Source: Myxococcus sp. (GTDB taxonomy: Bacteria; Myxococcota; Myxococcia; Myxococcales; Myxococcaceae). Taken from it: a stretch of DNA of 64,000 nucleotides. Numbering within the stretch: position 1 is the first letter of the stretch; the number at the start of each line of letters is the position of its first letter. Positions 1-64,000 of the stretch are shown here, piece after piece. Location of the stretch: positions 1-64,000 of the forward strand of contig JACSRE010000381.1 of assembly GCA_014879945.1 (NCBI GenBank), in the 5' to 3' direction. Both the position numbers and the translations under genes were made by a program. The notes beneath the pieces are model-generated. The model saw only the letters and a list, made by a program, of their open reading frames with translations, was not told the origin of the DNA and did no database searches.

Positions 1-375
1 GCCGCCAGCTTCTCCACCGCCACTTGCGGAGCCCCCGGCTTCTCCACCGGCCGTTCCCCCCGCGGAGCCACCGGCCGTACCACCCGCAGTGGCGCCTCCA
101 GCCGCGCCGCCACCACCGACCCCTGAGAATCCCCCACCCGAGCCACCCGTAATGAGCACGCAGGTGTTGATCTGGCAGAGCTGATTCTGTGCGCACGCGC
201 GGCACGAGGCGCCGTTGCCGCCGCAGAAATCGACGCTGTTCCCCGTCCGGCACGTGCCGTTGAGGTCGCAACACCCCAGGCACGAGTCGGCGCACTTGCG
301 AGGCGGCGGTGAACACGACACCGCGCCGCCGAGGACCAACGAGAACGTCAACAACACGAGGCCGAGAGCGCGCAT
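1..375 (-). CDS. Cys/Gly-rich putative lipoprotein, C-terminus beyond window
   Basis: Not in the ORF track because its stop lies outside the window. The reverse strand reads without a stop from an ATG at 375 to base 1. It starts MRALGLVLLTFSLVLGG..VSC, a lipoprotein-type signal peptide. About 50 residues with many cysteines follow (CADSC, GCCDLNGTC, SVDFCGG, CRAC), then a Gly/Ala/Thr-rich linker built on GGTAGG and GGSAGG. Cys-knot-like modules plus Gly-rich linkers are typical of myxobacterial surface lipoproteins. GAGG lies about 6 nt upstream of the ATG as a ribosome site. Function is unknown and the start is fairly secure. Confidence 0.7.
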   Translation of the reverse strand, partial: MRALGLVLLTFSLVLGGAVSCSPPPRKCADSCLGCCDLNGTCRTGNSVDFCGGNGASCRACAQNQLCQINTCVLITGGSGGGFSGVGGGGAAGGATAGGTAGGSAGGTAGGEAGGSASGGGEAGG

Positions 376-472
376 GGGAATCCTCACGGCCCGACCCCCT
401 ACCACCACACCGGGTGCAACTTCATCGACGAGCGCCGCGCGCGACGCACTGGAGAGGCGCAGACCCGCACAG

Positions 473-484
473 TACAAGTCGCGC
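473..484 (+). promoter_or_regulatory. Putative -10 element directly before a start codon (leaderless type)
   Basis: TACAAG, then six bases, then the ATG at 485. There is no Shine-Dalgarno. One member of the recurrent TAnnnT-N6-ATG arrangement described in the findings. Confidence 0.35.
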
Positions 485-955
485 ATGACCCCGCAGCCCC
501 ACGCGCCTCAGCAGCCTCAGCCGCCTCGAAGCTGGTTCTCGAAGAACTGGGGGTGGGTGGTCGGCGGCGGCTGCCTGGTGCTGCTGCTCTGCTGCGGCGT
601 CTTGACGGCCATCGGCGCCTTCCTCTCGGCGCAGGAGCTCGACACCGCCCCCGGCCTCCCCACCACGGCGCCGTCAGCCGGGAGCGCGCGCGTAGACTGC
701 GGAACGCCCGGCCCCGACGGAGTGGACTGCGAGCTCAAGCGCACCTCGGGCACGACCGGCCTCGAGGCCTGCTGGGACCTGCACATCACCTGCGCCAACG
801 GGGGCGTGATGGTCGGCCACGCCTGCGGCACGCTCGGCGCGGGCCAGGCCCGGGGCACCGTCAACATGCCGGTGGCCGGCTTCTCGAATCAGGAGGGCTG
901 CGATGCGCCGAAGGCGGGCGCCGTGCAGGACCTCACCGTGCTGACCGAGGAGTGA
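485..955 (+). CDS. Hypothetical single-pass membrane protein
   Basis: The ORF track opens at 215, but the ATG at 485 (MTPQPHAPQQ) is preferred. Residues before it are low-complexity, and a promoter-like hexamer sits just upstream of 485. The product is about 156 aa: a Pro/Gln-rich cytoplasmic head, one transmembrane helix near residues 22-45 (VVGGGCLVLLLCCGVL), then a soluble domain of about 100 aa with spaced cysteines (VDCGTPG, DCELKR, ACWDLHITC, HACG, GCDAP) that could form disulfides outside the membrane. I recognise no family. It is convergent with the following minus-strand lipoprotein gene. Confidence 0.7.
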   Translation: MTPQPHAPQQPQPPRSWFSKNWGWVVGGGCLVLLLCCGVLTAIGAFLSAQELDTAPGLPTTAPSAGSARVDCGTPGPDGVDCELKRTSGTTGLEACWDLHITCANGGVMVGHACGTLGAGQARGTVNMPVAGFSNQEGCDAPKAGAVQDLTVLTEE

Positions 956-975
956 AGCCGCCTGGCCGCGCGACG

Positions 976-1965
976 TCAGCGGCCCGCCTTCTCACCCACC
1001 GGCAGCCCCTGCGACTTCCGCAGTGAGGTGATGACGTCGTTGGCGATGGCCCGGAGCAGCGCGCGCTGCTGCGCCCGCTCGGCGTCCGAGGTGGCGACGG
1101 TGTTCGCGTTCAGGGTGAACCGGCTGCCGGCCAGGCTCTGCGGCGTCACCTCGGTCACCTCGCGGACCCGGTAGAAGTCCCGGCAGACGATGTCTTCGGG
1201 GGTGGGCCGCCGGACGACGCCGACGATGCCGCTGACGATGCCCATCACCGAGAGCGTCTCGTCGCTCTTGAAGTTGATGAACTGCTTGCCGCTCTCGCTC
1301 GTGTTCGCAGGCAGCGTCTTGCGGAAGAACCAATGCACGGTCCCGTCGTTGACGGTGACGAGCTTCACCGAAGCGCTGGCCGAGGCGAGCGTGGCCTGGC
1401 GCTGCTCGGCGCTCTTCGGGGCGTAGGCGTCGCGGCAGGACGTGGCCTTCTCGCGCGCGTTGCTGACGACCAGCGGCACCATCTGCTGGTTCGCGTCGGG
1501 CCCGAAGAACTCGACCAGCAGCTCATCGGAGCGCTCGGCCCCGACCACGGCGAGCGAGAGGGCGTCGACCTCGACGAGCGCGTCGATCTTCAGGGCCCGC
1601 GCCAGCTCGAGCGAGGTGCCCGTGACGGGCGGCTTGAGCGTCTGCCACGAGACGACCTTGAAGCCGCTGGCGGCGGCCTTCATCTCGAGCTCCGACATGA
1701 TGACGCCGCACTGGTTGCGAATCATCGACACGTCGGCGAGCGCGGAGTCGGCGGCCCCGAGCGAGCGGCACTCGGACGGCGGGAGGAAGGCGATGGTCGA
1801 CTCGGGCATCAGCACCGGCAGCCGGCTCCCCACCAGCACCTCTTCGCGCTCGACGGCGTTGACGTTCGAGACGCTGCTCGACAGGCGCGCGGCGGCCGTC
1901 GTGGAGCAGCCCGCGCCGAAGGCCAACACCAGCATGGCGGCGCACACCCGGGAATTCAGTTTCAT
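976..1965 (-). CDS. Hypothetical lipoprotein
   Basis: A 329-aa product starting MKLNSRVCAAMLVLAFGAGC, a signal peptide ending in a lipobox-like GAGC, so probably a lipid-anchored envelope protein. The mature part is soluble alpha/beta with no transmembrane segment and no motif I can name. It contains a VEVDALSLAVVG stretch of the kind seen in outer-membrane-associated beta proteins. The ATG at 1965 is preceded by TACGGT at exactly 6 nt and no Shine-Dalgarno, so translation may be leaderless. Function unknown. Confidence 0.75.
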   Translation of the reverse strand: MKLNSRVCAAMLVLAFGAGCSTTAAARLSSSVSNVNAVEREEVLVGSRLPVLMPESTIAFLPPSECRSLGAADSALADVSMIRNQCGVIMSELEMKAAASGFKVVSWQTLKPPVTGTSLELARALKIDALVEVDALSLAVVGAERSDELLVEFFGPDANQQMVPLVVSNAREKATSCRDAYAPKSAEQRQATLASASASVKLVTVNDGTVHWFFRKTLPANTSESGKQFINFKSDETLSVMGIVSGIVGVVRRPTPEDIVCRDFYRVREVTEVTPQSLAGSRFTLNANTVATSDAERAQQRALLRAIANDVITSLRKSQGLPVGEKAGR

Positions 1966-1977
1966 CCCCCCACCGTA
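1966..1977 (-). promoter_or_regulatory. Putative -10 element of a leaderless promoter
   Basis: On the minus strand TACGGT-GGGGGG-ATG: a TAnnnT hexamer exactly six bases before the start codon. The G-run could also act as a poor ribosome site, so the leaderless reading is an inference. Confidence 0.4.
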
Positions 1978-2041
1978 GGGAGCGCGCCTCGCGGTCGTCC
2001 TACCTCGACTGGGGTACGCCGGTGGCGCCGCCCCCCCCCGC

Positions 2042-3610
2042 TCAATAGGCGGCAGACAGGCGCAGCCGCCCCAGGCCCACCGGGCCCATCGGCTTGCCGC
2101 CGGCGTCGCTCAGCGCCCCGCCCGGGAGCAGCAGGCCACCCTCGAGCACCGCGGTCACCGTCAGGCCGAAGTCGAACCGGTGCTTGATGGACGCGCCGAG
2201 GTCGAGCTCGGTGCCCAGCATTCCCGAGCCCAGGCCGTTCAAGAAGTTCACCGGCACGCCGCCCGCCAGCACGCGGGTGTTGAAGGGGTCGGTGAGGGGC
2301 GCGGTGGCGAACGCGAACAGCGGCCCGCCGTACACGTCGACGAGGTTGGCGAAGCGCACGCGCACGCGGGGGAAGACGTAGAAGGCGCCCGTCACCGCCC
2401 CGCCCGTCGGGAGCAGCGACACGCCCTCGGGCGCCACGCCCACCAGGTTCGCGTCGGCAGCCCGCCAGGCGCTGCGCGCGCTCTGCCAGCCGATGACCTG
2501 GTCGAACAGCACCAGGCCGACCTTGTAGTCACGGTCGAAGCGGAAGTTGGTGAGCTGGTCGTCGTAGGGGTTCGAGTCACCCGAGGCGAAGCCCGAGTCG
2601 AGCAGGAAGCCGAAGCGGCCCACCTTGTAGTTGGCCTTCACCACCGCGCCGAGCTGCCGCACCTGAATGAGCGGGTTCTCGGGGGTGCGCGTCTGGGTGG
2701 TGGTGCCGGTGATGCCCGCCACCTCGGCGCCGAGGTCGAGGGCGTCGAAGAAGCGCCACTGCGCCGAGGCGTCGATGACGAGCACGTCGGTGGAGCGCTC
2801 GCCGGTGATGGAGTTCAAGGGCCGCGAGCTGCGGTAGATGGCGAAGAGGCCGAGGTTGTTCTTCTCGTCCACGTTCAGCCGCACGCCGAAGATGCCCTGC
2901 AGCGCGCGGTCGCCGTCGTAGAGGTCGACGGTCGAGTCACGCACCACCAGGTCGAACGCGGCCACCGGCTCCACCGCGAGCCACCCGCCGCCCCACGACT
3001 TGAACGGCCGCGTCAGCAGCAGCGCGCGCGCGGCGAGCGAGCCGAAGTGCTGGTGCCCGAAGTCGCCGGGCTCGGCGTCGCGGGCGCCGGCGTTGGCCAG
3101 CATGCCGAGGCCGAAGTGGTTGGTCTGCAGCCCCAGCCGGGCCCCACCCCAGTCCCACCGGTACTCGAGGTACAGCTGCCGCAGCTCGGCCGGCTTGAGC
3201 GCCGGGAACGGCACCCGCGCCCCCACCAGGTTTCCACCCGGCGTCCCGTAGAGCGCGCCGGTGACGGCGTCGAACTCGGCCACCAACCCGAAGGCCCGGT
3301 AGCGCAGCTCGGGGTTGACGCGAATTCGCGACTCGATGGGCGTCGGCGACAGCCGGGTGCCGTCGGCGTCGAGCGGGAAGGCGTTGACGTACGAGCCGGC
3401 GAAGCGCACCGAGCCGTGCACCGAGGCCTTGAAGGCGGGCTCCTCGGCAGCCGCAGCGACCGCGACGCCCGCGTCGACCTCGACGGCGGTGGCGGGGGCG
3501 ACCGGATTGACGACCGCGGCCACCGGCTCGGCCACGCCCGCGTCCGGCTCCGACTCCTGGGCAGAAGACACAGACGCGATGACGAGGCTGAAGAAGACGC
3601 TCCGAGACAT
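2042..3610 (-). CDS. Putative outer-membrane beta-barrel protein
   Basis: The ORF extends to 3688, but the ATG at 3610 gives a clean signal peptide (MSRSVFFSLVIASVSSAQ) preceded by GGAG. The mature protein of about 500 aa has a short Ala/Val-rich linker, then alternating strands rich in aromatic and charged residues (LRYRAFGLVAEFDAV, LYLEYRWDWGGARLG, FGLTVTAVLEGG). It ends in an aromatic residue (LSAAY), a common C-terminal signal for Bam-assembled barrels. No specific porin family is recognised. It is divergent from the DUF1697 gene, about 90 bp away. Confidence 0.7.
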   Translation of the reverse strand: MSRSVFFSLVIASVSSAQESEPDAGVAEPVAAVVNPVAPATAVEVDAGVAVAAAAEEPAFKASVHGSVRFAGSYVNAFPLDADGTRLSPTPIESRIRVNPELRYRAFGLVAEFDAVTGALYGTPGGNLVGARVPFPALKPAELRQLYLEYRWDWGGARLGLQTNHFGLGMLANAGARDAEPGDFGHQHFGSLAARALLLTRPFKSWGGGWLAVEPVAAFDLVVRDSTVDLYDGDRALQGIFGVRLNVDEKNNLGLFAIYRSSRPLNSITGERSTDVLVIDASAQWRFFDALDLGAEVAGITGTTTQTRTPENPLIQVRQLGAVVKANYKVGRFGFLLDSGFASGDSNPYDDQLTNFRFDRDYKVGLVLFDQVIGWQSARSAWRAADANLVGVAPEGVSLLPTGGAVTGAFYVFPRVRVRFANLVDVYGGPLFAFATAPLTDPFNTRVLAGGVPVNFLNGLGSGMLGTELDLGASIKHRFDFGLTVTAVLEGGLLLPGGALSDAGGKPMGPVGLGRLRLSAAY

Positions 3611-3701
3611 AGGCCCCCGCTCCGAAAGACGTGCAGGGGGGCGCGTGAACCACGGAGCGTCAGGCCACGCAAGGACTCGCGCCGACACGCCGCTTCATGC
3701 G

Positions 3702-4328
3702 ATGCGCCGCGGAATGGGAAAGCCGACCGGTCGGGCGAGGTGGCTGGCGCTGCTGCGCGGCATCAACGTGGGCGGCAACAACGTCATCTCGATGGCCGAC
3801 CTGCGGGCCTGCGTCGAGGCGCTGGGCTTCGCGGACGTCACGACCTTCATCCAGTCGGGCAACGTGCTCTTCAGCGGCCCGGCGAGGCAGGAGCGCGTGG
3901 TGAAGACGCTGGAGGCCGGGCTCGCTCGCCGGCTCGGCGGTGAGGTGAAGGTCGTGCTGCTGTCGCCTGCCGATCTGTCCCGCGTCGTCGCTGAGGCGCC
4001 GAAGGGCTTCGGCGCGGCGCCTGACCGCTACCGCTACGACGTCTTGTTCGTGCGCCCCACCGTCTCGCCGGCCGAGGTGCTCGCGCAGGTGCCGACCCGG
4101 CCGGGCGTCGACGCGGCCTGGTGCGGCTCGCGCGCCGTCTACTTCCGCCGGCTGACCAGCCGCGCCTCGCAGAGCCGCCTCTCGAAGCTGACGCAGCTGT
4201 CAGTCTACCGCGAGGTCACCCTTCGCAACTGGAACAGCACCACCCGGCTCGCGGCGCTGCTCAACGCTTCTTCTTCAGCGCCGCCTTCGCGAGGTTCTCG
4301 GCGACGCGCGCCTTCACCAACTGCGTGA
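3702..4328 (+). CDS. DUF1697 family protein
   Basis: The N-terminal signature WLALLRGINVGGNNVISMADL, followed by FIQSGNVLFS, identifies the DUF1697 family (small proteins of unknown function with two ferredoxin-like repeats, usually about 180 aa). The C-terminal TLRNWNSTTRLAAL block is also typical. ATGs at 3702 and 3714 are both possible; the motif begins soon after either. The last 20 or so residues (Ser/Arg/Pro-rich) read through the end of the convergent DUF1801 gene, giving a 68-bp tail-to-tail overlap. These residues are probably non-conserved. Confidence 0.85.
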   Translation: MRRGMGKPTGRARWLALLRGINVGGNNVISMADLRACVEALGFADVTTFIQSGNVLFSGPARQERVVKTLEAGLARRLGGEVKVVLLSPADLSRVVAEAPKGFGAAPDRYRYDVLFVRPTVSPAEVLAQVPTRPGVDAAWCGSRAVYFRRLTSRASQSRLSKLTQLSVYREVTLRNWNSTTRLAALLNASSSAPPSRGSRRRAPSPTA

Positions 4329-4626
4329 TGGCCTTCGCTGGCAGCTCGTCGTCGAGGTCGAAGCGCAGGGTGCCCTTGCCCGTCTGGAAGGCGGCGAGCG
4401 GGCCGGAGCGCGCCATCGACCGGCCTCCGTAGAGCGACACATGGTGCGCGTAGCCGCCGACGTGCACCAGCGGCCCCTCGAGCTGGAACGTCGGCACGCC
4501 GTAGCTCAGGCGCTCGGTGGCGCGCGGAGCGGCCTTGCGGACCAACGAACGAAGCTGCCTCACCTTTCGCCGCGACCTCAGCGGGAGCGCGGCGAGGTAC
4601 TGCGCGACCGTCTCGGGCTTTGCCAT
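4261..4626 (-). CDS. DUF1801 family protein (YdhG-like)
   Basis: About 121 aa. Family features are the start (KPETVAQYLAALP), ATERLSYGVPTFQLEGPLVHVGGY, a GGYAHHVSLY block, and a closing TGKGTLRFDLDDELP, as in DUF1801/YdhG-like proteins of unknown biochemical function. The ORF track starts at 4677, but the ATG at 4626 aligns with the usual family start. The C-terminus is Lys/Arg-rich (KAALKKKR). It overlaps the preceding DUF1697 gene tail to tail. Confidence 0.85.
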   Translation of the reverse strand: MAKPETVAQYLAALPLRSRRKVRQLRSLVRKAAPRATERLSYGVPTFQLEGPLVHVGGYAHHVSLYGGRSMARSGPLAAFQTGKGTLRFDLDDELPAKAITQLVKARVAENLAKAALKKKR

Positions 4627-4737
4627 GCCGGGGTTGTGGTTCGCGACGCCGGCTAAGGTCAACTTGCCCGGCGTCATGACCGCTCACCCGCCGTCGATTC
4701 TCAGAACGCGCCTCGTGTGCGCGGGCGCGGACGAGAA

Positions 4738-4751
4738 TACGCTGACACGAG
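4738..4751 (+). promoter_or_regulatory. Putative -10 element before hybrid kinase gene
   Basis: TACGCT lies 8 nt before the ATG at 4752, with no clear Shine-Dalgarno between. Same class as the other TAnnnT-start arrangements, with a slightly longer gap. Confidence 0.3.
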
Positions 4752-6422
4752 ATGGGCGGCGCTTCGGACAGAGAGATGGGCGAAGCGGCGACCGCGCGGT
4801 TCCGCTTCGTCACCGCCCTGCTGCTGGCGACCGCGACGTTCTACATCGCCTTCTACCTGGCGGTGTTCTTCGCGCTCGGCTCGCCGCGCCTGCTCTACAT
4901 CACGGCGGTGACGGTGGGCCTGGCGGGCGCCGTCGCGCAGGCACGGCGGCTGAGCAGCCGCGGCCAGATGCAGCGGGCCGTGCTGCTGCTTGGCTACGCC
5001 CTGGCGGCGACCGCGGCGGTGGTGGCGCCCGTCTTCCCGGTGCTCTACCCGTTCCTGCTGTTGATGCCGCTGGCGTCAGGCGCGCTGGTAATCGGGTACG
5101 TCGAGGGTCCTCCGCTGCGCCGCTTCCTCGGGGTCTGCGGAGCGAGCGCGGTGATGACCGCGGTCGTCGGGGGCCTCGCCCCGCCCGAGACCGAGTTCAG
5201 CGGTTGGGTGACGCTGACCATCTTGCTGGGCGCGGTGGTGGTGGCGGTGGTCATCTTCCTCACCCTGCTGTGGCAGTCGAGCAGCCGCCTGCACGCCGCG
5301 TTGGCAGACCTGCGACAGGCCGACCGCTTCAAGGACGAGTTCCTCTCCTTGCTGGGGCACGAGCTGCGCACGCCCCTGTCATCGGTGTCGAACGCGAGCG
5401 CGCTGTTGCTCGACGGCAGCCAGGCGCCCGCCGCGCTGCCAGACATGATCCGCACCGAGGTGCAGCACATGACTCGGCTGCTCGACGACCTGCTCGACCT
5501 CTCGAAGGTCAAGCAGGGCAAGCTCACCCTGCAGCTGCGCGCGCTGGACCTGGCGGACGTGGTCGGCCGCGTCGTCGGCTCCGCGCGGACCCGGCTGACG
5601 CCCGCGTCTCCGTCGCTGAGCTTCGAGCCTTTCGAGGCGCCCTTGTGGGTGCTGGGCGACGAGGTGCGGCTGGTGCAGATCGCCACCAACCTCGTCGAGA
5701 ACGCGCTCAAGTACACCGCCCCCGAGGGCACCGTCAGCGTCCGGGTGGGGCGCGAGGGCGGCGCCGCGGTGCTCCGCGTGAGAGACACGGGCATGGGGCT
5801 GAGCCCCGAGCTGCTCGCGAAGGCGTTCGACCCGTTCGTGCAGGGCCCGCCGCTCCCCGGGAGGGTGTCGTTCGGCCTGGGCCTCGGCCTGGCGCTGGTG
5901 AAACACCTCGCCGGCCAACACGGCGGCGAGGTGCGCGCGCGCAGCGAGGGCAAGGGGCGCGGTGCGGAGTTCGAGTTCTCGTTGCCGACCATCGAAGCGC
6001 CCGCGCGCCTGGCCACCGAGCGCGAGCCTTCGGGCCCCGCGCGGCTGCGCTGCGGGAGAGTGCTGGTCGTCGATGACAACGCCAACGCGGCCACCACCCT
6101 CGCGCTCCTGGTGACCTCCTTCGGGTACGAGTCGAGGACGGCCAACGACGCGCCCGCGGCGCTCGAGGCGGTGCGGACCTGGAGCCCCGACGTGGCCGTC
6201 CTCGACCTCGGGCTCCCGACGATGGACGGCGCCACGCTCGGGGTCGAGCTGAAAGCCCACTCCACCCGCGCGCTCACCCTGCTGGCCGTCACCGGCTACG
6301 GCCAGGAGGAGCACCGCGCGCGCACCCGCGACGCTGGCTTCGACGCGCACTTCCTGAAACCGGTGGACCACCAGGCCCTCGCCGCGGCACTCGATGAGGC
6401 GCTCCAGCGGGCCGCGTCATGA
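4752..6422 (+). CDS. Membrane hybrid histidine kinase
   Basis: 556 aa. Residues 15-175 contain about six hydrophobic segments and no obvious periplasmic domain, so sensing is probably intramembrane. A HisKA domain carries the phosphoacceptor in HELRTPLS (His about 203). The HATPase domain shows NLVENALKY (N box), RDTGMGL (G1) and GLGLGLALV (G2). A C-terminal receiver has VVDDN, the phosphoacceptor Asp in AVLDLGLP, and FLKPV with the conserved Lys. Phosphate probably passes internally from His to Asp and then to an unlinked phosphotransferase, since no output domain or partner gene is adjacent. Confidence 0.93.
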   Translation: MGGASDREMGEAATARFRFVTALLLATATFYIAFYLAVFFALGSPRLLYITAVTVGLAGAVAQARRLSSRGQMQRAVLLLGYALAATAAVVAPVFPVLYPFLLLMPLASGALVIGYVEGPPLRRFLGVCGASAVMTAVVGGLAPPETEFSGWVTLTILLGAVVVAVVIFLTLLWQSSSRLHAALADLRQADRFKDEFLSLLGHELRTPLSSVSNASALLLDGSQAPAALPDMIRTEVQHMTRLLDDLLDLSKVKQGKLTLQLRALDLADVVGRVVGSARTRLTPASPSLSFEPFEAPLWVLGDEVRLVQIATNLVENALKYTAPEGTVSVRVGREGGAAVLRVRDTGMGLSPELLAKAFDPFVQGPPLPGRVSFGLGLGLALVKHLAGQHGGEVRARSEGKGRGAEFEFSLPTIEAPARLATEREPSGPARLRCGRVLVVDDNANAATTLALLVTSFGYESRTANDAPAALEAVRTWSPDVAVLDLGLPTMDGATLGVELKAHSTRALTLLAVTGYGQEEHRARTRDAGFDAHFLKPVDHQALAAALDEALQRAAS

Positions 6423-6494
6423 ACGTGGCGGCGCCGGCGCTCGCGGCGTGAAGGTGTGCTGGCTGGCGCGCTCGGGCCCAGTTACCCATGACGG

Positions 6495-8588
6495 GTGCGT
6501 TTGCAGTTGGTGCTCGGTGGCCTGGCGTTCTCTGCGTGTGTCTGCGGGACGCAGCGGGCGCCGCCCGAGATCGTCGCCGTCACGCCGTCGCGGGTCTCAC
6601 CGCGGAGCGCGAGCACCGTGCGCATCACCGGCTCCAACTTCGTGCGCGCCGCGCGGCTGCCGCTCGGGCCCGATGAGCCCGAGCTGCTCGACGCCTTCAC
6701 GGTCGCGCTGAACGCGCTCCAGCTCGACCCGTCGTCCATCCGGTTCATCGACGCGAACACCCTCGAGGTGACGGTCCCCGCAGGGCTGGAGCCCGGGCCC
6801 CGGGACGTCACCGTCACCACGCCTGCCGGTGACCGGGCGACCCTGCCTGGCGGCCTCACCGTGGTGCCCCTGGTGGAGTCGCAGTGCCGCGACGGCATCG
6901 ACGACGACCTCGACCTGCTGGTGGACTGTGAAGACCCCGACTGCCCACAGGCCTCGTGTCTGGCGCCTGATGCCGGTCCGCGCGATGCCGGCGCCCCAGA
7001 CGCCGGGCAGTCCGATGCAGGCGGGGACGACGCCGGCGCGGTCGATGCTGGCGAGGCAGAGGACGGTGGCGCGGACGCGGGCACCTCTGACGCGGGCACT
7101 GCCGACGCGGGCAGCTCCGACGCTGGCACTGCCGACGCTGGCACTGCCGACGCGGGCACTGCCGACGCGGGCACTGCCGACGCAGGCACCTCAGACGCAG
7201 GCACCTCAGACGCGGGCACTGCCGACGCGGGCACCTCCGACGCGGGCACTGCCGACGCGGGCACTGCCGACGCGGGCACCTCCGACGCGGGCGCCGCACC
7301 GGATGCCGGCGCGCAGTCCACCAACACCCCGCCCCTTGGGTGCCTCAGGGTTTCGCCCGCGAGCGTCCCCGCAGGCGGGGTGATCGTGCTCGACGCGACC
7401 TGCTCCCGCGATGAAGAGGACCCCGCGCCCGCCCTGCGCCTCCGCTTCCACCTCGGCGGTGACGCGGGCCTCCCCACCTCCTTCGGGCCGCTGCAGCGCG
7501 TGGCGCAGACCTTCTCGACCCCTGGCGTCTTCACCGTCACCGCCGAGGTGCGCGATGACGGAGGGCTGAGCGGCTACGCCTCGCGCGTGGTGGTGATCAC
7601 CGCCGGCGGCGCGTCGGAGGTCGTGGTGACGACGCCAGACGACGAGACGCTGCCCAACGGCACCACCTCGCTCCGCGAGGCCATCACCGCGGTCAACGCC
7701 GGCGCCGTGCCGCGCACCATTCGCTTCGACGGCGGCATGACGGTGCTGCTCAACACCTCACTCCCGGCGCTGACGGTCGCAGGCACGCAGCTCGTCGGCG
7801 GCGACGGCGTGACCATCAACTTCAAGAACAACTCCGGCTGCCTCTCGCTCAACAACTCCAACCAGACCGTGGTGGGCCTCGAGCTGCTCGACTGCTCCAG
7901 CTTCCCCTTGTCGGTGTCTGGCCTGGGCGCGCACATCGCCGACACCATCGTGCGGCCCGGCCTCAACGGCAGCACCAGCCAGGGCGTGCGCGTTCTGGGC
8001 GACGACGTCGTCTTCGGTCCGGGGAACGAGGTGGTCGGGTTCTCGTCGGGCACCGGCGTGAACGTCAGCGGCCAGACCGCCCGGCTGATCGGCTCACGCA
8101 TCTCGGGCAACGCGACCGGAGTCTCGGCGAACGCCTTCGCCGACGGCATTCAGGTGTACGGCTGTGTCTTCACCGCTAACACCTCGCGCGCGCTCTACCT
8201 CACGGGGGGGCAGACGCCGGGCCCGGTCGTCGTTCACAACACCTTCCACGGCAACCGCTACGGCGTGGAGTCGAACACCGGCCCCACCACGCTGGTGAAC
8301 AACCTCTTCACCTCGAACACCGACTGGGCCGTGTGGGGCGGCAGCTACGCGGCGCGCGAGCCCAACGGCTACTTCGCCAACGGCGGCAACTACAACCTCA
8401 CCAGCTCCGACGCCGGAATGATCGAGGGCGACCCGCGCTTCTTCGACGCCGGCGCGCTCGACCTCCGGCTGCGGCCCGGCAGCGTGATGATCGATCGCGG
8501 CGTTGACGCAGGGTTCGACACCAACGGCGCGGGGCCGGGCCTGTTCTTCGGGGCGGCGCCCGACCTGGGCGCCTTCGAGTCGCCCTGA
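6495..8588 (+). CDS. DAG-repeat secreted protein with IPT/TIG, PKD-like and beta-helix domains
   Basis: 697 aa from a GTG start, with a short signal/lipoprotein N-terminus (VLGGLAFSACVC). Order of parts: an IPT/TIG-like Ig fold near residues 25-130 (VTPSRVSPRSASTVRITGSNF); a Cys-containing CRDGIDDDLDLLVDCEDPDC motif of the kind found in myxobacterial lipoproteins; a DAG linker near 155-275; a PKD-like domain (VFTVTAEVRDDGGLSG); then a right-handed beta-helix (LREAITAVNAG, LVGGDGVTINFKNNSGC, VVHNTFHGNRYGV, TTLVNNLFTSN). The LREAITAVN motif marks choice-of-anchor/parallel-beta-helix exoproteins. Probably a surface adhesin or structural protein; no enzyme motif is evident. Confidence 0.8.
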   Translation: MRLQLVLGGLAFSACVCGTQRAPPEIVAVTPSRVSPRSASTVRITGSNFVRAARLPLGPDEPELLDAFTVALNALQLDPSSIRFIDANTLEVTVPAGLEPGPRDVTVTTPAGDRATLPGGLTVVPLVESQCRDGIDDDLDLLVDCEDPDCPQASCLAPDAGPRDAGAPDAGQSDAGGDDAGAVDAGEAEDGGADAGTSDAGTADAGSSDAGTADAGTADAGTADAGTADAGTSDAGTSDAGTADAGTSDAGTADAGTADAGTSDAGAAPDAGAQSTNTPPLGCLRVSPASVPAGGVIVLDATCSRDEEDPAPALRLRFHLGGDAGLPTSFGPLQRVAQTFSTPGVFTVTAEVRDDGGLSGYASRVVVITAGGASEVVVTTPDDETLPNGTTSLREAITAVNAGAVPRTIRFDGGMTVLLNTSLPALTVAGTQLVGGDGVTINFKNNSGCLSLNNSNQTVVGLELLDCSSFPLSVSGLGAHIADTIVRPGLNGSTSQGVRVLGDDVVFGPGNEVVGFSSGTGVNVSGQTARLIGSRISGNATGVSANAFADGIQVYGCVFTANTSRALYLTGGQTPGPVVVHNTFHGNRYGVESNTGPTTLVNNLFTSNTDWAVWGGSYAAREPNGYFANGGNYNLTSSDAGMIEGDPRFFDAGALDLRLRPGSVMIDRGVDAGFDTNGAGPGLFFGAAPDLGAFESP
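7074..7298 (+). repeat. 15-bp tandem repeat encoding DAGTA/DAGTS
   Basis: Fifteen consecutive 15-bp units (GACGCGGGCACTGCC-like) encode DAGTA, DAGTS, DAGSS or DAGAA in frame. Flanking sequence from about 6960 holds looser DAG spacers. The units vary in the fourth and fifth codons and at third positions, so copy number could change by slippage without a frameshift. Confidence 0.95.
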
Positions 8589-8658
8589 CGCGGCGCCGCC
8601 GACCATCACCGCGTCAAGGTGTCGCAGCGCGCCGTTGCGTCGGGGGGCCCAGTTCACC

Positions 8659-8670
8659 TACGCCCCTCGC
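8659..8670 (+). promoter_or_regulatory. Putative -10 element of a leaderless promoter
   Basis: TACGCC-CCTCGC-ATG: hexamer exactly six bases before the ATG at 8671, with no Shine-Dalgarno. Confidence 0.4.
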
Positions 8671-11600
8671 ATGCGGACTCTGCACGCCGTCGTCGTCCTC
8701 GCCCTGCTGACCCACTGCGCCCCGCCCCCTCAGGGCCTGCGCGCAGCCGACGAAGGGCCGGGCCCCACGGTGGCGTTCGACGTCTTCCACCTGCCGCTGC
8801 CCGAGATCCCCCTTCCCAACGACTTCGCGACCCGCTTCGACGCGCTGTCGCCGACGAAGCGGCGCATCAACGCCGCCATCGAGGTCGCGCCCACCCGCTG
8901 GGAGCGCCGCATTCGCGCGGCCCTCGACGACATCTCGGGCTGGGGCACGCTGGCCCCCATCACCGTCTCGTTCTCGGAGCCGCTCGACCTCGTCGAGCTG
9001 ACGCGCCGCCACCAGGCGCCGGGCGACCTCGCCGACGACGCCCTCTACGTCATCGACGTCACCCGCGGCTCCCCCGGCTTCTGCGAGCCCACCCTGCTCG
9101 ACCTCGGCCAGGGCCACTTCCCGCTCATCGCCGACGAGCGCACCTACTTCCCCGAAGAGCCGCACGGCTCGCTCGAGCAGCTGCTGTTCGACCAGGAGGA
9201 GGAGGACCTCAACGGCAACGGCGTGCTCGACCCCGGCGAAGACACCGACATGGACGGGGTGCTCGACCACCCCAACACGCTCGACCACAAGACGGGCGGC
9301 CCCTTCGACGTCATCGGCTTCTACGAGCACGAGACCAACACCCTCATCGCGCGCCCCCTCGAGCCCATGCGCGAGAAGACGACCTATGCGGTGGTGCTGA
9401 CCAGGCGCCTGGTGGGGAAGGACGGCAAGCCGGTGCGCTCGCCGATGCCCGCCATCAACCACCTGAGCCAGACGCAGGCCTTGAGCGCGCTGCCCGAGTG
9501 CCTCTCGATGCAGTCGCTGAGCCTCGACGACGTCGCCTTCACCTGGTCGTTCACCACCCAGTCGGTGACGGGAGACTACGTCGCCGTTCGCGACGGCTTC
9601 ATGGGCCTGGGGCCCCTGGGCTTCCTGAAGGACAAGTTCCCCGCCGAGATCGCCACCCTCGAAGAGGCGCGGCGCTCCGAAGGCCGCGGCACCAACACGA
9701 AGATCGTGCCCGGCTCGCAGTTCTTGAACCTGGGCGAGCAGCTCTTGTCGTTCGTCGGCGGCTCGAGCGTCTCTGACGGCTCGAAGGACCTGTTCCGCGG
9801 GTGGCTGCGCTCCATCGACTTCTTCGCGGCGCCCACCATGGTGTCGCCGCAGTTCTTCCCCCGCAACGACTCCGAGGGAAAGCAGCTGCCCTTCTACGAG
9901 CAGGTGATGAAGCTCGACCCGCTGCGCGGCGTCGCCGAGACGCGCGAAGAGACGGTGCCGATGTTCCTGGCGGTGCCGAAGAACCGCACCGGCCCGGCGC
10001 CCGTCGTCATCTTCGTGCACGGCCACACGGGCTCGAAGCTCGACTCCATCATCTTCATGGGCCCGATGGCCCGCTTCGGCATGGCCACCATCGGCCTCGA
10101 CGCCGTCAGCCACGGGGTGGGCATCTCTGACGCCGACATCTCGCTCTTCTCGGGCATCGTCGAGAGCTACGGCATCACGCCGCTGGCCAACGCCATCTTG
10201 AAGGGCCGCGCGTGGGACCAGAACGGCGACGGCATTCCCGACTCGGGCGCCGACTTCTTCAGCGCCTACGTGCCGCACAGCCGCGACACCGTGAAGCAGA
10301 CGGCCTTCGACGTGATGCGCCTGGTGCGCGTGCTGCGCACCTTCGACGGCAAGAAGAAGTGGAAGTTCGACGTGAACAAGAACGGCCAGGACGACGACCT
10401 CGCCGGTGACTTCGACGGCGACGGCAAGGTGGACCTCGGCGGGCCCGACGTGCCCATCTACATGGCGGGCGCGTCGCTGGGCGGCATCATGTCGAGCCTG
10501 CTGGGCGGCCTCGAGCCCGAGTTCGACGCGATTCTTCCCGTGTTGCCCGGCGGCTACCTGTCAGAGATCGGCGCCCGCACCGCGCTGGGCCAGGTGAAGA
10601 ACCCGCTGGTGCTGCGCATGTTCGCGCCGCTGTTCCTGGTGCGCGACTCGAACGCGCCGGTGCTCTCGGTGATGTACCCGAGCGCGGTGAAGAGCGTGGA
10701 GCTGAAGCTGGCCGCGCTGCCGAAGCTGACGCCCGGGAGCATCGCGGTGATGCGCAACCTCACCACGAAGGAGTGGCGCTGCGCCCGGGTGCAGAAGAAC
10801 GGGCACCTGCGCCTCTCGGTGCCCTCGGACCAGGGCGACGCGCTGCGCTTCGAGCTGTATGACCAGGAGCTCCCCTCCCAGGAGAAGACCGGCTGCGACC
10901 CCACCGGCGTCGAGCCCATCAAGGTCGTCGACACCCTCGATCGCGAGGTGAAGTTCCTCGGGCAGGCGATTCCGGCGGGCGCGCCCCTGACCGCCTTCGC
11001 CGACGGCTACGGCCTGCGCCGCGGCTCGCCCGAGATGCGCCGGCTGCTCGCGCTCGGACAGATCGCGCTGGAGTCGGGCGACCCGGCCAACTTCGCGCCC
11101 TTCTACGACGGCACCCGCACCCTCACCTATGGCGACGGCTCGACGGTGAAGACGCGGGCGCTGCTGGTGCCGATGACGGGCGACCCGGGCGTCCCCATCT
11201 CGACGGCCAACGCGCTGATGCGCGCCGCCGGCTTCCTCGACGTGCGCAAGGTGGACCCGCGCTACGGCAAGTCGATGCAGCAGGAGCTCATCGACGTCGG
11301 CTTCGTCGAGGGCGTGGAGCGCTCCCTGCGCTACCGCGACAGCCGAAACCGCCCGGTGTTGATGGACGTGGACGTGCTGCAGAGCGTTCGGCCGGGTGGC
11401 GACGACGGCTTCGGGGCGCCGCGCCTGAACCCGCCGCTGCGCGCGTACGGGCCCAGCGAGAAGATCGGCGGCACCGTCGGCGCGCTGATGCCCTTCATGG
11501 ACCCCGAGGGCGCCCACAGCTTCCCCATCCCCGACCCGGGCAAGTCGTTCGACCTGGGCTCGCTGCTCATCAACGTCTTCAGCTCGTACCTGGGCTCGGG

Positions 11601-11676
11601 CGGCGAGCGGGTGTCACTCGAGCCGTGCATGGAGCGCTCGAGCTGCGACTGGTTCCCTCCGATTCCGGCGCCGTGA
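8671..11676 (+). CDS. Large lipoprotein with alpha/beta-hydrolase domain and Ca-binding-type loops
   Basis: The ORF opens at 8503, but the ATG at 8671 gives a lipoprotein signal (MRTLHAVVVLALLTHCAPPP), about 1001 aa. Residues about 90-230 include an Ig-like bacterial domain (ITVSFSEPLDL) interrupted by a calcium-loop-like DLNGNGVLDPGEDTDMDG. A hydrolase core begins near residue 440 (VVIFVHGHTGSKLDS, the oxyanion HGHTG). The nucleophile elbow is GASLGG (Ser in GxSxGG). Further Asp/Gly-rich loops lie between (DQNGDGIPDSG, DVNKNGQDDD, DFDGDGKVDLGG). Family resemblance is to large secreted esterase/lipase-like proteins; the substrate is unknown. Convergent genes follow. Confidence 0.8.
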   Translation: MRTLHAVVVLALLTHCAPPPQGLRAADEGPGPTVAFDVFHLPLPEIPLPNDFATRFDALSPTKRRINAAIEVAPTRWERRIRAALDDISGWGTLAPITVSFSEPLDLVELTRRHQAPGDLADDALYVIDVTRGSPGFCEPTLLDLGQGHFPLIADERTYFPEEPHGSLEQLLFDQEEEDLNGNGVLDPGEDTDMDGVLDHPNTLDHKTGGPFDVIGFYEHETNTLIARPLEPMREKTTYAVVLTRRLVGKDGKPVRSPMPAINHLSQTQALSALPECLSMQSLSLDDVAFTWSFTTQSVTGDYVAVRDGFMGLGPLGFLKDKFPAEIATLEEARRSEGRGTNTKIVPGSQFLNLGEQLLSFVGGSSVSDGSKDLFRGWLRSIDFFAAPTMVSPQFFPRNDSEGKQLPFYEQVMKLDPLRGVAETREETVPMFLAVPKNRTGPAPVVIFVHGHTGSKLDSIIFMGPMARFGMATIGLDAVSHGVGISDADISLFSGIVESYGITPLANAILKGRAWDQNGDGIPDSGADFFSAYVPHSRDTVKQTAFDVMRLVRVLRTFDGKKKWKFDVNKNGQDDDLAGDFDGDGKVDLGGPDVPIYMAGASLGGIMSSLLGGLEPEFDAILPVLPGGYLSEIGARTALGQVKNPLVLRMFAPLFLVRDSNAPVLSVMYPSAVKSVELKLAALPKLTPGSIAVMRNLTTKEWRCARVQKNGHLRLSVPSDQGDALRFELYDQELPSQEKTGCDPTGVEPIKVVDTLDREVKFLGQAIPAGAPLTAFADGYGLRRGSPEMRRLLALGQIALESGDPANFAPFYDGTRTLTYGDGSTVKTRALLVPMTGDPGVPISTANALMRAAGFLDVRKVDPRYGKSMQQELIDVGFVEGVERSLRYRDSRNRPVLMDVDVLQSVRPGGDDGFGAPRLNPPLRAYGPSEKIGGTVGALMPFMDPEGAHSFPIPDPGKSFDLGSLLINVFSSYLGSGGERVSLEPCMERSSCDWFPPIPAP

Positions 11677-11945
11677 CGAACCTGAGTGGGCCGACGCCTC
11701 GAGGCTCGTTCCCGGTGAGGGCCAGGTTGGCGGGCAGCGGCGCGCACAGCACGTCACTGGTGCTGACGCTGGCGCCTCCGTAGGCGCAGCTTCGCGCGTC
11801 GGGCTCGTCCCGCTCGAGTGCGCGAGGCACCACGCCGGGCCCGATGCACCAGCGCTCCGGATGGGCGCCGTCGTCATCGAACGCATGCACCGTCGTGGGC
11901 AGAGGCTCCGCGAGCCGAGAGGCCGTCGCCCACGGCGTCGCGACC
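11579..11945 (-). pseudogene. Possible degraded minus-strand gene remnant
   Basis: Most of the roughly 370-bp stretch between the hydrolase gene and the frameshifted gene. One minus-strand frame has good coding character: high GC at third positions and a plausible Cys-containing sequence (HAFDDDGAHPERWCIGPGVV, RSCAYGGASVSTSDVLC, LPANLALTGNEP). The frame has no convincing start and runs antisense into the hydrolase gene before stopping at 11579. It may be the C-terminal remains of a secreted protein. The rest of the 11677-12047 gap shows nothing else I can support. Confidence 0.3.
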
Positions 11946-12047
11946 TGAGTGCGCGGGCCGCTCGAAGGCGAAGGCCCTGCCGCGCCTGCCAGCGTGGTGG
12001 GACCTCGACGCGCTGGCCCGTTTCGGGGTTTGTTCTTCGGCGACCTC

Positions 12048-12540
12048 ATGCTCTCGCTCACGGCGCTCGCGATCCTGACGTGTTCACCGAACATCCTCGG
12101 CGCGATCGCCGACAAGGACATCGCCGGCCCCGGAGTCACCCTGCGCCAGCGGGCGTCGACGAAGGAGCCGCGCGTCTTTCACGGTCGAGCTGCTCGACGG
12201 GACCGGGAAGGTCCTCTGGAGGCAGCGGCCCTTCCCGTCCTTGCCCACCCGGCCACCGCTCTTCTCGGACGACGGGCGGTGGGTGGTGCTCGAGGGCTCA
12301 GCGAGCTCGCATGAGCTCATCGTCATCGACCCGAAGGGCGTGGTGCGGCGCTCCAGGTTCTCCGCGCTGCTCGACGCCACCGAGCGCGCGCGCATCCCCC
12401 GCACCAACTGTGGGGACCAGTGGCTCGAGGGGTATCGGTTCGAGGGGCTGTCGGTGCGGGTGAGCGTGCAGCAGGGCCCGGAGCACCCACCGCTCGTCTT
12501 CGTGGTCGACGCCGCGACCGGCGCCATCACCCGGCGCTGA
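12048..12540 (+). pseudogene. Frameshifted hypothetical secreted protein gene
   Basis: Two ORFs in different frames join into one plausible protein. From the ATG at 12048 the frame reads MLSLTALAILTCSPNILGA (signal/lipoprotein-like), then up to STKEPRVF. One base later, in the +1 frame, it continues TVELLDGTGKVLWRQRPFP, then LFSDDGRWVVLEGSASS, to the stop at 12540. Each half is too short alone: the second has no start near its beginning and the first runs off into Arg/Ala-rich noise. The shift lies near 12178-12183 (GTCTTTCACGG). It may be a real mutation or an assembly error. The C-terminal part resembles a beta-propeller-like repeat (DGRWVVLEG, VIDPKG). Confidence 0.6.
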
Positions 12541-12573
12541 GGAACTCGCTTCGTTTCGTCCTCCGCGACGCGA

Positions 12574-12607
12574 CAGCCCCCATCGTCGGCGGCGGCGCAG
12601 GGGGCTG
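12574..12607 (+). terminator. Stem-loop downstream of frameshifted gene
   Basis: Perfect 8-bp inverted repeat CAGCCCCC/GGGGGCTG with an 18-nt GC-rich loop, starting 33 bp after the upstream stop codon. There is no T-tract, so intrinsic termination is uncertain. Confidence 0.3.
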
Positions 12608-12681
12608 AAGCCCTGATGCAAGCGCCGCCGAGCTCGCGCGTTAGCCCCACTCGAACTGCCACGCCGCCCCCGGGAGCACCC

Positions 12682-13716
12682 ATGCAGGCCCAGCCTCACC
12701 TCACCACGGCCCCCACCGCCGCCATCGCCGGCCGAACCATGAGGGCCCTGGCGCATCGCCGCTACGGCGCCCCCGGGCTGCTCAGCCTCGAAGACCTGCC
12801 GCGGCCGTCACCAGGCCCCGACGAGGTGCTGGTGAAAGTGCACGCCGCGAACGTCAGCATCGGCGACCACCACGTCATCGACGGCACGCCCTACCTGGTG
12901 CGGGTGACGCCGTACGGTGGGCTCCCCCGGCCGCGCAACCTGGTGCCCGGCACCACGCTGTCGGGCGTGGTCGAAGAGGTCGGCGCGCAGGTCACCGCCT
13001 TCGAGGTGGGCGACGAGGTGTTCGGGGAGGTCGGCCACGGCGCGTTCGCCGAGTACGCGGCCGCGCCTGCGCGCGCGCTGGCGTCGAAGCCACGCGCGCT
13101 CTCACTCGAAGACGCGGCCGCGGTGCCGTGGGCCATGGCGGCGCTCCAGGGCCTGCGCGACGCGGGCAACCTGCAGGCCGGCCAGAAGGTGCTCCTCAAC
13201 GGCGCGTCGGGCGCGGTGGGCAGCTGGGCGGTGCAGCTCGCCAGGCACCTGGGCGCCCACGTCACCGCGGTCTGCAGCACCCGCAACGTCGAGCGCGTGC
13301 GAGCGCTCGGCGCCGACGAGGTCATCGACTACACGAAGGCCGACTTCCTCCAGGGCGGAGCGCGCTTCGACGTGGTGTTCGACGCCGTCGGCAACCGCTC
13401 GGTCGCCGAGTTCCGGAGCGCGTTGACGCCGACCGGCACCTACGTCGCCTGCGGTGGCGGGGGCAGCACCTGGTTCGGACCGCTGGGGCGCATCGTGTGG
13501 ATGATGCTGTGCTCGCCGTTCACGAAGCAGCGCCTCAAGCCGCTGCTGGCCGAGCCCAACGCGAAGGACCTCGCCCTGCTGGCGGAGTGGATCGACGGCG
13601 GCCATCTGAGGCCCGTCATCGAGCGGCGGCTCCCGCTCGCGCGCGCGGTCGAGGCGCTCCGGCACGTCGGCGAGGGCCACGCGCAGGGCGCGACCCTCAT
13701 CACGATGACGTCGTAG
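12682..13716 (+). CDS. MDR-family NAD(P)-dependent oxidoreductase (quinone oxidoreductase-like)
   Basis: 345 aa from the ATG at 12682, which has GGGAG 6 nt upstream; the ORF start at 12616 lacks support. The core begins MRALAHRRYGAPGLLSLEDLP. It has the GroES-like fold (GDEVFGEVGHGAFAEY), then a Rossmann fold with the NADP-binding LNGASGAVGSWAVQLARHLGA (AxxGxVG type). The typical structural-zinc Cys cluster is absent, as in the zinc-independent quinone oxidoreductase branch. Probably a cytoplasmic NADPH-dependent enone or quinone reductase; the substrate cannot be inferred. Confidence 0.9.
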   Translation: MQAQPHLTTAPTAAIAGRTMRALAHRRYGAPGLLSLEDLPRPSPGPDEVLVKVHAANVSIGDHHVIDGTPYLVRVTPYGGLPRPRNLVPGTTLSGVVEEVGAQVTAFEVGDEVFGEVGHGAFAEYAAAPARALASKPRALSLEDAAAVPWAMAALQGLRDAGNLQAGQKVLLNGASGAVGSWAVQLARHLGAHVTAVCSTRNVERVRALGADEVIDYTKADFLQGGARFDVVFDAVGNRSVAEFRSALTPTGTYVACGGGGSTWFGPLGRIVWMMLCSPFTKQRLKPLLAEPNAKDLALLAEWIDGGHLRPVIERRLPLARAVEALRHVGEGHAQGATLITMTS

Positions 13717-13722
13717 TCGGGC

Positions 13723-14310
13723 TCACGGCATCGGAATGCGAACCTCGCCGGGCGCCACGTGCACCTGGCCGGTCGGCAACACCCACTGCTGCGGGAAGCG
13801 CTCCTTGTCGGCGCGCTCCTGAGACACCTCGCCGATGACCTTGAACGTCACCGAGCGTCCCGTCACCCGCACCGACCGACGCGAGAAGACGACGAAGTTG
13901 AGCTCGCTCGCCTCTTGCGAGAGCAGGTAGAGGCCGTCGGCCGGCGTGTCTCTGACGGCCTTGGCCGACGCCGCGCGCACCAGCGGGTCAGCGTACGCGA
14001 CGCCGAGCCCCGCGATGACCTGGTCCAGGCGCGTGCCCATCAGGTCGGTGAAGAGGCCGCCAAAGACGCTCCCCAGCCCGCCGGCGCCGCCTTCGTCGCC
14101 CCAACAGAAGATGAAGAGCACGCACTGGCGCGAGGCCTCACCCTCGAGCTTGTCGCCCACCTGGTAGCTGACCTCTTGCGGGCGCGCCCACATCGCGTGC
14201 GTCTCGGGCCGCATCGACGCCACGGAGTCGAGGTGACTGCGGCTCGCTGAGGTGACGGCGCACGACGAGAGGAGCCCAAGCACTGCGGCCATGAAGAACG
14301 TTCGGTTCAT
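13723..14310 (-). CDS. Hypothetical lipoprotein
   Basis: 195 aa. The N-terminus MNRTFFMAAVLGLLSSCAV is a clear type II signal peptide (LSSC lipobox). The mature part contains a hydrophobic Gly-rich segment (GGAGGLGSVFGGLFTDLMG) and a C-terminal beta-rich region (VVFSRRSVRVTGRSVTFKV). TAGCAC lies 5 nt before the ATG, consistent with the leaderless pattern. No family is recognised. It is convergent with the oxidoreductase gene. Confidence 0.75.
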   Translation of the reverse strand: MNRTFFMAAVLGLLSSCAVTSASRSHLDSVASMRPETHAMWARPQEVSYQVGDKLEGEASRQCVLFIFCWGDEGGAGGLGSVFGGLFTDLMGTRLDQVIAGLGVAYADPLVRAASAKAVRDTPADGLYLLSQEASELNFVVFSRRSVRVTGRSVTFKVIGEVSQERADKERFPQQWVLPTGQVHVAPGEVRIPMP

Positions 14311-14344
14311 GGCGCGCGTGCTAGCGCGGGTAAGAAATCTCTCA

Positions 14345-14381
14345 AGCGCGAAGACGTTCGTCAGCGCGAAGACGGTTCGTC
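14345..14381 (+). repeat. Two tandem copies of an 18/19-bp unit
   Basis: AGCGCGAAGACGTTCGTC is followed directly by AGCGCGAAGACGGTTCGTC; the copies differ by one inserted G. Each contains a small GACG..CGTC dyad. They lie in the divergent region between the lipoprotein and VOC genes and could be a regulatory site pair or a simple duplication. Confidence 0.6.
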
Positions 14382-14463
14382 AGCCCCCGGTGCGCTTTCG
14401 CTTCCGCTTCGCGCGCCGACAAGAGAGCGTGCGCCCCGTCGTTCACCCACGCCCGGAGCGCTC

Positions 14464-14877
14464 ATGCCCAACACCTTCGTCCACCTCGAGCTGAACACCG
14501 ACCACCTCGGCAAGGCCTCGGCCTTCTACAAGCAGCTCTTCGCCTGGAAGATGACGCCCATGAAGGGCCAGCCGTACCTGATGGTGGACACGGGCGCGAA
14601 GAACGGCGGCGCGGGCATTCAGCAGAAGCCGATGCCCGAGGCGCCGACGCAGTGGCTGCCCTACGTCGCGGTGGAGTCGGTGAAGAAGACGGTAGCCAAG
14701 GCGCGCAAGCTCGGCGCCACCGTTCACGTCGAGTACCAGCCCATTCCGGGCATGGGCGCGCTGGGCATCTTCAGCGACCCCACCGGCGCGACCCTCGGCG
14801 TCTGGGAGGCCACCATGCCGGCGAAGAAGCCCGCGAAGGCGGCGAAGAAGAAGAAGCCCAGCGCGAAGAAGAAGTAG
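14464..14877 (+). CDS. VOC (glyoxalase-like) family protein with lysine-rich tail
   Basis: 137 aa. Residues 1-118 form one VOC module: FVHLELNTDHLGKASAFYKQLFAW, YVAVESVKKTVAKARKLGATV and GALGIFSDPTGATLGVWE, all standard for glyoxalase/bleomycin-resistance fold proteins. The metal ligands His7 and Glu (GVWE) are in place. The last 20 residues are almost only Lys, Ala and Pro (PAKKPAKAAKKKKPSAKKK), a basic tail that could bind nucleic acid or surfaces. GGAG lies 5 nt before the ATG. The exact reaction is unknown. Confidence 0.85.
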   Translation: MPNTFVHLELNTDHLGKASAFYKQLFAWKMTPMKGQPYLMVDTGAKNGGAGIQQKPMPEAPTQWLPYVAVESVKKTVAKARKLGATVHVEYQPIPGMGALGIFSDPTGATLGVWEATMPAKKPAKAAKKKKPSAKKK

Positions 14878-14881
14878 TCGC

Positions 14882-16378
14882 CTACGGCTGCGCCCAGCGC
14901 CCGACCGAGATGGTGCCGCCCGGCTTCATCTCCATCAGGAGCGTGCGCGCCGAGTAGCGCGACTCGGTCAGCCATGACGGCTCGGAGCTCCACGTCACCT
15001 TCGAGCTCGTCACCTTGCCGGTCGCGTCGAAGCCCACCGTCACCTCTTCGGTGTAGTTGTTCACCTCGCCCAGCGAGCGCGGCGCGGTGGCGCCATCGGC
15101 GTCCTTCATGTCGTCGTAGCTGCCGGTCGCCAGCACCATCGAGGTGACCTTGCCGGCGGCGTCTTTGTCGACGCGAATCACGTTCGCCATGTGGTCGACC
15201 CGGCCATCGCCGGTGTGGTCCATGAAGATGACGTCGCCGGGCGTGAGCTGGTTGACGGGCAGCTCGGGCCGCGTCTCGTCGCCGCCGTTGTCCCTCGAGG
15301 CGCTCCACGGCGTGGTGACCTTCACCGCGCGTGAGGCCATGTTCGCGTCGACGCCCGCGTAGCGCAGGTTCACGCCCGTCATCATCGAGGCGTTCGGGTC
15401 GAGCCGCTGAATGGCCTGCGCGTTCTCGTAGCCCGGCCGCACCTGCGGGAGCGCGTCGAAGCGGCTGAAGAAGCCCCTGGTGTTGGTCGAGGTCGCGGCC
15501 TCCCACGTCTTCGCCGGCAGCCCGGCCGGGAGCGGCAGCTGCACGCCGAGGTCGGTCTTCACCTTGGTGCGGAACTGGTCCATCAGGAACAGCGAGGTCG
15601 TCTTGCAGTCGGCCTCGAGGCGGTTGGCCTTCGCGTGCTCCCAGTAGGCGGCGACGAAGGTGCCGTAGGCCTGCTTGATCTCGGGGTGGTTCCAGTTGAC
15701 CGGCTTCGACCGGTCGCTGATGGCCGGCAGCTTCGCCATGCCCAGCGCCTGGTGGTTCGACAGGTAGGCCAGCGGGTCGCCGCTGCGCTCCGCCGGCGTC
15801 CTCAGGTCGGTGCTCGAGAGCTTCGTGTCGAGGGCCTTGAAGGTCGCCGCGTCCACCTGCCCCGTCTGAGGGAGCCCGGCCGACGCCTGAAACGCCTTCA
15901 CGCCGCGCTCGGTGCCCGGCCCGAACTTGCCGTCCACCGTCCCCACGTTCACGCCGAGGCGCGAGAGCGCGTACTGCACCGCGACCGCGCGATCGCCGTT
16001 CTGGCCGCGCACCAGCGGGAGCGAGCCCGGCGCCGCGAAGGCGTTCTTGAGCGCCGCGTCTTTCGGCACGTGCGACCCGTCGCTCACCTCGAACACCGCG
16101 CGGGCCTGGAGCGCCGCCGCCACCGCGGCCGCCTTCGTCGGAGCCCCGGTGCTCGAGGTCAGCGCGATGGAGCCGGCGTCGCCGTTGCGGTCGAACGCGT
16201 CGACCACCTTGAAGAGCGCCGCGGCCTCGGCATCACCCGAGATGACGCCGTCGCGGTTGAGGTCGGCCCTCGCCACGTCCACCCCGGCCAGCTTCGGGTC
16301 GCGGCGTGCCTCGGCGACGTCGAGCTTCTTGTCCTTGAGCGACTGGGTGAACTCGCTGCGCGTGAGGCGATTCGGCAT
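14882..16378 (-). CDS. EF-hand / peptidoglycan-binding / papain-like amidase-type protein
   Basis: 498 aa, with no signal peptide. Residues 30-65 hold EF-hand-like loops (DLNRDGVISGDAEAA, DRNGD). Residues 128-185 form a PG_binding_1 repeat (VAVQYALSRLGV, DGKFGPGTERGVKAFQ). The C-terminal half has a Cys in EADCKTTSLFLMDQF and a His in GDVIFMDHTGDGRVDHMANV, the Cys...GDVIF...H order of NlpC/P60 or CHAP-type amidases. Likely role: hydrolysis or modification of cell-wall peptides. The next gene downstream in the same direction is unrelated; the next upstream is the other PG-binding protein. Lack of a signal suggests non-Sec export. Confidence 0.75.
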   Translation of the reverse strand: MPNRLTRSEFTQSLKDKKLDVAEARRDPKLAGVDVARADLNRDGVISGDAEAAALFKVVDAFDRNGDAGSIALTSSTGAPTKAAAVAAALQARAVFEVSDGSHVPKDAALKNAFAAPGSLPLVRGQNGDRAVAVQYALSRLGVNVGTVDGKFGPGTERGVKAFQASAGLPQTGQVDAATFKALDTKLSSTDLRTPAERSGDPLAYLSNHQALGMAKLPAISDRSKPVNWNHPEIKQAYGTFVAAYWEHAKANRLEADCKTTSLFLMDQFRTKVKTDLGVQLPLPAGLPAKTWEAATSTNTRGFFSRFDALPQVRPGYENAQAIQRLDPNASMMTGVNLRYAGVDANMASRAVKVTTPWSASRDNGGDETRPELPVNQLTPGDVIFMDHTGDGRVDHMANVIRVDKDAAGKVTSMVLATGSYDDMKDADGATAPRSLGEVNNYTEEVTVGFDATGKVTSSKVTWSSEPSWLTESRYSARTLLMEMKPGGTISVGRWAQP

Positions 16379-16455
16379 GGCTTTCTCTCAAGCACGAGCA
16401 GGCGGAAGGCGCCAGCCCCCGCCCGGCCCGTCGATGGTGGAGGGCGCGCTGGGCT

Positions 16456-17139
16456 TCAGTTCACGCGGAGCGTGTAGGTGCCGCCGTTGCGCGCGAGCTC
16501 GGCGTTCATGTCGGCGCGGAAGCGGCGCAGCTCGGCCGCGTTTCCGACGATGCCCATGCAGCCCGCGGTGCCGGCTCCGCCGCCGTCGGGGTGAATGCGC
16601 AGGTACTGGCGATCGCGGCCCGCGCGCGGATCGTAGAAGCGGTCAGAGCCGGGGCGGCGGGGGTCTTCCATCACGAAGCTGAAGCCGACGCCGTCGCGCG
16701 TGAAGCCGGCGTCGGAGCGCGAGTTCATGTGGGCGCGCACGTTGTAGGTGCCCTGCGGGGTCGAGAAGAGCCGGCTCGAGCCCGAGTTGAAGCGGTAGGT
16801 GTTGCCGTTGACCGTCACCGTTCCAGTGACCATGCCGCGGCCCTGGCGCGGGTTGTCGATGCGCGCGGTGCCGTTGGTGGCGCGGGTGTTTCCTCCGGTG
16901 ATGTCGACTGGCGCCGTGGTGCGGCGGTCGAAGCCGTCTCGGCGCAGCGCGGCCATCGTCTGGGTGCCGACGATGCCGTCGACGTCGAGCCGACGCGCCC
17001 GCTGGTACTGCTCCACCGCCGCCCGGGTGCGGGCGCCGAAGGTGCCATCGGTGCCGCCGGGGTTGAAGCCCGCGCGCCGCAAGGTGTCCTGGAGCTGCCG
17101 AACCGAATCGCCGCGAGAACCGACTCTCAAAGTGCTCAT
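16456..17139 (-). CDS. Peptidoglycan-binding protein with L,D-transpeptidase/Tlde1-like domain
   Basis: 227 aa from the ATG at 17139 (MSTLRVGSRGDSV); the ORF track begins five codons earlier at a GTG. Residues 1-60 are PG_binding_1 (SVRQLQDTLRRAGF, DGTFGARTRAAVEQYQ). The C-terminal domain shows YRFNSGSSRLFSTPQGTYN and then LRIHPDGGGAGTAGCMGI, the H...G..G.xGC signature of YkuD/DUF2778-type L,D-transpeptidase folds. No signal peptide. The DUF2778 branch includes type VI effectors that attack peptidoglycan, so an antibacterial role is possible but no immunity gene is evident. Alternatively it is a cytoplasmic-phase or cell-lysis enzyme. Confidence 0.75.
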   Translation of the reverse strand: MSTLRVGSRGDSVRQLQDTLRRAGFNPGGTDGTFGARTRAAVEQYQRARRLDVDGIVGTQTMAALRRDGFDRRTTAPVDITGGNTRATNGTARIDNPRQGRGMVTGTVTVNGNTYRFNSGSSRLFSTPQGTYNVRAHMNSRSDAGFTRDGVGFSFVMEDPRRPGSDRFYDPRAGRDRQYLRIHPDGGGAGTAGCMGIVGNAAELRRFRADMNAELARNGGTYTLRVN

Positions 17140-17258
17140 GCTCAGTTGTCGCACCGGAGAACGAAAGTGCTCACCCCCGAGTCTGTAATTGGCGTTGCTG
17201 TCGGAGCATGTAGGTTTCTCGGAATCGGCGAGGACCCATTGACCTCAACCGACTGAAA

Positions 17259-18221
17259 TCACGAGAGCTTCACCTCGAGCGCCTTCTCGAGGTCGGTGAT
17301 GGCCTTCGAGAAGCCCTCGATGCCCTCTTTGAGCTTCTCGGTGGCCATGCGGTCGTCGGCGTGGAGCCGATCGAACGCCGCCTGGTCGAGGCTCAGCTTC
17401 GGGCCGCCCGCCTTCGTCGCCGGGTCGAGCTTGCGCGGCAGAGGGCCTTCGAGGGCGTCGAGCTCGGCCAGCAGCTTGGGCGCGATGGTGAGGAGGTCGC
17501 AGCCGGCGAGCTCGGTGATCTCACCCACGTTGCGGAAGCTCGCGCCCATCACCTCGGTGCGGTAGCCGTGCGTCTTGTAGTACTCGTAGATCTTCGTCAC
17601 CGACTGCACGCCGGGGTCTTCCGCGGGCGCGTACGACGCCTTGCCGGTGCTCTTGAGGTACCAGTCGAGAATGCGGCCCACGAAGGGCGAGATGAGCGTC
17701 ACCTTCGCCTCGGCGCACGCCACCGCCTGATGGAAGCCGAACAGCAGCGTCAGGTTGCAGTGAATGCCCTCGCGCTCGAGCACCTCGGCGGCCTTGATGC
17801 CCTCCCACGTCGAGGCGAGCTTGATGAGGATGCGCTCCTTGCCGATGCCGGCCTTCGCGTACATGGCGATGAGCTCTCTCGCCTTCTCGATGCTCTTCTG
17901 GGTGTCGTACGACAGGCGGGCGTCGACCTCGGTCGAGACCCGGCCCGGCACGACCTTCAGAATCTCGATGCCGAACTCCACCGCCAGGCGGTCGACCGCG
18001 CGCTTGGCGACGGCGGCGTTCGACTTGTCGGTGCTGTCGGCGCGGGCCCACTCGAGCGCCGCGGCCACCAGCGCCTGGTACTGCGGCATCGCGGCGGCCG
18101 AGGCGATGAGCGACGGGTTGGTGGTGGCGTCGCGCGGCTTGAACTTCTGAATCGACTCGAAGTCGCCGGTGTCGGCGACGACGACGGTGACGGCCTTGAG
18201 CTGCTCGAGGAAGGTAGCCAT
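17259..18221 (-). CDS. tal: Transaldolase
   Basis: 320 aa, the usual length of class I transaldolase (TalB type). Signatures: DATTNPSLI near the N-terminus, and [20 protein letters not shown] with the Schiff-base Lys (in IKLAST). [17 protein letters not shown] and [12 protein letters not shown] follow. It catalyses transfer of dihydroxyacetone between sedoheptulose-7-phosphate and glyceraldehyde-3-phosphate in the non-oxidative pentose phosphate pathway, in the cytoplasm. A single-gene unit with a TAGGGT hexamer 6 nt before the ATG. Confidence 0.98.
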
Positions 18222-18233
18222 GACGACACCCTA
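18222..18233 (-). promoter_or_regulatory. Putative -10 element of leaderless tal promoter
   Basis: TAGGGT-GTCGTC-ATG on the minus strand. A full TAnnnT match at six bases. GAGGAG lies farther upstream (about 16 nt), too far to be a good ribosome site. Confidence 0.45.
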
Positions 18234-18290
18234 CTCCTCGACGACAGAGGTCGGCACTCCTCGTGAAGCGATCTCGCCACGAGGCACGCG

Positions 18291-18323
18291 CGGCTCGGCC
18301 AGGGTCATCCCCCAGCCGAGCCG
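18291..18323 (-). terminator. Hairpin terminator after membrane protein gene
   Basis: Nine-bp perfect inverted repeat CGGCTCGGC/GCCGAGCCG with inner GGG/CCC pairing around a TCAT loop. It starts 6 nt past the stop codon of the minus-strand gene at 18330. It lacks a U-tract but is the strongest stem in this gap. Confidence 0.5.
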
Positions 18324-18329
18324 TGGTGC

Positions 18330-18962
18330 TCAGTCGCCCCAGTTCAGGGGCGCTCCCGGCGCGGCCGCCCCCGCGACCCTGGCTGCGCCGTGGGAGTGCT
18401 GGCGCTCCTGCCTGACCGAGTTCGCGGTGCCGGCCAGGGTCAACCCGCCCAGCAGCACCACCGCGCCGACGAGCCGGTCGATCACCACCGGCGTCACCTC
18501 GCGCCACCCCGAGAGCGCCACCACGCCGATGACGAGGAAGGCGGTCGCGCTGAGCGACTCGGTCACCTCGCCTCCCGGCCTCAGGATGGAGACGTCGAGC
18601 GCGCGGAAGACGCCGACGCACAGGCACGAGACGCCGAGCACCAACGCCATCGCCTCGGGGAGGATCGGCGCGCCAGTGATGAGGCCCAACCCCGCGAGGA
18701 ACCCGGCGAGCACCAGCTGGAGCGCGCCCGCGACGAGGTGTGAGGTGCCGATGGCGTGGTGCTTCATCAACGAGGCGCCGCCGGCCAGCTCGAAGAGGCT
18801 CCACCCCACCGCCAGCGCCGCCGGCAGGCGCAGCGACGACGGCGGGTCAGGCTGCGCCGAGACGGCCAACAGCGCCGACCCGACGAAGGCCAGGGCGATG
18901 CCCACGGGGAGCGCCCACGGGGCCACCTCAGGCTGCTCGATGTGCTGGTCGGCGTGCGCCAT
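18330..18962 (-). CDS. Multi-pass membrane protein (HdeD/DUF308-like)
   Basis: About 210 aa from the ATG at 18962 (MAHADQHIEQ). Six hydrophobic helices of about 20 residues each (ALPVGIALAFVGSALLAVS, LPAALAVGWSLFELAGG, LVAGALQLVLAGFLAG, and so on), with a polar C-terminal tail of about 30 residues. Even spacing of short helices and loops resembles HdeD/DUF308 membrane proteins, but no motif is decisive. Inner-membrane location; function unknown. Confidence 0.7.
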   Translation of the reverse strand: MAHADQHIEQPEVAPWALPVGIALAFVGSALLAVSAQPDPPSSLRLPAALAVGWSLFELAGGASLMKHHAIGTSHLVAGALQLVLAGFLAGLGLITGAPILPEAMALVLGVSCLCVGVFRALDVSILRPGGEVTESLSATAFLVIGVVALSGWREVTPVVIDRLVGAVVLLGGLTLAGTANSVRQERQHSHGAARVAGAAAPGAPLNWGD

Positions 18963-19119
18963 GGTTGCCCCCGTCGCGAGTGTCATCGAGAGCCGTGAGC
19001 ATCGGGCGTGCCTCTCGCGAACCACGCGAGCCGTCGATGCGCCCCGCGATTCCCCGCTCAGAGCGACGGCTCCGCCGGTCGGATTGATGGGCTGAGGCGT
19101 CCGCGCCGCTGACCGCGAG

Positions 19120-19644
19120 TCAGGGTGGCCGGCGGATCAACAGCAGGGTTGCCGCTGCGCCCAGCGCGACCAGCAAGGCGACCAGCGCGAGCAGCACCGG
19201 GTCGACGCGCCGACGCCCCCCGCCGGGCGTGAGCGTCTTCTCGGTGTGCAGCTCGCTCGGGTCGATGACCTCGACGCGAAGGCGAACCCCGCGCGCCGAG
19301 AGCTCCGCGGTCAACCACGAGACGAGGCGCGCGTACTCGTCGTCGGTGAAGTCGAGCGGCCCCGCGCCGCGCAGCTCCTGGGTCAGCCGCAGCGTGGGGT
19401 ACTCCTTCACCGCGCACTCGGCGTTCACCAGGTCGAGCCAGCCGATGGCCACGACGGAAGGGCCGGCGACGAGCGTGAGCACCTGGCGGGACCGCTTGCC
19501 GGCCTCGGTGCTGGGCCCCAGCGGCTCCTTCACCACCAGCACGCGGTGGGCGGCGCCGACCGGCCGCGCAGCGAAGGTGCTGGTCAGCTGGTCCGCGACC
19601 CCGACGAGCGAGCGGGCCACCGTCGTGTAGGGACCCTCGGGCAT
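19120..19644 (-). CDS. Hypothetical tail-anchored protein
   Basis: 174 aa. The ORF track shows a long extension to 20745, which is antisense to the sulfatase gene; the ATG at 19644 (MPEGPYTTVARSL) is chosen. The soluble N-terminal domain (PVGAAHRVLVVKEPLGP, GWLDLVNAECAVKEYPTLRL) is followed by one C-terminal membrane helix (VLLALVALLVALGAAATLLLI) and RRPP, so it is anchored in the inner membrane facing the cytoplasm. CAGAGT lies 6 nt before the ATG. No family recognised. Confidence 0.65.
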   Translation of the reverse strand: MPEGPYTTVARSLVGVADQLTSTFAARPVGAAHRVLVVKEPLGPSTEAGKRSRQVLTLVAGPSVVAIGWLDLVNAECAVKEYPTLRLTQELRGAGPLDFTDDEYARLVSWLTAELSARGVRLRVEVIDPSELHTEKTLTPGGGRRRVDPVLLALVALLVALGAAATLLLIRRPP

Positions 19645-19733
19645 GCGCGCACTCTGCCAGACTCGGCGAGCTCGTCGGCGACGGTGACGACCGGGCTGGC
19701 GCTCCCGCCTCTCGTTGGGGCCAGCGGCCGGCC

Positions 19734-19750
19734 GAGCCGCCTCACGGCTC
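19734..19750 (-). terminator. Short hairpin at the end of the sulfatase gene
   Basis: GAGCCG/CGGCTC with a 5-nt loop. It overlaps the sulfatase stop codon by two bases on the minus strand. No U-tract follows. Confidence 0.3.
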
Positions 19751-21791
19751 AGGGAGCCACGGCCGGCTCGTACTGCCCGAGGAGCGCCTTCAACTCGGCC
19801 TCGACCGCCAACCCGCGGCCAGCGAGATCGACGCGCTGCTGCGGGTCTTCGTGCATGTCGTAGAGCCGCACGAGGTCGCGGTGCTTTCCCGGAATCACCA
19901 CCAGCTTGTAGCGGGCGTTGCGCGCCATGCGGTCCTTCGCGGCGATGACGGCCTTTCGGAACTCGGGCTTGAGCACCAGGTTGTGCCGGAACGACGCGTC
20001 GACCTCGAGGGTGTCGGCGGCGCCGGCGAGGTCGACCACCTCGGCGCGCTCGGCCTCGGTGAGGCCCGTCATGGCCTTCGACTTGGGGAAGAAGAGGTAG
20101 CAGGTCTCGGCGAAGGCGGTGAGCTGCGGGTCGGGCCGCTCGGACTTGAGCACCGCCGAGAGGTCCACCCCCTGCATCGTGGCCGGCGACGTGAGGCCGA
20201 GCAGCGCCAACACCGTCGGCGCCACGTCGACGGTGCGGGTGAGGGCCTCGACCTTCCCCGCCGGCCCGCCCGGCAGGCGCATCAAGAAGGGAATGCGGGT
20301 GCTCTGGTCGCCGCCGAAGAAGTTGGTGCCGTGGCCCAGCGTGGAGCCGGGGTCGTAGAGGTCTTCGCCGTGATCGCTGGTGACGATGACGATGGTGTCG
20401 TCGGCCAGCCCGCGCGCGTCGAGCCCGCGCAGCACCTCGCCCACCGTGTCGTCGAAGTCGCTCACCGCGCCGTCGTAGAGGTCGCGAAGGTGCTGCACCG
20501 TCTCGGGCGGCAGCGTCGGCGAGAAGCCCGTGGTGATGAGCTCGTGCGCGCGCACCTCGACCTGGTAGCGGTGCGGGCCGTCGTACCCGGGCGCGGCGTA
20601 CTTCGAGTTGAAGGGGTGACGCGCGTTGTACGGCAGGTGCGTGGGGCTGACGAAGAGCACGCCGAAGAAGGGCCGCCGCGCGCGCACGCTCGCGTCGATG
20701 TCGTCGAAGAGCTGCTCGGTCAACACCGTCGGCCGCGCGGCCCACGAGAGCGAGGCGCGGCCCGGCACCAGCACGTCGCCGAAGGGCGCCGGCACCGCGC
20801 CGAAGAAGAGCGAGACCAACACATGCGCGCGCATGGTGGCCTCGAGCAGCAGCGCCTCGAAGTTCTGAATCGGGCCGACCCGTCGCTTCGCGAACCCGAA
20901 GTCCACGAGGTCGAAGCAGTTCCCCACCCAGTCTGACGAGACGAAGGTGTCGTAGCCCTGCGCGGCCAGCAGCCTCGGCAGCAGCTCCGCGCGCGCCTCG
21001 ACGGCGGCGACCTCGTCACGCGAGGGGTACATGCTGCGCAGCCCGTGCGCCGGAGGGAAGAGGCCGGTCAGCACCGTCGTCCACGACTCCAGCGTGCTGG
21101 CCGTCGAGACGTGGTGCTGCTGCAGGTCCAGCGCGTGGGCGGCGAAGGCGTCGAGGTGCGGCGTCAGCCCCTCACGCGCAGCGCCGTGAACGCCGAGGCG
21201 ATCGAAGCGCCACGAGTCGGCCGCGAGCACCAGCACGTTGGGCCTCGTGAGGCGGGTGGCCTTGGGCGGCGTGGGGCGCCAGGCGGCCGCGGCGGTCGCC
21301 ACGCCCAGCAGCAGCGCCACCAGCACCCTCCGCCGCGCGCCCCGCACCCAGTCGAGGACCGCCACCACCACCAGCGCCCCGAAGAGCGCGCTCGACAGCT
21401 CGAGCCCATGGAGCCGCTCCACCGTCGAGAGGTCCACCCGCAGCTTCCGCTCCACGCTGTCGAAGAAGCCGGGGCTGAGCAGCAGCGCGGGCCCGAGCGC
21501 GCACAGCAGCACGCCCACGTCCACCACCACCATCGAGGCCACCAGCCGAGCGCCCGTCGCGCGCCCCAGCCAGGGCCTCGACAGGAAGGTCAGCGCCAGC
21601 GCGATGACGAGGTACGCCGGCAGCGCCCGCAGCTGCGCCAGCACCGCGAAGCTCAGGTACGGCCCGCGCGCGAGCGCCGCGAAGCGCTCCGCCACCTCGG
21701 ACGACTGCGAGACGAAGGCCGCGACACACAGCGCCCAGACGGCGACGCAGGCCACCACCTGGAGCAGCAGCAGCTGTCGAACGCGAGCCAC
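19749..21791 (-). CDS. Membrane-anchored sulfatase / alkaline-phosphatase superfamily protein
   Basis: 680 aa from a GTG. Residues 1-170 contain about four membrane helices, as in LtaS/EptA-like membrane phosphotransferases. The sulfatase domain starts near 185 with NVLVLAADSWRFDRLGVHG (metal-binding Asp). STASTLESWTTVLTG follows, where Ser or Thr would be the nucleophile. VTSDHGEDLYDPG is the metal-binding DHG motif, and HLPYNARHPFNSKY lies between. The absence of the Cys/Ser-x-Pro-x-Arg motif needed for formylglycine argues against a true sulfatase. A phosphodiester or phosphoethanolamine-type transferase or hydrolase acting outside the inner membrane is more likely. Confidence 0.85.
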   Translation of the reverse strand: MARVRQLLLLQVVACVAVWALCVAAFVSQSSEVAERFAALARGPYLSFAVLAQLRALPAYLVIALALTFLSRPWLGRATGARLVASMVVVDVGVLLCALGPALLLSPGFFDSVERKLRVDLSTVERLHGLELSSALFGALVVVAVLDWVRGARRRVLVALLLGVATAAAAWRPTPPKATRLTRPNVLVLAADSWRFDRLGVHGAAREGLTPHLDAFAAHALDLQQHHVSTASTLESWTTVLTGLFPPAHGLRSMYPSRDEVAAVEARAELLPRLLAAQGYDTFVSSDWVGNCFDLVDFGFAKRRVGPIQNFEALLLEATMRAHVLVSLFFGAVPAPFGDVLVPGRASLSWAARPTVLTEQLFDDIDASVRARRPFFGVLFVSPTHLPYNARHPFNSKYAAPGYDGPHRYQVEVRAHELITTGFSPTLPPETVQHLRDLYDGAVSDFDDTVGEVLRGLDARGLADDTIVIVTSDHGEDLYDPGSTLGHGTNFFGGDQSTRIPFLMRLPGGPAGKVEALTRTVDVAPTVLALLGLTSPATMQGVDLSAVLKSERPDPQLTAFAETCYLFFPKSKAMTGLTEAERAEVVDLAGAADTLEVDASFRHNLVLKPEFRKAVIAAKDRMARNARYKLVVIPGKHRDLVRLYDMHEDPQQRVDLAGRGLAVEAELKALLGQYEPAVAP

Positions 21792-21831
21792 GCAGCCAGG
21801 GGCCCTACACCAACGACGCCCCGATGGAACG

Positions 21832-22458
21832 TCACTGCTTCTTCGCGTGCACCTCGAGCGTCAGCAGCACGTTGTCGGCGATGAGGTTGTCGGGCTTGCC
21901 CGGGTAGGCGATGCCGAAGTCCTTCCGGTTGATGGCGAACTCGGCCTTCACGTCGACCTGCTCGGCCCCCACCGTCACCTCGGCCGGGAAGGCGATGGTC
22001 TTCGTCACGCCGCGCAGGGTGAGGTCACCCGTCACCTCGTAGCGCGCCCCCTCGAGCCCCTTGAAGCTGCTCGAGACGAACCGCGAGGTGGGGAACTGCT
22101 CCACCAGGAAGAAGTCGGCGTCTCGAAGGTGCTGCGAGAGCTTGTCGCTGTCGGTGAAGACCGACGCCATCTCGAGGTCGACCTGCACGCGGCTCTTCGC
22201 GAGGTCGCCGTCGACGACCTCGACCACCCCCGCGAAGGTGTTGAAGCCGCCCTCGTGCTTCCCGGTCACCTTCGCGCCCACGAAGCCCACCTTCGCGTTC
22301 GCCTGGCTGAAGGGGAACCGCGTCGCGTTGGCGAGCGGCGCCAGCGCCACCTGCGCAGGCCGGGTGGGCGCCGAGACGACGGCCTTCGTCTTGTCTTTGG
22401 CGGGGTCTGGGCAGGCTGCGAGGGCGAACGCGGTGAGCACGAGCGGGAAGAGGCGCAT
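21832..22458 (-). CDS. YceI-family lipoprotein
   Basis: 208 aa from the ATG at 22458 (MRLFPLVLTAFALAACPDP, lipobox ALAAC); the ORF start twelve codons upstream is not needed. The YceI lipocalin-like barrel begins after a short linker: AKVGFVGAKVTGKHEGGFNTFAGVV, DKLSQHLRDADFFLVEQFPTSRF, VTGDLTLRGVTKTIAFPAEV. YceI barrels bind isoprenoids such as ubiquinone-type lipids. A quinone-carrier or stress role is possible, consistent with a respiratory organism. It ends near the radical SAM gene start but faces the same way. Confidence 0.92.
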   Translation of the reverse strand: MRLFPLVLTAFALAACPDPAKDKTKAVVSAPTRPAQVALAPLANATRFPFSQANAKVGFVGAKVTGKHEGGFNTFAGVVEVVDGDLAKSRVQVDLEMASVFTDSDKLSQHLRDADFFLVEQFPTSRFVSSSFKGLEGARYEVTGDLTLRGVTKTIAFPAEVTVGAEQVDVKAEFAINRKDFGIAYPGKPDNLIADNVLLTLEVHAKKQ

Positions 22459-22504
22459 GCCCCCCGTATGACGAGTCCCCGCCCGGAGTTTCAAGGAGAA
22501 CGTC

Positions 22505-24235
22505 TCAGGCCCGCGAGAGGAACCGCTTCGACACCAGGTGCTCGATGAGCTCGAGCGCCGCCCCCTCGTCCACCGCGAGCTTCTTCATCAGCCGGCCCGA
22601 CGCCGCGTCGACGGTGGTGGGCCTGGCGCACGCAGCGAGCGCCTCGAGCACCGCGGTGGCGGCTTCTCCCTGCTGCAGCATCGGGTCCTCGAAGGCGCGC
22701 GGGTCGAGCGCCGGAGCGCACGCCAGGCCGGCCCCGATGACCGACCGGAGCACCGTCACCGGCGCGCCGGCCACCTTCGAGGGCACCACGTGCGCGCCGA
22801 GCCAGTCGCCGAGCGCGACCGAGCGCGTCACCGTCGTCGCCTCGAGCCTGGTGCGCCCGGTGAGCGCAGGCGCCTCGCGCTCCGCGTGCGCCGCCAACAG
22901 CTCATCGAGCCTGGCGCAGTTGCGGGTGACCGCCTTCTCGAGCGCCGCGTCGGCGAAGCGCACCATGGGGATGGCGCCGCCAGGCTTTCGTTTGCCGAAG
23001 AAGGTGAGGAAGTCGTCGAAGGTCACCGCCTCGGACACCATGCCGAAGCGCTCGGCGTGCGACGTCACCAACGCGCCGGGCTGCGACTGCAGCCGCTGGT
23101 AGCTGACCTTGCAGCCCTTCGCGAGCACCTGCTCCATCAGGCGCTGCTCCTCAGCGAGCGCGGCCGGCGTCGCCAGGGGGAGGCCGGCGATGCCGCTCAC
23201 CTCGAGCTCGAGGTTGGGGTAGCGCAGGCAGTCGTCGATGGTGGCGAAGAGCGCCTCGTCGGTCGGGCACGGCTTCAAGAGGCTCGCGCCCATCAACGCC
23301 TGCCGCTGGGTCTGCGAGAAGCAGCCGATGTCGAGCACCAGCGCCACGCGGTGAAAGGTCTTCGCGAGCGCCGCCACCAGGCCCGGCGCCGGCACGCCCC
23401 AGAGGAAGTACGTCGTGCTCTGCCGCGAGAGGTCGAGCCCCGGCCACACGTCACAGAGGTACTCGGTGGAGCCGCCGGGGAAGTCGTAGCGGTACTGCCA
23501 CACGCGGTCGCCGAGCTCGCGGTGGTCTTGTCGAACCGACTCGTGCGGCCTCAGGAACGGCATCGGGCGCCCGAACGACAGGCGCTGGGCCGCGCGCCGG
23601 CCGCCGCAGTACACGCAGGACTGGTCGCAGCCCTTGCCGGGGGCGATCCACCCCGAGAAGCCGCTGAGGTCGAGCTGCGAGAGGAAGATGTCGTCGAAGT
23701 GCGAGTAGAAGACGTCGGCGCTCGCCTCGGTCTGCACGTAGCCAAAGGGCACCTTGACGGGCACGCCGTCGGGGCCGCGGTGGGCGCGGTTGGGGGCGTC
23801 GGGGTCGCCGCGACAGAGCGCCAGGAACGGCACCTCGCCGTCGCCCATCACGACGTCGTCGACGCTCTCGTGCACCAGCAGCTGCTGCCACCACAGCGCG
23901 GCGGAGTTGCCGCCCAGCACCACCTTCACCTTCGGGTCGATGCGCTTGAGGGCCCGGGCGATGACGAGCGCGCGGTGCACGTGGAGGTACCACTTGAGGC
24001 TGATGCCCACCACGCTCGGCTTCACGCGCGCCATCAGCCGCTTGAGCGAGCGCGTCAGCCCCTCTTCGTTCTGGTCCCAGTCGCAGAGCCTGACGTACGC
24101 CTCGACGCCGTTGCGCCGCAGAAAACCCGCGAGGTAGAGGATGCCGCAGGTCGCCTCGCCGCGGCCGCCCCCGAGCAGGAGCACTGGACCGGACGAGGAG
24201 GCGCTGCGGGGTGAGGCGCGTTGGACCGCCGACAT
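22505..24235 (-). CDS. Cobalamin-binding-type radical SAM protein
   Basis: About 576 aa from the ATG at 24235, with GGAG 7 nt upstream; the ORF extends to 24274. Residues 15-180 form a B12-binding-like Rossmann domain (VLLLGGGRGEATCGILYLAGFLRR, VGISLKWYLHVHRALVIARAL, VVLGGNSAALW, VMGDGE), without a DxHxxG motif. The radical SAM core follows with GKGCDQSCVYCGG (CxxxCxxC) near residue 205. The C-terminal 150 residues are unassigned. This layout is used by methyltransferases and ring-forming enzymes. The neighbours give no substrate. Confidence 0.88.
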   Translation of the reverse strand: MSAVQRASPRSASSSGPVLLLGGGRGEATCGILYLAGFLRRNGVEAYVRLCDWDQNEEGLTRSLKRLMARVKPSVVGISLKWYLHVHRALVIARALKRIDPKVKVVLGGNSAALWWQQLLVHESVDDVVMGDGEVPFLALCRGDPDAPNRAHRGPDGVPVKVPFGYVQTEASADVFYSHFDDIFLSQLDLSGFSGWIAPGKGCDQSCVYCGGRRAAQRLSFGRPMPFLRPHESVRQDHRELGDRVWQYRYDFPGGSTEYLCDVWPGLDLSRQSTTYFLWGVPAPGLVAALAKTFHRVALVLDIGCFSQTQRQALMGASLLKPCPTDEALFATIDDCLRYPNLELEVSGIAGLPLATPAALAEEQRLMEQVLAKGCKVSYQRLQSQPGALVTSHAERFGMVSEAVTFDDFLTFFGKRKPGGAIPMVRFADAALEKAVTRNCARLDELLAAHAEREAPALTGRTRLEATTVTRSVALGDWLGAHVVPSKVAGAPVTVLRSVIGAGLACAPALDPRAFEDPMLQQGEAATAVLEALAACARPTTVDAASGRLMKKLAVDEGAALELIEHLVSKRFLSRA

Positions 24236-24331
24236 CGTGGCTCCGGGTGAGAAGACGGCGGAGCCTAACCGCAAGTCAGCCCACGCGCCGGACCAGCGGG
24301 CAGTGCCCCGGGCCGCGGGGGGGGGCCTCGC

Positions 24332-24802
24332 TCAGTGCCGTCGCAGCTCGTCTTCGAGCCGCCACAGCGTGAGCAGCTCGTCCTTGTCCCACGCGTGCTT
24401 CGGCTCGTTCGGGCTGGCCGCGGCGCCTCCGACGGTGCTCACCCAGTCGAGGATGCGCACGGCGCGCGCCTCGTCGCTCTCGCCCGTCAGCCGCACCACC
24501 ATCATCAGCTCGCGCAGCTCGGCGAACGTCTCGGCGCTGGGCCGCTCGGCCAGGTAGCGGTTGATGAACTCCAGCGCGTCGCTCCGCCTGACGACGGGCC
24601 CCCCGGCGTGCGCCTCGAGGAGCGCCAGGTGCTGGTTCACGAACGCGAGGATCATGGCGCGCTCCGCCGGTTGCACCACGCCGTCGGCCCACGCCATCTC
24701 GACCAGGGGCAGGGCGTCGAGCAGGTAGACCATCGGCCCGGGAACACCGCGGGCGACCAATCGCGACAGCGCTTCGGAGCGGGTCATCGGGACGTGTGCC
24801 AT
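24332..24802 (-). CDS. TerB-like protein
   Basis: 156 aa from the ATG at 24802 (MAHVPMTRSEAL); the ORF track runs on to 25177 over the antisense phnA gene. Core: LLDALPLVEMAWADGVVQPAERAMILAFV, closely matching the TerB helix pair (WADGxxxxxE). Members of the TerB fold are helical metal-binding or stress proteins, often next to kinases or DNA-repair genes; here it stands alone. TACAGA sits exactly 6 nt before the ATG. A cytoplasmic protein of uncertain role. Confidence 0.75.
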   Translation of the reverse strand: MAHVPMTRSEALSRLVARGVPGPMVYLLDALPLVEMAWADGVVQPAERAMILAFVNQHLALLEAHAGGPVVRRSDALEFINRYLAERPSAETFAELRELMMVVRLTGESDEARAVRILDWVSTVGGAAASPNEPKHAWDKDELLTLWRLEDELRRH

Positions 24803-24814
24803 GCGTTGTCTGTA
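24803..24814 (-). promoter_or_regulatory. Putative -10 element before TerB-like gene
   Basis: TACAGA-CAACGC-ATG on the minus strand, with no Shine-Dalgarno. Confidence 0.35.
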
Positions 24815-24904
24815 AGGAGATGAAGGCAGGCCAACCATCGAATCGCTCGATGCGGGGCGACCGGTTTCTCTGGGTTCCATGAGGCAAGCAGCCGCCATCA
24901 CTGA

Positions 24905-24916
24905 TAGCCACGGGCC
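24905..24916 (+). promoter_or_regulatory. Putative -10 element before phnA-like gene
   Basis: TAGCCA-CGGGCC-ATG. A divergent partner of the TerB-like gene's element, with about 90 bp between them. Confidence 0.35.
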
Positions 24917-25243
24917 ATGAGCGAGCAGCGCTGTCCCATCTGCACCATGAACGACGTCCTCGCGCACGCCGAGCGCTGGGAGTGCGCCACCTGTGGCCAC
25001 GAGTGGATCAGAGCGGCGGCGGCGCCGGCAGCGCGGGTGGTGAAGGACGCGCACGGGCAGGCCCTGGCCGACGGCGACACCGTGGTGTTGATCAAGGACC
25101 TCAAGCTCCGCGGCTCCTCCGAGGTGCTCAAGCAGGGCACGAAGGTGAAGGGCATTCGCCTCGTCGACGGCGACCATGAGATCGACTGCCGCATCGACGG
25201 CAGCCCCATGGGGCTCAAGGCCGAGTTCGTGAAGAAGGCGTGA
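24917..25243 (+). CDS. phnA: PhnA/YjdM-family zinc-ribbon protein
   Basis: 108 aa, the usual size. The N-terminal zinc ribbon is CPICTMND...WECATCGHEW (two CxxC pairs). The C-terminal barrel domain has VKDAHGQALADGDTVVLIKDLKLRG, VLKQGTKVKGIRLVDGDHEIDC and MGLKAEFVKKA, diagnostic of the PhnA (YjdM) family. Despite the name, most members are not linked to phosphonate use, and no phn genes are nearby. Cytoplasmic; molecular function unknown. Confidence 0.93.
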   Translation: MSEQRCPICTMNDVLAHAERWECATCGHEWIRAAAAPAARVVKDAHGQALADGDTVVLIKDLKLRGSSEVLKQGTKVKGIRLVDGDHEIDCRIDGSPMGLKAEFVKKA

Positions 25244-25254
25244 CGACGTCGCGC

Positions 25255-26262
25255 TCAGGGCGCCGAGAGCTGTCCGTCGTCTGACACCCGCACGCCCGAC
25301 TTCGGGAAGTCGCGCGCCGAGAGGGCGGCGATGGTCTTCTGGCCACGCCCGCGCTCGTCGGGCATCGGCACGCCCTTGCCCTCTTGCTTCGTCGAGAGCA
25401 CCCTGCCCTTCACGAAGCGCCCGTCGTCGGCCAGCTCCACCTCGAGCACCACCGAGACGCCGAGCGCGCCCCCGAGGCTGAAGCGCCCGTAGGTGGCGAA
25501 GTTGCCCAGCGAGTAGGCGATGAGGCGGCCCTGGTAGAGCTCCATCGCGCGCAGCACGTGCGGCCCGTGGCCGAGCACCACGTCGGCGCCTGCGTCGATG
25601 ACGCCGCGGGCGAAGGCCTTGAGGTCGCCGCGGTTCTCACCCAGATAGCGCTCGGCGCCGTCGCGCACCCGGTCGGCCCCCAGGCCCTCGGCGCCGCCGT
25701 GGAAGCTGACGATGACGAGGTCGTGCGTCGCCGCGGCCTTCGCCACCAGCGCCTTCGCGGCGGCGAGGTCGTTGACGTCGTTGGTGGCGCCCGAGGTGTG
25801 AAACGCGACCAGTGCGAGCCGCTTGCCCTTCACGGTGAGCGTGCCGACGGAGCCAGGCGGGCCGCTCCACACGATGCCCTGGGCGTCGAGCGCCGCCTCG
25901 GTCTCGCGGCGGCAGGCCTCGCCGAAGTCACCCGAGTGGTTGTTCGCCGTCGAGCCCAGGTCGATGCCGGCGCCCTTGAGGTACGCCGCGTAGCGGGTGG
26001 GCGACCGAAACGCGAAGCAGTTGCCGCCCTTGCGGCACTTCGCCGAGGTGCCCGAGTCACACAGCGGCCCCTCGAGGTTCGCGAAGGTGACGTCGGCGTC
26101 TCGCAGCAGAGGCGCGACCGCGTCGAGCAGGTGCGCGCCGTCGTCTGGGGGGAGCACGCCCTCGGGCACCGCGGTGCCCAGCATCACGTCACCGACCGCG
26201 CGCAGGCGGAGCGTCGGCTCGGCCTGGCCCAGCAGGAGCGCGACGACGAAGAGCGACGACAT
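25255..26262 (-). CDS. CapA-family metallophosphoesterase-like protein
   Basis: 335 aa from the ATG at 26262 with GGAGG upstream. The track's 754-aa ORF runs on antisense of actF and is rejected. A short signal peptide (MSSLFVVALLLGQA) precedes the calcineurin-like core: LRAVGDVMLG, FANLEGPLCDSG, STANNHSGDFG, VSFHGGAEG and VLGHGPHVLRAMELYQG, ending with LIAYSLGNF. This is the PGA_cap/CapA fold linked to poly-gamma-glutamate capsule or envelope polymer processing. No capsule genes are adjacent. A hairpin separates it from the act operon. Confidence 0.9.
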   Translation of the reverse strand: MSSLFVVALLLGQAEPTLRLRAVGDVMLGTAVPEGVLPPDDGAHLLDAVAPLLRDADVTFANLEGPLCDSGTSAKCRKGGNCFAFRSPTRYAAYLKGAGIDLGSTANNHSGDFGEACRRETEAALDAQGIVWSGPPGSVGTLTVKGKRLALVAFHTSGATNDVNDLAAAKALVAKAAATHDLVIVSFHGGAEGLGADRVRDGAERYLGENRGDLKAFARGVIDAGADVVLGHGPHVLRAMELYQGRLIAYSLGNFATYGRFSLGGALGVSVVLEVELADDGRFVKGRVLSTKQEGKGVPMPDERGRGQKTIAALSARDFPKSGVRVSDDGQLSAP

Positions 26263-26284
26263 GACGGCCTCCTGGAGACACCAC

Positions 26285-26319
26285 GGCCCTGCGACTCCCG
26301 TGGCGGAGCGCGCAGGGCC
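26285..26319 (-). terminator. Strong stem-loop closing the act operon
   Basis: Nine-bp perfect inverted repeat GGCCCTGCG/CGCAGGGCC around a 17-nt loop that itself can pair CTCC/GGAG. It lies 17 bp beyond the actF stop and before the capA-like gene. No T-tract; the stem strength and position support termination or mRNA 3'-end protection. Confidence 0.55.
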
Positions 26320-26336
26320 GAAGGTGAGCCGGCGCT

Positions 26337-27572
26337 TTAGTAGTTCTCGTGCGCCAGCGAGTCCGACAGGCGCGGGTCGTTGATGGGGACGACCTTGTTC
26401 TTGTTGAGGAAGAACCCGAACGCCGCCAGGAACACCCCGAGCATGCCGATGAGGGCCGTCGCGTCGAGGTACGAGAGCGCGAAGTGCGGCTCGTGGTGGC
26501 CCCCGGTGTGCGCGCCGAAGTTCGGCATGATGAGCCAGTACATGTCGACCAGGTGCATGAAGAGCATCCACACGCAGCCGACCGCGAGGCCCACCCGGTG
26601 GCGCTTCACGTGCCGCGACACGAAGTAGAAGAACGGCACGAAGAAGTGCAGCACCGGCAGGGCGTACGACACGTGCTGCCAGCCGCCCGCCATGCGCACG
26701 ATGTAGAACTCGGTCTCTTCGGGAATGTTCGCGTACCAGATGAGGATGAACTGGCTGAACGCGATGTAGGCCCAGAAGACGCCGTAGCCGTAGACGTACT
26801 TGCCGAGGTCGTGGAAGTGCTCGGCAGTGATGGCCTTGGTGAGCACGCCCGCGCGCTGCAGCCCCATCGCCACCAGCGCGAGGAAGGCGTGGAACGCGAG
26901 GATGGACGCCGCGAAGTAGTAGATGCCGAAGATGGTCGAGTACCAGTGCGGCTGGAGCGACATCATCCAGTCGATGGCCTGGAAGCTCTGCGAGAGCGCG
27001 TAGAGGGCGATGCCCGGCGTGCTGACCAGCACCAGGCGCTTCACCAGGGCCTCGCGCGCCGCGGGGTTGGTCTCGGTGTCCATCTTGGTCGAGGTGTTGT
27101 GGAGCACCCACGCCAGCACGCTCCAGATGGCGAAGTAGATGGCCGCGCGCCCGAAGAAGGCGCCCGACGAGAGGAACCAGGTCTTGCGCGCGAGGATCTC
27201 GTCGATGTGGTCGGCGTGCGTCCACGGGTAGAGTTCGTGGAAGCCCACCGTCGCGATGGGGATGAAGAGGAACGCGAAGACCGGCAGCGTCACCGCCGCG
27301 GTCTCGGCGATGCGGCGCAGCACGATGTGCCAGCCCGCCTTCACCGCGTGGTTGATCAGCACCCAGCCGAGGGCGCCGAGCGCGAGCGCGAGCACGCTCT
27401 CGAAGGCCCAGAGGTACGCGAACATCGCGCGGGCCTTGTTGTCGCCGCCGGCCGAGGCCAGCGTCGCGCCCAGGCCGATGACGGCCATGGCGCCGCCGAG
27501 CATGGGCAGCTTCGCCCACAGGCTCGTCGAAGGAATCGTGATGTCGGTCGGCTTTTCGATGGCGTGGCTCAC
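26337..27572 (-). CDS. actF: Alternative complex III membrane subunit ActF
   Basis: 411 aa from a GTG (MSHAIEKP). About ten transmembrane helices with the ActF pattern: WAFESVLALALGALGWVLI, FLFIPIATVGFHELYPW, the block SFQAIDWMMSLQPHWYSTIFG shared with ActC-like folds, and FILIWYANIPEETEFY. It forms part of the quinol-oxidising membrane sector of the Act complex that replaces cytochrome bc1. Last gene of actABCDEF, 7 bp after actE. Confidence 0.95.
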   Translation of the reverse strand: MSHAIEKPTDITIPSTSLWAKLPMLGGAMAVIGLGATLASAGGDNKARAMFAYLWAFESVLALALGALGWVLINHAVKAGWHIVLRRIAETAAVTLPVFAFLFIPIATVGFHELYPWTHADHIDEILARKTWFLSSGAFFGRAAIYFAIWSVLAWVLHNTSTKMDTETNPAAREALVKRLVLVSTPGIALYALSQSFQAIDWMMSLQPHWYSTIFGIYYFAASILAFHAFLALVAMGLQRAGVLTKAITAEHFHDLGKYVYGYGVFWAYIAFSQFILIWYANIPEETEFYIVRMAGGWQHVSYALPVLHFFVPFFYFVSRHVKRHRVGLAVGCVWMLFMHLVDMYWLIMPNFGAHTGGHHEPHFALSYLDATALIGMLGVFLAAFGFFLNKNKVVPINDPRLSDSLAHENY

Positions 27573-27579
27573 GAGGTCC

Positions 27580-28509
27580 TCACTTCAGCGTCTCGAAGTA
27601 CTTGGCGATGCTCTCGACCTCGAGGTCGGTCACCACTGCGGGCGGCATCGCCGGGGGGTAGCCGTCGACGACCTTCGCCATCGGCTGCCGAATCGACTCG
27701 GCCAGGTACGCCAGGTCGACCACCACGTCGCCGGCGCTCGTCTTCTCGGTCTTGCCCCACAGGCCCTTGAACGACGGGCCCACCAGCTTCGAGCCGTCGA
27801 GCGAGTGGCAGGCGTTGCAGCCCTTGTCCTTGTAGAGCTTCTTGCCGAGGTCGGCGCTCGCCTTGGTGAGGTCCACCGCGGGGCCGGAGTCTCCGCCGGG
27901 CTCCCACGAGACCGCCGGGTCCTTCTGGCGCTCGAGGTCGCGCACGTAGGCGACGATGGCCCACCGGTCGGCCACGGGAATCTGCGCCGCGTACGAGGCC
28001 ATGTTGCCGCCGTTCACGCCCACCGCGATGGCCGCGTAGAGCTTGCCGTTCTTGAGCTCCTTCACGCGGTCGCTGTGCATCGAGGGCGGGGGCACCAGCA
28101 GGCCCTTGCTGGTGTTCACCACGCCGTCGCCGTCGCCGTTGGGGCCGTGGCAGGGGGTGCAGAAGATCTTGAAGCGCTCGTGGCCGCGGGCGATCGCCTC
28201 GGCCGTGGGCGCGCCGTCGTCGCCCTTGATCGAGGCGGGGAACGCGAGCACGAACTCGCCCTTGTCGTCGGTGCCCTTGACGAGGTGGTCGTCGTCGTCG
28301 AGCTGACCGATCGCCACCGTGCCCTCGACGGGCGCCCGCATCGAGCGGCCGTCGGCGAAGAGGCCGGTCGTGTCCTTGCGGTACGACTTCACCTTCTCCT
28401 GGGTGTCCATGTTGGGGATGAGGTGCACCGGCGGCTTGTCGGACTCCCAGCCGCGGCAGCCCGAGAGGCCCACCAGACACACCACTCCGCTCCACAAAAG
28501 GTTTCGCAT
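27580..28509 (-). CDS. actE: Alternative complex III cytochrome c subunit ActE, diheme
   Basis: 309 aa from the ATG at 28509. A lipoprotein signal (MRNLLWSGVVCLVGLSGC) anchors it outside the inner membrane. The ActE domain has LIPNMDTQEKVKSY and the heme site FKIFCTPCHG. A second domain near residue 220 adds a heme site, GCNACHSLDGSKLVGPSFKG, and ends YPPAMPP, like the cytochrome c domain often fused to oxidase subunit II. Typical ActE has one heme. Here the extra domain may carry electrons to the oxidase, whose subunit II lacks a heme domain. Confidence 0.93.
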   Translation of the reverse strand: MRNLLWSGVVCLVGLSGCRGWESDKPPVHLIPNMDTQEKVKSYRKDTTGLFADGRSMRAPVEGTVAIGQLDDDDHLVKGTDDKGEFVLAFPASIKGDDGAPTAEAIARGHERFKIFCTPCHGPNGDGDGVVNTSKGLLVPPPSMHSDRVKELKNGKLYAAIAVGVNGGNMASYAAQIPVADRWAIVAYVRDLERQKDPAVSWEPGGDSGPAVDLTKASADLGKKLYKDKGCNACHSLDGSKLVGPSFKGLWGKTEKTSAGDVVVDLAYLAESIRQPMAKVVDGYPPAMPPAVVTDLEVESIAKYFETLK

Positions 28510-28516
28510 GTGAACT

Positions 28517-29053
28517 CTAGGCCTCCAGCTCTTCGACGAGCGTGGCACCGGACTCCTGGAGCAGCGCCTTCGTCTTCTCGCCGTCGAAGCGCGGGTCCTC
28601 TGCCTCGATCATGATGAAGAACTTGTCGTCGGTGACACGCTCGAACGCCTTCGAGGCGAACGCCGGGTGGTACGGCTGCGGGAGCCCGTTCATGATCCAG
28701 TTCGCGAGGAACGCGGTCACGCAGCTCGAGAGGACCGTCACCTCGTACCAGACGGGCACGAAGGCGGGGATCGAGAACAACGGCTTGCCGCCGACGATCA
28801 TCGGGTAGGCCCAGCCCATCGCCCACGCCTGGAAGAAGAGCATGAAGGTCGAGCCGGTGATGCCCATCACCAGCACGGCCCAGGGCAGCTTCGAGTCGGG
28901 CACGCCCATCACCTTGTCGAGGCCGTGCACGGGGAACGGGGTGCACACGTCCCACTTCTCGTAGCCGGCGGCGCGAACCCGGGCCGCGGCGTGCGTCACC
29001 GTGGCGGGGTTCTCGTATTGGGCGAGCAGGCCCCAGTGCTTCTTGTCGCTCAT
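28517..29053 (-). CDS. actD: Alternative complex III membrane subunit ActD
   Basis: 178 aa from the ATG at 29053, which overlaps the actC stop (ATGA). ActD marks: the N-terminal soluble start ([39 protein letters not shown]), then two membrane helices ([19 protein letters not shown] and [18 protein letters not shown]), and the C-terminal [13 protein letters not shown]. It forms part of the Act core in the inner membrane with ActC and ActF. Confidence 0.95.
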
Positions 29054-30591
29054 GAGTGACCTCCGGTGCCGGCGACCGCCGTCGAGGGAATCGCGCCACC
29101 GATGGCGGGCGCCTCGGTGTGGTGGTGCGCCGCCTCGTGCGCGTGGCCAGCGGCGTGGCCGTAGCCTTCCCAGTGCGGGTTGGCCTGCGCCATCACGCCC
29201 TTCACCTCGCTCATGGCGATGACGGGGAAGAAGCGCACGAAGAGCAGGAAGAGGAAGAAGAAGAGGCCGAAGGTGCCCAACAGGAAGAGCACCTCGGTGA
29301 CGGGCACGAAGTAGTCCCAGCTCGAGGGCAGCGCGTCGCGGTGCAGCGAGGTCACCGTGATGACGAAGCGCTCGAACCACATGCCGATGTTCACGAAGAT
29401 CGACAGGACGAAGGTGATCTTCACGTTGGTGCGGATCTTCTTGAACCAGTACAGCTGCGGGGTGATCACGTTGCAGCTCATCATGATCCAGTAGGCCCAC
29501 CAGTACGGCCCACCCATGCGGTTGAGGAACGTGAAGCCCTCGTATTGGTTGCCCGAGTAGGCCGCCATGAAGAACTCCATGCCGTACGCGTACCCGACGA
29601 GCGAGCCGGTCAGCAGGATGATCTTGTTCATGTTCTCGATGTGACGAATCGTGATCACGTCTTTGAGGCCCAGCCACTGGCGCGCCGGAATCGCGAGCGT
29701 CAGCACCATCGCGAAGCCCGAGAAGATGGCGCCGGCCACGAAGTACGGCGGGAAGATGGTGGTGTGCCAGCCGGGCAGCTGCGAGACGGCGAAGTCGAAC
29801 GAGACGATGGTGTGCACCGAGAGCACCAGCGGCGCCGAGAAGGCCGCGAGGATCTGGTAGGCCTTCTCGTAGGTCACCCAGTGGCGCATCGAGCCGCGCC
29901 AGCCCAGCGACAAGAAGCCGTAGAAGAAGCGGCGCCACTTGATGGTGGTGCGGTCACGCAGGGTCGCGAAGTCGGGAACCAGGCCGGTGTACCAGAAGAG
30001 GATCGACACCAGCGCGTAGGTGTTGACGGCCCACACGTCCCACTCCAGCGGGCTGCGGAAGTTCGGCCACAGGCCCATCTGGTTGGGAATCGGGAACAGG
30101 TAGTAGTCCATCCAGATGCGGCCGGTGTGCAGCGCCACGCACGAGCCGGCGCAGGCGACGGCGAAGATGGTCATCGCCTCGGCGAACCGGTTGATGCTGG
30201 TGCGCCACTTCTGGCGGAACAGGTAGAGCACCGCCGAGATGAGCGTGCCGGCGTGGCCGATGCCGACCCAGAAGACGAAGTTGACGATGTCCCACGCCCA
30301 GGCGACCGGGGTGTTGTTGCCCCAGATGCCGGGGCCTTCCCAGAAGAGGTAGCCGACGTAGCCGCCGAACATTGCCGCGCCGGCGGCCGCGAGCGCGATG
30401 CCGAACTTCAGCCCGTTGGGCGTCTGGAGGATCGGCGCCTCGTTCACCTTGCAGACCATCTCGGTGATCGCGTGGAAGTCGTGGTCACCACGAACCAGTG
30501 GCTCACGGCCCTCGATGACCTCGGGCAACACCACGTCGCCCCGCAGGTTCGGGTCGTCAGGCAGCGTCATGGTGGCAGTTGGCGTTCCCAT
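29050..30591 (-). CDS. actC: Alternative complex III NrfD-like quinol subunit ActC
   Basis: 513 aa from the ATG at 30591 ([10 protein letters not shown]); the track extends antisense-free to 30768 inside actB and is trimmed. NrfD/PsrC-like, about ten helices. Motifs: [31 protein letters not shown] and [22 protein letters not shown], then DFATLRDRT. In characterised complexes this subunit binds menaquinol near the periplasmic side. The start shares one base with the actB stop (TGATG), so translation is probably coupled. Confidence 0.96.
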
Positions 30592-33500
30592 CAGGCCAGC
30601 TCCTCGTTCTCGTTGCGCACGCGGGCGAGGTAGCTGGTGCGTGGGCGAATGTTGAGTTCCTGCAGCATCTCGTAGTTGCGCTCGCTGTTCTTGAGCGCGA
30701 ACACCTTCGACTTCTCGTCGTTGATGTTGCCGAAGGTGATGGCGCTGGTCGGGCACGCCTGCTGGCACGCCGGAATCACCGCGCCGTCAGGCAGCGCCTT
30801 GCGGTCGTGGCCCTGGCGCTTGGCGGCGATCTTGGCGTCGTCGATGCGCTGCGCGCAGTACGAGCACTTCTCCATCACGCCGCGGTACCGCACCGACACG
30901 TCGGGGTTGCGCTGGAGCTTGAGCGTCTTCATGCGCTCCTTCCAGTACGGCTCGACGTAGACGTTCCCGGTGTGGGTGTAGTCGAGGTAGTTGAAGCGCC
31001 GCACCTTGTAGGGGCAGTTGTTGGCGCAGTACCGGGTGCCGATGCACCGGTTGTAGGCCATCGTGTTGGTGCCCTCTTCGTCGTGCACCGTGGCCGAGAC
31101 CGGGCACACCGGCTCGCAGGGCGCGTTCTCGCAGTGCATGCACGCCACCGGCTGGTGCACCGCCGCGGGCGCGTCCACGTCACCGGTGAAGTAGCGGTCG
31201 ATGCGAATCCAGTGGAGCTCGCGGCCCAGCAGCACCTGCTCGCGGCCCACCACCGCGATGTTGTTCTCGGACTGGCAGGCGATCGCGCAGTAGTTGCAGC
31301 CGATGCAGGCCGACAGGTCGATGACCATGCCCCACTGCTGGCCTTCGTAGACGATCTCGCTGTGCGGCTGAATGGGCTTCGAGGGCCGGTTCTTCGGCGT
31401 GCCGAGCGTCACCAGGTTCGCGGGCATGTCGCCCTTGTGCGCGAAGCTCTCGTCCTTCGCGTAGGCGGCGGCGGTGGCCGAGCGGAACAGCGGGCGGTCG
31501 CCCAGGCCCAGCTTGCGGTGCTCCGAGTCGGCGCTCTCGTCGAGCATCTTGACGAAGGTGAGCTCCTTCAGCGGCGACGCGGGCACCGAGAAGTGGTCTT
31601 GCGTCGACGCCAGCACCTGCGTCTTGCCCGTCTTCGTCACCTTCACGCCGGTGACGACGTTGAGGGCGCCCTCGAGCAGCGGGGTGACGTCGGCGCCGAT
31701 GCCCTTCGAGACCTCTCCCTGCGCGCGGCCGTAGCCGGCGGTCATCACCAGGGTGGCGGGCGCGAGGCCGGGGAGCACGAAGGTCGGCGTGGTGATGGAG
31801 CGGCCGTTGACCGTCACCTCGACGACGTCGGCGGTGTAGCCGTTGCGCACCACCGCGCTCTCGATGCCCAGCTCTTTGGCGACCGACGGCGCCATCAGCA
31901 GCGCGTTGTCCCAGCAGAGCTTCGACATGGTGTCGGGCAGCTCCATCACCCACGAGGTGTTGGTGAGGCGGCCGTCTTTGGCGTGCCCGTGCACCGCGAC
32001 CAGCTCGTAGTTGTCCTTGCCCGGGGTGACGCTGGTGAGCGCGCCCACGGCGGTGGCGATCTCAGCCACCTTCGCCGCGGCGGGCGCCGGGGTTCTGGCG
32101 GTGCCGGCGATGACGCCGTCGTGCAGGGCCTTGCGCCAGGCCTTCTCGGCGGTGAGCTTGCCGCCCTCGGCGCGCCAGGTCGCCTCGACGAGCTTCTTGT
32201 CGCCCGTCTCGGCTTCGCCCGCCAGCTGCGCCAGCAGGGTGATGAGGGGGCGGCCCGAGAACAGCGGGAGGATGATGGGCTGCACCAGGCTGACGGTGCC
32301 GTCCCAGCCCTCGGCGTCGCCCCACGACTCGAGGAAGTGGGCCAGCGGCGCGTGCCAGGTGGCCTTGAGGCCCGTCTCTTCGGGGAAGAGGCCGAGGTGC
32401 ACCGTCGTCTTGGCCTTCGCGAGCGCCTCGCCGAACTTCAGCGCGCCGGGCGCGGTGTAGACCGGGTTGACGTCGGCCAACACCACGGTGTCGATGGCGC
32501 CTTCGCCCAGCGCCTTGGTGAGCGCGGCGAGCTGCTCGTACTGGCTGGGGTGGTCGAGGGCCTCGCCCATCGAGACCGTCTGGCCGCCGCCGAGCGCCGC
32601 GTTGATGGCGAAGGCCAGCGCGTGCACCGCCGGCGGCTGGCGCTCACCGACGAACAGCGTGGCGGCGCCCTTGTTGGCGGCGAGGTCTTTGGCGAGCGCC
32701 GCGACGAACCGGGTCACGTTCGCGGGCAGCGCGGCGCCTTCGAGCGCGCCGAGCGCGCCGAGGTCGACGCCGTTGGCGGCGAGGGCCTTCGCGAGCGCCT
32801 TCATCACGTCGACGCCCTGGCTCGAGGCCACCCGCACGCGGTGGTCGGCGTTGGTGCCGGTCGCGCTGAAGGTCGACTCGGCGACGTACAGGCGCTGCAT
32901 CTTCGCGAGGTCATCGCGGGTGTGCACGGCGCGCGTCGCCCCGAACTGGCGGGCCAGCTTGAGGTGGTCGGGGCCCGAGACGAGGAAGTCGGAGTCGAGG
33001 GCGAAGATGATCTTCGTCGTCGAGAGGTCGGCGTGCACGCGCGCGCCGGGCCCGAACGCCAGGTGGGCGCCCAGGTGCTGCTGGTCGGGGGCGAGCGGGT
33101 CCCACCGGACGATCTTCGCCTGCGGCAGCTTCGTGGCGACGAGCTTGAGCAGGCGCTCGGCGGTCGGCCCGAGCTCGTCTTCGACGACGATGGCCAGGCC
33201 CGCGCCCTGGGCGCCGGCGAACTTCGTGGACAGCTCCTTGAAGAACGCGTCGAACTTCTCCCAGGTGCTGGCCTGGCCGCCCTGCATCGGGGCGCGCGCG
33301 CGCTCCGGGTCGTACAGGCGCAGCACCTCGGCCTGGGCCCAGATGTCAGAGGCGCCCAGCGAGCTGGGGTGGTTCGGGTTGCCCTCGATCTTGGTGGGCC
33401 GGCCGCCGTTGGCCTCGACGATGAGGCCCACCGCGCCCTCGGACCGCTGCATCGCGGTCGAGTAGTACATGCGCACGCCCGGCACGACCTGCTCCGGCTG

Positions 33501-33761
33501 CTGCACGAAGGGCAGGATCTCGTCGACCGGGCGGCGAACCTGCAGGTTCTCGCAGCCGGCCAGCGCGCCCAGCGACATCGCGGCGGCGCCGATCTTCAGC
33601 GCGTCGCGGCGGTTGAAGCCCTCGGGCGTCAGCCCGTTGGGGAACTCGTCCTCCATCTGCTTCTTGAGGAGCTCGTCGCCTTCTTTGTGCGCGACGGAAC
33701 GCCAGTACGTCGGCGGCTCGTTCATCTGGTCGCGAAGCGGGGCGTAGGGGTCTTTCTTCAT
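30591..33761 (-). CDS. actB: Alternative complex III iron-sulfur subunit ActB
   Basis: 1056 aa. A Tat-type signal ([21 protein letters not shown]) also has a lipobox-like Cys. The first 700 residues are a molybdopterin-oxidoreductase-like fold that in this family binds no molybdenum cofactor. The C-terminal 250 residues are an NrfC/PsrB-like ferredoxin domain with four Cys groups: [35 protein letters not shown] and CSYC...CQQAC, for three [4Fe-4S] and one [3Fe-4S] cluster. It receives electrons from quinol at ActC and passes them to ActA and ActE. Periplasmic side of the inner membrane. Confidence 0.97.
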
Positions 33762-33797
33762 GGCGGTGTCGTTCTTTCGAAGAAGACGAAGAGTCGG

Positions 33798-34520
33798 TCA
33801 GCGGTGGCAGCCGGAGCAGCCGGCGGTCGCGTAGGTGAGCAGCTCACCGTTGGGGCCGCGCTTGGCGGCGGCCGAGAGGCTGCCCGGCGGGTTGAGCGTG
33901 GCGGCGATCTTCGTCGCCTTCTCGTTCCAGGCCAGGTCGCCCTTCCAGCCCATCGCGGTCAGCTGCTCCACCGGGCGCAGGTTGGGCGCGGGGTCGGAGT
34001 GACAGTCGAGGCACCAGGCCATCGACAGCGGCTGGGTCTGCTTGACGACCTCCATGGTGTCGATGCGGCCGTGGCAGGTCTCGCAGCCGACCGCGGCGCG
34101 GTTCTCACCGACGCCGACGCCCATGTGGGCCGAGTGGTTGAAGTAGGCGAAGTCGGGCGTCTTGTGAATGCGCACCCACTCGACCGACTTGCCGGTCTTC
34201 CACGACTCGCGCAGGGCCTCGAGCTTGGGCGAGTCCTTCTTCACCTGCGCGTGGCAGTTCATGCACGTCTGCGTCGGGGGCACGCCGCCGTGCGGGCCGC
34301 GCTCCACGTAGGCGTGGCAGTAGCGACAGTCGATCTGCATGTCGCCCGCGTGCAGCTTGTGGCTGTACTCGATGGGCTGCGTCGGTTTGTAGCCGACGTC
34401 GGTGTGCCACGGAGAGCCCCACCAGTAGAGGGCAAACGTGACGACACCGCCGCCGACGAGCGTTCCGACGAGCGCCAGGGCTGGGGTCTGGTTCCACCAC
34501 TTCGGGAAGATCTGGGCCAT
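33798..34520 (-). CDS. actA: Alternative complex III pentaheme cytochrome ActA
   Basis: 240 aa with an uncleaved N-terminal membrane helix (ALALVGTLVGGGVVTFALYWW). Five CxxCH heme sites: CRYCH, CMNCH, CETCH, CLDCH and CSGCH. The GPHGGVPPTQTC and PDFAYFNHSAHM motifs are typical. First gene of the act operon, preceded by a 226-bp non-coding stretch that contains a stem-loop and should hold its promoter. Periplasmic electron transfer within the complex. Confidence 0.97.
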   Translation of the reverse strand: MAQIFPKWWNQTPALALVGTLVGGGVVTFALYWWGSPWHTDVGYKPTQPIEYSHKLHAGDMQIDCRYCHAYVERGPHGGVPPTQTCMNCHAQVKKDSPKLEALRESWKTGKSVEWVRIHKTPDFAYFNHSAHMGVGVGENRAAVGCETCHGRIDTMEVVKQTQPLSMAWCLDCHSDPAPNLRPVEQLTAMGWKGDLAWNEKATKIAATLNPPGSLSAAAKRGPNGELLTYATAGCSGCHR

Positions 34521-34636
34521 GTGAAATGCGACCTCGCGAGCGTGCGGCGTGTAGCGGTAACGGCCTTACGCCTCAAGAACGAAACGACGGCAAGAACTGC
34601 GTTCGTCGAGAGAGAATGGAGCTTGCTGCATGTCAT

Positions 34637-34654
34637 TCGCCCTGCTTCGGGCGA
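34637..34654 (-). terminator. Stem-loop between oxidase and act operons
   Basis: TCGCCC/GGGCGA, six-bp stem and 6-nt loop, 93 bp past the Sco-like stop codon. No T-tract. It may mark the end of the oxidase operon or belong to the act leader. Weak call. Confidence 0.25.
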
Positions 34655-34746
34655 GGAAGATCAGCGGTGAAGGCCGCGCGAAATCAGCCTGACTCCTCGC
34701 CGACAGGAGCGCGATTGCTCGCACCTGCGCCGACCTCGCGCCCCGC

Positions 34747-35379
34747 TCAAGGGTTGGGGCCGAACCGCGCGAGCAGGCGGGCGGCGTTGATGGCGTTGCC
34801 CCGGCCCGCGGAGTCGTCTCTCCAGAAGTCCCGCACCTGGCCCTCCTGGTCGACGAGCGCGAACGCGGGCAGCCCCATCTGCTCGCTCACCGTGGTGCCC
34901 GCGTCGGAGCCGCCGCGCAGCGCCCACGACGCATGGAACGAGGAGAGGAGCGGGGCGAGGGCCTCGTCGGCGCCGGTGACGACGTGCCAGCGGCCGGCGG
35001 CGAGCCCCTTCAGCGCGGGCGCAGCCGAGTCGCGCGCCACCGTGACGAAGTGAACCTTGTCGCCGAGGTCGTCGGTGTGGTCGAGGCCGCGGCCGAACGC
35101 GCGCTGGGCCTCGACGCAGGCGGCCTCACACGGGCCGTTGGCGAAGAACGTGAGGAAGACCTTGCCCGAGAGCTCCGCCGAGCCGAAGGGCCGCGCGTCG
35201 TCGACCGTTGAGAGCTGCCAGGCCCCCAGCGGCGCGATGGCCGGCGGCGCCTTCAGGAAGCGGCGCTGCATGAACGGCAGCACCGTCAGCACCACCGCGC
35301 CGAGCAGGAAGGCGATGACGAACGGGCTCTTCCACCACGGCCCGCGGGCCTCGGGTTCTGCGGCCGACTCAGTCGTCAC
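34747..35379 (-). CDS. Sco1/SenC-like thioredoxin-fold protein lacking the copper histidine
   Basis: 210 aa from a GTG at 35379, overlapping the previous gene by 11 bp. It has one membrane helix (PFVIAFLLGAVVLTVLPFM) and a thioredoxin fold with the Sco motif CEAAC (CxxxC). The conserved third copper ligand (a His a few residues before the FxLVD strand) is not seen: the strand reads MGLPAFALVD. It may therefore be a thiol redox or truncated copper-delivery factor for oxidase assembly. Located at the end of the oxidase operon. Confidence 0.75.
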   Translation of the reverse strand: MTTESAAEPEARGPWWKSPFVIAFLLGAVVLTVLPFMQRRFLKAPPAIAPLGAWQLSTVDDARPFGSAELSGKVFLTFFANGPCEAACVEAQRAFGRGLDHTDDLGDKVHFVTVARDSAAPALKGLAAGRWHVVTGADEALAPLLSSFHASWALRGGSDAGTTVSEQMGLPAFALVDQEGQVRDFWRDDSAGRGNAINAARLLARFGPNP

Positions 35380-35746
35380 CCTTCTTGCCCTTGCCCTTCT
35401 TCTTGCCGCGGTGCGCTTCGACCTTCACCTTCTTCCACTTCTTGTACTTCCCGGGCGGCAGCCGCACGAGGGTGACCGGCACGCCCCGGTCCTCCACCAC
35501 GACCCAGGCCCCGCGGTGGGTCCTGGTGTGGAACCAGCGGCCGTCGCGGCGGCACCAGTAGAAGCCATCGACGAAGAAGACCTCGTCGTCGAAGTCCTCC
35601 ACCACCTGCACGCCGGGCTCGACCACCACCAGCGCGGGGGGCGCCTGGAAGGTGATGGTCGGCAGCACGACCTCGACCTTCACACCGACCTGCGCCAACG
35701 AGCCCAGGGGACTGAGGAGGCACACCACGGCAAGCAAGCGCTTCAT
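35369..35746 (-). CDS. Secreted basic protein with WxxxR-type repeats
   Basis: 125 aa. A signal peptide (MKRLLAVVCLLSPLGSLAQ) precedes beta-rich FYWCRRDGRWFHTRTHRGAWVVVE, resembling the WxxGxW repeats of BcpO-type periplasmic proteins. The tail is strongly basic (KKWKKVKVEAHRGKKKGKGKKGDD). GGAG lies 5 nt before the ATG. Function unknown; its place in the operon suggests a role at the oxidase or outer face of the membrane. Confidence 0.75.
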   Translation of the reverse strand: MKRLLAVVCLLSPLGSLAQVGVKVEVVLPTITFQAPPALVVVEPGVQVVEDFDDEVFFVDGFYWCRRDGRWFHTRTHRGAWVVVEDRGVPVTLVRLPPGKYKKWKKVKVEAHRGKKKGKGKKGDD

Positions 35747-35772
35747 CGGGGCTCCGCGGCAGACGGCGTGGG

Positions 35773-35976
35773 TCAGGAAGGGTCTTTCGCTGGCGCGGCG
35801 CCCGAGGCCAGCTCGGCGTCACGCGCCTTCGAGGCGCGGTACAGCCAGAAGGCCACGCCGCCGATCATCGCCAGCGGCGAGAGCGACACCACGCCCGTCA
35901 TCGCCAGGTAGGCCCACTCGGTGTTGTCCTGACCTGCGCCGCACACCGCACACGCCAGCAGCGAGAGCGCCGTCAT
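35773..35976 (-). CDS. 67-aa membrane protein in the oxidase operon
   Basis: The ORF track shows only a 175-aa frame running antisense-like through subunit III. The ATG at 35976 (MTALSLLACAVCGAG) fits: it shares one base with the stop of the preceding gene (TGATG). Contents are two hydrophobic helices (ALSLLACAVCGAG; EWAYLAMTGVVSLSPLAMIGGVAFW) and a Lys/Arg tail. The CAVCGAG Cys pair may bind metal. Possible accessory subunit of the oxidase. Confidence 0.7.
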   Translation of the reverse strand: MTALSLLACAVCGAGQDNTEWAYLAMTGVVSLSPLAMIGGVAFWLYRASKARDAELASGAAPAKDPS

Positions 35977-36581
35977 CAGAAGTACACCCGCGCGTAGATG
36001 ATGGGCCACATCAAGACGACGAAGTACCAGAAGACCTGCACGCCGAAGAAGAGGCCGCCCTTCATGGTGCCCCGCAGCAGCTGCGCCGCCGCCACGGCCA
36101 GGCCCCCCAGCGCGGCGATGGCGTGCAGGCCGTGCATTCCGACGATGAGGTAGAAGAACGCGCCCAGGCGGCTCGAGGTCAGCGTGAGGCCCGCGGCGAG
36201 CAGCTGCGCCCACTCGCGGCCCTGGAGCGCCACGAAGGCCGCGCCCAACACCCACGCGGCGACGACCAACCACTTCGCGACAGGCCGCTTCTTCGCCCAC
36301 GCCACCTGCGCGCCCAGCAGCACGAAGCCCGAGAGCACCAGGGCCACCGTGTTCACCAGCGTCGCGTCCTTCGGCAACATCGGCTGCCCGGGCATCGGCC
36401 AGGTGCCGGGCATCGCGCCCGAGCGGCTGATGGTGAAGGCGCTGATGAGGCCGACGAAGAACATCACCTCGGCCACCGCGAAGATGAGCATGCCCAGCAC
36501 CGCGTTGGGGACGACGGCGCGGTTGGCCGTGCGGTCGACCCCGGCCGGCATCACCTCAGGCTGTGCAGTGGCCAGGCTCAT
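35976..36581 (-). CDS. Cytochrome oxidase subunit III-like protein (second copy)
   Basis: 201 aa, five helices. Subunit III signs: VLGMLIFAVAEVMFFVGLISAF (Glu in the first helix), then LIVGMHGLHAIAALGGLAVAAAQLLRGT and VFWYFVVLMWPIIYARVYF, as in the C-terminal half of CtaE. It differs clearly from the other subunit III gene upstream. Seven bases separate it from the subunit IV gene. Could be a second subunit III of the same oxidase or an assembly paralogue. Confidence 0.88.
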   Translation of the reverse strand: MSLATAQPEVMPAGVDRTANRAVVPNAVLGMLIFAVAEVMFFVGLISAFTISRSGAMPGTWPMPGQPMLPKDATLVNTVALVLSGFVLLGAQVAWAKKRPVAKWLVVAAWVLGAAFVALQGREWAQLLAAGLTLTSSRLGAFFYLIVGMHGLHAIAALGGLAVAAAQLLRGTMKGGLFFGVQVFWYFVVLMWPIIYARVYF

Positions 36582-36587
36582 GACGTG

Positions 36588-37043
36588 TCAGTGCGCCTCG
36601 CCGGGGCTGGCGGCCCCGGGAGCGGGCGCGCCATGGTCGGCGCCGTGCTCGCCGTGGCCGCCGCCGGCCTTGAGGCCCGCCTCGACGGCCTTCTTGGCGG
36701 CCACGTTGTCCCAGTTGGTGCCCTGGTGCCGGAGCACGTCGGGGCCGACGCCGCCGACCATCACCACCATCAGGGCCAGCATGGTGAGGAGCAGGTAGGC
36801 GACGTACTTCTTCTCGACGCCCAGGTGCATGAAGTTCTTGATGACCAGGTACGCCTTCACCACCGCGATGCCGAAGGCGGTGAAGAGGGTGACGACCCGA
36901 ATGCCGAGCTCGGGGCCGACCACCGACACCACCAGGAGCACCAAAAGGACTCCCCAGATCTTCACGTAGAACGAGTCGGGGTGCGACGCGTGAGCGACCG
37001 CGTGGGACCCGGGTGCTGCGGGAGCGTGTGCCGTGTCAGACAT
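36588..37043 (-). CDS. Cytochrome oxidase subunit IV (CtaF/CyoD type)
   Basis: 151 aa, three helices. The pattern FYVKIWGVLLVLLVVSV, VTLFTAFGIAVVKAYLVIKNFMHL and YLLLTMLALMVVMV is typical of prokaryotic subunit IV. The N-terminus and the C-terminus are His/Ala/Gly-rich (GGGHGEHGADHG). Nine bases after subunit III. Structural inner-membrane subunit. Confidence 0.93.
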   Translation of the reverse strand: MSDTAHAPAAPGSHAVAHASHPDSFYVKIWGVLLVLLVVSVVGPELGIRVVTLFTAFGIAVVKAYLVIKNFMHLGVEKKYVAYLLLTMLALMVVMVGGVGPDVLRHQGTNWDNVAAKKAVEAGLKAGGGHGEHGADHGAPAPGAASPGEAH

Positions 37044-37052
37044 GAGCAGTCC

Positions 37053-37625
37053 TCACTTCGCGATGTAGAGGAGGGGGAAGAGGAAGATCCACACGAGGTC
37101 GACGAAGTGCCAGTACAGGCCCGCGTTCTCGACCCGCTGGAGCTCCTTGCCCTTGGCGGCGTCGGCCGCGACGAACATCATCACGATCATGCCCGCGATG
37201 ACGTGCAGGCCGTGGATGCCGGCGGCCGTGTAGTAGAACGACCAGAAGGTGTTCGAGCTGATGGTGTAGCCAGCCTTGATCTCGGCCGTCCACTCGAAGG
37301 ACTTCACGACGAGGAACGCGGCGCCACCGCCGATGGTCGCCCACAAGAGCTTCGCGGCGCGCTTGCCGTCACCCCGGCTGGCGGCGTTGTGCGCGAGCAC
37401 GGCCGACAACGACGAGGTCAGCAGGATGAACGTGTTGAGCGCACCCTTCCAGGTGCTGGTGTGCATCGACTGGTTGGCCCACTCGGGGTGACCCAGGCGG
37501 TGCATGAGGTACGCGCCCAGCACGCCGCCGAAGATGACGATTTCAGAGGCGATGAGCCACCACACGGCCAGCCGGCCGGTGGGCATTCCAGTCACTTCAC
37601 GGGTCGTTGCGATCGGTCGAATCAC
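37053..37625 (-). CDS. ctaE: Cytochrome oxidase subunit III
   Basis: 190 aa, GTG start (an internal ATG thirteen codons in is an alternative). VWWLIASEIVIFGGVLGAYLMHRLG carries the conserved Glu of helix III. TFWSFYYTAAGIHGLHVIAGMIVMMFV and YWHFVDLVWIFLFPLLYIAK complete the family pattern. Shorter than mitochondrial subunit III (no first two helices), as usual for caa3/CyoC types. Part of the proton-pumping oxidase. Confidence 0.96.
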   Translation of the reverse strand: MIRPIATTREVTGMPTGRLAVWWLIASEIVIFGGVLGAYLMHRLGHPEWANQSMHTSTWKGALNTFILLTSSLSAVLAHNAASRGDGKRAAKLLWATIGGGAAFLVVKSFEWTAEIKAGYTISSNTFWSFYYTAAGIHGLHVIAGMIVMMFVAADAAKGKELQRVENAGLYWHFVDLVWIFLFPLLYIAK

Positions 37626-37636
37626 AAAGGTCTCTT

Positions 37637-39364
37637 TCAGGTCTTCGCGGGCTCTGACGCGGGCTCGGTCTGCGGCCAGTAGTCGTCTTTGCGGTCAGGG
37701 TGGCTGTACTCGTAGGGGCCCCGGTACACGTTGGGCAGCCCCTGCGGGAAGTTGCCGTGCGGCGGCGGCGACGGCGCCTGCCACTCGAGCGTGTTGGCGT
37801 TCCACGGGTTCATCGGCGCCTTCGGCCCGCGGAAGAGCGAGACGAAGAAGTTCACGAGGAAGACCACCTGGAAGGCCAGCAGCACCAGCAGCGAGATGGT
37901 GGCGAGAATTCGCAGGTCCTGCATGCCGGCCTTCATCAGGTCGGGGAAGTGGCGGTAGTCGTAGATGCGGCGGTGGTCGCCACGAATGCCGAGCAGGAAC
38001 AGCGGAATGAAGATGAAGTTGAAGGGGATGATGGTGCCCCAGAAGTGCACCTTGCCCCACGTCTCGTTCATCATCTTCCCGAACATCTTGGGGAACCAGT
38101 AGGTGATGGCCGCGAACGACCCGATGAAGGCGATGGGGAAGAACGTGTAGTGGAAGTGCGCCACCACGAAGTACGTGTCGTGGAAGTAGATGTCGGCGCC
38201 CGAGGCCCCCAGGAAGATGCCCGTCACGCCGCCGAGCAGGAACTCGGCGATGAACGCCAGCGCCCACAGCATCGGCGTGGTGAGCCGAATCGAGCCGCCG
38301 TAGAGGGTGCCGATGTAGACGAACACCATCTCGGCGACCGGAATCGAGATGAGCAGCGTGGTGACGCTGAACACGTTCGCCATTCGCGGGTCGATGCCGG
38401 CGATGAACTGGTGGTGCGCCCACACGAAGAACGAGAGCACGCCGGTGCCGATGGCCGTGTAGAGCACCGTCTTGTACGCGAAGAGCTTCTTGCGCGAGAA
38501 GACCGTGATGATCTCGGCGACGATGCCCATCGCGGGCAGCAGCACCACGTAGACCTCGGGGTGACCGAAGAACCAGAACAGGTGCTGCCACAGCACCGGG
38601 TCGCCGCCCTTGGCCGGGTCGAAGAAGCCGGTGCCCAGCTGCTGGTCGAACATCAGCATGATCGCGCCGGCGATCAGCGGGCCGACCGAGGCCATGAAGA
38701 GGATCGAGGCGATGATGATCATCCACACCACGATGGGCACGTCGAACATCTTCATGCCCGGCGCGCGCGAGTTCATCACCGTGGTGACGAAGTTGATGCC
38801 GCCCAGCAGGAAGGCCGCGAACTCGAGGGCCACCGCGAAGAGCCACATCGACGACCCCAGCCCGGTGAGGCTGTACTCGGCCTTGGCTGACAGCGGCGGG
38901 TACGACGTCCAGGCGCCGCCGAAGGCGCCGCCGGGCACGTAGAACGACGCCACGAGGATGATCGCGCTGATTAGGAACAGCTGGTACGAGAGCCGGTTCA
39001 GGCGCGGGAACACCATGTCATCGCAGCCGATCATCAGCGGGATGAGGTAGTTGCCGAGCGCGGCGATCAACACCGGCATCGCCACCCAGAAGATCATGAC
39101 CGAGCCGTGGGTCGTGACGAGCGCGTTGTAGTCGGTCGCCGTGACGCGGCCGTAGCCCGGCACCGACATGCCCGGAAACGCCAGCTGCATGCGGAACGCG
39201 TAGACGGTGAAGCCGCCCACCAGCGCCATCGCCATGCCGGTGAACAGGTACTGCATGGCGATCATCTTGTGGTCGGTGGACCAGAGGTACTTCTCGACGA
39301 AGCCCGGCTCGTGGTGAGCGTGGGCGTGATCGTGGCCGTGGTCGGCGTGGGCCGCGGTGCTCAT
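37637..39364 (-). CDS. ctaD: Cytochrome c oxidase subunit I
   Basis: 575 aa, twelve helices after a His-rich N-terminus (HADHGHDHAHAHH). Active-site residues: GHPEVY (Cu_B His 268, cross-linked Tyr 272), the His pair in WAHHQF, and HFHY for the hemes. The D-channel Asp (IGCDDMVFPRLN) and channel Glu of GHPEV (270) are present, so A1-like. The K-channel position is altered: canonical PTGIK reads PVAEM, putting Met346 where Lys normally sits, with Glu345 beside it. Start overlaps the subunit II stop (ATGA). Reduces oxygen to water and pumps protons. Confidence 0.97.
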   Translation of the reverse strand: MSTAAHADHGHDHAHAHHEPGFVEKYLWSTDHKMIAMQYLFTGMAMALVGGFTVYAFRMQLAFPGMSVPGYGRVTATDYNALVTTHGSVMIFWVAMPVLIAALGNYLIPLMIGCDDMVFPRLNRLSYQLFLISAIILVASFYVPGGAFGGAWTSYPPLSAKAEYSLTGLGSSMWLFAVALEFAAFLLGGINFVTTVMNSRAPGMKMFDVPIVVWMIIIASILFMASVGPLIAGAIMLMFDQQLGTGFFDPAKGGDPVLWQHLFWFFGHPEVYVVLLPAMGIVAEIITVFSRKKLFAYKTVLYTAIGTGVLSFFVWAHHQFIAGIDPRMANVFSVTTLLISIPVAEMVFVYIGTLYGGSIRLTTPMLWALAFIAEFLLGGVTGIFLGASGADIYFHDTYFVVAHFHYTFFPIAFIGSFAAITYWFPKMFGKMMNETWGKVHFWGTIIPFNFIFIPLFLLGIRGDHRRIYDYRHFPDLMKAGMQDLRILATISLLVLLAFQVVFLVNFFVSLFRGPKAPMNPWNANTLEWQAPSPPPHGNFPQGLPNVYRGPYEYSHPDRKDDYWPQTEPASEPAKT

Positions 39365-40080
39365 GGCATTCCTCCTGCGCTGGTCGGGGGCGTGGTGGGC
39401 GCCGCGTCAGCCAGCTTGGGCGCGTTGGCCTGGTTCCAGAGGCGGTGCGCCGCCTCGGTCTCGATCACGATGCGGGCCGGCATGATGCCGTGGCCGATGC
39501 CGCAGATCTCGGTGCACTGAATGTCGAACTGGCCGGTCTGGGTGGGCTTGAACCAGCCCTTGATGATGCGACCGGGAATGGCGTCTTGCTTGAGGCGGAA
39601 CACCGGCACCGAGAAGCTGTGCAGCACGTCGCGGCTGGTGAGCTCGAAGTGGTAGGTCTTGTTCAGCTCCACGTGGAGCTCGTCCACCGTCGTGATGTCG
39701 TCGGCGGTGTCGAGCTTGTTGTCGGGGCCCGGGTGCACGAACGTCCACGCCCACTGCTGGGCGATGACGCGCACGGTGCTGTTGGCCTCGGGCAGGTTGA
39801 TCTTCACCTCGTGCCACACCTTGATGGCCATCACGATGATGAGCACGTCGAACACCAGCGTCGCGTAGTGCGGGAGCGCGACCCACCGCTTCTCGTGCGG
39901 CTTCTCGCCCGACACGTACTGGGCCTTCACGTTCGGCCGCGCCTTGAACTTGAAGATCAGGCCGAAGAAGACCGCCTGCGCCAGCAAGAACCAGAAGCCG
40001 ACGATCGCGAGAATCAACAGAATGACATTGTCGATGTCACCCGCGTAGGTCGATGCAGACTCAACGTACTGGTCGATCAT
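39361..40080 (-). CDS. ctaC: Cytochrome c oxidase subunit II (Cu_A, no heme domain)
   Basis: 239 aa. Two N-terminal helices (VILLILAIVGFWFLLAQAVFFG; YATLVFDVLIIVMAIKVWHEV), then the cupredoxin domain with AQQWAWTF and the complete Cu_A site CTEICGIGHGIM (C-x3-C-x3-H-x2-M, with the distal His in DVLHSF). No CxxCH site follows, unlike caa3 subunits. It accepts electrons from a separate cytochrome c. Downstream of the 38-aa peptide gene by 14 bp. Confidence 0.97.
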   Translation of the reverse strand: MIDQYVESASTYAGDIDNVILLILAIVGFWFLLAQAVFFGLIFKFKARPNVKAQYVSGEKPHEKRWVALPHYATLVFDVLIIVMAIKVWHEVKINLPEANSTVRVIAQQWAWTFVHPGPDNKLDTADDITTVDELHVELNKTYHFELTSRDVLHSFSVPVFRLKQDAIPGRIIKGWFKPTQTGQFDIQCTEICGIGHGIMPARIVIETEAAHRLWNQANAPKLADAAPTTPPTSAGGMP

Positions 40081-40094
40081 GTGCGCCGAACTCC

Positions 40095-40211
40095 TTACAG
40101 AACGAAGACGAACACGGCGCCGACGAACGCGACGGTACCGGCGATGAGGAGGAAGAAGAGGGTCTGCGCGAGCTTGTCTGAGCCAGCGGCAGGAGCGGGC
40201 GAGTCGGCCAT
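40095..40211 (-). CDS. 38-aa single-helix membrane peptide in the oxidase operon
   Basis: Too short for the ORF track. On the minus strand from the ATG at 40211: MADSPAPAAGSDKLAQTL, then a helix of about 20 residues (FFLLIAGTVAFVGAVFVFVL) and TAA. Gaps are 8 bp after the diheme cytochrome gene and 14 bp before subunit II, so it is co-transcribed. High GC at third positions is coding-like. Likely a small structural oxidase subunit; no family name assigned. Confidence 0.75.
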   Translation of the reverse strand: MADSPAPAAGSDKLAQTLFFLLIAGTVAFVGAVFVFVL

Positions 40212-40219
40212 GGGTGCCT

Positions 40220-40858
40220 CTAGCGGTTGAAGGTGGAGATGTGAGCGACCACGTTCTTCATGGCCTGCTCATCGGGGAGCGTCATCGACATCGGGCGCAT
40301 CTGGCCGCCGGTGACGTCGAGCGGGTTGGCGCCGCGAATGCCGCTCTTGAACTTCTTGAGCTGGCTGACGAGGTACCAGTCGTACTGGCCGGCCAGCGGG
40401 GGCGCGTTGAGCGCCTGGTTGCCCTGGCCCTTGTCGCCGTGACAGGCCAGGCAGGTGGCGTACGAGCCAGCGCCCGCGGCGGCGTCGGCGTCTTTGAGCG
40501 ACGGGGCCGACTTCACCGGCGCGAGCGTCGCGACGTAGGCGGCGACGGCCTTGACCTCGCCCTCGTCCATCATCTGGCGCGACATGGGGCGCATGCGCAG
40601 GCCCTCGAGATCTTCAGGGTGGGCGCCGCGGGCGCCGCTGCGGTACTTCGCCAATTGCGCCTCGACGTACCAGGCGGGCAGGCCGGCGATGTTGGGCGCC
40701 GCGATGTTCGCCTGCCCGGCGCCGTTCTCGCCGTGACACGAAGCACAGGCCGCGAAGAGCTCTTTGCCGGGCAGGGTCTTCTTCGCGCCGTCAGGCCTGA
40801 TGCAGCCCACGGTCGCGAGCCCCGCGACGAGAAGTGCGAAAGTGATGAGTCGGTGCAT
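40220..40858 (-). CDS. Diheme cytochrome c (c4-like) lipoprotein
   Basis: 212 aa. A lipoprotein signal (MHRLITFALLVAGLATVGC) is followed by two similar cytochrome c domains with CASCH (residue about 38) and CLACH (about 135). Each domain carries a distal Met (RMRPMSRQM; QMRPMSMTL) and the PxLAGQ/PNIAGL motif of cytochromes c4. First gene of the oxidase operon, with GGAG about 8 nt before the ATG. It probably carries electrons from Act to Cu_A while anchored to the membrane. Confidence 0.93.
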   Translation of the reverse strand: MHRLITFALLVAGLATVGCIRPDGAKKTLPGKELFAACASCHGENGAGQANIAAPNIAGLPAWYVEAQLAKYRSGARGAHPEDLEGLRMRPMSRQMMDEGEVKAVAAYVATLAPVKSAPSLKDADAAAGAGSYATCLACHGDKGQGNQALNAPPLAGQYDWYLVSQLKKFKSGIRGANPLDVTGGQMRPMSMTLPDEQAMKNVVAHISTFNR

Positions 40859-41069
40859 GTCGAATGCTCCACAGCGACGCAGGCGGTGCGGTGCTGGCCC
40901 TGCGCGTACCGCGGCGATTTGTCACAGGGTTCCCGACCTGCCAAGCGATTTACCGCCCCGCTCGCAAGCGTGGATCATCGGCCCGAACTGACTTGCTGCA
41001 CATCAAGACAATCCACCTCATTGGCGTGATGTGGGTATCCGCGGGGCTTCTAGGCAACGGCCGCCCGAC

Positions 41070-42170
41070 TTATCCGCCATCGGGCAGGAACACGCCCGGG
41101 GTGGCGGCGAAGCGCTCGAGGCAGTGCCTGGAGCAGAAGACGTAGCGGTGGCCCTGGTGGGTGTGGGCCAGCGCGTCGGCGGTGGCGCGCACCTTCATGT
41201 GGCAGACCGGGTCGACCTCGACCGGGACGTCGGAAGTCGGGGTGGGCTCCGCGGGGGTCTCGAGCAGGTACTTCGTCAGCACCAGCAGCGCCTCGCCCGA
41301 GAGGTGGTCGTAGGCCGGCATGTGGAGCGGGTAGCCGCGGGCGCGCCTGGCGTCGGGGGCGAGCAGCGACTCCTTCACGTAGTCGGCGTCGAAGGTGGTG
41401 ACGAGCCCGTTGTCGAAGGTGACGCGCGAGCCGGCGCGCCCGAGGAGCGCGGGGGCCAGCTCGGGGGCCTCGTGGCAGGTGGCGCAGGACAGCGCGTGGT
41501 ACAGCTCGACGCCGACCGGGGCGCCCTGGGGTGCGGGCGGCGCTGGCGCGTTGGTGAGCGTGCGCACGGCGTTCTGGAGCGCCTTGAGGTCTTCCCGGTG
41601 CTCGCTGTCGAAGACGCCCCGCACCATGCCGGCGCCGTCGACCAGCACGAACACCGAGGAGTGGAGGATGGGGTCGAGCTCGCCCGGCTTGTTGGGCTCG
41701 GCGGTGACGTGAAAGCCAGCCGCGACGGCGGGAAGCGTCTTCGCGTCGGTGGCCAGCAGCTGCCAGCGCGTCTCATCGGGCGCCCACTTCTGGGCGTAGG
41801 CGGCGAGCACCGCCGGGGTGTCGTGCTCCGGGTCGACCGAGAACGAGACGAAGCGCACGTCGACGCCGGGGAGCGCGCGCTGCAGCTGCACCAGCTTCGC
41901 GGTCAACAGCGGGCAGACGGTGCGGCAGGTGGTGAAGATGAAGTTGGCGACCCAGACCTTCCCTGTGAGCGAGGGGCCGGTGACGGTGACGCCGTGCTGG
42001 TCGGGGAAGGCGAAGGCCGGCGCGGGGAAGAGCGGGGCCAGGGTCTTCTTCTCGGCGTGCGCGAGCGCCTCGGCCTTCTCGAGCGCGGCCGGCGGGCGCA
42101 GCTTGAGGGAGGCCAGGAAGCCGAGGGTGAAGAGCGCGAGGACGCCGAGGAGCGTGAGCCACTTCGCCAT
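41070..42170 (-). CDS. Sco-cytochrome c-YHS fusion protein
   Basis: 366 aa from the ATG at 42170 (MAKWLTLLG, a membrane anchor). Residues 45-190: Sco1/SenC thioredoxin fold with TTCRTVCPL (CxxxC) and the copper His in ILHSSVFVLVD. Residues about 215-300: one cytochrome c domain with CATCHEAPEL and a distal Met in HMPAYDHLS. Residues about 318-366: a YHS-like metal-binding module (DPVCHMKV, YVFCSRHCLERF). Such a fusion would combine copper delivery, heme redox and a metal chaperone for the adjacent oxidase. It is transcribed toward the oxidase operon, 211 bp upstream, with its own promoter. Confidence 0.9.
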   Translation of the reverse strand: MAKWLTLLGVLALFTLGFLASLKLRPPAALEKAEALAHAEKKTLAPLFPAPAFAFPDQHGVTVTGPSLTGKVWVANFIFTTCRTVCPLLTAKLVQLQRALPGVDVRFVSFSVDPEHDTPAVLAAYAQKWAPDETRWQLLATDAKTLPAVAAGFHVTAEPNKPGELDPILHSSVFVLVDGAGMVRGVFDSEHREDLKALQNAVRTLTNAPAPPAPQGAPVGVELYHALSCATCHEAPELAPALLGRAGSRVTFDNGLVTTFDADYVKESLLAPDARRARGYPLHMPAYDHLSGEALLVLTKYLLETPAEPTPTSDVPVEVDPVCHMKVRATADALAHTHQGHRYVFCSRHCLERFAATPGVFLPDGG

Positions 42171-42182
42171 GGCGCCCCTATA
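42171..42182 (-). promoter_or_regulatory. Putative -10 element of leaderless sco-fusion promoter
   Basis: TATAGG-GGCGCC-ATG on the minus strand, the best -10 match of the leaderless set. Confidence 0.5.
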
Positions 42183-42218
42183 CCCGCGCGGCGGCCACCG
42201 CGCTCGCGACACGACGCC

Positions 42219-42995
42219 TCACCTCACCGGCGCGGTGGGCCCGTCAGGGAGTGGGTGGGGGGCGCCGACGACCTCGAGCAGGCCGAGCCGCTCCGAGGCC
42301 ACGCAGAGGCCGTAGCCGAGGTCCACCTCGCCCGCGCGCATCGCGAAGTTGGCGGAGCGGGGCGCGTGGTGGTGGTTGTTCTGGTAGCCCTCGCCGAAGA
42401 CCAGCCACGCCACCAGCGGGTTGTTGCGCGAGTCGTCGGGCGTCTCGAAGTTCCGTGAGCCGTACGTGTGGGCGAAGGCGTTCACCATCCACCCCTGCAC
42501 GGGGTGGGTCATCATGCCCAGCCAGTAGGCCGCGCCGAGCAGCCACGCGCCGAAGGCGACGCCCAGCACCAGCGCCACGGCGGCGTGGAGCAGGTAGGGC
42601 AACGCCCACAGCCCGCGCCGGTTGAGCCAGCTGACCTCGAAGTCGAGGTCGCGCGAGAGCCTGGTCACCTCGGGCTCCTGGTGGATCAGCCGGGCCAGCA
42701 CCCGGTTGTACGACTTGAGCTGCGCGAGCATCAGCGGCAGCAGGCCGTGGTTGCGCGGGCTGTGCGGGTCGAGCGCGGTGTCCGAGTGCTCGTGGTGCAG
42801 CCGGTGCATGGTGCTCCAGCCTTTCGGGTCCAGGCCGGTCACCCAGCTCCCCGTGTGTACGACCATCCACCGAGCAAGCGACCCCAGCTTGACGGCGCCG
42901 TGGGTCAACCCGCGGTGATAGAGCACCGTGATGTAGTAGATGTTGACCATGTACATCGACAGGAAGGTCAGCAGACACAGCGAGAGGTAGAGCAC
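42219..42995 (-). CDS. Acyl-lipid/acyl-CoA delta-9-type fatty acid desaturase
   Basis: 258 aa from a GTG at 42995 with AGGAG 5 nt upstream. Membrane di-iron desaturase: His boxes HRGLTH (HxxxxH), HRLHHEHSDT (HxxHH) and NNHHHAP (third box), with four helices between. At 258 aa it is shorter than the eukaryotic enzymes. It introduces a double bond into membrane acyl chains using oxygen. The divergent fabR-like gene and a palindrome between them suggest control by unsaturated acyl-CoA, as for DesB/DesT. Confidence 0.93.
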   Translation of the reverse strand: MLYLSLCLLTFLSMYMVNIYYITVLYHRGLTHGAVKLGSLARWMVVHTGSWVTGLDPKGWSTMHRLHHEHSDTALDPHSPRNHGLLPLMLAQLKSYNRVLARLIHQEPEVTRLSRDLDFEVSWLNRRGLWALPYLLHAAVALVLGVAFGAWLLGAAYWLGMMTHPVQGWMVNAFAHTYGSRNFETPDDSRNNPLVAWLVFGEGYQNNHHHAPRSANFAMRAGEVDLGYGLCVASERLGLLEVVGAPHPLPDGPTAPVR

Positions 42996-43021
42996 GGCAG
43001 CTCCTTCGTGGGGGTTCTCAC

Positions 43022-43039
43022 AGTGTACAGTCGTGCACT
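43022..43039. promoter_or_regulatory. FabR/DesT-type operator palindrome
   Basis: AGTGTACAGTCGTGCACT is an imperfect 18-bp palindrome with outer AGTGyAC/GTrCACT arms (6 of 9 half-site bases pair). It lies 27 bp upstream of the desaturase start and 46 bp before the regulator, the expected position for a shared operator. FabR and DesT are known to bind palindromes of this general shape. Confidence 0.55.
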
Positions 43040-43072
43040 CAAAATCGCAACGCTCGTTCTCCCGGGCGGTGA

Positions 43073-43084
43073 TAGAGCCGTGAC
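43073..43084 (+). promoter_or_regulatory. Putative -10 element before fabR-like gene
   Basis: TAGAGC-CGTGAC-ATG, exactly six bases before the start, with no Shine-Dalgarno. Confidence 0.4.
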
Positions 43085-43702
43085 ATGGGGCGACCCGAGC
43101 AGAAGGAGCAGACCCGGCGGCGGTTGATCGACGCGGCCCTGGCGCTGAGCGCGGCGCAGGGCTTCGGCGCGCTGAGCCTGAGGGAGATCGCGCGCGAGTC
43201 GGGCATCACCGCGACCGGCTTCTACCGGCACTTCCGGGACCTCGACGAGCTGGGCCTGGTGCTGGTCGACGAGGTGGCGCTGACGCTGCGGCAGCTCATC
43301 CGCGAGGCGCGCAGCCGCTTCAGGGAGCAGGGCGGCCGCACCCGCGCCTCGGTCGAGGCGTTCATGGACTACGCGCACCAGAAGCCGCACCTGTTCCGCC
43401 TGCTGTTGGGGGAGCGGCTCGGCGGCTCGACGGCGTTTCGCACGGCGCTGCGGAAGGAGATCGACCGCTTCGTGGCCGAGCTGAGCGACGACCTCGAGGC
43501 CCAGGCGCGGGCGGCGAAGCAGCCGACCGCCGACATTCCCTTCGCGGCCGAGGCCATCGTGGCCATCGTCTTCAGCGTGGGCGCCGAGGTGCTCGAGCTG
43601 CCGCGGCACCGGCACCAGGGGCTCGCCGACCGCATCATCAAAGAGGTGCACCTGGTGCTCAAGGGCGCGGGCTTTCCCCTCGCGCGCGCGCGCAAGCGCT
43701 GA
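43085..43702 (+). CDS. fabR: FabR-like TetR-family repressor
   Basis: 205 aa. The HTH region LSLREIARESGITATGFYRHFRDLDELGL is nearly the same as in E. coli FabR, and the ligand domain matches along its length (FRLLLGERLGGSTAFRTAL, EIDRFVAELSDDLE, AIVFSVGAEVLEL). FabR represses unsaturated fatty acid synthesis in response to acyl thioesters. Here it most likely represses the divergent desaturase and itself through the palindrome at 43022. Confidence 0.9.
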   Translation: MGRPEQKEQTRRRLIDAALALSAAQGFGALSLREIARESGITATGFYRHFRDLDELGLVLVDEVALTLRQLIREARSRFREQGGRTRASVEAFMDYAHQKPHLFRLLLGERLGGSTAFRTALRKEIDRFVAELSDDLEAQARAAKQPTADIPFAAEAIVAIVFSVGAEVLELPRHRHQGLADRIIKEVHLVLKGAGFPLARARKR

Positions 43703-43742
43703 GGCGAGCGGAGCCGGGGAGTTCGGGTTACGACGGCCCGGT

Positions 43743-44903
43743 ATGCCCGCGCCGCTCTCGCTCAAGGTGCTCGACGCCATCTCTGAGGTGCCGAAGGAGG
43801 CCTGGAACCGGCTCCTGGCCCCTGGAGAAGCGCCGGTCACCCGGTGGGAGTGGATCGACGCGATGGAGCAGTCGGGCTCGGCGGTGCGGGAGCGCGGCTG
43901 GCAGGCGCACCACCTCACCCTGTGGCGAGGCGAGACGCTCGTCGCCACCCTGCCCGCCTACCTGAAGTTCCACTCCATGGGCGAGTACGTCTACGACTTC
44001 GGCTGGGCGAACGCCGCGCAGCAGTTCGGCGTGCGCTACTACCCCAAGCTGCTCATCGGCATGCCGCTGTCGCCGGTCACGGCGCGCAAGCTCCACGTCG
44101 CCGGGGGTGAAGACGTCGAGGCGGTGCGCGGGGTGATGATGACCGCCGCGCTCGAGCTCGCCAAAGACGTCGGCGCCTCGTCGGTGCACGTGCTCTTTCC
44201 CCACGAAGACGAGGCGCTGGCGCTCGAGCAGCTGGGCTTCTTCCGTCGGGCGACGCTCCAGTACCACTGGCGAAACCCGGGCTACCGCACCTACGACGAC
44301 TACCTCTCGCGCTTCGACGCCAAGCGGCGGCACCAGCTCAAGCGGGAGCGCGGGGCGGCGGCCCAGCAGGGCCTGATGCTCCGCACCGTGCGCAGCGCGG
44401 AGCTCACCGGGGTGCACGCCTCGCTGGCGGCGCGCTTCTACGAGGCGACCGCGAGCCGCCACGCCTGGGGCCCGGTGCAGCTGACGCCCGAGTTCTTCCA
44501 GCGCGCCTTCTCGGCCATGCCCGACGCCATCGAGCTGGTGGTGGCGGAGCGGGGGCGCCAGGTGGTGGCCGGGGCCTTCAACCTGCACTCGCCGACGCAC
44601 CTGTTCGGCCGCTACTGGGGCGCCTTCGAGGAGCACCCGTTCCTGCACTTCAACGTGTGCCTCTACCACTCCATCGACGACTGCATCGCCGCGGGCCGGG
44701 TGGAGTTCGAGCCGGGCGCGGGGGGCGAGCACAAGATCAGCCGGGGCTTTCAACCCACGCGCGTGCACTCGGCGCACCGCCTGCTCGACGCGCGCTTCGA
44801 GCAGGCCGTTCGCCGCGCGTGCGACCGTGAAGCCGCCGAGGTCGACCGGGTGGTGGCCGAGTCGCTGGCCATCGCCGGCATGAAGCCGTGGGGGCCGAGG
44901 TAG
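43743..44903 (+). CDS. COG3146 (DUF482) GNAT-like peptidoglycan-type acyltransferase
   Basis: 386 aa. COG3146/DUF482 signatures: AWNRLLAPGEAPVTRWEWIDAME, YLKFHSMGEYVYDFGWANAA, SRFDAKRRHQLKRER and YWGAFEEHPFLHFNVCLYHSIDDCI, ending EHKISRGFQPTRVHSAH. The family belongs to the GNAT/FemAB fold and is annotated as peptidoglycan or aminoacyl-transfer related, without proven substrate. TACGAC lies 8 nt before the ATG. Confidence 0.88.
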   Translation: MPAPLSLKVLDAISEVPKEAWNRLLAPGEAPVTRWEWIDAMEQSGSAVRERGWQAHHLTLWRGETLVATLPAYLKFHSMGEYVYDFGWANAAQQFGVRYYPKLLIGMPLSPVTARKLHVAGGEDVEAVRGVMMTAALELAKDVGASSVHVLFPHEDEALALEQLGFFRRATLQYHWRNPGYRTYDDYLSRFDAKRRHQLKRERGAAAQQGLMLRTVRSAELTGVHASLAARFYEATASRHAWGPVQLTPEFFQRAFSAMPDAIELVVAERGRQVVAGAFNLHSPTHLFGRYWGAFEEHPFLHFNVCLYHSIDDCIAAGRVEFEPGAGGEHKISRGFQPTRVHSAHRLLDARFEQAVRRACDREAAEVDRVVAESLAIAGMKPWGPR

Positions 44904-44956
44904 CGTCGCGGGCCTGGAGGCGGCGGCGCATCCGTGACGGCCGCCGCGACTCTGCT

Positions 44957-45550
44957 ATGAGGGCTCGGGTGCGGTTGCCCCTCGTCCTCACCCTCTGCGC
45001 GGCCTCGTTCGCCTGCGGCCCGACGGTGCCCTCGTACGCCTCGAGCCTGTTCGAGGGCGACGACGAGACGTGGACGGTGACCGGCAACGGCGACGTCGAG
45101 CGGCCCAGCTTCCAGGCCACCGGGGGCAACCAGAACGGCAACATCTGCGCGACCGATGCGCTGGCGGGCGACATCTTCTATTTCGTCGCGCCGGCGAAGT
45201 ACCTGGGCAACGTCAGCGTGGTGTACGGCAAGCGGTTGACGTTCGACCTGAAGACCTCGAGCCAGTTCATGTTGATCAAGGGCCGCGACGTGGTGCTCAA
45301 CGGCGGCGGGCTGGCCCTCATCCAGAACTTCCGCGACGTGCCGGGCCGCGACTGGTCGCCCCGCAGCTTCACGCTCGACGACCAGTCGGGCTGGCTGGTG
45401 GACTCCGCGACGTCCACGGGAGAGCCCGCGAGCGAGGAGCAGCTGCGCACGGTGCTGCGCAACCTCACCGCCATTCGCCTGCGCGGAGAGTTCGTCGACG
45501 GGCCGGGCGACACCACCTGCCTCGACAACGTGTACTTCGGGACGCCGTGA
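44957..45550 (+). CDS. Lipoprotein with laminin B (domain IV) fold
   Basis: About 197 aa. Start candidates are the ATG at 44957 or a GTG at 44969, which has TATGAG 7 nt upstream. Signal VRLPLVLTLCAASFAC. The body matches the laminin B domain: YFVAPAKYLGNVSVVYGKRLTFDL, GRDVVLNGGGLALI, EEQLRTVLRNLTAIRLRGEF and CLDNVYFG, as in laminin/perlecan modules. In animals the domain belongs to extracellular-matrix proteins. Probably a surface lipoprotein involved in binding. The stop overlaps the next gene start (GTGA). Confidence 0.85.
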   Translation: MRARVRLPLVLTLCAASFACGPTVPSYASSLFEGDDETWTVTGNGDVERPSFQATGGNQNGNICATDALAGDIFYFVAPAKYLGNVSVVYGKRLTFDLKTSSQFMLIKGRDVVLNGGGLALIQNFRDVPGRDWSPRSFTLDDQSGWLVDSATSTGEPASEEQLRTVLRNLTAIRLRGEFVDGPGDTTCLDNVYFGTP

Positions 45551-45870
45551 GCGCGCGGGAGTGCACGCAGTGCGGCGCGTGCTGCGTCGCGCCCGACATC
45601 GCCGCCCTCGACAAGCCGCTCGGCCTGGCCTGCCCGCACCTGGGCCCCGACGCCCGCTGCCTGGCCTACCAGTCACGGCCGCAGGTGTGCCGCGACTACC
45701 AGGCCGACGAGCTGTGCGACCGCATCGCCGCGCCGACGCTCGAGGCGCGGGTGGCGAAGTACCTGGCGCACTTCGAGCTGCAGGCCGAGGCCGATGCGGT
45801 GGCGCGCTCGGGGCTGACGAGCCGGGCGGCCTTCTTCGCGCGCAAGGCGCGCCTCGACACCTCGAGGTGA
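45547..45870 (+). CDS. YkgJ-family cysteine-cluster protein
   Basis: 107 aa from a GTG at 45547 that overlaps the preceding stop by 4 bp; the track extends it further upstream in another gene. The cluster is CTQCGACCVAPDIA, CPHLGPDARCLAYQSRPQVCRDY and ELCDRI, the UPF0153/YkgJ pattern thought to bind a metal (Zn or Fe-S). Cytoplasmic; role unknown. Coupled with the laminin-B lipoprotein gene by overlap. Confidence 0.85.
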   Translation: MSARECTQCGACCVAPDIAALDKPLGLACPHLGPDARCLAYQSRPQVCRDYQADELCDRIAAPTLEARVAKYLAHFELQAEADAVARSGLTSRAAFFARKARLDTSR

Positions 45871-45937
45871 TGGAGGGTGCAAGCGGTCGCGCGGTGGAAG
45901 ACACTCGCCGCGCGGTTCTTCTTCGCGGAGGCGCTCC

Positions 45938-47797
45938 ATGCGGTTGGTGAAAGTCGGGCTGGCGGCGGTGAACACCACGGTGGGCGCGTTCAGCGCCAAC
46001 GTCGAGCGCGCCGTCTCGCTCGCCAGACAGCTCTCCGCGCAGCAGACCAGCATCGCCGTCTTCCCCGAACAGTGCGTCGCCGGCTACCCGGCGGAAGACC
46101 TGGTGCAGTGGCAGGCCTTCGTCGACCGCCAGTGGACCGAGCTGCTGCGCTTCGCGAGCGAGACGGCGGGGCTCCCCATGGTGTCGGTGCTGGGGGTGGC
46201 CATCGCGCACCGGGGGCTGCGCTACAACTGCGCCGCGGTGGTGGGCGGCGGGCGCGTCTGGGGCCTGGTGCCGAAGGAGAAGCTGCCCACCTACAACATC
46301 TTCTACGAGGGCCGCACCTTCGCGCGCGGCTCGGCGGGCATGAAGGAGGAGCACCAGGGCGTGCCGTTTGGTGACTTCCTCTTCCAGTGCGACTTCGGCT
46401 GCGTGGGCGTCGAGGTGTGTGAAGACCTCTGGAGCGCCGACGGGCCGATGAAGCGCCGCGCGTACTCGGGCGCCGAGCTCATCTGCAACGTCTCGTCTTC
46501 GCCGTTCCGCATCGGCGTCGAGGGCACGCGCCGTGAGCTCGTCTCGACGCGCGCGGGCGACCACCAGTGCACCATCGCGTACGCCAACCAGGTGGGCGCG
46601 CAAGACGGGCTCATCTTCGACGGCGGCGGCTTCGTCAACCAGAACGGGCGCATGGCGCTCGAGCTGCCGCGCTTTCAGCAGACCTGCGGCGCGGCGGTGG
46701 TCGACCTCGAGCGCACCACGCGGCTGCGCACCGAGAACACCACCTGGCGCGACGACCGCAAGAGCTGGGCGATGGAGAAGCCCGCGGTGCCCGTCATCGC
46801 CGTCGCCGTCACCACGAAACGAGCCGGCCTCACCTACCCCTTCCCGGCCCACCGCAGCTTCTTCCTCCCCGCGCCCGAGCCCCGGCGCACGCCGAAGGAG
46901 CAGTACTGCGAAGACCTGCTCGACGCGCTCGCGATGGGCATCGGCGACTACTACGAGAAGACGAAGGGCTTCACGCGGCTGGGCGTCGCGCTCTCGGGCG
47001 GGCGCGACTCGCTGTTGACGCTCCTCATCGCGCACCGCTACGCCAGCCGCGCCGACGTGCCCATCGAGGTGTTCTCGATGCCCACGCGCTACTCGTCGGA
47101 GGGCACCCGCGCCGCCGCGGCCCTCATCGCGAAGGAGCTGGGCGTGCGCTTCAGCGAGGTGTCCATCGACGAGGCCTTCGAGCGCGAGCTGGCGGCGGCG
47201 AAAGAGATGCTGGGGCCCGGCAGGGAGCTGACGCCCATCACGCAGCAGAACGTGCAGGCGCGGCTGCGGGCGCAGCGCATGTGGAACTGGGCCAACAGCT
47301 CGGGCGGCCTCTTCCTCCAGACGGGCAACATGTCGGAGAAGGCGGTCGGCTACACCACCATCGGCGGCGACCTGATGGGCGCGCTGGCGGTCATCGCGAA
47401 CCTGCCCAAGACGGTGGTGATGTTCCTGCTCGAGCACCTCTTCGAGAAGCACGGCTACGCGGGCATCAAGGCGGTGACGGCGAAGCCCGCGGGGCCCGAG
47501 CTCGCGCCCAACCAGGTCGGCGAAGAGGAGCTGATGCCCTTCCCCATCCTCGACGCGTGCTTCCACCTCTTCGCGGGCGAGAAGCTGTCGCCGGCCGACG
47601 TGACGACGGCGGTGACGACGATGTTCCCCGAGGTGCCCGCGCCGGTGCTGGCCACCTACGTCACCCGCTTCGTGAAGCTCTTCACGGTGAGCATCTACAA
47701 GTGGGTGCAGTCGCCCATCTCGCTGCACGTCGGCGCGCTGGACCTCGACCGCGAGCGCGCGCTGCAGCTGCCGGTGGTGACGCGCACGGAGTGGTGA
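45938..47797 (+). CDS. nadE: Glutamine-dependent NAD(+) synthetase
   Basis: 619 aa, the long bifunctional form. The N-terminal nitrilase-like glutaminase has the triad Glu (FPEQCVAGYPAEDL), Lys (PKEKLPTYNIFYE) and Cys (VEVCEDLW). The C-terminal ATP-pyrophosphatase carries the P-loop LSGGRDSLL and VGYTTIGGDLMGAL. It makes NAD+ from deamido-NAD+ and glutamine with ATP. GGAGG lies 7 nt before the ATG. Stand-alone gene in the cytoplasm. Confidence 0.97.
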   Translation: MRLVKVGLAAVNTTVGAFSANVERAVSLARQLSAQQTSIAVFPEQCVAGYPAEDLVQWQAFVDRQWTELLRFASETAGLPMVSVLGVAIAHRGLRYNCAAVVGGGRVWGLVPKEKLPTYNIFYEGRTFARGSAGMKEEHQGVPFGDFLFQCDFGCVGVEVCEDLWSADGPMKRRAYSGAELICNVSSSPFRIGVEGTRRELVSTRAGDHQCTIAYANQVGAQDGLIFDGGGFVNQNGRMALELPRFQQTCGAAVVDLERTTRLRTENTTWRDDRKSWAMEKPAVPVIAVAVTTKRAGLTYPFPAHRSFFLPAPEPRRTPKEQYCEDLLDALAMGIGDYYEKTKGFTRLGVALSGGRDSLLTLLIAHRYASRADVPIEVFSMPTRYSSEGTRAAAALIAKELGVRFSEVSIDEAFERELAAAKEMLGPGRELTPITQQNVQARLRAQRMWNWANSSGGLFLQTGNMSEKAVGYTTIGGDLMGALAVIANLPKTVVMFLLEHLFEKHGYAGIKAVTAKPAGPELAPNQVGEEELMPFPILDACFHLFAGEKLSPADVTTAVTTMFPEVPAPVLATYVTRFVKLFTVSIYKWVQSPISLHVGALDLDRERALQLPVVTRTEW

Positions 47798-47958
47798 GCG
47801 TCGTCGGCTGACCGCGCCGGACGCAGGGTGGCGCCCTCCGTCGCGACGGGCGAGCGCCTCCACGCCGGGCCGCGCAGCTTCTGCGCGCGCCGCTTCCGTC
47901 ACCAGTCGGTCATGCCCGCCCCGTCGGCCGCCGCGCGACCGCTACGGTGTTCGACGTC

Positions 47959-49317
47959 ATGACGCCCCTGAGAGCCGAGCTGCTGGAGCGCTACGGGACC
48001 CGCCCCGTTCCCCGCTACACCTCGTACCCGCCCGCCAACCACTGGCGCGCGCTGAGCGAGCCCTCGTGGCCGGCGCAGGTGCTGGGCGCGATTCGACGGC
48101 CGCTCTCGCTCTACGTGCACGTGCCCTTCTGCAAGTCGCTGTGCTGGTACTGCGGCTGCAACATGCTCATCGACCACCGGGGCGAGCTGGTGGAGCGCTA
48201 CCTGTCGGCCCTCGAGCGTGAGTTCGAGCTGGTGTCGCAGCGGCTCCCGGCGAACCGCGAGGTCGTTCAGGTGCACCTCGGCGGCGGCACGCCCACGCAC
48301 CTCGGGCCCGCGCAGCTCGAGCGGTTGATCGGCGCCCTGCGCTCCCGGTTCCCCTGGGCGGCCGACGTCGAGGCCTCCATCGAGGTGCACCCGCCCGTCA
48401 CCACCGTCGCCCAGCTCGAGACGCTCGCGCGGCTCGGCTTCAACCGCCTCTCGATGGGCGTGCAGGACTTCGACGCCCAGGTGCAGTCGCGCGTCAACCG
48501 GCACCAGCCCTTCGCGCAGACCCGCGACCTGGTGGCCTCGGCCCGCGCGCTGGGCTTCGAGCGCGTGAACCTGGACCTGATGTACGGCCTGCCGCTGCAG
48601 ACGGTGGAGCGCTTCGCCACGACGCTCGAGCTGGTCAAGCAGCTCGACCCCGACCGCCTGGCGCTCTTCGGCTACGCGCACATGCCGACGCTCAAGAAGC
48701 ACCAGCGGCTGATCGACGCCAACGAGCTCCCGAAGGCCGACGGCCGGCTCGCGCTGCTCGAGCTGGCCATCACCACCCTCGAGCAGGCCGGCTACACGCT
48801 CATCGGCCTCGACCACTTCTCGCGCTCGCACGACGAGCTGGTGAAGGCGCGCGCCAACGGAACGCTGCGCCGCAACTTCATGGGCTACACCACCTGCCGT
48901 GACAGCGAGGTGGTCGCGTTCGGCCCGTCGGCCATCTCGGAGGTCGAGGGCACCTTCCTCCAGAACCAGCACGACGTTCGCGCGTGGTGTGGCGCGCTCG
49001 AGGCCGGGCAGCTCGCCGTCACCCGCGGGTGGGCGCCGACCGCCGACGACGACGTTCGACGCGCCCTCATCATGCAGCTGTTCTGTCAGCTCGACGTCGA
49101 CACCCGGGCCTTCGGCGCCGCGCACGGCATCGACTTCGAGGCCTACTTCGCCGACGAGCTGACGCGCCTGGGCGAGCTGGAGCAGGACGGCCTGGTGCGA
49201 CGGCGGCCCGGGCACCTCACCCTCACCGCCGAGGGGCAGCTGCTGCTGCGCAACGTCGCCAGCGTCTTCGACGCGTACCTGAAGGGCCCGCCGAAGACCC
49301 ACGCGCCGGCGGTGTGA
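47959..49317 (+). CDS. hemN: Oxygen-independent coproporphyrinogen III oxidase
   Basis: 452 aa from the ATG at 47959; a GTG four codons earlier also exists. Radical SAM site VPFCKSLCWYCGC (CxxxCxxC), the HemN start RYGTRPVPRYTSYPPANHW, VHLGGGTPTHL, FGYAHMP, and IGLDHFSRSHDEL for the family. It converts coproporphyrinogen III to protoporphyrinogen IX without oxygen. TACGGT lies 10 nt upstream. Head of the heme region; the aerobic enzyme HemF is at 58032, so both modes are covered. Confidence 0.97.
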   Translation: MTPLRAELLERYGTRPVPRYTSYPPANHWRALSEPSWPAQVLGAIRRPLSLYVHVPFCKSLCWYCGCNMLIDHRGELVERYLSALEREFELVSQRLPANREVVQVHLGGGTPTHLGPAQLERLIGALRSRFPWAADVEASIEVHPPVTTVAQLETLARLGFNRLSMGVQDFDAQVQSRVNRHQPFAQTRDLVASARALGFERVNLDLMYGLPLQTVERFATTLELVKQLDPDRLALFGYAHMPTLKKHQRLIDANELPKADGRLALLELAITTLEQAGYTLIGLDHFSRSHDELVKARANGTLRRNFMGYTTCRDSEVVAFGPSAISEVEGTFLQNQHDVRAWCGALEAGQLAVTRGWAPTADDDVRRALIMQLFCQLDVDTRAFGAAHGIDFEAYFADELTRLGELEQDGLVRRRPGHLTLTAEGQLLLRNVASVFDAYLKGPPKTHAPAV

Positions 49318-49326
49318 GGCGCGCCG

Positions 49327-50301
49327 TCAGCGCAGCCCGGCGCGGCGACGCGCGTCGTACGAGACGATCAAGTCGGCGCCGGCGCGGCGCAACGACACCA
49401 GCAGCTCGGTCATCGCGCGCTCGAAGTCGAGCAGGCCCTTGTCGGCCGCGGCGCGCACCATCGCGTACTCCCCCGACACCTGGTACGCGACGAGCGGGTG
49501 GAGCGTGCGCTCGCGCGCGTCACGAATGAGGTCGAGGTTCGACATCGCGGGCTTCACCAGCAGCAGGTCGGCGCCCTCGTCGACGTCGAGCATCAGCTCA
49601 CGCAGGGCCTCGCGGCGGTTGTGCGCGGGCATCTGGTACGAGGCGCGGTCGCCGAAGGCCGGGGCGCTGTGCGCGGCCGCCCGGAACGGCCCGTAGAGCG
49701 CCGAGGCCATCTTGATGGCGTACGAGACGATGCCCACGTCCTGGCACTTCGCCTCGTCGAGGGCGGCGCGAAGGGCGCCGACGCGGCCGTCCATCATGTC
49801 GCTGGGGCAGACGAAGTCGACGCCGGCCTTCGCCAGCAGCACCGCCAGCTCGGCCAGCTTCGGCAGGGTCGCGTCGTTGACGATGTGCTGGCCCTCGACG
49901 ACCCCGCAGTGGCCGTGCTCGGTGAGGCTGCACAGGCACACGTCTGCCATCAGCACCACCTCGGGCGTCACCCGGCGCGTCAGCGCGATGGCCTCGAGGT
50001 ACTCGTGGAGCGGCTCGGCCAGCGGCTGCGCCTGGTCCCACTTCGCGTCGGGGACGCCGAAGAGCATCACCCCGCCCACGCCGGCGCGGTGGAGCTGCTG
50101 CACCTCTTCGGCCAGCACGTCGCCGCTGAGCTGCCACAGCCCGCTGCCCGCCGACGTCTCTCGCCTCACGCCCTTCCCGTTCACCACGAAGTACGGCTGC
50201 ACCAGGTGCTCGAGCCCCACGTCGACCTCTCTGAAGAGCCGACGAATCGCGGGCGTTCGGCGCAGGCGGCGCAGGCGGGTCGCGGGGAAGGCTTCAGGCA
50301 T
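49327..50301 (-). CDS. hemB: Porphobilinogen synthase
   Basis: 324 aa. Zinc site in MADVCLCSLTEHGHCG (two spaced Cys plus the later Cys). Active-site lysines lie in SYAIKMASALYGPF and LLVKPAMSNLDLIRD. It condenses two 5-aminolevulinate molecules. Start at 50301 (the track runs on to 50742); hemD overlaps it by 8 bp, so they are co-transcribed. Confidence 0.98.
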   Translation of the reverse strand: MPEAFPATRLRRLRRTPAIRRLFREVDVGLEHLVQPYFVVNGKGVRRETSAGSGLWQLSGDVLAEEVQQLHRAGVGGVMLFGVPDAKWDQAQPLAEPLHEYLEAIALTRRVTPEVVLMADVCLCSLTEHGHCGVVEGQHIVNDATLPKLAELAVLLAKAGVDFVCPSDMMDGRVGALRAALDEAKCQDVGIVSYAIKMASALYGPFRAAAHSAPAFGDRASYQMPAHNRREALRELMLDVDEGADLLLVKPAMSNLDLIRDARERTLHPLVAYQVSGEYAMVRAAADKGLLDFERAMTELLVSLRRAGADLIVSYDARRRAGLR

Positions 50302-51004
50302 GGCGGGGCTCCAGGGCAGAGAGGGCTTCGGTGAGCGGCCTCGCGCGGTCGGCCAGCTCCGCGGCGGGGAAGAAGGCGCGCGCGGCGGTGAGCGTCGACT
50401 CGCCACAGCACACCACCCGCTCGGGCGACCGGGGCTGCGCGGCGAAGAAGTTGGAGACGGCCGAGGGGCTCGCGAAGAAGGCCCCGAAGCGAGCCGGGAG
50501 CGCCTTGAGCTGCGACTCCAGCGCGGGCGGGGCGCGCGTCTGGTAGACGATGGAGCGGGTGACGGGCCCCAGGGCCGAGAGCCGCTGCACGGCCTCCTGC
50601 TGCTCGGCGCTCGCGGCCCCGGCGTCGCTCGTCGGGTACCAGAAGACGGGGTCTGAGACGCCGCGGTGGGCCAGGCGCTCCTCGATGGCGCGCGCGAGCG
50701 CCACCACGCCGCCGAAGCCCTCGACGGTGGGCCGGCCGCCACGCTCGCGCAGCAGCCGCGAGGTGGTGGGCGCGATGGCGGCCAGCTCGTCGGGGCGAAC
50801 CGAGGGCAGCACCGCCGCCACCGCGTCGACGGCGCTGGGGCTGGTCAGCACCACCACCCGGTGGCCCTCGGGCCGCCAGCGCGGCACCGGCAGCAGCGCG
50901 CGCTCGATGCAGGGCAGCGCGAACGCGTCGACGCCAGCGGCCCGCAGCGCCTCGGTCACCCGGCGGGCGTCGGCGTCAGCGCGGGTGATGGCCCAGGGCA
51001 ACAC
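50294..51004 (-). CDS. hemD: Uroporphyrinogen-III synthase
   Basis: 236 aa from a GTG. Divergent as usual for HemD, but VVLTSPSAVDAVAAVLP, VFWYPTSDAGAASA, VYQTRAPPAL, FFASPSAVSNFFA and CCGESTLTAAR follow the family order. Cyclises hydroxymethylbilane with ring inversion. Head of a minus-strand hemD-hemB pair, divergent from hemE across 92 bp. Confidence 0.9.
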   Translation of the reverse strand: MLPWAITRADADARRVTEALRAAGVDAFALPCIERALLPVPRWRPEGHRVVVLTSPSAVDAVAAVLPSVRPDELAAIAPTTSRLLRERGGRPTVEGFGGVVALARAIEERLAHRGVSDPVFWYPTSDAGAASAEQQEAVQRLSALGPVTRSIVYQTRAPPALESQLKALPARFGAFFASPSAVSNFFAAQPRSPERVVCCGESTLTAARAFFPAAELADRARPLTEALSALEPRHA

Positions 51005-51017
51005 CCCACGAGTTCTA
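51005..51017 (-). promoter_or_regulatory. Putative -10 element before hemD
   Basis: TAGAAC-N7-GTG on the minus strand, with no Shine-Dalgarno. Partner of the hemE element in the divergent promoter. Confidence 0.35.
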
Positions 51018-51083
51018 CGCCCCGCCAGCGCCGGGCCGGCTCCGACATGACGGAGTTGTGACGAAGCCCGCCCGCCGGTTGGC

Positions 51084-51096
51084 TACTCATCACACC
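51084..51096 (+). promoter_or_regulatory. Putative -10 element before hemE operon
   Basis: TACTCA-TCACACC-ATG. This supports the start at 51097 over the ORF start at 51058. Confidence 0.35.
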
Positions 51097-52137
51097 ATGG
51101 ACAGACGCCAACGCTTCCTCGCCGCGCTCGCGCGTCAGCCGGTCGACCGGCCACCGGTGTGGTTGATGCGCCAGGCGGGGCGCTACCTGTCGGGCTACCG
51201 GGCGGTGCGCGCGGAGCACGGCTTCTGGGAGGTGTGCCGCACGCCCGAGCTCTCGACGCGCGTGGCCCTCGAGCCGCTCCAGCGCTTCGCCCTCGACGCG
51301 GCCATCGTCTTCAGCGACATCCTCGTGGTGCCCGAGGCGCTGGGCGCGGGGGTGTCGTTCGAGAAGGGCGAGGGCCCGCTGTTCACGAACGTGCTGCGCA
51401 GCCGCGCCGACCTCGCGAAGTGGAACACCACCGGGCTGATGGAGCGCCTGGCCTACGTGCCCAACGCGGTGAAGCACCTGTCGCAGACGCTCGACGGCAG
51501 CCACGGCCTCCTCGGCTTCACCGGCGCGCCCTTCACCCTCTTCGCCTACAGCGTGGAAGGCGGCGGCAGCGACGACTTCCGCCACGCGCGCGCGATGTTG
51601 GCCAGCGAGCCGGGCCTGGCGCGTGACGCGATGAACGTGCTGGCTGACGCCATCGTCGAGCTGGGCCTGGCCGAGCTCGCCGCCGGCGCCGACGCGGTGC
51701 AGCTGTTCGACACCTGGGGCGGGCTGCTGACGAAGGACGAGTACCGCGCGCACGTGGTGCCGCCGCTCAACCGCGCGGCCTCGAAGCTCCGCGCGAGCGG
51801 CAAGCCCGTCATCCTCTTCATCAAGGGCGGCATGCACCTGCTCGAGGTGCTCGAGGAGGTCGAGGTCGACGGCGTCTCGCTCGACTGGCGCACCTCGTTC
51901 ACCGAGGCGCGCGCGGCCCTGCCCCACCACCTGCTGCAGGGGCAGCTCGACCCGGTGCTGCTCTTCGCGGGAGAAGAGGCCGTTCGGCAGCGCACCCGCG
52001 CGCTCCTCGACGAGCTCGACGCGCTGCCGGGCGGCAACCGCGGGTGCATCGTCAACCTCGGCCACGGAATCCTCCCGCAGACCCCCGAGCGCAGCGTGGC
52101 CGCGCTGTGTGAAGAGGTGGCGGCGCGCGCGCCATGA
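51097..52137 (+). CDS. hemE: Uroporphyrinogen decarboxylase
   Basis: 346 aa from the ATG at 51097 (MDRRQRFLAAL). PVWLMRQAGRYLSGYR is the family signature with the substrate-binding Arg; FSDILVVPEALG, GFTGAPFTLFAYSVEG, QLFDTWGG and NLGHGILPQTP follow. It decarboxylates uroporphyrinogen III to coproporphyrinogen III. First gene of the rightward heme operon; its stop overlaps hemA (ATGA). Confidence 0.98.
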   Translation: MDRRQRFLAALARQPVDRPPVWLMRQAGRYLSGYRAVRAEHGFWEVCRTPELSTRVALEPLQRFALDAAIVFSDILVVPEALGAGVSFEKGEGPLFTNVLRSRADLAKWNTTGLMERLAYVPNAVKHLSQTLDGSHGLLGFTGAPFTLFAYSVEGGGSDDFRHARAMLASEPGLARDAMNVLADAIVELGLAELAAGADAVQLFDTWGGLLTKDEYRAHVVPPLNRAASKLRASGKPVILFIKGGMHLLEVLEEVEVDGVSLDWRTSFTEARAALPHHLLQGQLDPVLLFAGEEAVRQRTRALLDELDALPGGNRGCIVNLGHGILPQTPERSVAALCEEVAARAP

Positions 52138-53222
52138 CGCTGCCCGTCGCCGTCGTCGGCATGGACTTTCGCGAAGGGCCGTCGTCGGTCCGCGCGCAGC
52201 TCAAGGCGTTCGACGACTCGCCCGAGTCCCCGAGCGCCCGGCTCCGCGAGAGCCTCTTGTGCGAGGGCCTGGCGCGCATCGAGAGCTGCTCACGCATCGA
52301 GTGGGTCCTCTCGGCGCGAGACCCGGCGTGGGCGGCCGCCCTGCTCAAGAGCGGGCTGCTCAAGGCGCTGGGCCCTTCGGGCGCGGGGCGGCGCATGCAC
52401 GTGAAGCTGTCCACCGGCGCGCTCCACTACCTGCTGCGCGTCACCCTGGGCCTCGAGTCGGTCGCCGAGGGCGAGCACGCCATCGGCCGCCAGGTGCTCA
52501 AGGGCTTCGAGCAGGCCCACGCCGCCGGCACCACCGACCGCACGCTGCACCTGTGCTGGCACGCGCTGGGGCGGGTGCTCCAGGCGCGGAAAGAGACCGG
52601 CATCGGCTCGAGCGTCGGCATTCAGTCGCTCGTCGTCGGCGAGCTGGGGAGCACCCCGAAGTCCGCCGAGGTGCAGCTGCTCGGCCGCGGAGAGATCGGC
52701 CGCCAGGTGCACAGCGCGCTCACTCGCGAGGGCTTCGAGCGGGTGACGACCTTCGCGCGCGCCGAGCTGCCCCGCTTCCACGAGCGCGCCGCGAGGTCGG
52801 CGGTGGTGGTGGTGGCGACCGGCGGGCCCGCGCCGTGGCTCGAGCTGCCGCCGCGAACCGATTGGCCGCTGGTCATCGACGTCGGCGCCCCGGCGCAGGT
52901 GCTCGCGGCCGAGGGCTGGCGCGCGCTGGGCCTCGACGCGCTGCTGACGCGCCGGGGCCTCACCCTCGACGCCGAGGCCCTGGCCACCCTCCACACCCTC
53001 GCCGACGAAGGCACCGAGGGCCTGCGCGAGGCGCTCGAGTCGGCCCCGGGCCACCACGTGCTGCACGCCCTCGAGTCAGAGAAGCGCCGCTTCTTCGAAG
53101 ACGACGTCGGCGCGATGTTGGCCGAGCTGCCGGCGAAGGAAGCGCGCCGGGTGGCCGAGACGCTGCGCGGCTTCACCCATCGACTGCTGGAAGTGACCCG
53201 GAGGGCTTCGCGTGTCCCGTGA
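52134..53222 (+). CDS. hemA: Glutamyl-tRNA reductase, divergent
   Basis: 362 aa. The catalytic Cys is in IESCSRIEW. The region usually GLDSMVLGEPQILGQ reads GLESVAEGEHAIGRQ, an unusual version. NADPH-domain QLLGRGEIGRQV and the C-terminal dimerisation helices (ESEKRRFFEDDVGAMLAELPAKEARRVAETL) are shorter than normal. It makes glutamate-1-semialdehyde for the C5 pathway. Overlaps hemE and hemC by 4 and 11 bp. Confidence 0.88.
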   Translation: MTLPVAVVGMDFREGPSSVRAQLKAFDDSPESPSARLRESLLCEGLARIESCSRIEWVLSARDPAWAAALLKSGLLKALGPSGAGRRMHVKLSTGALHYLLRVTLGLESVAEGEHAIGRQVLKGFEQAHAAGTTDRTLHLCWHALGRVLQARKETGIGSSVGIQSLVVGELGSTPKSAEVQLLGRGEIGRQVHSALTREGFERVTTFARAELPRFHERAARSAVVVVATGGPAPWLELPPRTDWPLVIDVGAPAQVLAAEGWRALGLDALLTRRGLTLDAEALATLHTLADEGTEGLREALESAPGHHVLHALESEKRRFFEDDVGAMLAELPAKEARRVAETLRGFTHRLLEVTRRASRVP

Positions 53223-54117
53223 GCTCAGGTTGGCGACGAGAGGCAGCGCGTTGGCGCGGTGGCAGACCGCGAAGGTGGCGGCGCTCCTCAACGGCCACTG
53301 CCGCGAGGTGGTCATCGAGACCCGCGGCGACATCGACCAGGCCCCGGTGCTGGCCGGCCGCATGGAGAAGGGCTTCTTCACCGCCGAGCTCGAGCGCGCG
53401 CTCCACGACGGGAGCGTCGACGTGGCGGTGCACTCGCTGAAGGACCTGCCGACGATTCAGCCCCCCGGCCTCTGCATCGGCGCGGTGCTCGAGCGCGCCG
53501 ACCCGCGCGACTGGCTCCTGGTTCGCCGTGACGCCGTCGACCGCGCCGCGGCCGTGCCGGTGAGGCCGGGCGGCCGCGTGGGTGCGTCGTCGCTGCGGCG
53601 CATGGCGCTCTTGCGTCACCACGCGAAGGAGCTGGTGCCCACGCCGCTGCGAGGCAACGTGCCCACCCGGGTGCGCAAGCTCGACGAGGGCGAGTACGAG
53701 GCCATCGTGCTGGCGGCGGCGGGCGTGTCGCGCCTGGGCCTCGACCTGACGCCCTTCGAGGTGTTCGCGCTGACGCCGACCGCCTGGGTGCCTGCGCCGG
53801 GGCAGGGCGCCATCGCGGTGCAGTGCCGAGACGACGACGCCGAGGTGCTCGCCCGGCTCGCCACCATCGAGCACGCCGAGAGCCGCCGTCGCGTCGACGT
53901 GGAGCGGGTGATGCTGCGCGCCTTCGAGGCCGGGTGCGCGAGCCCCTTCGGCGCCTTCCTCGCCGGCGCCCAGCTGCACGTGGGCCAGGAGCGCGAGGGC
54001 CGCTTCCTCGTCGCCCGCGCCGAGCTCGCCGCCCCGCTGACGCTCGAGCACGCCCAGGCCATGCTCCCCACCCTCGCTTTCCAGGAGACCCGCGATGCCG
54101 TCACTGAAGACCTCTGA
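53212..54117 (+). CDS. hemC: Hydroxymethylbilane synthase
   Basis: 301 aa from a GTG. LRLATRGSALARWQTAKVAALL, the active region VDVAVHSLKDLPT and GRVGASSLRRMALL, and the dipyrromethane-binding Cys in EAGCASPFGAF. It joins four porphobilinogens. Overlaps hemA and hemL by 11 and 23 bp. Confidence 0.98.
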   Translation: MSRELRLATRGSALARWQTAKVAALLNGHCREVVIETRGDIDQAPVLAGRMEKGFFTAELERALHDGSVDVAVHSLKDLPTIQPPGLCIGAVLERADPRDWLLVRRDAVDRAAAVPVRPGGRVGASSLRRMALLRHHAKELVPTPLRGNVPTRVRKLDEGEYEAIVLAAAGVSRLGLDLTPFEVFALTPTAWVPAPGQGAIAVQCRDDDAEVLARLATIEHAESRRRVDVERVMLRAFEAGCASPFGAFLAGAQLHVGQEREGRFLVARAELAAPLTLEHAQAMLPTLAFQETRDAVTEDL

Positions 54118-55363
54118 AGCGCTGTTCGAGCGGGCGCGGGGCCTCATGCCCGGCGGGGTGTCGAGCCCGGTGCGCGCGTTCGGCAAGGTGGGCGGCGTGC
54201 CGCGCTACGTCAGCAAGGCCCAGGGCCCCTGGCTGTGGGACGAAGACGGCAACCGGCTGCTCGACTTCTGCCTCGCGTGGGGCCCCAACATCCTCGGGCA
54301 CGCGCACCCGGCCGTCGTCGAGGCGGTCACCTCGACGGCGCGCGACGGCCTCGCCTTCGGCACCCCGCACCGCAACGAGGTCGCGCTCGCCGAGCTGGTG
54401 CTCGAGGCCTTCCCGGAGCACCAGCTGGTGCGCTTCGTCGTCTCGGGCACCGAGGCGGTGGCGACGGCGATGCGGCTCGCGCGCGGCGTCACCGGGCGGC
54501 CGCTCACGCTCAAGTTCACCGGCTGCTACCACGGCCACGTCGACAGCCTGCTGGTGAAGGCCGGCAGCGGCGTGGTGACGCAGGGCCTGTCGGACAGCAA
54601 GGGCGTTCCCGAAGGGCTCGCCGCGACGACGGTGGTGGTGCCGCTCGACGACGAGGCGGCGATGGCGGCGGCCTTCGAGCAGTACGGCCCGCGGCTGGCC
54701 GCGGCCATCGTCGAGCCGCTGCCCGCGAACAACGGCCTGCTCCTCCAGCGCAAGGCGTGGCTCGAGGCGCTGCGCGCGCAGTGCACGAAGCACGGAACGG
54801 TCCTCATCTTCGACGAGGTGATCAACGGCTTCCGCTTCCACTTCGGCGGGTACGGGCGGCTGATGGGCGTGACGCCCGACCTGACGACGCTGGGGAAGAT
54901 CGTCGGCGGCGGGCTCCCGGTGGCGGCGGTGGTGGGCAAGCGGGAGCTGCTCTCGGACCTCGCGCCGCTGGGCGCGGTGTACCAGGCGGGCACCATGGCC
55001 GGAAACCCGGTCGCCCTCGCGGCGGGCCTGGCCACGCTGACCGAGCTGCGCAGGCCCGGCACCTACGAAGGGCTCGAGGCCCTCGGCGCGCGGCTCGAGG
55101 CGCGGTGGAAGCAGCGCAGCCGGGGCATGGGGCTGCGCCGCGTGGGGTCGCTCTTCTGGCCCTGGCTCGACGCGAGCCTCCCGCCCACCACCGCCGAGGC
55201 CATCTCGCCCGAGGTGGCCGCGCGGTTCCACCAGTCGTACGCGCGCTGGCTCGACGAGGGCGTCTACCTGCCGCCGAGCGCGTACGAGGTGGGCTTCCTC
55301 TCGACGGCGCACACCCCGGCGCACGTCGATCGGTTGATCGACGTGCTGTTCCCGGAGGCGTGA
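54095..55363 (+). CDS. hemL: Glutamate-1-semialdehyde 2,1-aminomutase
   Basis: 422 aa, PLP fold type I. Start FERARGLMPGGVSSPVRAFG, FVVSGTEAVATAMRLAR, the pyridoxal Asp in LIFDEVINGFR, and the PLP-binding Lys in TTLGKIVGGGLPVAA. It makes 5-aminolevulinate. Its stop shares a base with the start of the histidine kinase gene (TGATG). Confidence 0.98.
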   Translation: MPSLKTSEALFERARGLMPGGVSSPVRAFGKVGGVPRYVSKAQGPWLWDEDGNRLLDFCLAWGPNILGHAHPAVVEAVTSTARDGLAFGTPHRNEVALAELVLEAFPEHQLVRFVVSGTEAVATAMRLARGVTGRPLTLKFTGCYHGHVDSLLVKAGSGVVTQGLSDSKGVPEGLAATTVVVPLDDEAAMAAAFEQYGPRLAAAIVEPLPANNGLLLQRKAWLEALRAQCTKHGTVLIFDEVINGFRFHFGGYGRLMGVTPDLTTLGKIVGGGLPVAAVVGKRELLSDLAPLGAVYQAGTMAGNPVALAAGLATLTELRRPGTYEGLEALGARLEARWKQRSRGMGLRRVGSLFWPWLDASLPPTTAEAISPEVAARFHQSYARWLDEGVYLPPSAYEVGFLSTAHTPAHVDRLIDVLFPEA

Positions 55364-56322
55364 TGGCGACCTGGCGGGCGCGCTCCGAGTACCTGGTGGC
55401 CGGCGCGGCGCTGGCGGTCATCGCCGTGATGGTGAGCTGGTGGGCGGTGCTCGCGCGCAGGCTCGCCGGCGACGTGCTGCGCCTCGAGAACCAGCTGCAC
55501 CTGCTGCGCACCGGAGAACACCTCGAGCTGGGCGAGCGCGGCGCCCGCCTCAACTTCATGGTGCTGGGCGAGTTCAGCGCGATGGCCATCTGCCTGGTGG
55601 TGGCGGTGGGGGTGCTGCTCACCATCGCGCGGCAGCGCACGCTGGCGCAGCTGCGCATGGAGCGCCTGCTCCAGTTCACCTCGCACGAGCTCAAGACGCC
55701 CATCGCCGGGGTGCGCGCGCTGCTGCAGACGCTGGAGCTCGGCGCGGTGCCGCGCGACCGCGAGAAGGAGTTCTTGAAGCGGGGCCTGCAGGAGCTCGAC
55801 CGCCTCGAGCACCTCGCCGAGACCATCCTCATGTGGCAGCGCTCGGTGGCGGCGGTCGGCCCGCTCGCGGCGGCGCCGGTCGACGCGCGCGCGCTGGTGG
55901 AGCAGGTGCTGGAGCACCGCGTGCGCACCGGGGTCGCCGAGCAGGTCGAGGTGGCCTCGCTCGCCCCCGCCACGGTGCTGGCCGACGGCGACGCGTTTCG
56001 CGTCATCCTCGAGAACCTGCTCGACAACGCGCGCAAGTACGGCGCGGGCGCGACGGAGCTGAAGGCCGAGCTGCGCGAGGGGGCGTGGCAGCTCTCGGTG
56101 CGCGACCATGGCCAGGGCTTTCGCGCCGAAGACGCCTCGCGGCTTTTCGACCCCTTCAAGCGCCAGAAGCACCAGGGAGTGATTCACGGGAGCGGGCTGG
56201 GCCTGTACATCTCGCGGCAGCTGGCGCTGAAGATGCACGGCGAGCTGACGGCGCACAGCGAGGGGCCGGGGCGCGGGGCGGTCTTCACCGTCTCGCTGCC
56301 GCTGCAGGAGAGCCAGCCATGA
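55363..56322 (+). CDS. Membrane histidine kinase encoded inside the heme operon
   Basis: 319 aa from the ATG at 55363. Two helices (LVAGAALAVIAVMVSWWAVLA and FSAMAICLVVAVGVLLTI) flank a short external loop of about 40 residues (LRLENQLHLLRTGEHLEL). HisKA has TSHELKTPIAG (His about 108). HATPase: NLLDNARKYG, RDHGQGF and GSGLGLYISRQLA. Translationally coupled to hemL and to the regulator after it (ATGA). The small loop argues for a small ligand or a membrane partner, possibly heme or a pathway intermediate; this is an inference from position only. Confidence 0.93.
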   Translation: MATWRARSEYLVAGAALAVIAVMVSWWAVLARRLAGDVLRLENQLHLLRTGEHLELGERGARLNFMVLGEFSAMAICLVVAVGVLLTIARQRTLAQLRMERLLQFTSHELKTPIAGVRALLQTLELGAVPRDREKEFLKRGLQELDRLEHLAETILMWQRSVAAVGPLAAAPVDARALVEQVLEHRVRTGVAEQVEVASLAPATVLADGDAFRVILENLLDNARKYGAGATELKAELREGAWQLSVRDHGQGFRAEDASRLFDPFKRQKHQGVIHGSGLGLYISRQLALKMHGELTAHSEGPGRGAVFTVSLPLQESQP

Positions 56323-57002
56323 CGGAGCGGGTGTTGGTCATCGAAGACGACGCGCTGGTGCGCGATCTGGTGACGCTGAACGTGTCGCACGCGGGGTTCG
56401 AGGTGGTCGAGGCGGTGGACTTCGCCGAGGGCCAGCGGCAGCTGCTGGACGGCGCCTGGGACCTGGCGCTCGTCGACGTGATGCTCCCCGGCGGCGACGG
56501 CTTCACCCTCACGCGCACCGCCCGTGAGAAGGGCGTTCGCAAGCCCATCATCCTCCTGACGGCCCGGGGTGACGTCGCGTCGAAGGTGCGCGGCTTCGAC
56601 TGCGGCGCCGACGACTACCTCGCCAAGCCCTTCGACGTGCAGGAGCTGATCGCGCGCGTCCGCGCCGCGCTGAGGCGGGCGAGCCCCGGCCCGATGCGGG
56701 AGACGCGGCTGACCGTGGGGGTGGGCTGGGTGCGCTTCGATACCGGCCAGGCGCAGACCAGCGAGGGGCTCATCTCGTTGTCCGACAAGGAGCTGCGCCT
56801 GATGCAGCTGTTCGCGAACCGCCCCGACGAGGCGCTGTCACGGGCCGACATCCTCGAAGAGGTGTGGGGCATGGACGCGTTCCCGACCGACCGCACCGTC
56901 GACAACTTCATCATGCGGCTGCGGCGGCTGTTCGAGGCCAACCCCGAAGAGCCGCGGCACCTGGTGACGCTGCGGGGCCGCGGGTACCTCTTCAAGCCAT
57001 GA
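56319..57002 (+). CDS. OmpR-family response regulator inside the heme operon
   Basis: 227 aa. Receiver with VLVIEDD, phosphoacceptor Asp about 53 (ALVDVMLPGGDG) and the Lys in YLAKPFD. The winged-helix domain ends TVDNFIMRLRRLFE..RHLVTLRGRGYLF. Starts within the kinase stop (ATGA) and its own stop overlaps hemH, so it is made with the heme enzymes. It probably controls heme-related promoters, including perhaps this operon; this is untested. Confidence 0.95.
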   Translation: MTERVLVIEDDALVRDLVTLNVSHAGFEVVEAVDFAEGQRQLLDGAWDLALVDVMLPGGDGFTLTRTAREKGVRKPIILLTARGDVASKVRGFDCGADDYLAKPFDVQELIARVRAALRRASPGPMRETRLTVGVGWVRFDTGQAQTSEGLISLSDKELRLMQLFANRPDEALSRADILEEVWGMDAFPTDRTVDNFIMRLRRLFEANPEEPRHLVTLRGRGYLFKP

Positions 57003-58039
57003 ACGCGCTCACCACGACTCCGAAGAAGCGGCGCGCGGTGGTGCTGGTGAACCTGGGCACGCCGTCGGCGCCGACGCCCGGGGCCGTGCGGGCCTACCTC
57101 CGCGAGTTCCTCTCGGACCCGCGGGTCGTCGACCTTCACCCCGTGGCGCGCTGGGTGTTGCTCAACCTCGTCATCTTGCCGAGGCGGCCCGGCAGGGTCG
57201 CGCCGCTGTACCAGTCGATCTGGATGGAGGACGGCTCGCCGCTGCTGGTTCACGGGCGGGCGCTCGAGCGCCAGGTGCAGGCGTTGCTCCCCGACGCCGA
57301 GGTGGTGCTGGCGATGCGCTATGGCGCGCCGTCGCTCACCGAGGCGCTGGAGCGCATCGACGGCCTGCGCCTGCGCGACGTCACGGTGGTGCCGCTGTTC
57401 CCCCACGAGGCGAGCGCGACGACGGGCTCGGTGCGCGAGGCGGTGTACACCCACTACCGGGGCCACCCCCGCGTGCCCTCGGTGCGCGTGGTGCCGCCGT
57501 TCTTCGATGACGCGGGCTACCTCGAGGCGCTGGCCGAGAACGTGCGCGGGCAGCTCCCCGGCGACGTGCAGCACGTGCTGTTCAGCTACCACGGGCTACC
57601 GGAGCGCCAGGTGCGCCGGGAGGACGGCACCGGGCAGTGCCTGGCCGCCACCTCCTGCTGCGCGGCGCTCACCGAGAAGAACGCCCACTGCTACCGGGCG
57701 CAGTGCTTCGCCACCACCCGGGCGATCGCCGCGAAGCTGGGCCTGGGCGACGTCAGCACCTCGTTCCAGTCGAGGCTGGGCCGCGACCCGTGGATTGGGC
57801 CTGCCACCGACGCCGCGCTCGAGGCCCTCGTCGAGCGGGGCGTCACGCGCGTGGCGGTGGTGACGCCGGGCTTCGTGGCCGACTGCCTCGAGACGCTCGA
57901 GGAGCTCGGCAAGGCGGCCGTCGAGCGCTTCCACCAGCGCGGCGGCCAGCTCACCGTCGTTCGCTGTCTCAACGACGACCCGACGTTCGCGCGCGTCATC
58001 GCCCGCCTCACCGACGCGGGGGCGCGGCGCCATGCGTGA
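56999..58039 (+). CDS. hemH: Ferrochelatase with Cys-rich internal segment
   Basis: 346 aa. [11 protein letters not shown] start, [11 protein letters not shown] (active His), and [13 protein letters not shown] (active Glu). Between the His motif and [13 protein letters not shown] lies [19 protein letters not shown], a cysteine-rich segment (C-x5-CC-x9-C-x4-C). Such Cys sets in some bacterial ferrochelatases bind a [2Fe-2S] cluster. Inserts iron into protoporphyrin IX. The start overlaps the regulator stop (ATGA). Confidence 0.97.
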
Positions 58040-58925
58040 GGCCTTCGCGGGGCTGCAAGAGGAGCTGCTGCGCGGGCTCTCGGCGCTCGATGGGAAGTCC
58101 TTCGTCCGCGACGCATGGGTGAAGCCGCCGGGCGGCGCCCTCGAGGGGGGCGGCGTGACGTGCGTGCTGGAGGGCGGCGGGGTGTTCGAGCGCGGCGGCG
58201 TGGCCTTGTCCGACGTGAAGGGGGCGGCGCTCCCGCCGGCGGCCACCCAGCGCAACCCGCACCTGTCGGGGCGCTCCTACCGCGCGATGGGCGTCTCGCT
58301 GGTGGTGCACCCCACCAACCCCAACGTGCCGACGGCGCACCTCAACGTGCGCAGCTTTCGCACCGACGACGGCGCGGCGTGGTGGTTCGGCGGCGGCTTC
58401 GACCTCACGCCCTACTTCTACGAGCCCGACGACGAGGCGCATTGGCGGCGGGTGTCGCGGCAGCTCTGCGCGAGCGACGCGATGTACGAGCGGCTCTCGG
58501 CCGACTGCGACGCCTACTTCACGCTCAAGCACCGCAACGAGCGCCGCGGGCTGGGCGGGCTCTTCTTCGACGACCTCAACGAAGCGCACCCGTTCGGCGG
58601 CGGCTTCGAGCACTGCTTCGCCTTCACGCTGTCGGTGGGCCGCGCGTTCCTCGAGGCCTACGCCCCCATCGTCGAGCGGCGGCGCGCGCAGCCGTACACC
58701 GAGGCCGACCGCGCCTGGCAGGCGTACCGGCGGGGGCGCTACGTCGAGTTCAACCTGGTGTGGGACCGCGGCACGCTGTTCGGCCTCCAGTCGGGCGGGC
58801 GCACGGAGTCGATTCTGATGTCGATGCCGCCGCACGCGAGCTGGCAGTACGGCCCGCCCGTCACCGACGCGCGGCAGCGACGGCTCGTCGAGCGCCTGAC
58901 GGTCAGCCCCACAGCAGGGGCTTGA
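58032..58925 (+). CDS. hemF: Coproporphyrinogen III oxidase, aerobic
   Basis: 297 aa. HemF block: [27 protein letters not shown] with the reactive His, then [32 protein letters not shown] and [21 protein letters not shown]. It uses oxygen to form protoporphyrinogen IX. Overlaps hemH by 8 bp; last heme gene, convergent with hemJ across 23 bp. Confidence 0.98.
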
Positions 58926-59343
58926 AGACGACCATCCCGACGATGACGATCATGAGCAGCGTCGGCAGCTCGTTCATCACGCGGAAGAAGCGGTGGTTCC
59001 ACGTCGCGGGCGCGGTGAGGAGCCGCTTGCGGGCGATGACGGCGAAGACGTGCGTGGCGATGAGGGCCGTCACCATCAGCAGCTTCAGCTGCAGCCACCC
59101 CTGCGAGAGCCAGCCCGGCATCAGCGCCACCATCCACAGCCCGGTGCCGGTGGCCACGAGGCCGGCGGGCGTGGTGATGGCGTTGAGGAGCCGGCGCTCC
59201 ATGACCTCGAAGCGGTCGCGCACCACCTGCTCGGTCTCCATCGCGTGGTAGACGTAGAGCCGGAAGATGTAGAGCAGGCCCGCCATCCAGCTGATGACCG
59301 CGATGACGTGGAGCGTCTTGAGCCACAGGAACATGCGCGGCAT
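58903..59343 (-). CDS. hemJ: HemJ-type protoporphyrinogen IX oxidase
   Basis: 146 aa, four helices. The family start [27 protein letters not shown] has the conserved His; [19 protein letters not shown] has the conserved Lys, and [19 protein letters not shown] closes it (UPF0093). Oxidises protoporphyrinogen IX in the membrane, passing electrons to quinone. It completes the pathway since no hemG/hemY is present. Tail-to-tail with hemF. Confidence 0.95.
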
Positions 59344-59440
59344 TTCACAGTGGCCGGGGGCGCGCGTGTCACGGCCCTGTCATGTGGTGCAGGCGGAAAC
59401 CGGCGCCGCGCCGGCACGCGGTGTGCTTCGGGGAGGCCTC

Positions 59441-60256
59441 ATGACTCACGCTGGGTGGTGCCTCGGCCTCGCGGTGTGTTCAGCGGCCCTCAGCGCGGGC
59501 GCCGAGGTGGCGCTCGGGGCGGTGCAGCCGGGCGTGGAGTACGGGGTGGTGCCGCTGGTGGCCAGGCCCGGGGCCGGCGACGGGAAGCTGCACGTGGTGC
59601 GCGTCGACCCTGCGCTGGCGACGCTGACGCTTGGCCTGGCGAGCGAAGCCGGCGCGATGCGCACCGCCGCGCAGTGGAGCGCCCAGCTCGGCCTCAGCGT
59701 CGTCATCAACGCGGGCATGTTCGAGACCGACTACCGCTCCAACGTCGGCCGCCTGGTGCACCGCCAGCACGTCAACCAGCGCGTCTGGAAGCGGTCGTAC
59801 CAGTCGGTGCTGGTGATGGACCCGGACGTCGAAGGCGTGCCCAGGGCCACCCTGCTCGACCGCGACGCGCCCGGCTTCGACGAGGCGATCAAGCCCTACC
59901 GCACGGTGGTGCAGAACCTGCGGCTCATCAAGGCGCCCGGCGAGAGCGTGTGGAAGCCGAACGGGCGCAAGTGGAGCGAGGCCTTCGTGGCGCTCGACGA
60001 TCGAGGACGGCTGCTGTTCTGCTTCACCCGCACGCCCTTCGAGATGGCCGACCTGATGGCGCGGGTGCTGGCGTCGGGCCTGGGCGTGGTGCGCGCGATG
60101 CACGTCGAGGGCGGGCCCGAGGCGAGCCTGACGGTGCGCGGGAAGGGCCTGACGCTCGACCTGGCCGGGAGCTACGAGACCGGGTTCTTCGCGCGCGATG
60201 ACAACCCCCGGCAGTGGGAGGTGCCCAACGTCATCGGCGTACGCGCGGTGAAGTGA
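59441..60256 (+). CDS. Phosphodiester glycosidase (NAGPA-domain) family protein
   Basis: 271 aa from the ATG at 59441, preceded by GGGGAGG. Signal peptide about residues 1-20 (LGLAVCSAALSAGA). The NAGPA/DUF2233 fold shows SVVINAGMFETDYRSN, VALDDRGRLLFCF and HVEGGPEASLTV in place of the common DGGGS loop. Related enzymes remove or hydrolyse sugar-phosphodiesters; here exported to the periplasm. The substrate is unknown. Confidence 0.88.
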   Translation: MTHAGWCLGLAVCSAALSAGAEVALGAVQPGVEYGVVPLVARPGAGDGKLHVVRVDPALATLTLGLASEAGAMRTAAQWSAQLGLSVVINAGMFETDYRSNVGRLVHRQHVNQRVWKRSYQSVLVMDPDVEGVPRATLLDRDAPGFDEAIKPYRTVVQNLRLIKAPGESVWKPNGRKWSEAFVALDDRGRLLFCFTRTPFEMADLMARVLASGLGVVRAMHVEGGPEASLTVRGKGLTLDLAGSYETGFFARDDNPRQWEVPNVIGVRAVK

Positions 60257-60306
60257 GGCGCGGCGCCAAGGCCGACGTCGCAGTCGACTCGACGCGGCGA
60301 CACGAC

Positions 60307-60319
60307 TACGCCCCCACCT
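60307..60319 (+). promoter_or_regulatory. Putative -10 element before FecCD permease gene
   Basis: TACGCC-N7-GTG, no Shine-Dalgarno. Confidence 0.35.
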
Positions 60320-61312
60320 GTGCGAGCGACGGCCGGCCGGGTCCTTGGCGTCAGCGGCGTGGGAGCGCTGCTGGCGGCCCTGTGCGCGCTCGTCGCCCTG
60401 GCCTTCGGAGAGCAGGCGCTCGACCTCGGCGAGGCCTTCACCGCCGGCACCACCGCGCACACCATTCTGCTCTCGCTGCGCCTGCCGCGCGTGGTGCTCG
60501 CGGCGATGGTGGGCGCGGCGCTGGCGGCGTCGGGCTCGATGCTCCAGGCGCTGCTGCGCAACCCGCTGGCTGACCCGTTCGTCCTGGGCGTCTCGGGCGG
60601 CGCGGCGCTCGGCGCCACCATCGCCATCGCGCTGGGCGTGTCGACCGCGGGGCTGGCGGGCCTGTCGGGGGCCTCGGTGTTCGCGCTCGTCGGCGCCGTG
60701 GCGTCCACCGGGTTGGTGCTGACGGTCGGTCGCGCGAGCCGAGGCGAGAGCGCCACCGGCACCCTGCTGGCCGGCGTCATCTTCAACGCCTTCGCGCTCG
60801 CGGCCATCATCTTCATCAAGGCCCTCGTCGCGCCCGACAAGCTGGGCGAGGTGTTGTTCTGGCTGGCGGGCGCGCTGGGCCACGAGTCGTGGAGCGCCCT
60901 CGCCTTCTCGGGCACCGTCATCACCCTCTCGGTGCTCGCGATGTGGGCGCTGGCGCCGCGCATCAACCTGCTCATGCTCGGTGACGACGACGCGCAGTCG
61001 CTCGGCGTCGACGTGCGGCGCACCCGCCTGGCGCTGCTCCTGCTCGCGTCGGCCGCCGTCTCGGCGGCGGTCGCGCTCTCGGGGTTGGTGGGCTTCGTGG
61101 GGCTGCTGGTGCCGCACCTGGCGCGCCTGGGGCTCGGCGCCGATCAACGGCTCACCTTGCCCGCCAGCGCGCTGCTGGGTGCGTCGTTCTTGATGCTGGC
61201 CGACCTCGCGGCCCGCCTGATGTTCCGCGTCTTCCACACCGAGCCGCCCGTCGGCGTCATCACCGCGCTGCTGGGCGGCCCGCTGTTTCTGCTGCTGATG
61301 GTGCGGCGCTAG
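60320..61312 (+). CDS. FecCD/BtuC-type ABC transporter permease
   Basis: 330 aa from a GTG, about ten helices. FecCD marks: LRLPRVVLAAMVGAALAASGSMLQALLRNPLADPFVLGVSGGAALGA, GVIFNAFALAAIIFIKAL, WLAGALGHESW and GFVGLLVPHLARLGLGADQRLTLPAS. It would import iron-siderophore, heme or cobalamin with an ATPase and a binding protein, but neither is adjacent; the next gene is convergent. Proximity to heme genes makes iron or heme plausible, not proven. Confidence 0.93.
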   Translation: MRATAGRVLGVSGVGALLAALCALVALAFGEQALDLGEAFTAGTTAHTILLSLRLPRVVLAAMVGAALAASGSMLQALLRNPLADPFVLGVSGGAALGATIAIALGVSTAGLAGLSGASVFALVGAVASTGLVLTVGRASRGESATGTLLAGVIFNAFALAAIIFIKALVAPDKLGEVLFWLAGALGHESWSALAFSGTVITLSVLAMWALAPRINLLMLGDDDAQSLGVDVRRTRLALLLLASAAVSAAVALSGLVGFVGLLVPHLARLGLGADQRLTLPASALLGASFLMLADLAARLMFRVFHTEPPVGVITALLGGPLFLLLMVRR

Positions 61313-61716
61313 GCCGGCTTCTCGGCCGCCGTCTCAGCCGGCTTCTCGCCCTTCTTCTGGGCGGCGATCTCGGCCTTGATCTTCTCCATGTCGAGCCCGC
61401 GCACCTGCTCGATGACGCCCTCGAGCGCCGCGGCCGGGAGGGCGCCCGAGTTGCGCCCCAGCATCACGCCGTCGCGAAACACCGCGAGGGTGGGGATGGC
61501 CTGAATCTCGAAGGCCGCCGCCAGGCCCTGCTGCGCCTCGGTGTCGACCTTCGCGAAGGTGACGTCTTCGTGCTTCTTCGCGGCGGCCTCGAACACCGGC
61601 GCGAAGGCGCGACAGGGGCCGCACCACTCGGCCCAGAAGTCGATGATGAGAATGCCGCCCTTCTCGAGCGTCTTCTCGAAGTTCTGCTCCGTCAGCTCCA
61701 GCGTCCCAGCGGCCAT
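61309..61716 (-). CDS. trxA: Thioredoxin with charged C-terminal extension
   Basis: 135 aa. Active site FWAEWCGPCRAFAP and the cis-Pro loop AIPTLAVF. The fold ends near residue 108 and a Lys/Glu/Ala-rich tail follows (KAEIAAQKKGEKPAETAAEKPA), longer than standard thioredoxin. Cytoplasmic dithiol reductant. Its end overlaps the permease end by 4 bp. Confidence 0.94.
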   Translation of the reverse strand: MAAGTLELTEQNFEKTLEKGGILIIDFWAEWCGPCRAFAPVFEAAAKKHEDVTFAKVDTEAQQGLAAAFEIQAIPTLAVFRDGVMLGRNSGALPAAALEGVIEQVRGLDMEKIKAEIAAQKKGEKPAETAAEKPA

Positions 61717-61851
61717 GTGGTTGTCCTCTCCTCAGGTTGAGTAGTCGGTGCGGCGGGCACTTGCCCGCCAAAAAGGAGACGTGGGGTGAGAGTGCCAGAG
61801 TCCCACCGAGGATTCTCGCCGTGACCCGGGCCGGCTGGTGGGCTCTGATGA

Positions 61852-61868
61852 CCCCTTCCTCAAAGGGG
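61852..61868 (+). promoter_or_regulatory. RNA hairpin masking a ribosome site
   Basis: CCCCTT-CCTCA-AAGGGG just before the ATG at 61877. Its right arm covers most of the G-run (61865-61871) that would act as Shine-Dalgarno. Formation would limit translation. Confidence 0.35.
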
Positions 61869-61876
61869 GGGTCCAC

Positions 61877-62332
61877 ATGGCGGCTGTCGAGTTTCCGATG
61901 CACAAGAAGGCGAAGACCGCGCTCAACATCACGGGCGGGCTGCTCATCATCCTCTGCGTCACGGTGCCCTTCGCGCTGTGGGTGTTCTACCGGGTGTCGA
62001 AGGCGAAGGTGACGGTGACGCCCGAGGGCCTCGAGGCCGCTGGGTTGACGACCGACACCGTGCGCTTCGACGACGTCGCGCGCTTCGGCATCCTGCGCAT
62101 CCCCATGGTGGCGCGGGGCATCGGCGGTGTGCTGGCCAACATGAAGCTCGACAACATGGGAGAGGGCGTGAACTTCGTCTTCCGGCTCAAGAACGGAAAA
62201 GACGTGAAGTTCGTCGTCAACCAGTACGAGCGCCACCAGGAGCTGATCGAGCTGGTCACGAAGTCGCTCCCGGTGCCGCGCGAAGACATCAAGATGGGCC
62301 TCTTGTCGTGGAAGTGGCCCGAGAAGGCCTGA
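61877..62332 (+). CDS. Hypothetical membrane protein with PH-like domain
   Basis: About 151 aa from the ATG at 61877; the ORF opens 13 codons upstream. One helix (NITGGLLIILCVTVPFALWVFY), then KVTVTPEGLEAAGL, VRFDDVARFGI and VNFVFRLKNGKDVKFVVNQY, reminiscent of bacterial PH (bPH) domains, with a closing helix-like VTKSLPVP. Cytoplasmic domain anchored to the membrane. No neighbour in the operon. Confidence 0.65.
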   Translation: MAAVEFPMHKKAKTALNITGGLLIILCVTVPFALWVFYRVSKAKVTVTPEGLEAAGLTTDTVRFDDVARFGILRIPMVARGIGGVLANMKLDNMGEGVNFVFRLKNGKDVKFVVNQYERHQELIELVTKSLPVPREDIKMGLLSWKWPEKA

Positions 62333-62335
62333 CCG

Positions 62336-63754
62336 CTACCGAACGGGCTTCTTGCCAATCGGCGCGGGCTTCTTGAGCACCTTCGCCGGCTTGCGCTTGA
62401 CCGCCACCGGCGCCTTGACCGCGACCTCGGCGCCCAGCGGCTTCATCGTCGCGCAGCTCCACGTCAGCTCGGCGGTCTGCCCCTCGGCGATGTCCACCTC
62501 GAGCTCCTTCGAGGCCCGCGGGCCCTGCTTGCCCGAGGCGGGGCAGCGGAACTGCACCAGGTGGCGGCCGACCGACAGCGAGAGCGGCTCCGCCGGCACC
62601 CCGCGGTCTTCACCGTCGAGCGTGAGCGAAGAGACGCCCACGGTGCGCACGGCCAGGAGGCCAGTCGACACGGCGGTGACGTCAAGCTCGAGCGTCCCCG
62701 CGTCCACCACCGCGGCGACCTCGGCAACCAACAGCCCCGCGTCGACCGCGGTCGGCGCGGCGACGGGCCTCGGGTCGCTCCCGCCGAAGAGCCACAGGCC
62801 GAGCACGCCCAGCACCACCGCCGCGGCCGCGACGCCTCCGCCCAGGACGAGCCGGGTGGGCCCGCCCTTGCGCAGCTGCGCGAGCAGCCGCGTGGCCTCG
62901 CCCGCCGTGGGCGGCCGCTGCGCCGGGTTCTGGTGCGTCAGCCGCTCGATGAAGTTCGCCAGGTACAGCGGCGCCGCGCCCGGCAGCGGCTGCTCTCCCG
63001 GCACGCCCCCCGAGAGCGCCTCGTGGAGCACCACCCCGAGCGCGTAGAGGTCGCTGCGGTCGTCGGCCTTTCCCCAGCGCTGCTCGGGCGCCATGTAGCG
63101 AAGGCTGCCCAGCAGCGCGGCCGACTCGGTGAGCGTGGTGGCGCCCGAGACCTGCGCGATGCCGAAGTCGCACAGCCGCGGGCCCTCGGGCCCCAGGAGG
63201 ATGTTCGAGGGCTTCACGTCTCGATGCACCACGCCCGCCTCGTGCACCGCCGCGAGCGCCTCGAGCACCGCCACCGCCAGCGCGTCGACCTCGCCCGCCG
63301 GCAGCGTGCCCTTGTCGAGCCGGTGCCGCAGGTCGAGGCCCTTCACCAGCTCCATCGTGTACCAACAGAAGCCCTTGTCCTCGCCGTCCTCGAAGAGCTG
63401 CACCACGCGGGGGTGCTTCACCTGGGCGAGCGCGCGCGCCTCGCGGCGAAAGCGCTCTCGGAGCGCCGGCTCGGCCGCCAGCATCGGAGAGAGCACCTTC
63501 ATCGCCACCGGCGCGCCCACCGGAGACTCGGCCTCGTAGACCGTGCCCATGCCGCCGCTGCCCAGGCGCTGCACCAGCAGGTGGCCGCTCACCGTCTCGC
63601 CCTTGAGGTCGACCTCGGGCCAGAGCCTCGCTTGACCTGGCGCGGTCTCGACGCCGGTGAGGTCGACGCTCACCGCGCACTGGGTGCACGTCACCAGCCC
63701 GACGGTCTGCTCACGCGGCAGCGGGGTGCGGCAGGACGGGCAGAGGAAGTTCAT
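62336..63754 (-). CDS. Transmembrane Ser/Thr protein kinase with zinc-ribbon N-terminus
   Basis: 472 aa from the ATG at 63754. Zinc-ribbon CPSCRTPL..CTQC. The kinase domain has RLGSGGMGTVYEA, VAMKVL (Lys), HRDVKPSNILL (catalytic), CDFGIAQV and APEQRWGKADDRSDLYALG. A membrane helix (VLGVLGLWLFGG) follows, then DAG-type linker residues (TAVDAGLLVAEV). The C-terminal PEGA-like domain (SLTLDGEDRGVPAEPLSLSVGRHLV) is outside the membrane. The start overlaps the stop of the upstream Fis-type gene (ATGA), so they are coupled. Confidence 0.95.
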   Translation of the reverse strand: MNFLCPSCRTPLPREQTVGLVTCTQCAVSVDLTGVETAPGQARLWPEVDLKGETVSGHLLVQRLGSGGMGTVYEAESPVGAPVAMKVLSPMLAAEPALRERFRREARALAQVKHPRVVQLFEDGEDKGFCWYTMELVKGLDLRHRLDKGTLPAGEVDALAVAVLEALAAVHEAGVVHRDVKPSNILLGPEGPRLCDFGIAQVSGATTLTESAALLGSLRYMAPEQRWGKADDRSDLYALGVVLHEALSGGVPGEQPLPGAAPLYLANFIERLTHQNPAQRPPTAGEATRLLAQLRKGGPTRLVLGGGVAAAAVVLGVLGLWLFGGSDPRPVAAPTAVDAGLLVAEVAAVVDAGTLELDVTAVSTGLLAVRTVGVSSLTLDGEDRGVPAEPLSLSVGRHLVQFRCPASGKQGPRASKELEVDIAEGQTAELTWSCATMKPLGAEVAVKAPVAVKRKPAKVLKKPAPIGKKPVR

Positions 63755-64000
63755 TCGGCCAACCAGTCGATCTGCAGGTCGGCCAGCTTTCGGTCGAGCG
63801 TCGGCCTCGAGATGCCGAGGGACTCGGCTGCTTGCGCCTTCACGCCGCGGCACCGCTTCATCGCGAGCAGAATCTGCTCCCGCTCGAGCGCGGCCACCAG
63901 TTCGGCGAGCGTGTGGTGGGCGGCCGACGGTGCAGCGCGTCGCGGGGCGGTCACCTCGGGCGGCAGGTCGGCGGGCGTGATGGGGCCGTCGTCCTCCTTC
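63751..64000 (-). CDS. C-terminus of a Fis-type (probably sigma-54-dependent) regulator
   Basis: Partial at the window edge; the track starts it at a GTG inside the gene, but the frame stays open to 64000. The C-terminal Fis helix-turn-helix reads ALEREQILLAMKRCRGVKAQAAESLGISRPTLDRKL, with GPITPADLPPEV before it, as in NtrC-family regulators. It overlaps the kinase gene by 4 bp. Confidence 0.8.
   Translation of the reverse strand, partial: KEDDGPITPADLPPEVTAPRRAAPSAAHHTLAELVAALEREQILLAMKRCRGVKAQAAESLGISRPTLDRKLADLQIDWLAE

Follow-up and report, generated by a model that had tools for sequence, protein, structure and literature searches.

A HemKR-like two-component system encoded within a myxobacterial heme biosynthesis operon is predicted to control heme gene transcription

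The described two-component system that most resembles the one reported here is HemKR of Leptospira, whose regulator HemR has a hem-box published as TGACA[N6]TGACA and which is shut off by ALA via the kinase, HemK (PMC11426443). HemK phosphorylates HemR, its phosphatase activity is stimulated by ALA, and HemR governs the hemA operon (PMC11426443). Replacement of residues 31-62 of the Leptospira kinase left its function intact, and removal of the transmembrane (TM) region abolished it (Louvel et al., PMC2266917). In the literature that we found, HemKR is described in Leptospira only, and no report of a heme-operon kinase-regulator pair in myxobacteria was found. HssS and HrrS have been reported to detect heme at or within the membrane (PMC11237747, PMC5812335), and in M. 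xanthus the NmpRSTU system, which likely senses oxygen, has a regulator that binds the hemN promoter (PMC11841059). The first-pass annotation of the DNA studied here held that heme-sensing kinases usually sit beside efflux genes, a view that overlooks HemKR, which lies in a heme operon (PMC2266917, PMC11426443).

We analysed a stretch of 64,000 nucleotides from Myxococcus sp. (the window), which carries the following genes (coordinates, strand, product and the match that supports it).

47947..49317, plus strand: hemN, oxygen-independent coproporphyrinogen oxidase, start at 47947 (GTG) or 47959 (ATG); Radical_SAM and HemN_C
49327..50292, minus strand: hemB, porphobilinogen synthase, behind hemD; NF006762, 382 bits
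50294..51004, minus strand: hemD, uroporphyrinogen-III synthase, divergent from hemE; HEM4
51097..52137, plus strand: hemE, uroporphyrinogen decarboxylase, first gene of the operon; Pfam/NCBIfam
52134..53222, plus strand: hemA, divergent short glutamyl-tRNA reductase; GlutR_N only, TIGR01035 at 53 bits against a cut-off of 210
53212..54117, plus strand: hemC, porphobilinogen deaminase; Pfam
54095..55363, plus strand: hemL, glutamate-1-semialdehyde aminomutase; NF000818, 507 bits
55363..56322, plus strand: sensor histidine kinase (HemK-like), 319 aa, two TM helices, phospho-acceptor His108; Pfam HisKA and HATPase_c
56319..57002, plus strand: OmpR/PhoB-type response regulator (HemR-like), 227 aa, Asp53; Pfam Response_reg and Trans_reg_C
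56999..58039, plus strand: hemH, ferrochelatase; Pfam Ferrochelatase
58032..58925, plus strand: hemF, oxygen-dependent coproporphyrinogen oxidase; Pfam/NCBIfam
58903..59343, minus strand: hemJ-type protoporphyrinogen oxidase (UPF0093), 146 aa; PF03653, E=6.9e-46

The operon thus reads hemE-hemA-hemC-hemL-kinase-regulator-hemH-hemF, with hemD-hemB divergent from it, hemN upstream and hemJ convergent at its end. The ORF coordinates and the Pfam and NCBIfam matches bear out the earlier placement of a HisKA kinase and an OmpR-type regulator between hemL and hemH, and in the annotated window the neighbours of the pair are heme biosynthesis genes only; judging by this gene layout, both signalling proteins are expressed as part of the heme operon. 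At 362 aa HemA is short, and it is divergent, with Pfam recognising its GlutR N-terminal domain alone; the gene that opens the Leptospira cluster is likewise short (289 aa).

The overlaps noted in the first-pass annotation are all present: hemL ends at 55363, the position at which the kinase ATG starts (TGATG), the kinase stop and regulator ATG overlap in ATGA at 56319-56322, and the regulator stop and hemH ATG do likewise at 56999-57002. Its description of the pair as "translationally locked" into the operon is, however, too strong, since kinase and regulator each have their own GGAGG/AGGAG-like Shine-Dalgarno sequence, and since hemE/hemA, hemA/hemC, hemC/hemL and hemH/hemF overlap too, so that overlapping is a habit of this operon. 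The junctions with hemL and hemH also vary by species, ranging among relatives from -23 to +262 nt (hemL-kinase) and from -4 to over +200 nt (regulator-hemH). The kinase-regulator overlap, usually of 4 or 8 nt, is the sole broadly conserved junction, with an exception in G141, where a 1.4-kb gap separates the two genes.

We searched for the kinase in forty relatives, for hemH and hemE across the order and family, and with a kinase profile across the phylum and in 84,980 species genomes; nearly all genomes compared were metagenome assemblies, and no cultured strain with this operon was among those examined. In the family of the window, hemL-kinase-regulator occurs in genera g1, g2, g5, g13, g16, g18, g36 and g40, nearly always with hemH next. 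The same trio is present in another family (G183, G184) and, followed by hemB, further out (G145, G148, G152 and L204, L205 and L206, the last of these filed as an acidobacterial metagenome bin). A heme gene follows the trio in all of these genomes and loci and in G000, G005, G010, G021, G023, G007, G018, G109, G140-G142, G076, G078 and G079. This order persists where the relatives' kinases share only 41-50% identity, which places the arrangement beyond chance. Deviations take several forms: hemL-kinase-regulator-hemF with hemH elsewhere (G004), the pair retained after a 39-residue hemL remnant (G001), hemL-regulator-hemH without the kinase and with a second kinase-regulator pair elsewhere in the genome (G008, genus g3), and the pair without adjoining heme genes (G157, L190). 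The pair is absent from the other genera of the window's family, including the well-sampled g7, g11, g15, g33 and g38; in these, hemE is more distant (about 40% identical) and, where examined, no other cluster gene lies within 1.5 kb of hemE or hemH. Constant retention of the pair between hemL and hemH in Myxococcota, which the first-pass annotation had proposed to check, therefore does not hold phylum-wide, but it does hold for almost every operon of this type, the exceptions being G008 (regulator without kinase) and G077 (stretch unassembled).

Two observations stand beside this distribution. In G030, from another family, the gene after hemB-hemL encodes a kinase that shares the Trp-Trp but has a larger external part (L046:9148-10395); it has no adjoining regulator or hem-box and perhaps represents a distant variant. 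No hemE or hemH was found in G001, G002 and G006, the first and last of which are rated 98-100% complete, pointing to possible loss of heme synthesis or to missing contigs; G002 and G006 lack the heme pair as well.

Upstream of the heme genes we found a repeated element resembling the Leptospira hem-box, at three sites in the window.

51046..51062, plus strand: hem-box CATGACGGAGTTGTGAC, hemD/hemE divergent promoter; same site in 22/22 genomes with the operon
47898..47914, minus strand: hem-box CATGACCGACTGGTGAC, upstream of hemN; same place and orientation in G005 and G003
59368..59384, minus strand: hem-box CATGACAGGGCCGTGAC, upstream of hemJ; same place in G005, one base changed in G003 (GTGAC to TTGAC)

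Its core, TGAC-N7-TGAC, lies at 51048-51062 in the hemD/hemE intergenic region and was also present in every relative first examined. Within 200 bp upstream of hemE it was found in all 22 genomes with the operon versus none of 27 without the pair, the 22 being related, and so not independent events, spanning at least four families, and including G077 (with its hemL-kinase-regulator stretch unassembled) and G008, G007 and G142 (with the pair on another contig). In those 22 genomes the box is always on one strand, 33-92 bp from the hemE start, and an alignment of the promoters shows the box, together with the G immediately preceding its second TGAC, fixed or nearly so, with flanking columns close to background. 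The plain box is not significantly enriched in the window (3 against 1.6 expected), so the case for an operator rests on position, conservation and an extended form, CATGAC-N6-GTGAC. This form, whose additional CA and G were defined from the heme sites themselves, occurs three times in the window, before hemN, hemE and hemJ, against 0.04 expected. The whole 7.7-Mb genome has five such sites, three of them in the window; simple arithmetic puts the chance of three of five falling within 11.5 kb of 7.7 Mb at ~3e-8, the extension having been derived from these sites. The close relative G005 has exactly three, at hemN, hemE and hemJ, and G003 has four, those at hemN and hemE included. In G004, where hemH has moved to another contig, it has its own box about 25 bp upstream, and G170 has boxes between hemH and the kinase and before hemB. 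We thus propose as a predicted operator a direct repeat of (A/G)TGAC with an 11-bp period, before hemE (common to hemD-hemB), hemN and hemJ; in the genomes compared, this putative operator accompanies the pair across families. Extended boxes also occur about 50 bp before a carF-like gene of the plasmanylethanolamine desaturase family (G000:C251:4312-4328, L322), where the box is absent from G005 and may be due to chance, and before an isopentenyl-diphosphate isomerase-like gene in G003; since chance alone would yield a few additional sites per genome, we do not claim either gene as a target.

The proteins themselves point in the same direction as the layout. Profile comparison with hhalign aligned both proteins over their full length with their Leptospira counterparts (kinase E=1.5e-24, regulator E=2.6e-34), Trp-Trp falling on Trp-Trp, and the recognition helix of the regulator, FPTDRTVDNFIMRLRRLFE, matches that of Leptospira HemR, FPTNRTIDNSIVRLRQAFS. 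The best match of both HemK and HemR in the whole genome is the window pair, in each case by a small margin and for HemR by a tiny one (3.5e-34 versus 3.7e-34 for the next). In trees, HemR (98/92) and HemK (85/83) group with the hem pairs and their paralogs, apart from the other members of these families in the window's genome. The Leptospira rows are long branches, so that orthology of the window pair with HemKR, judged from sequence, is likely rather than proven; the evidence favours a HemKR-like mode of working more strongly than it does strict common descent of the loci. Curated NCBIfam kinase and regulator families gave generic matches only, far below cut-offs, solved structures only general HisKA and OmpR-type relatives, and a plasmid search with the regulator only generic OmpR-type matches.

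Hydropathy places TM1 of the kinase at residues ~10-31 and TM2 at ~64-86, leaving an external loop of about 32-35 residues. The loop is thus short, as previously noted, if somewhat shorter than the 40 or so residues suggested. No HAMP, PAS or globin domain was detected in the kinase with Pfam. In the AlphaFold model (mean pLDDT 83.5), two long helices (2-50 and 57-125) are joined by a short turn and continue directly into the catalytic part, giving a helical hairpin that lacks any folded sensor domain. Across kinases the span between the two hydrophobic segments ranges from under 20 to about 90 residues, while four residues are the same in all 15 hem kinases compared and are also retained in Leptospira HemK: W26 and W27, which lie towards the outer end of TM1, and M66 and E70, found where TM2 begins on the outer side. 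The suggestion that a short loop limits sensing is contradicted by this variation and by the replacement of the 32-residue Leptospira loop without loss of function (PMC2266917), and for the same reasons we set aside loop-based sensing: signal reading probably takes place within the membrane or at its edge. With the loop varying freely and Trp26-Trp27, Met66 and Glu70 held, the candidate site narrows, by analogy, to a putative membrane-edge porphyrin site near the Trp-Trp at the end of TM1 and the Met-x-x-x-Glu at the start of TM2.

Taken together, we consider it very probable, on sequence evidence, that the pair acts as a two-component system of the HemKR type and sets the transcription of heme biosynthesis genes. 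The membrane kinase would transfer phosphate to Asp53 of the regulator, which in this form would bind hem-boxes as a tandem dimer and, by analogy with Leptospira, activate the heme pathway. With an abundant supply of porphyrin precursors (5-aminolevulinate, or a downstream porphyrin or heme), the kinase may, again as in Leptospira, turn phosphatase, which would amount to feedback control of the pathway. The hem-boxes give a short predicted regulon of hemN, hemE/hemD and hemJ. Of the two outputs earlier suggested for the pair, the heme pathway is thus backed by synteny and conserved boxes, and no respiration-gene targets were found.

Another way to view the locus is that the pair resides in the operon for co-expression and controls other genes, for respiration or oxidative stress, with another PhoB-family regulator binding the heme boxes. 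On its opposite strand TGAC-N7-TGAC resembles the PhoB box, so the motif alone cannot name the binding protein. A paralogous pair at G000:C302:34600-36176 (L044:8580-10264), 45% (kinase) and 57% (regulator) identical, also carries a hem-box in its promoter; di-haem oxidoreductase, imelysin and cytochrome P460-like genes are transcribed divergently from it. Genomes without the heme pair are, however, expected to hold other OmpR-type regulators, and yet none of their 27 hemE promoters has the box. The box also moves with a heme gene, as for hemH in G004, and G002 and G006 retain the paralog alone and lack hemE and hemH as targets. We consequently regard this explanation as quite improbable. That an ordinary two-component pair was inserted by chance, without a functional link, might be entertained given the many two-component genes of myxobacteria and the lack of the pair in most genera of the window's family; its position is, however, kept in many genera, several families and another phylum with matching operators, and we regard chance as negligible.

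It is also possible, if somewhat doubtful, that the pair controls heme genes while the kinase senses the state of the envelope or redox rather than tetrapyrroles, fitting synthesis to respiratory need. A heme-binding pocket is unprovable from sequence, and short-loop kinases also sense membrane stress. M. xanthus, moreover, uses the likely oxygen-sensing NmpRSTU, with its regulator at the hemN promoter (PMC11841059). Against this, ALA shuts off Leptospira HemKR through HemK (PMC11426443), the conserved residues are placed at the edge of the membrane, where HssS and HrrS read heme (PMC11237747, PMC5812335), and the kinase is without a PAS or globin domain.

The HemKR-like reading also touches on relatives that may be phototrophic. 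The paralogous pair described above occurs in G002, G005 and G006 as well, and may share operators with the heme pair. Reaction-centre genes of the pufL/pufM type (PF00124) are present in three same-genus metagenome genomes (G001:C250, G003:C544 and G004:C19:23950-25605), in G004 on the contig that also carries the heme operon, and absent from the window's genome; phototrophic Myxococcota have been reported (PMC10576062). In G001, hem-boxes (L034:1686-1700, 5391-5405) lie about 60 bp before pucC and near a divinyl reductase-like gene, adjoining the kinase-regulator pair and hemL remnant, a possible link between heme and bacteriochlorophyll. One could go further and suppose that HemKR types are widespread tetrapyrrole sensors that predate the split of spirochetes and Myxococcota or have spread between them, with a Trp-Trp/Met-x-x-x-Glu membrane porphyrin site and bacteriochlorophyll-related control in phototrophs. 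We hold this broader supposition to be unlikely; if true, the system in phototrophic relatives would balance heme against bacteriochlorophyll.

Among known systems, HssRS (Staphylococcus) and HrrSA/ChrSA (Corynebacterium) can be set aside as the type of this pair, whose neighbours are free of the efflux or heme-degradation genes linked to them. None of these systems is known to lie inside a heme biosynthesis operon. Their kinases, like the one here, sit in the membrane, and they detect heme at or within it (PMC11237747, PMC5812335), but these systems respond to excess or supplied heme; HssRS drives heme efflux and HssS has an extracellular domain, whereas HrrS and ChrS have six TM helices. NmpRSTU is a myxobacterial signalling system touching heme synthesis (PMC11841059), but it has an NtrC-type regulator and a globin-type heme-bound sensor, lies outside the heme operon and belongs to an unrelated family. 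HemKR (Hklep/Rrlep; L. biflexa, L. interrogans) differs in its phylum, in an identity of only 26% (kinase) and 32% (regulator), in being followed by hemE rather than hemH, and in that hemN and hemJ are among the direct targets predicted here. In L. interrogans, however, the pair likewise directly follows hemL in a heme cluster with the same kind of 1-bp and 4-bp overlaps (hemL 11950-13281, HemK 13281-14198, HemR 14195-14887, hemE from 14877). HemK also has HisKA and HATPase_c, two N-terminal TM segments, a short loop and no HAMP or PAS domain (Pfam), and HemR a receiver with Asp53 and an OmpR/PhoB-type DNA-binding domain. A box with an 11-bp repeat precedes the first gene of both operons, by 53 bp in L. 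interrogans, the published TGACA-N6-TGACA being matched here in the slightly looser form TGAC-N7-TGAC. The same position, protein plan and DNA box across Myxococcota would make dedicated two-component control of heme synthesis more general than its description in Leptospira suggests.
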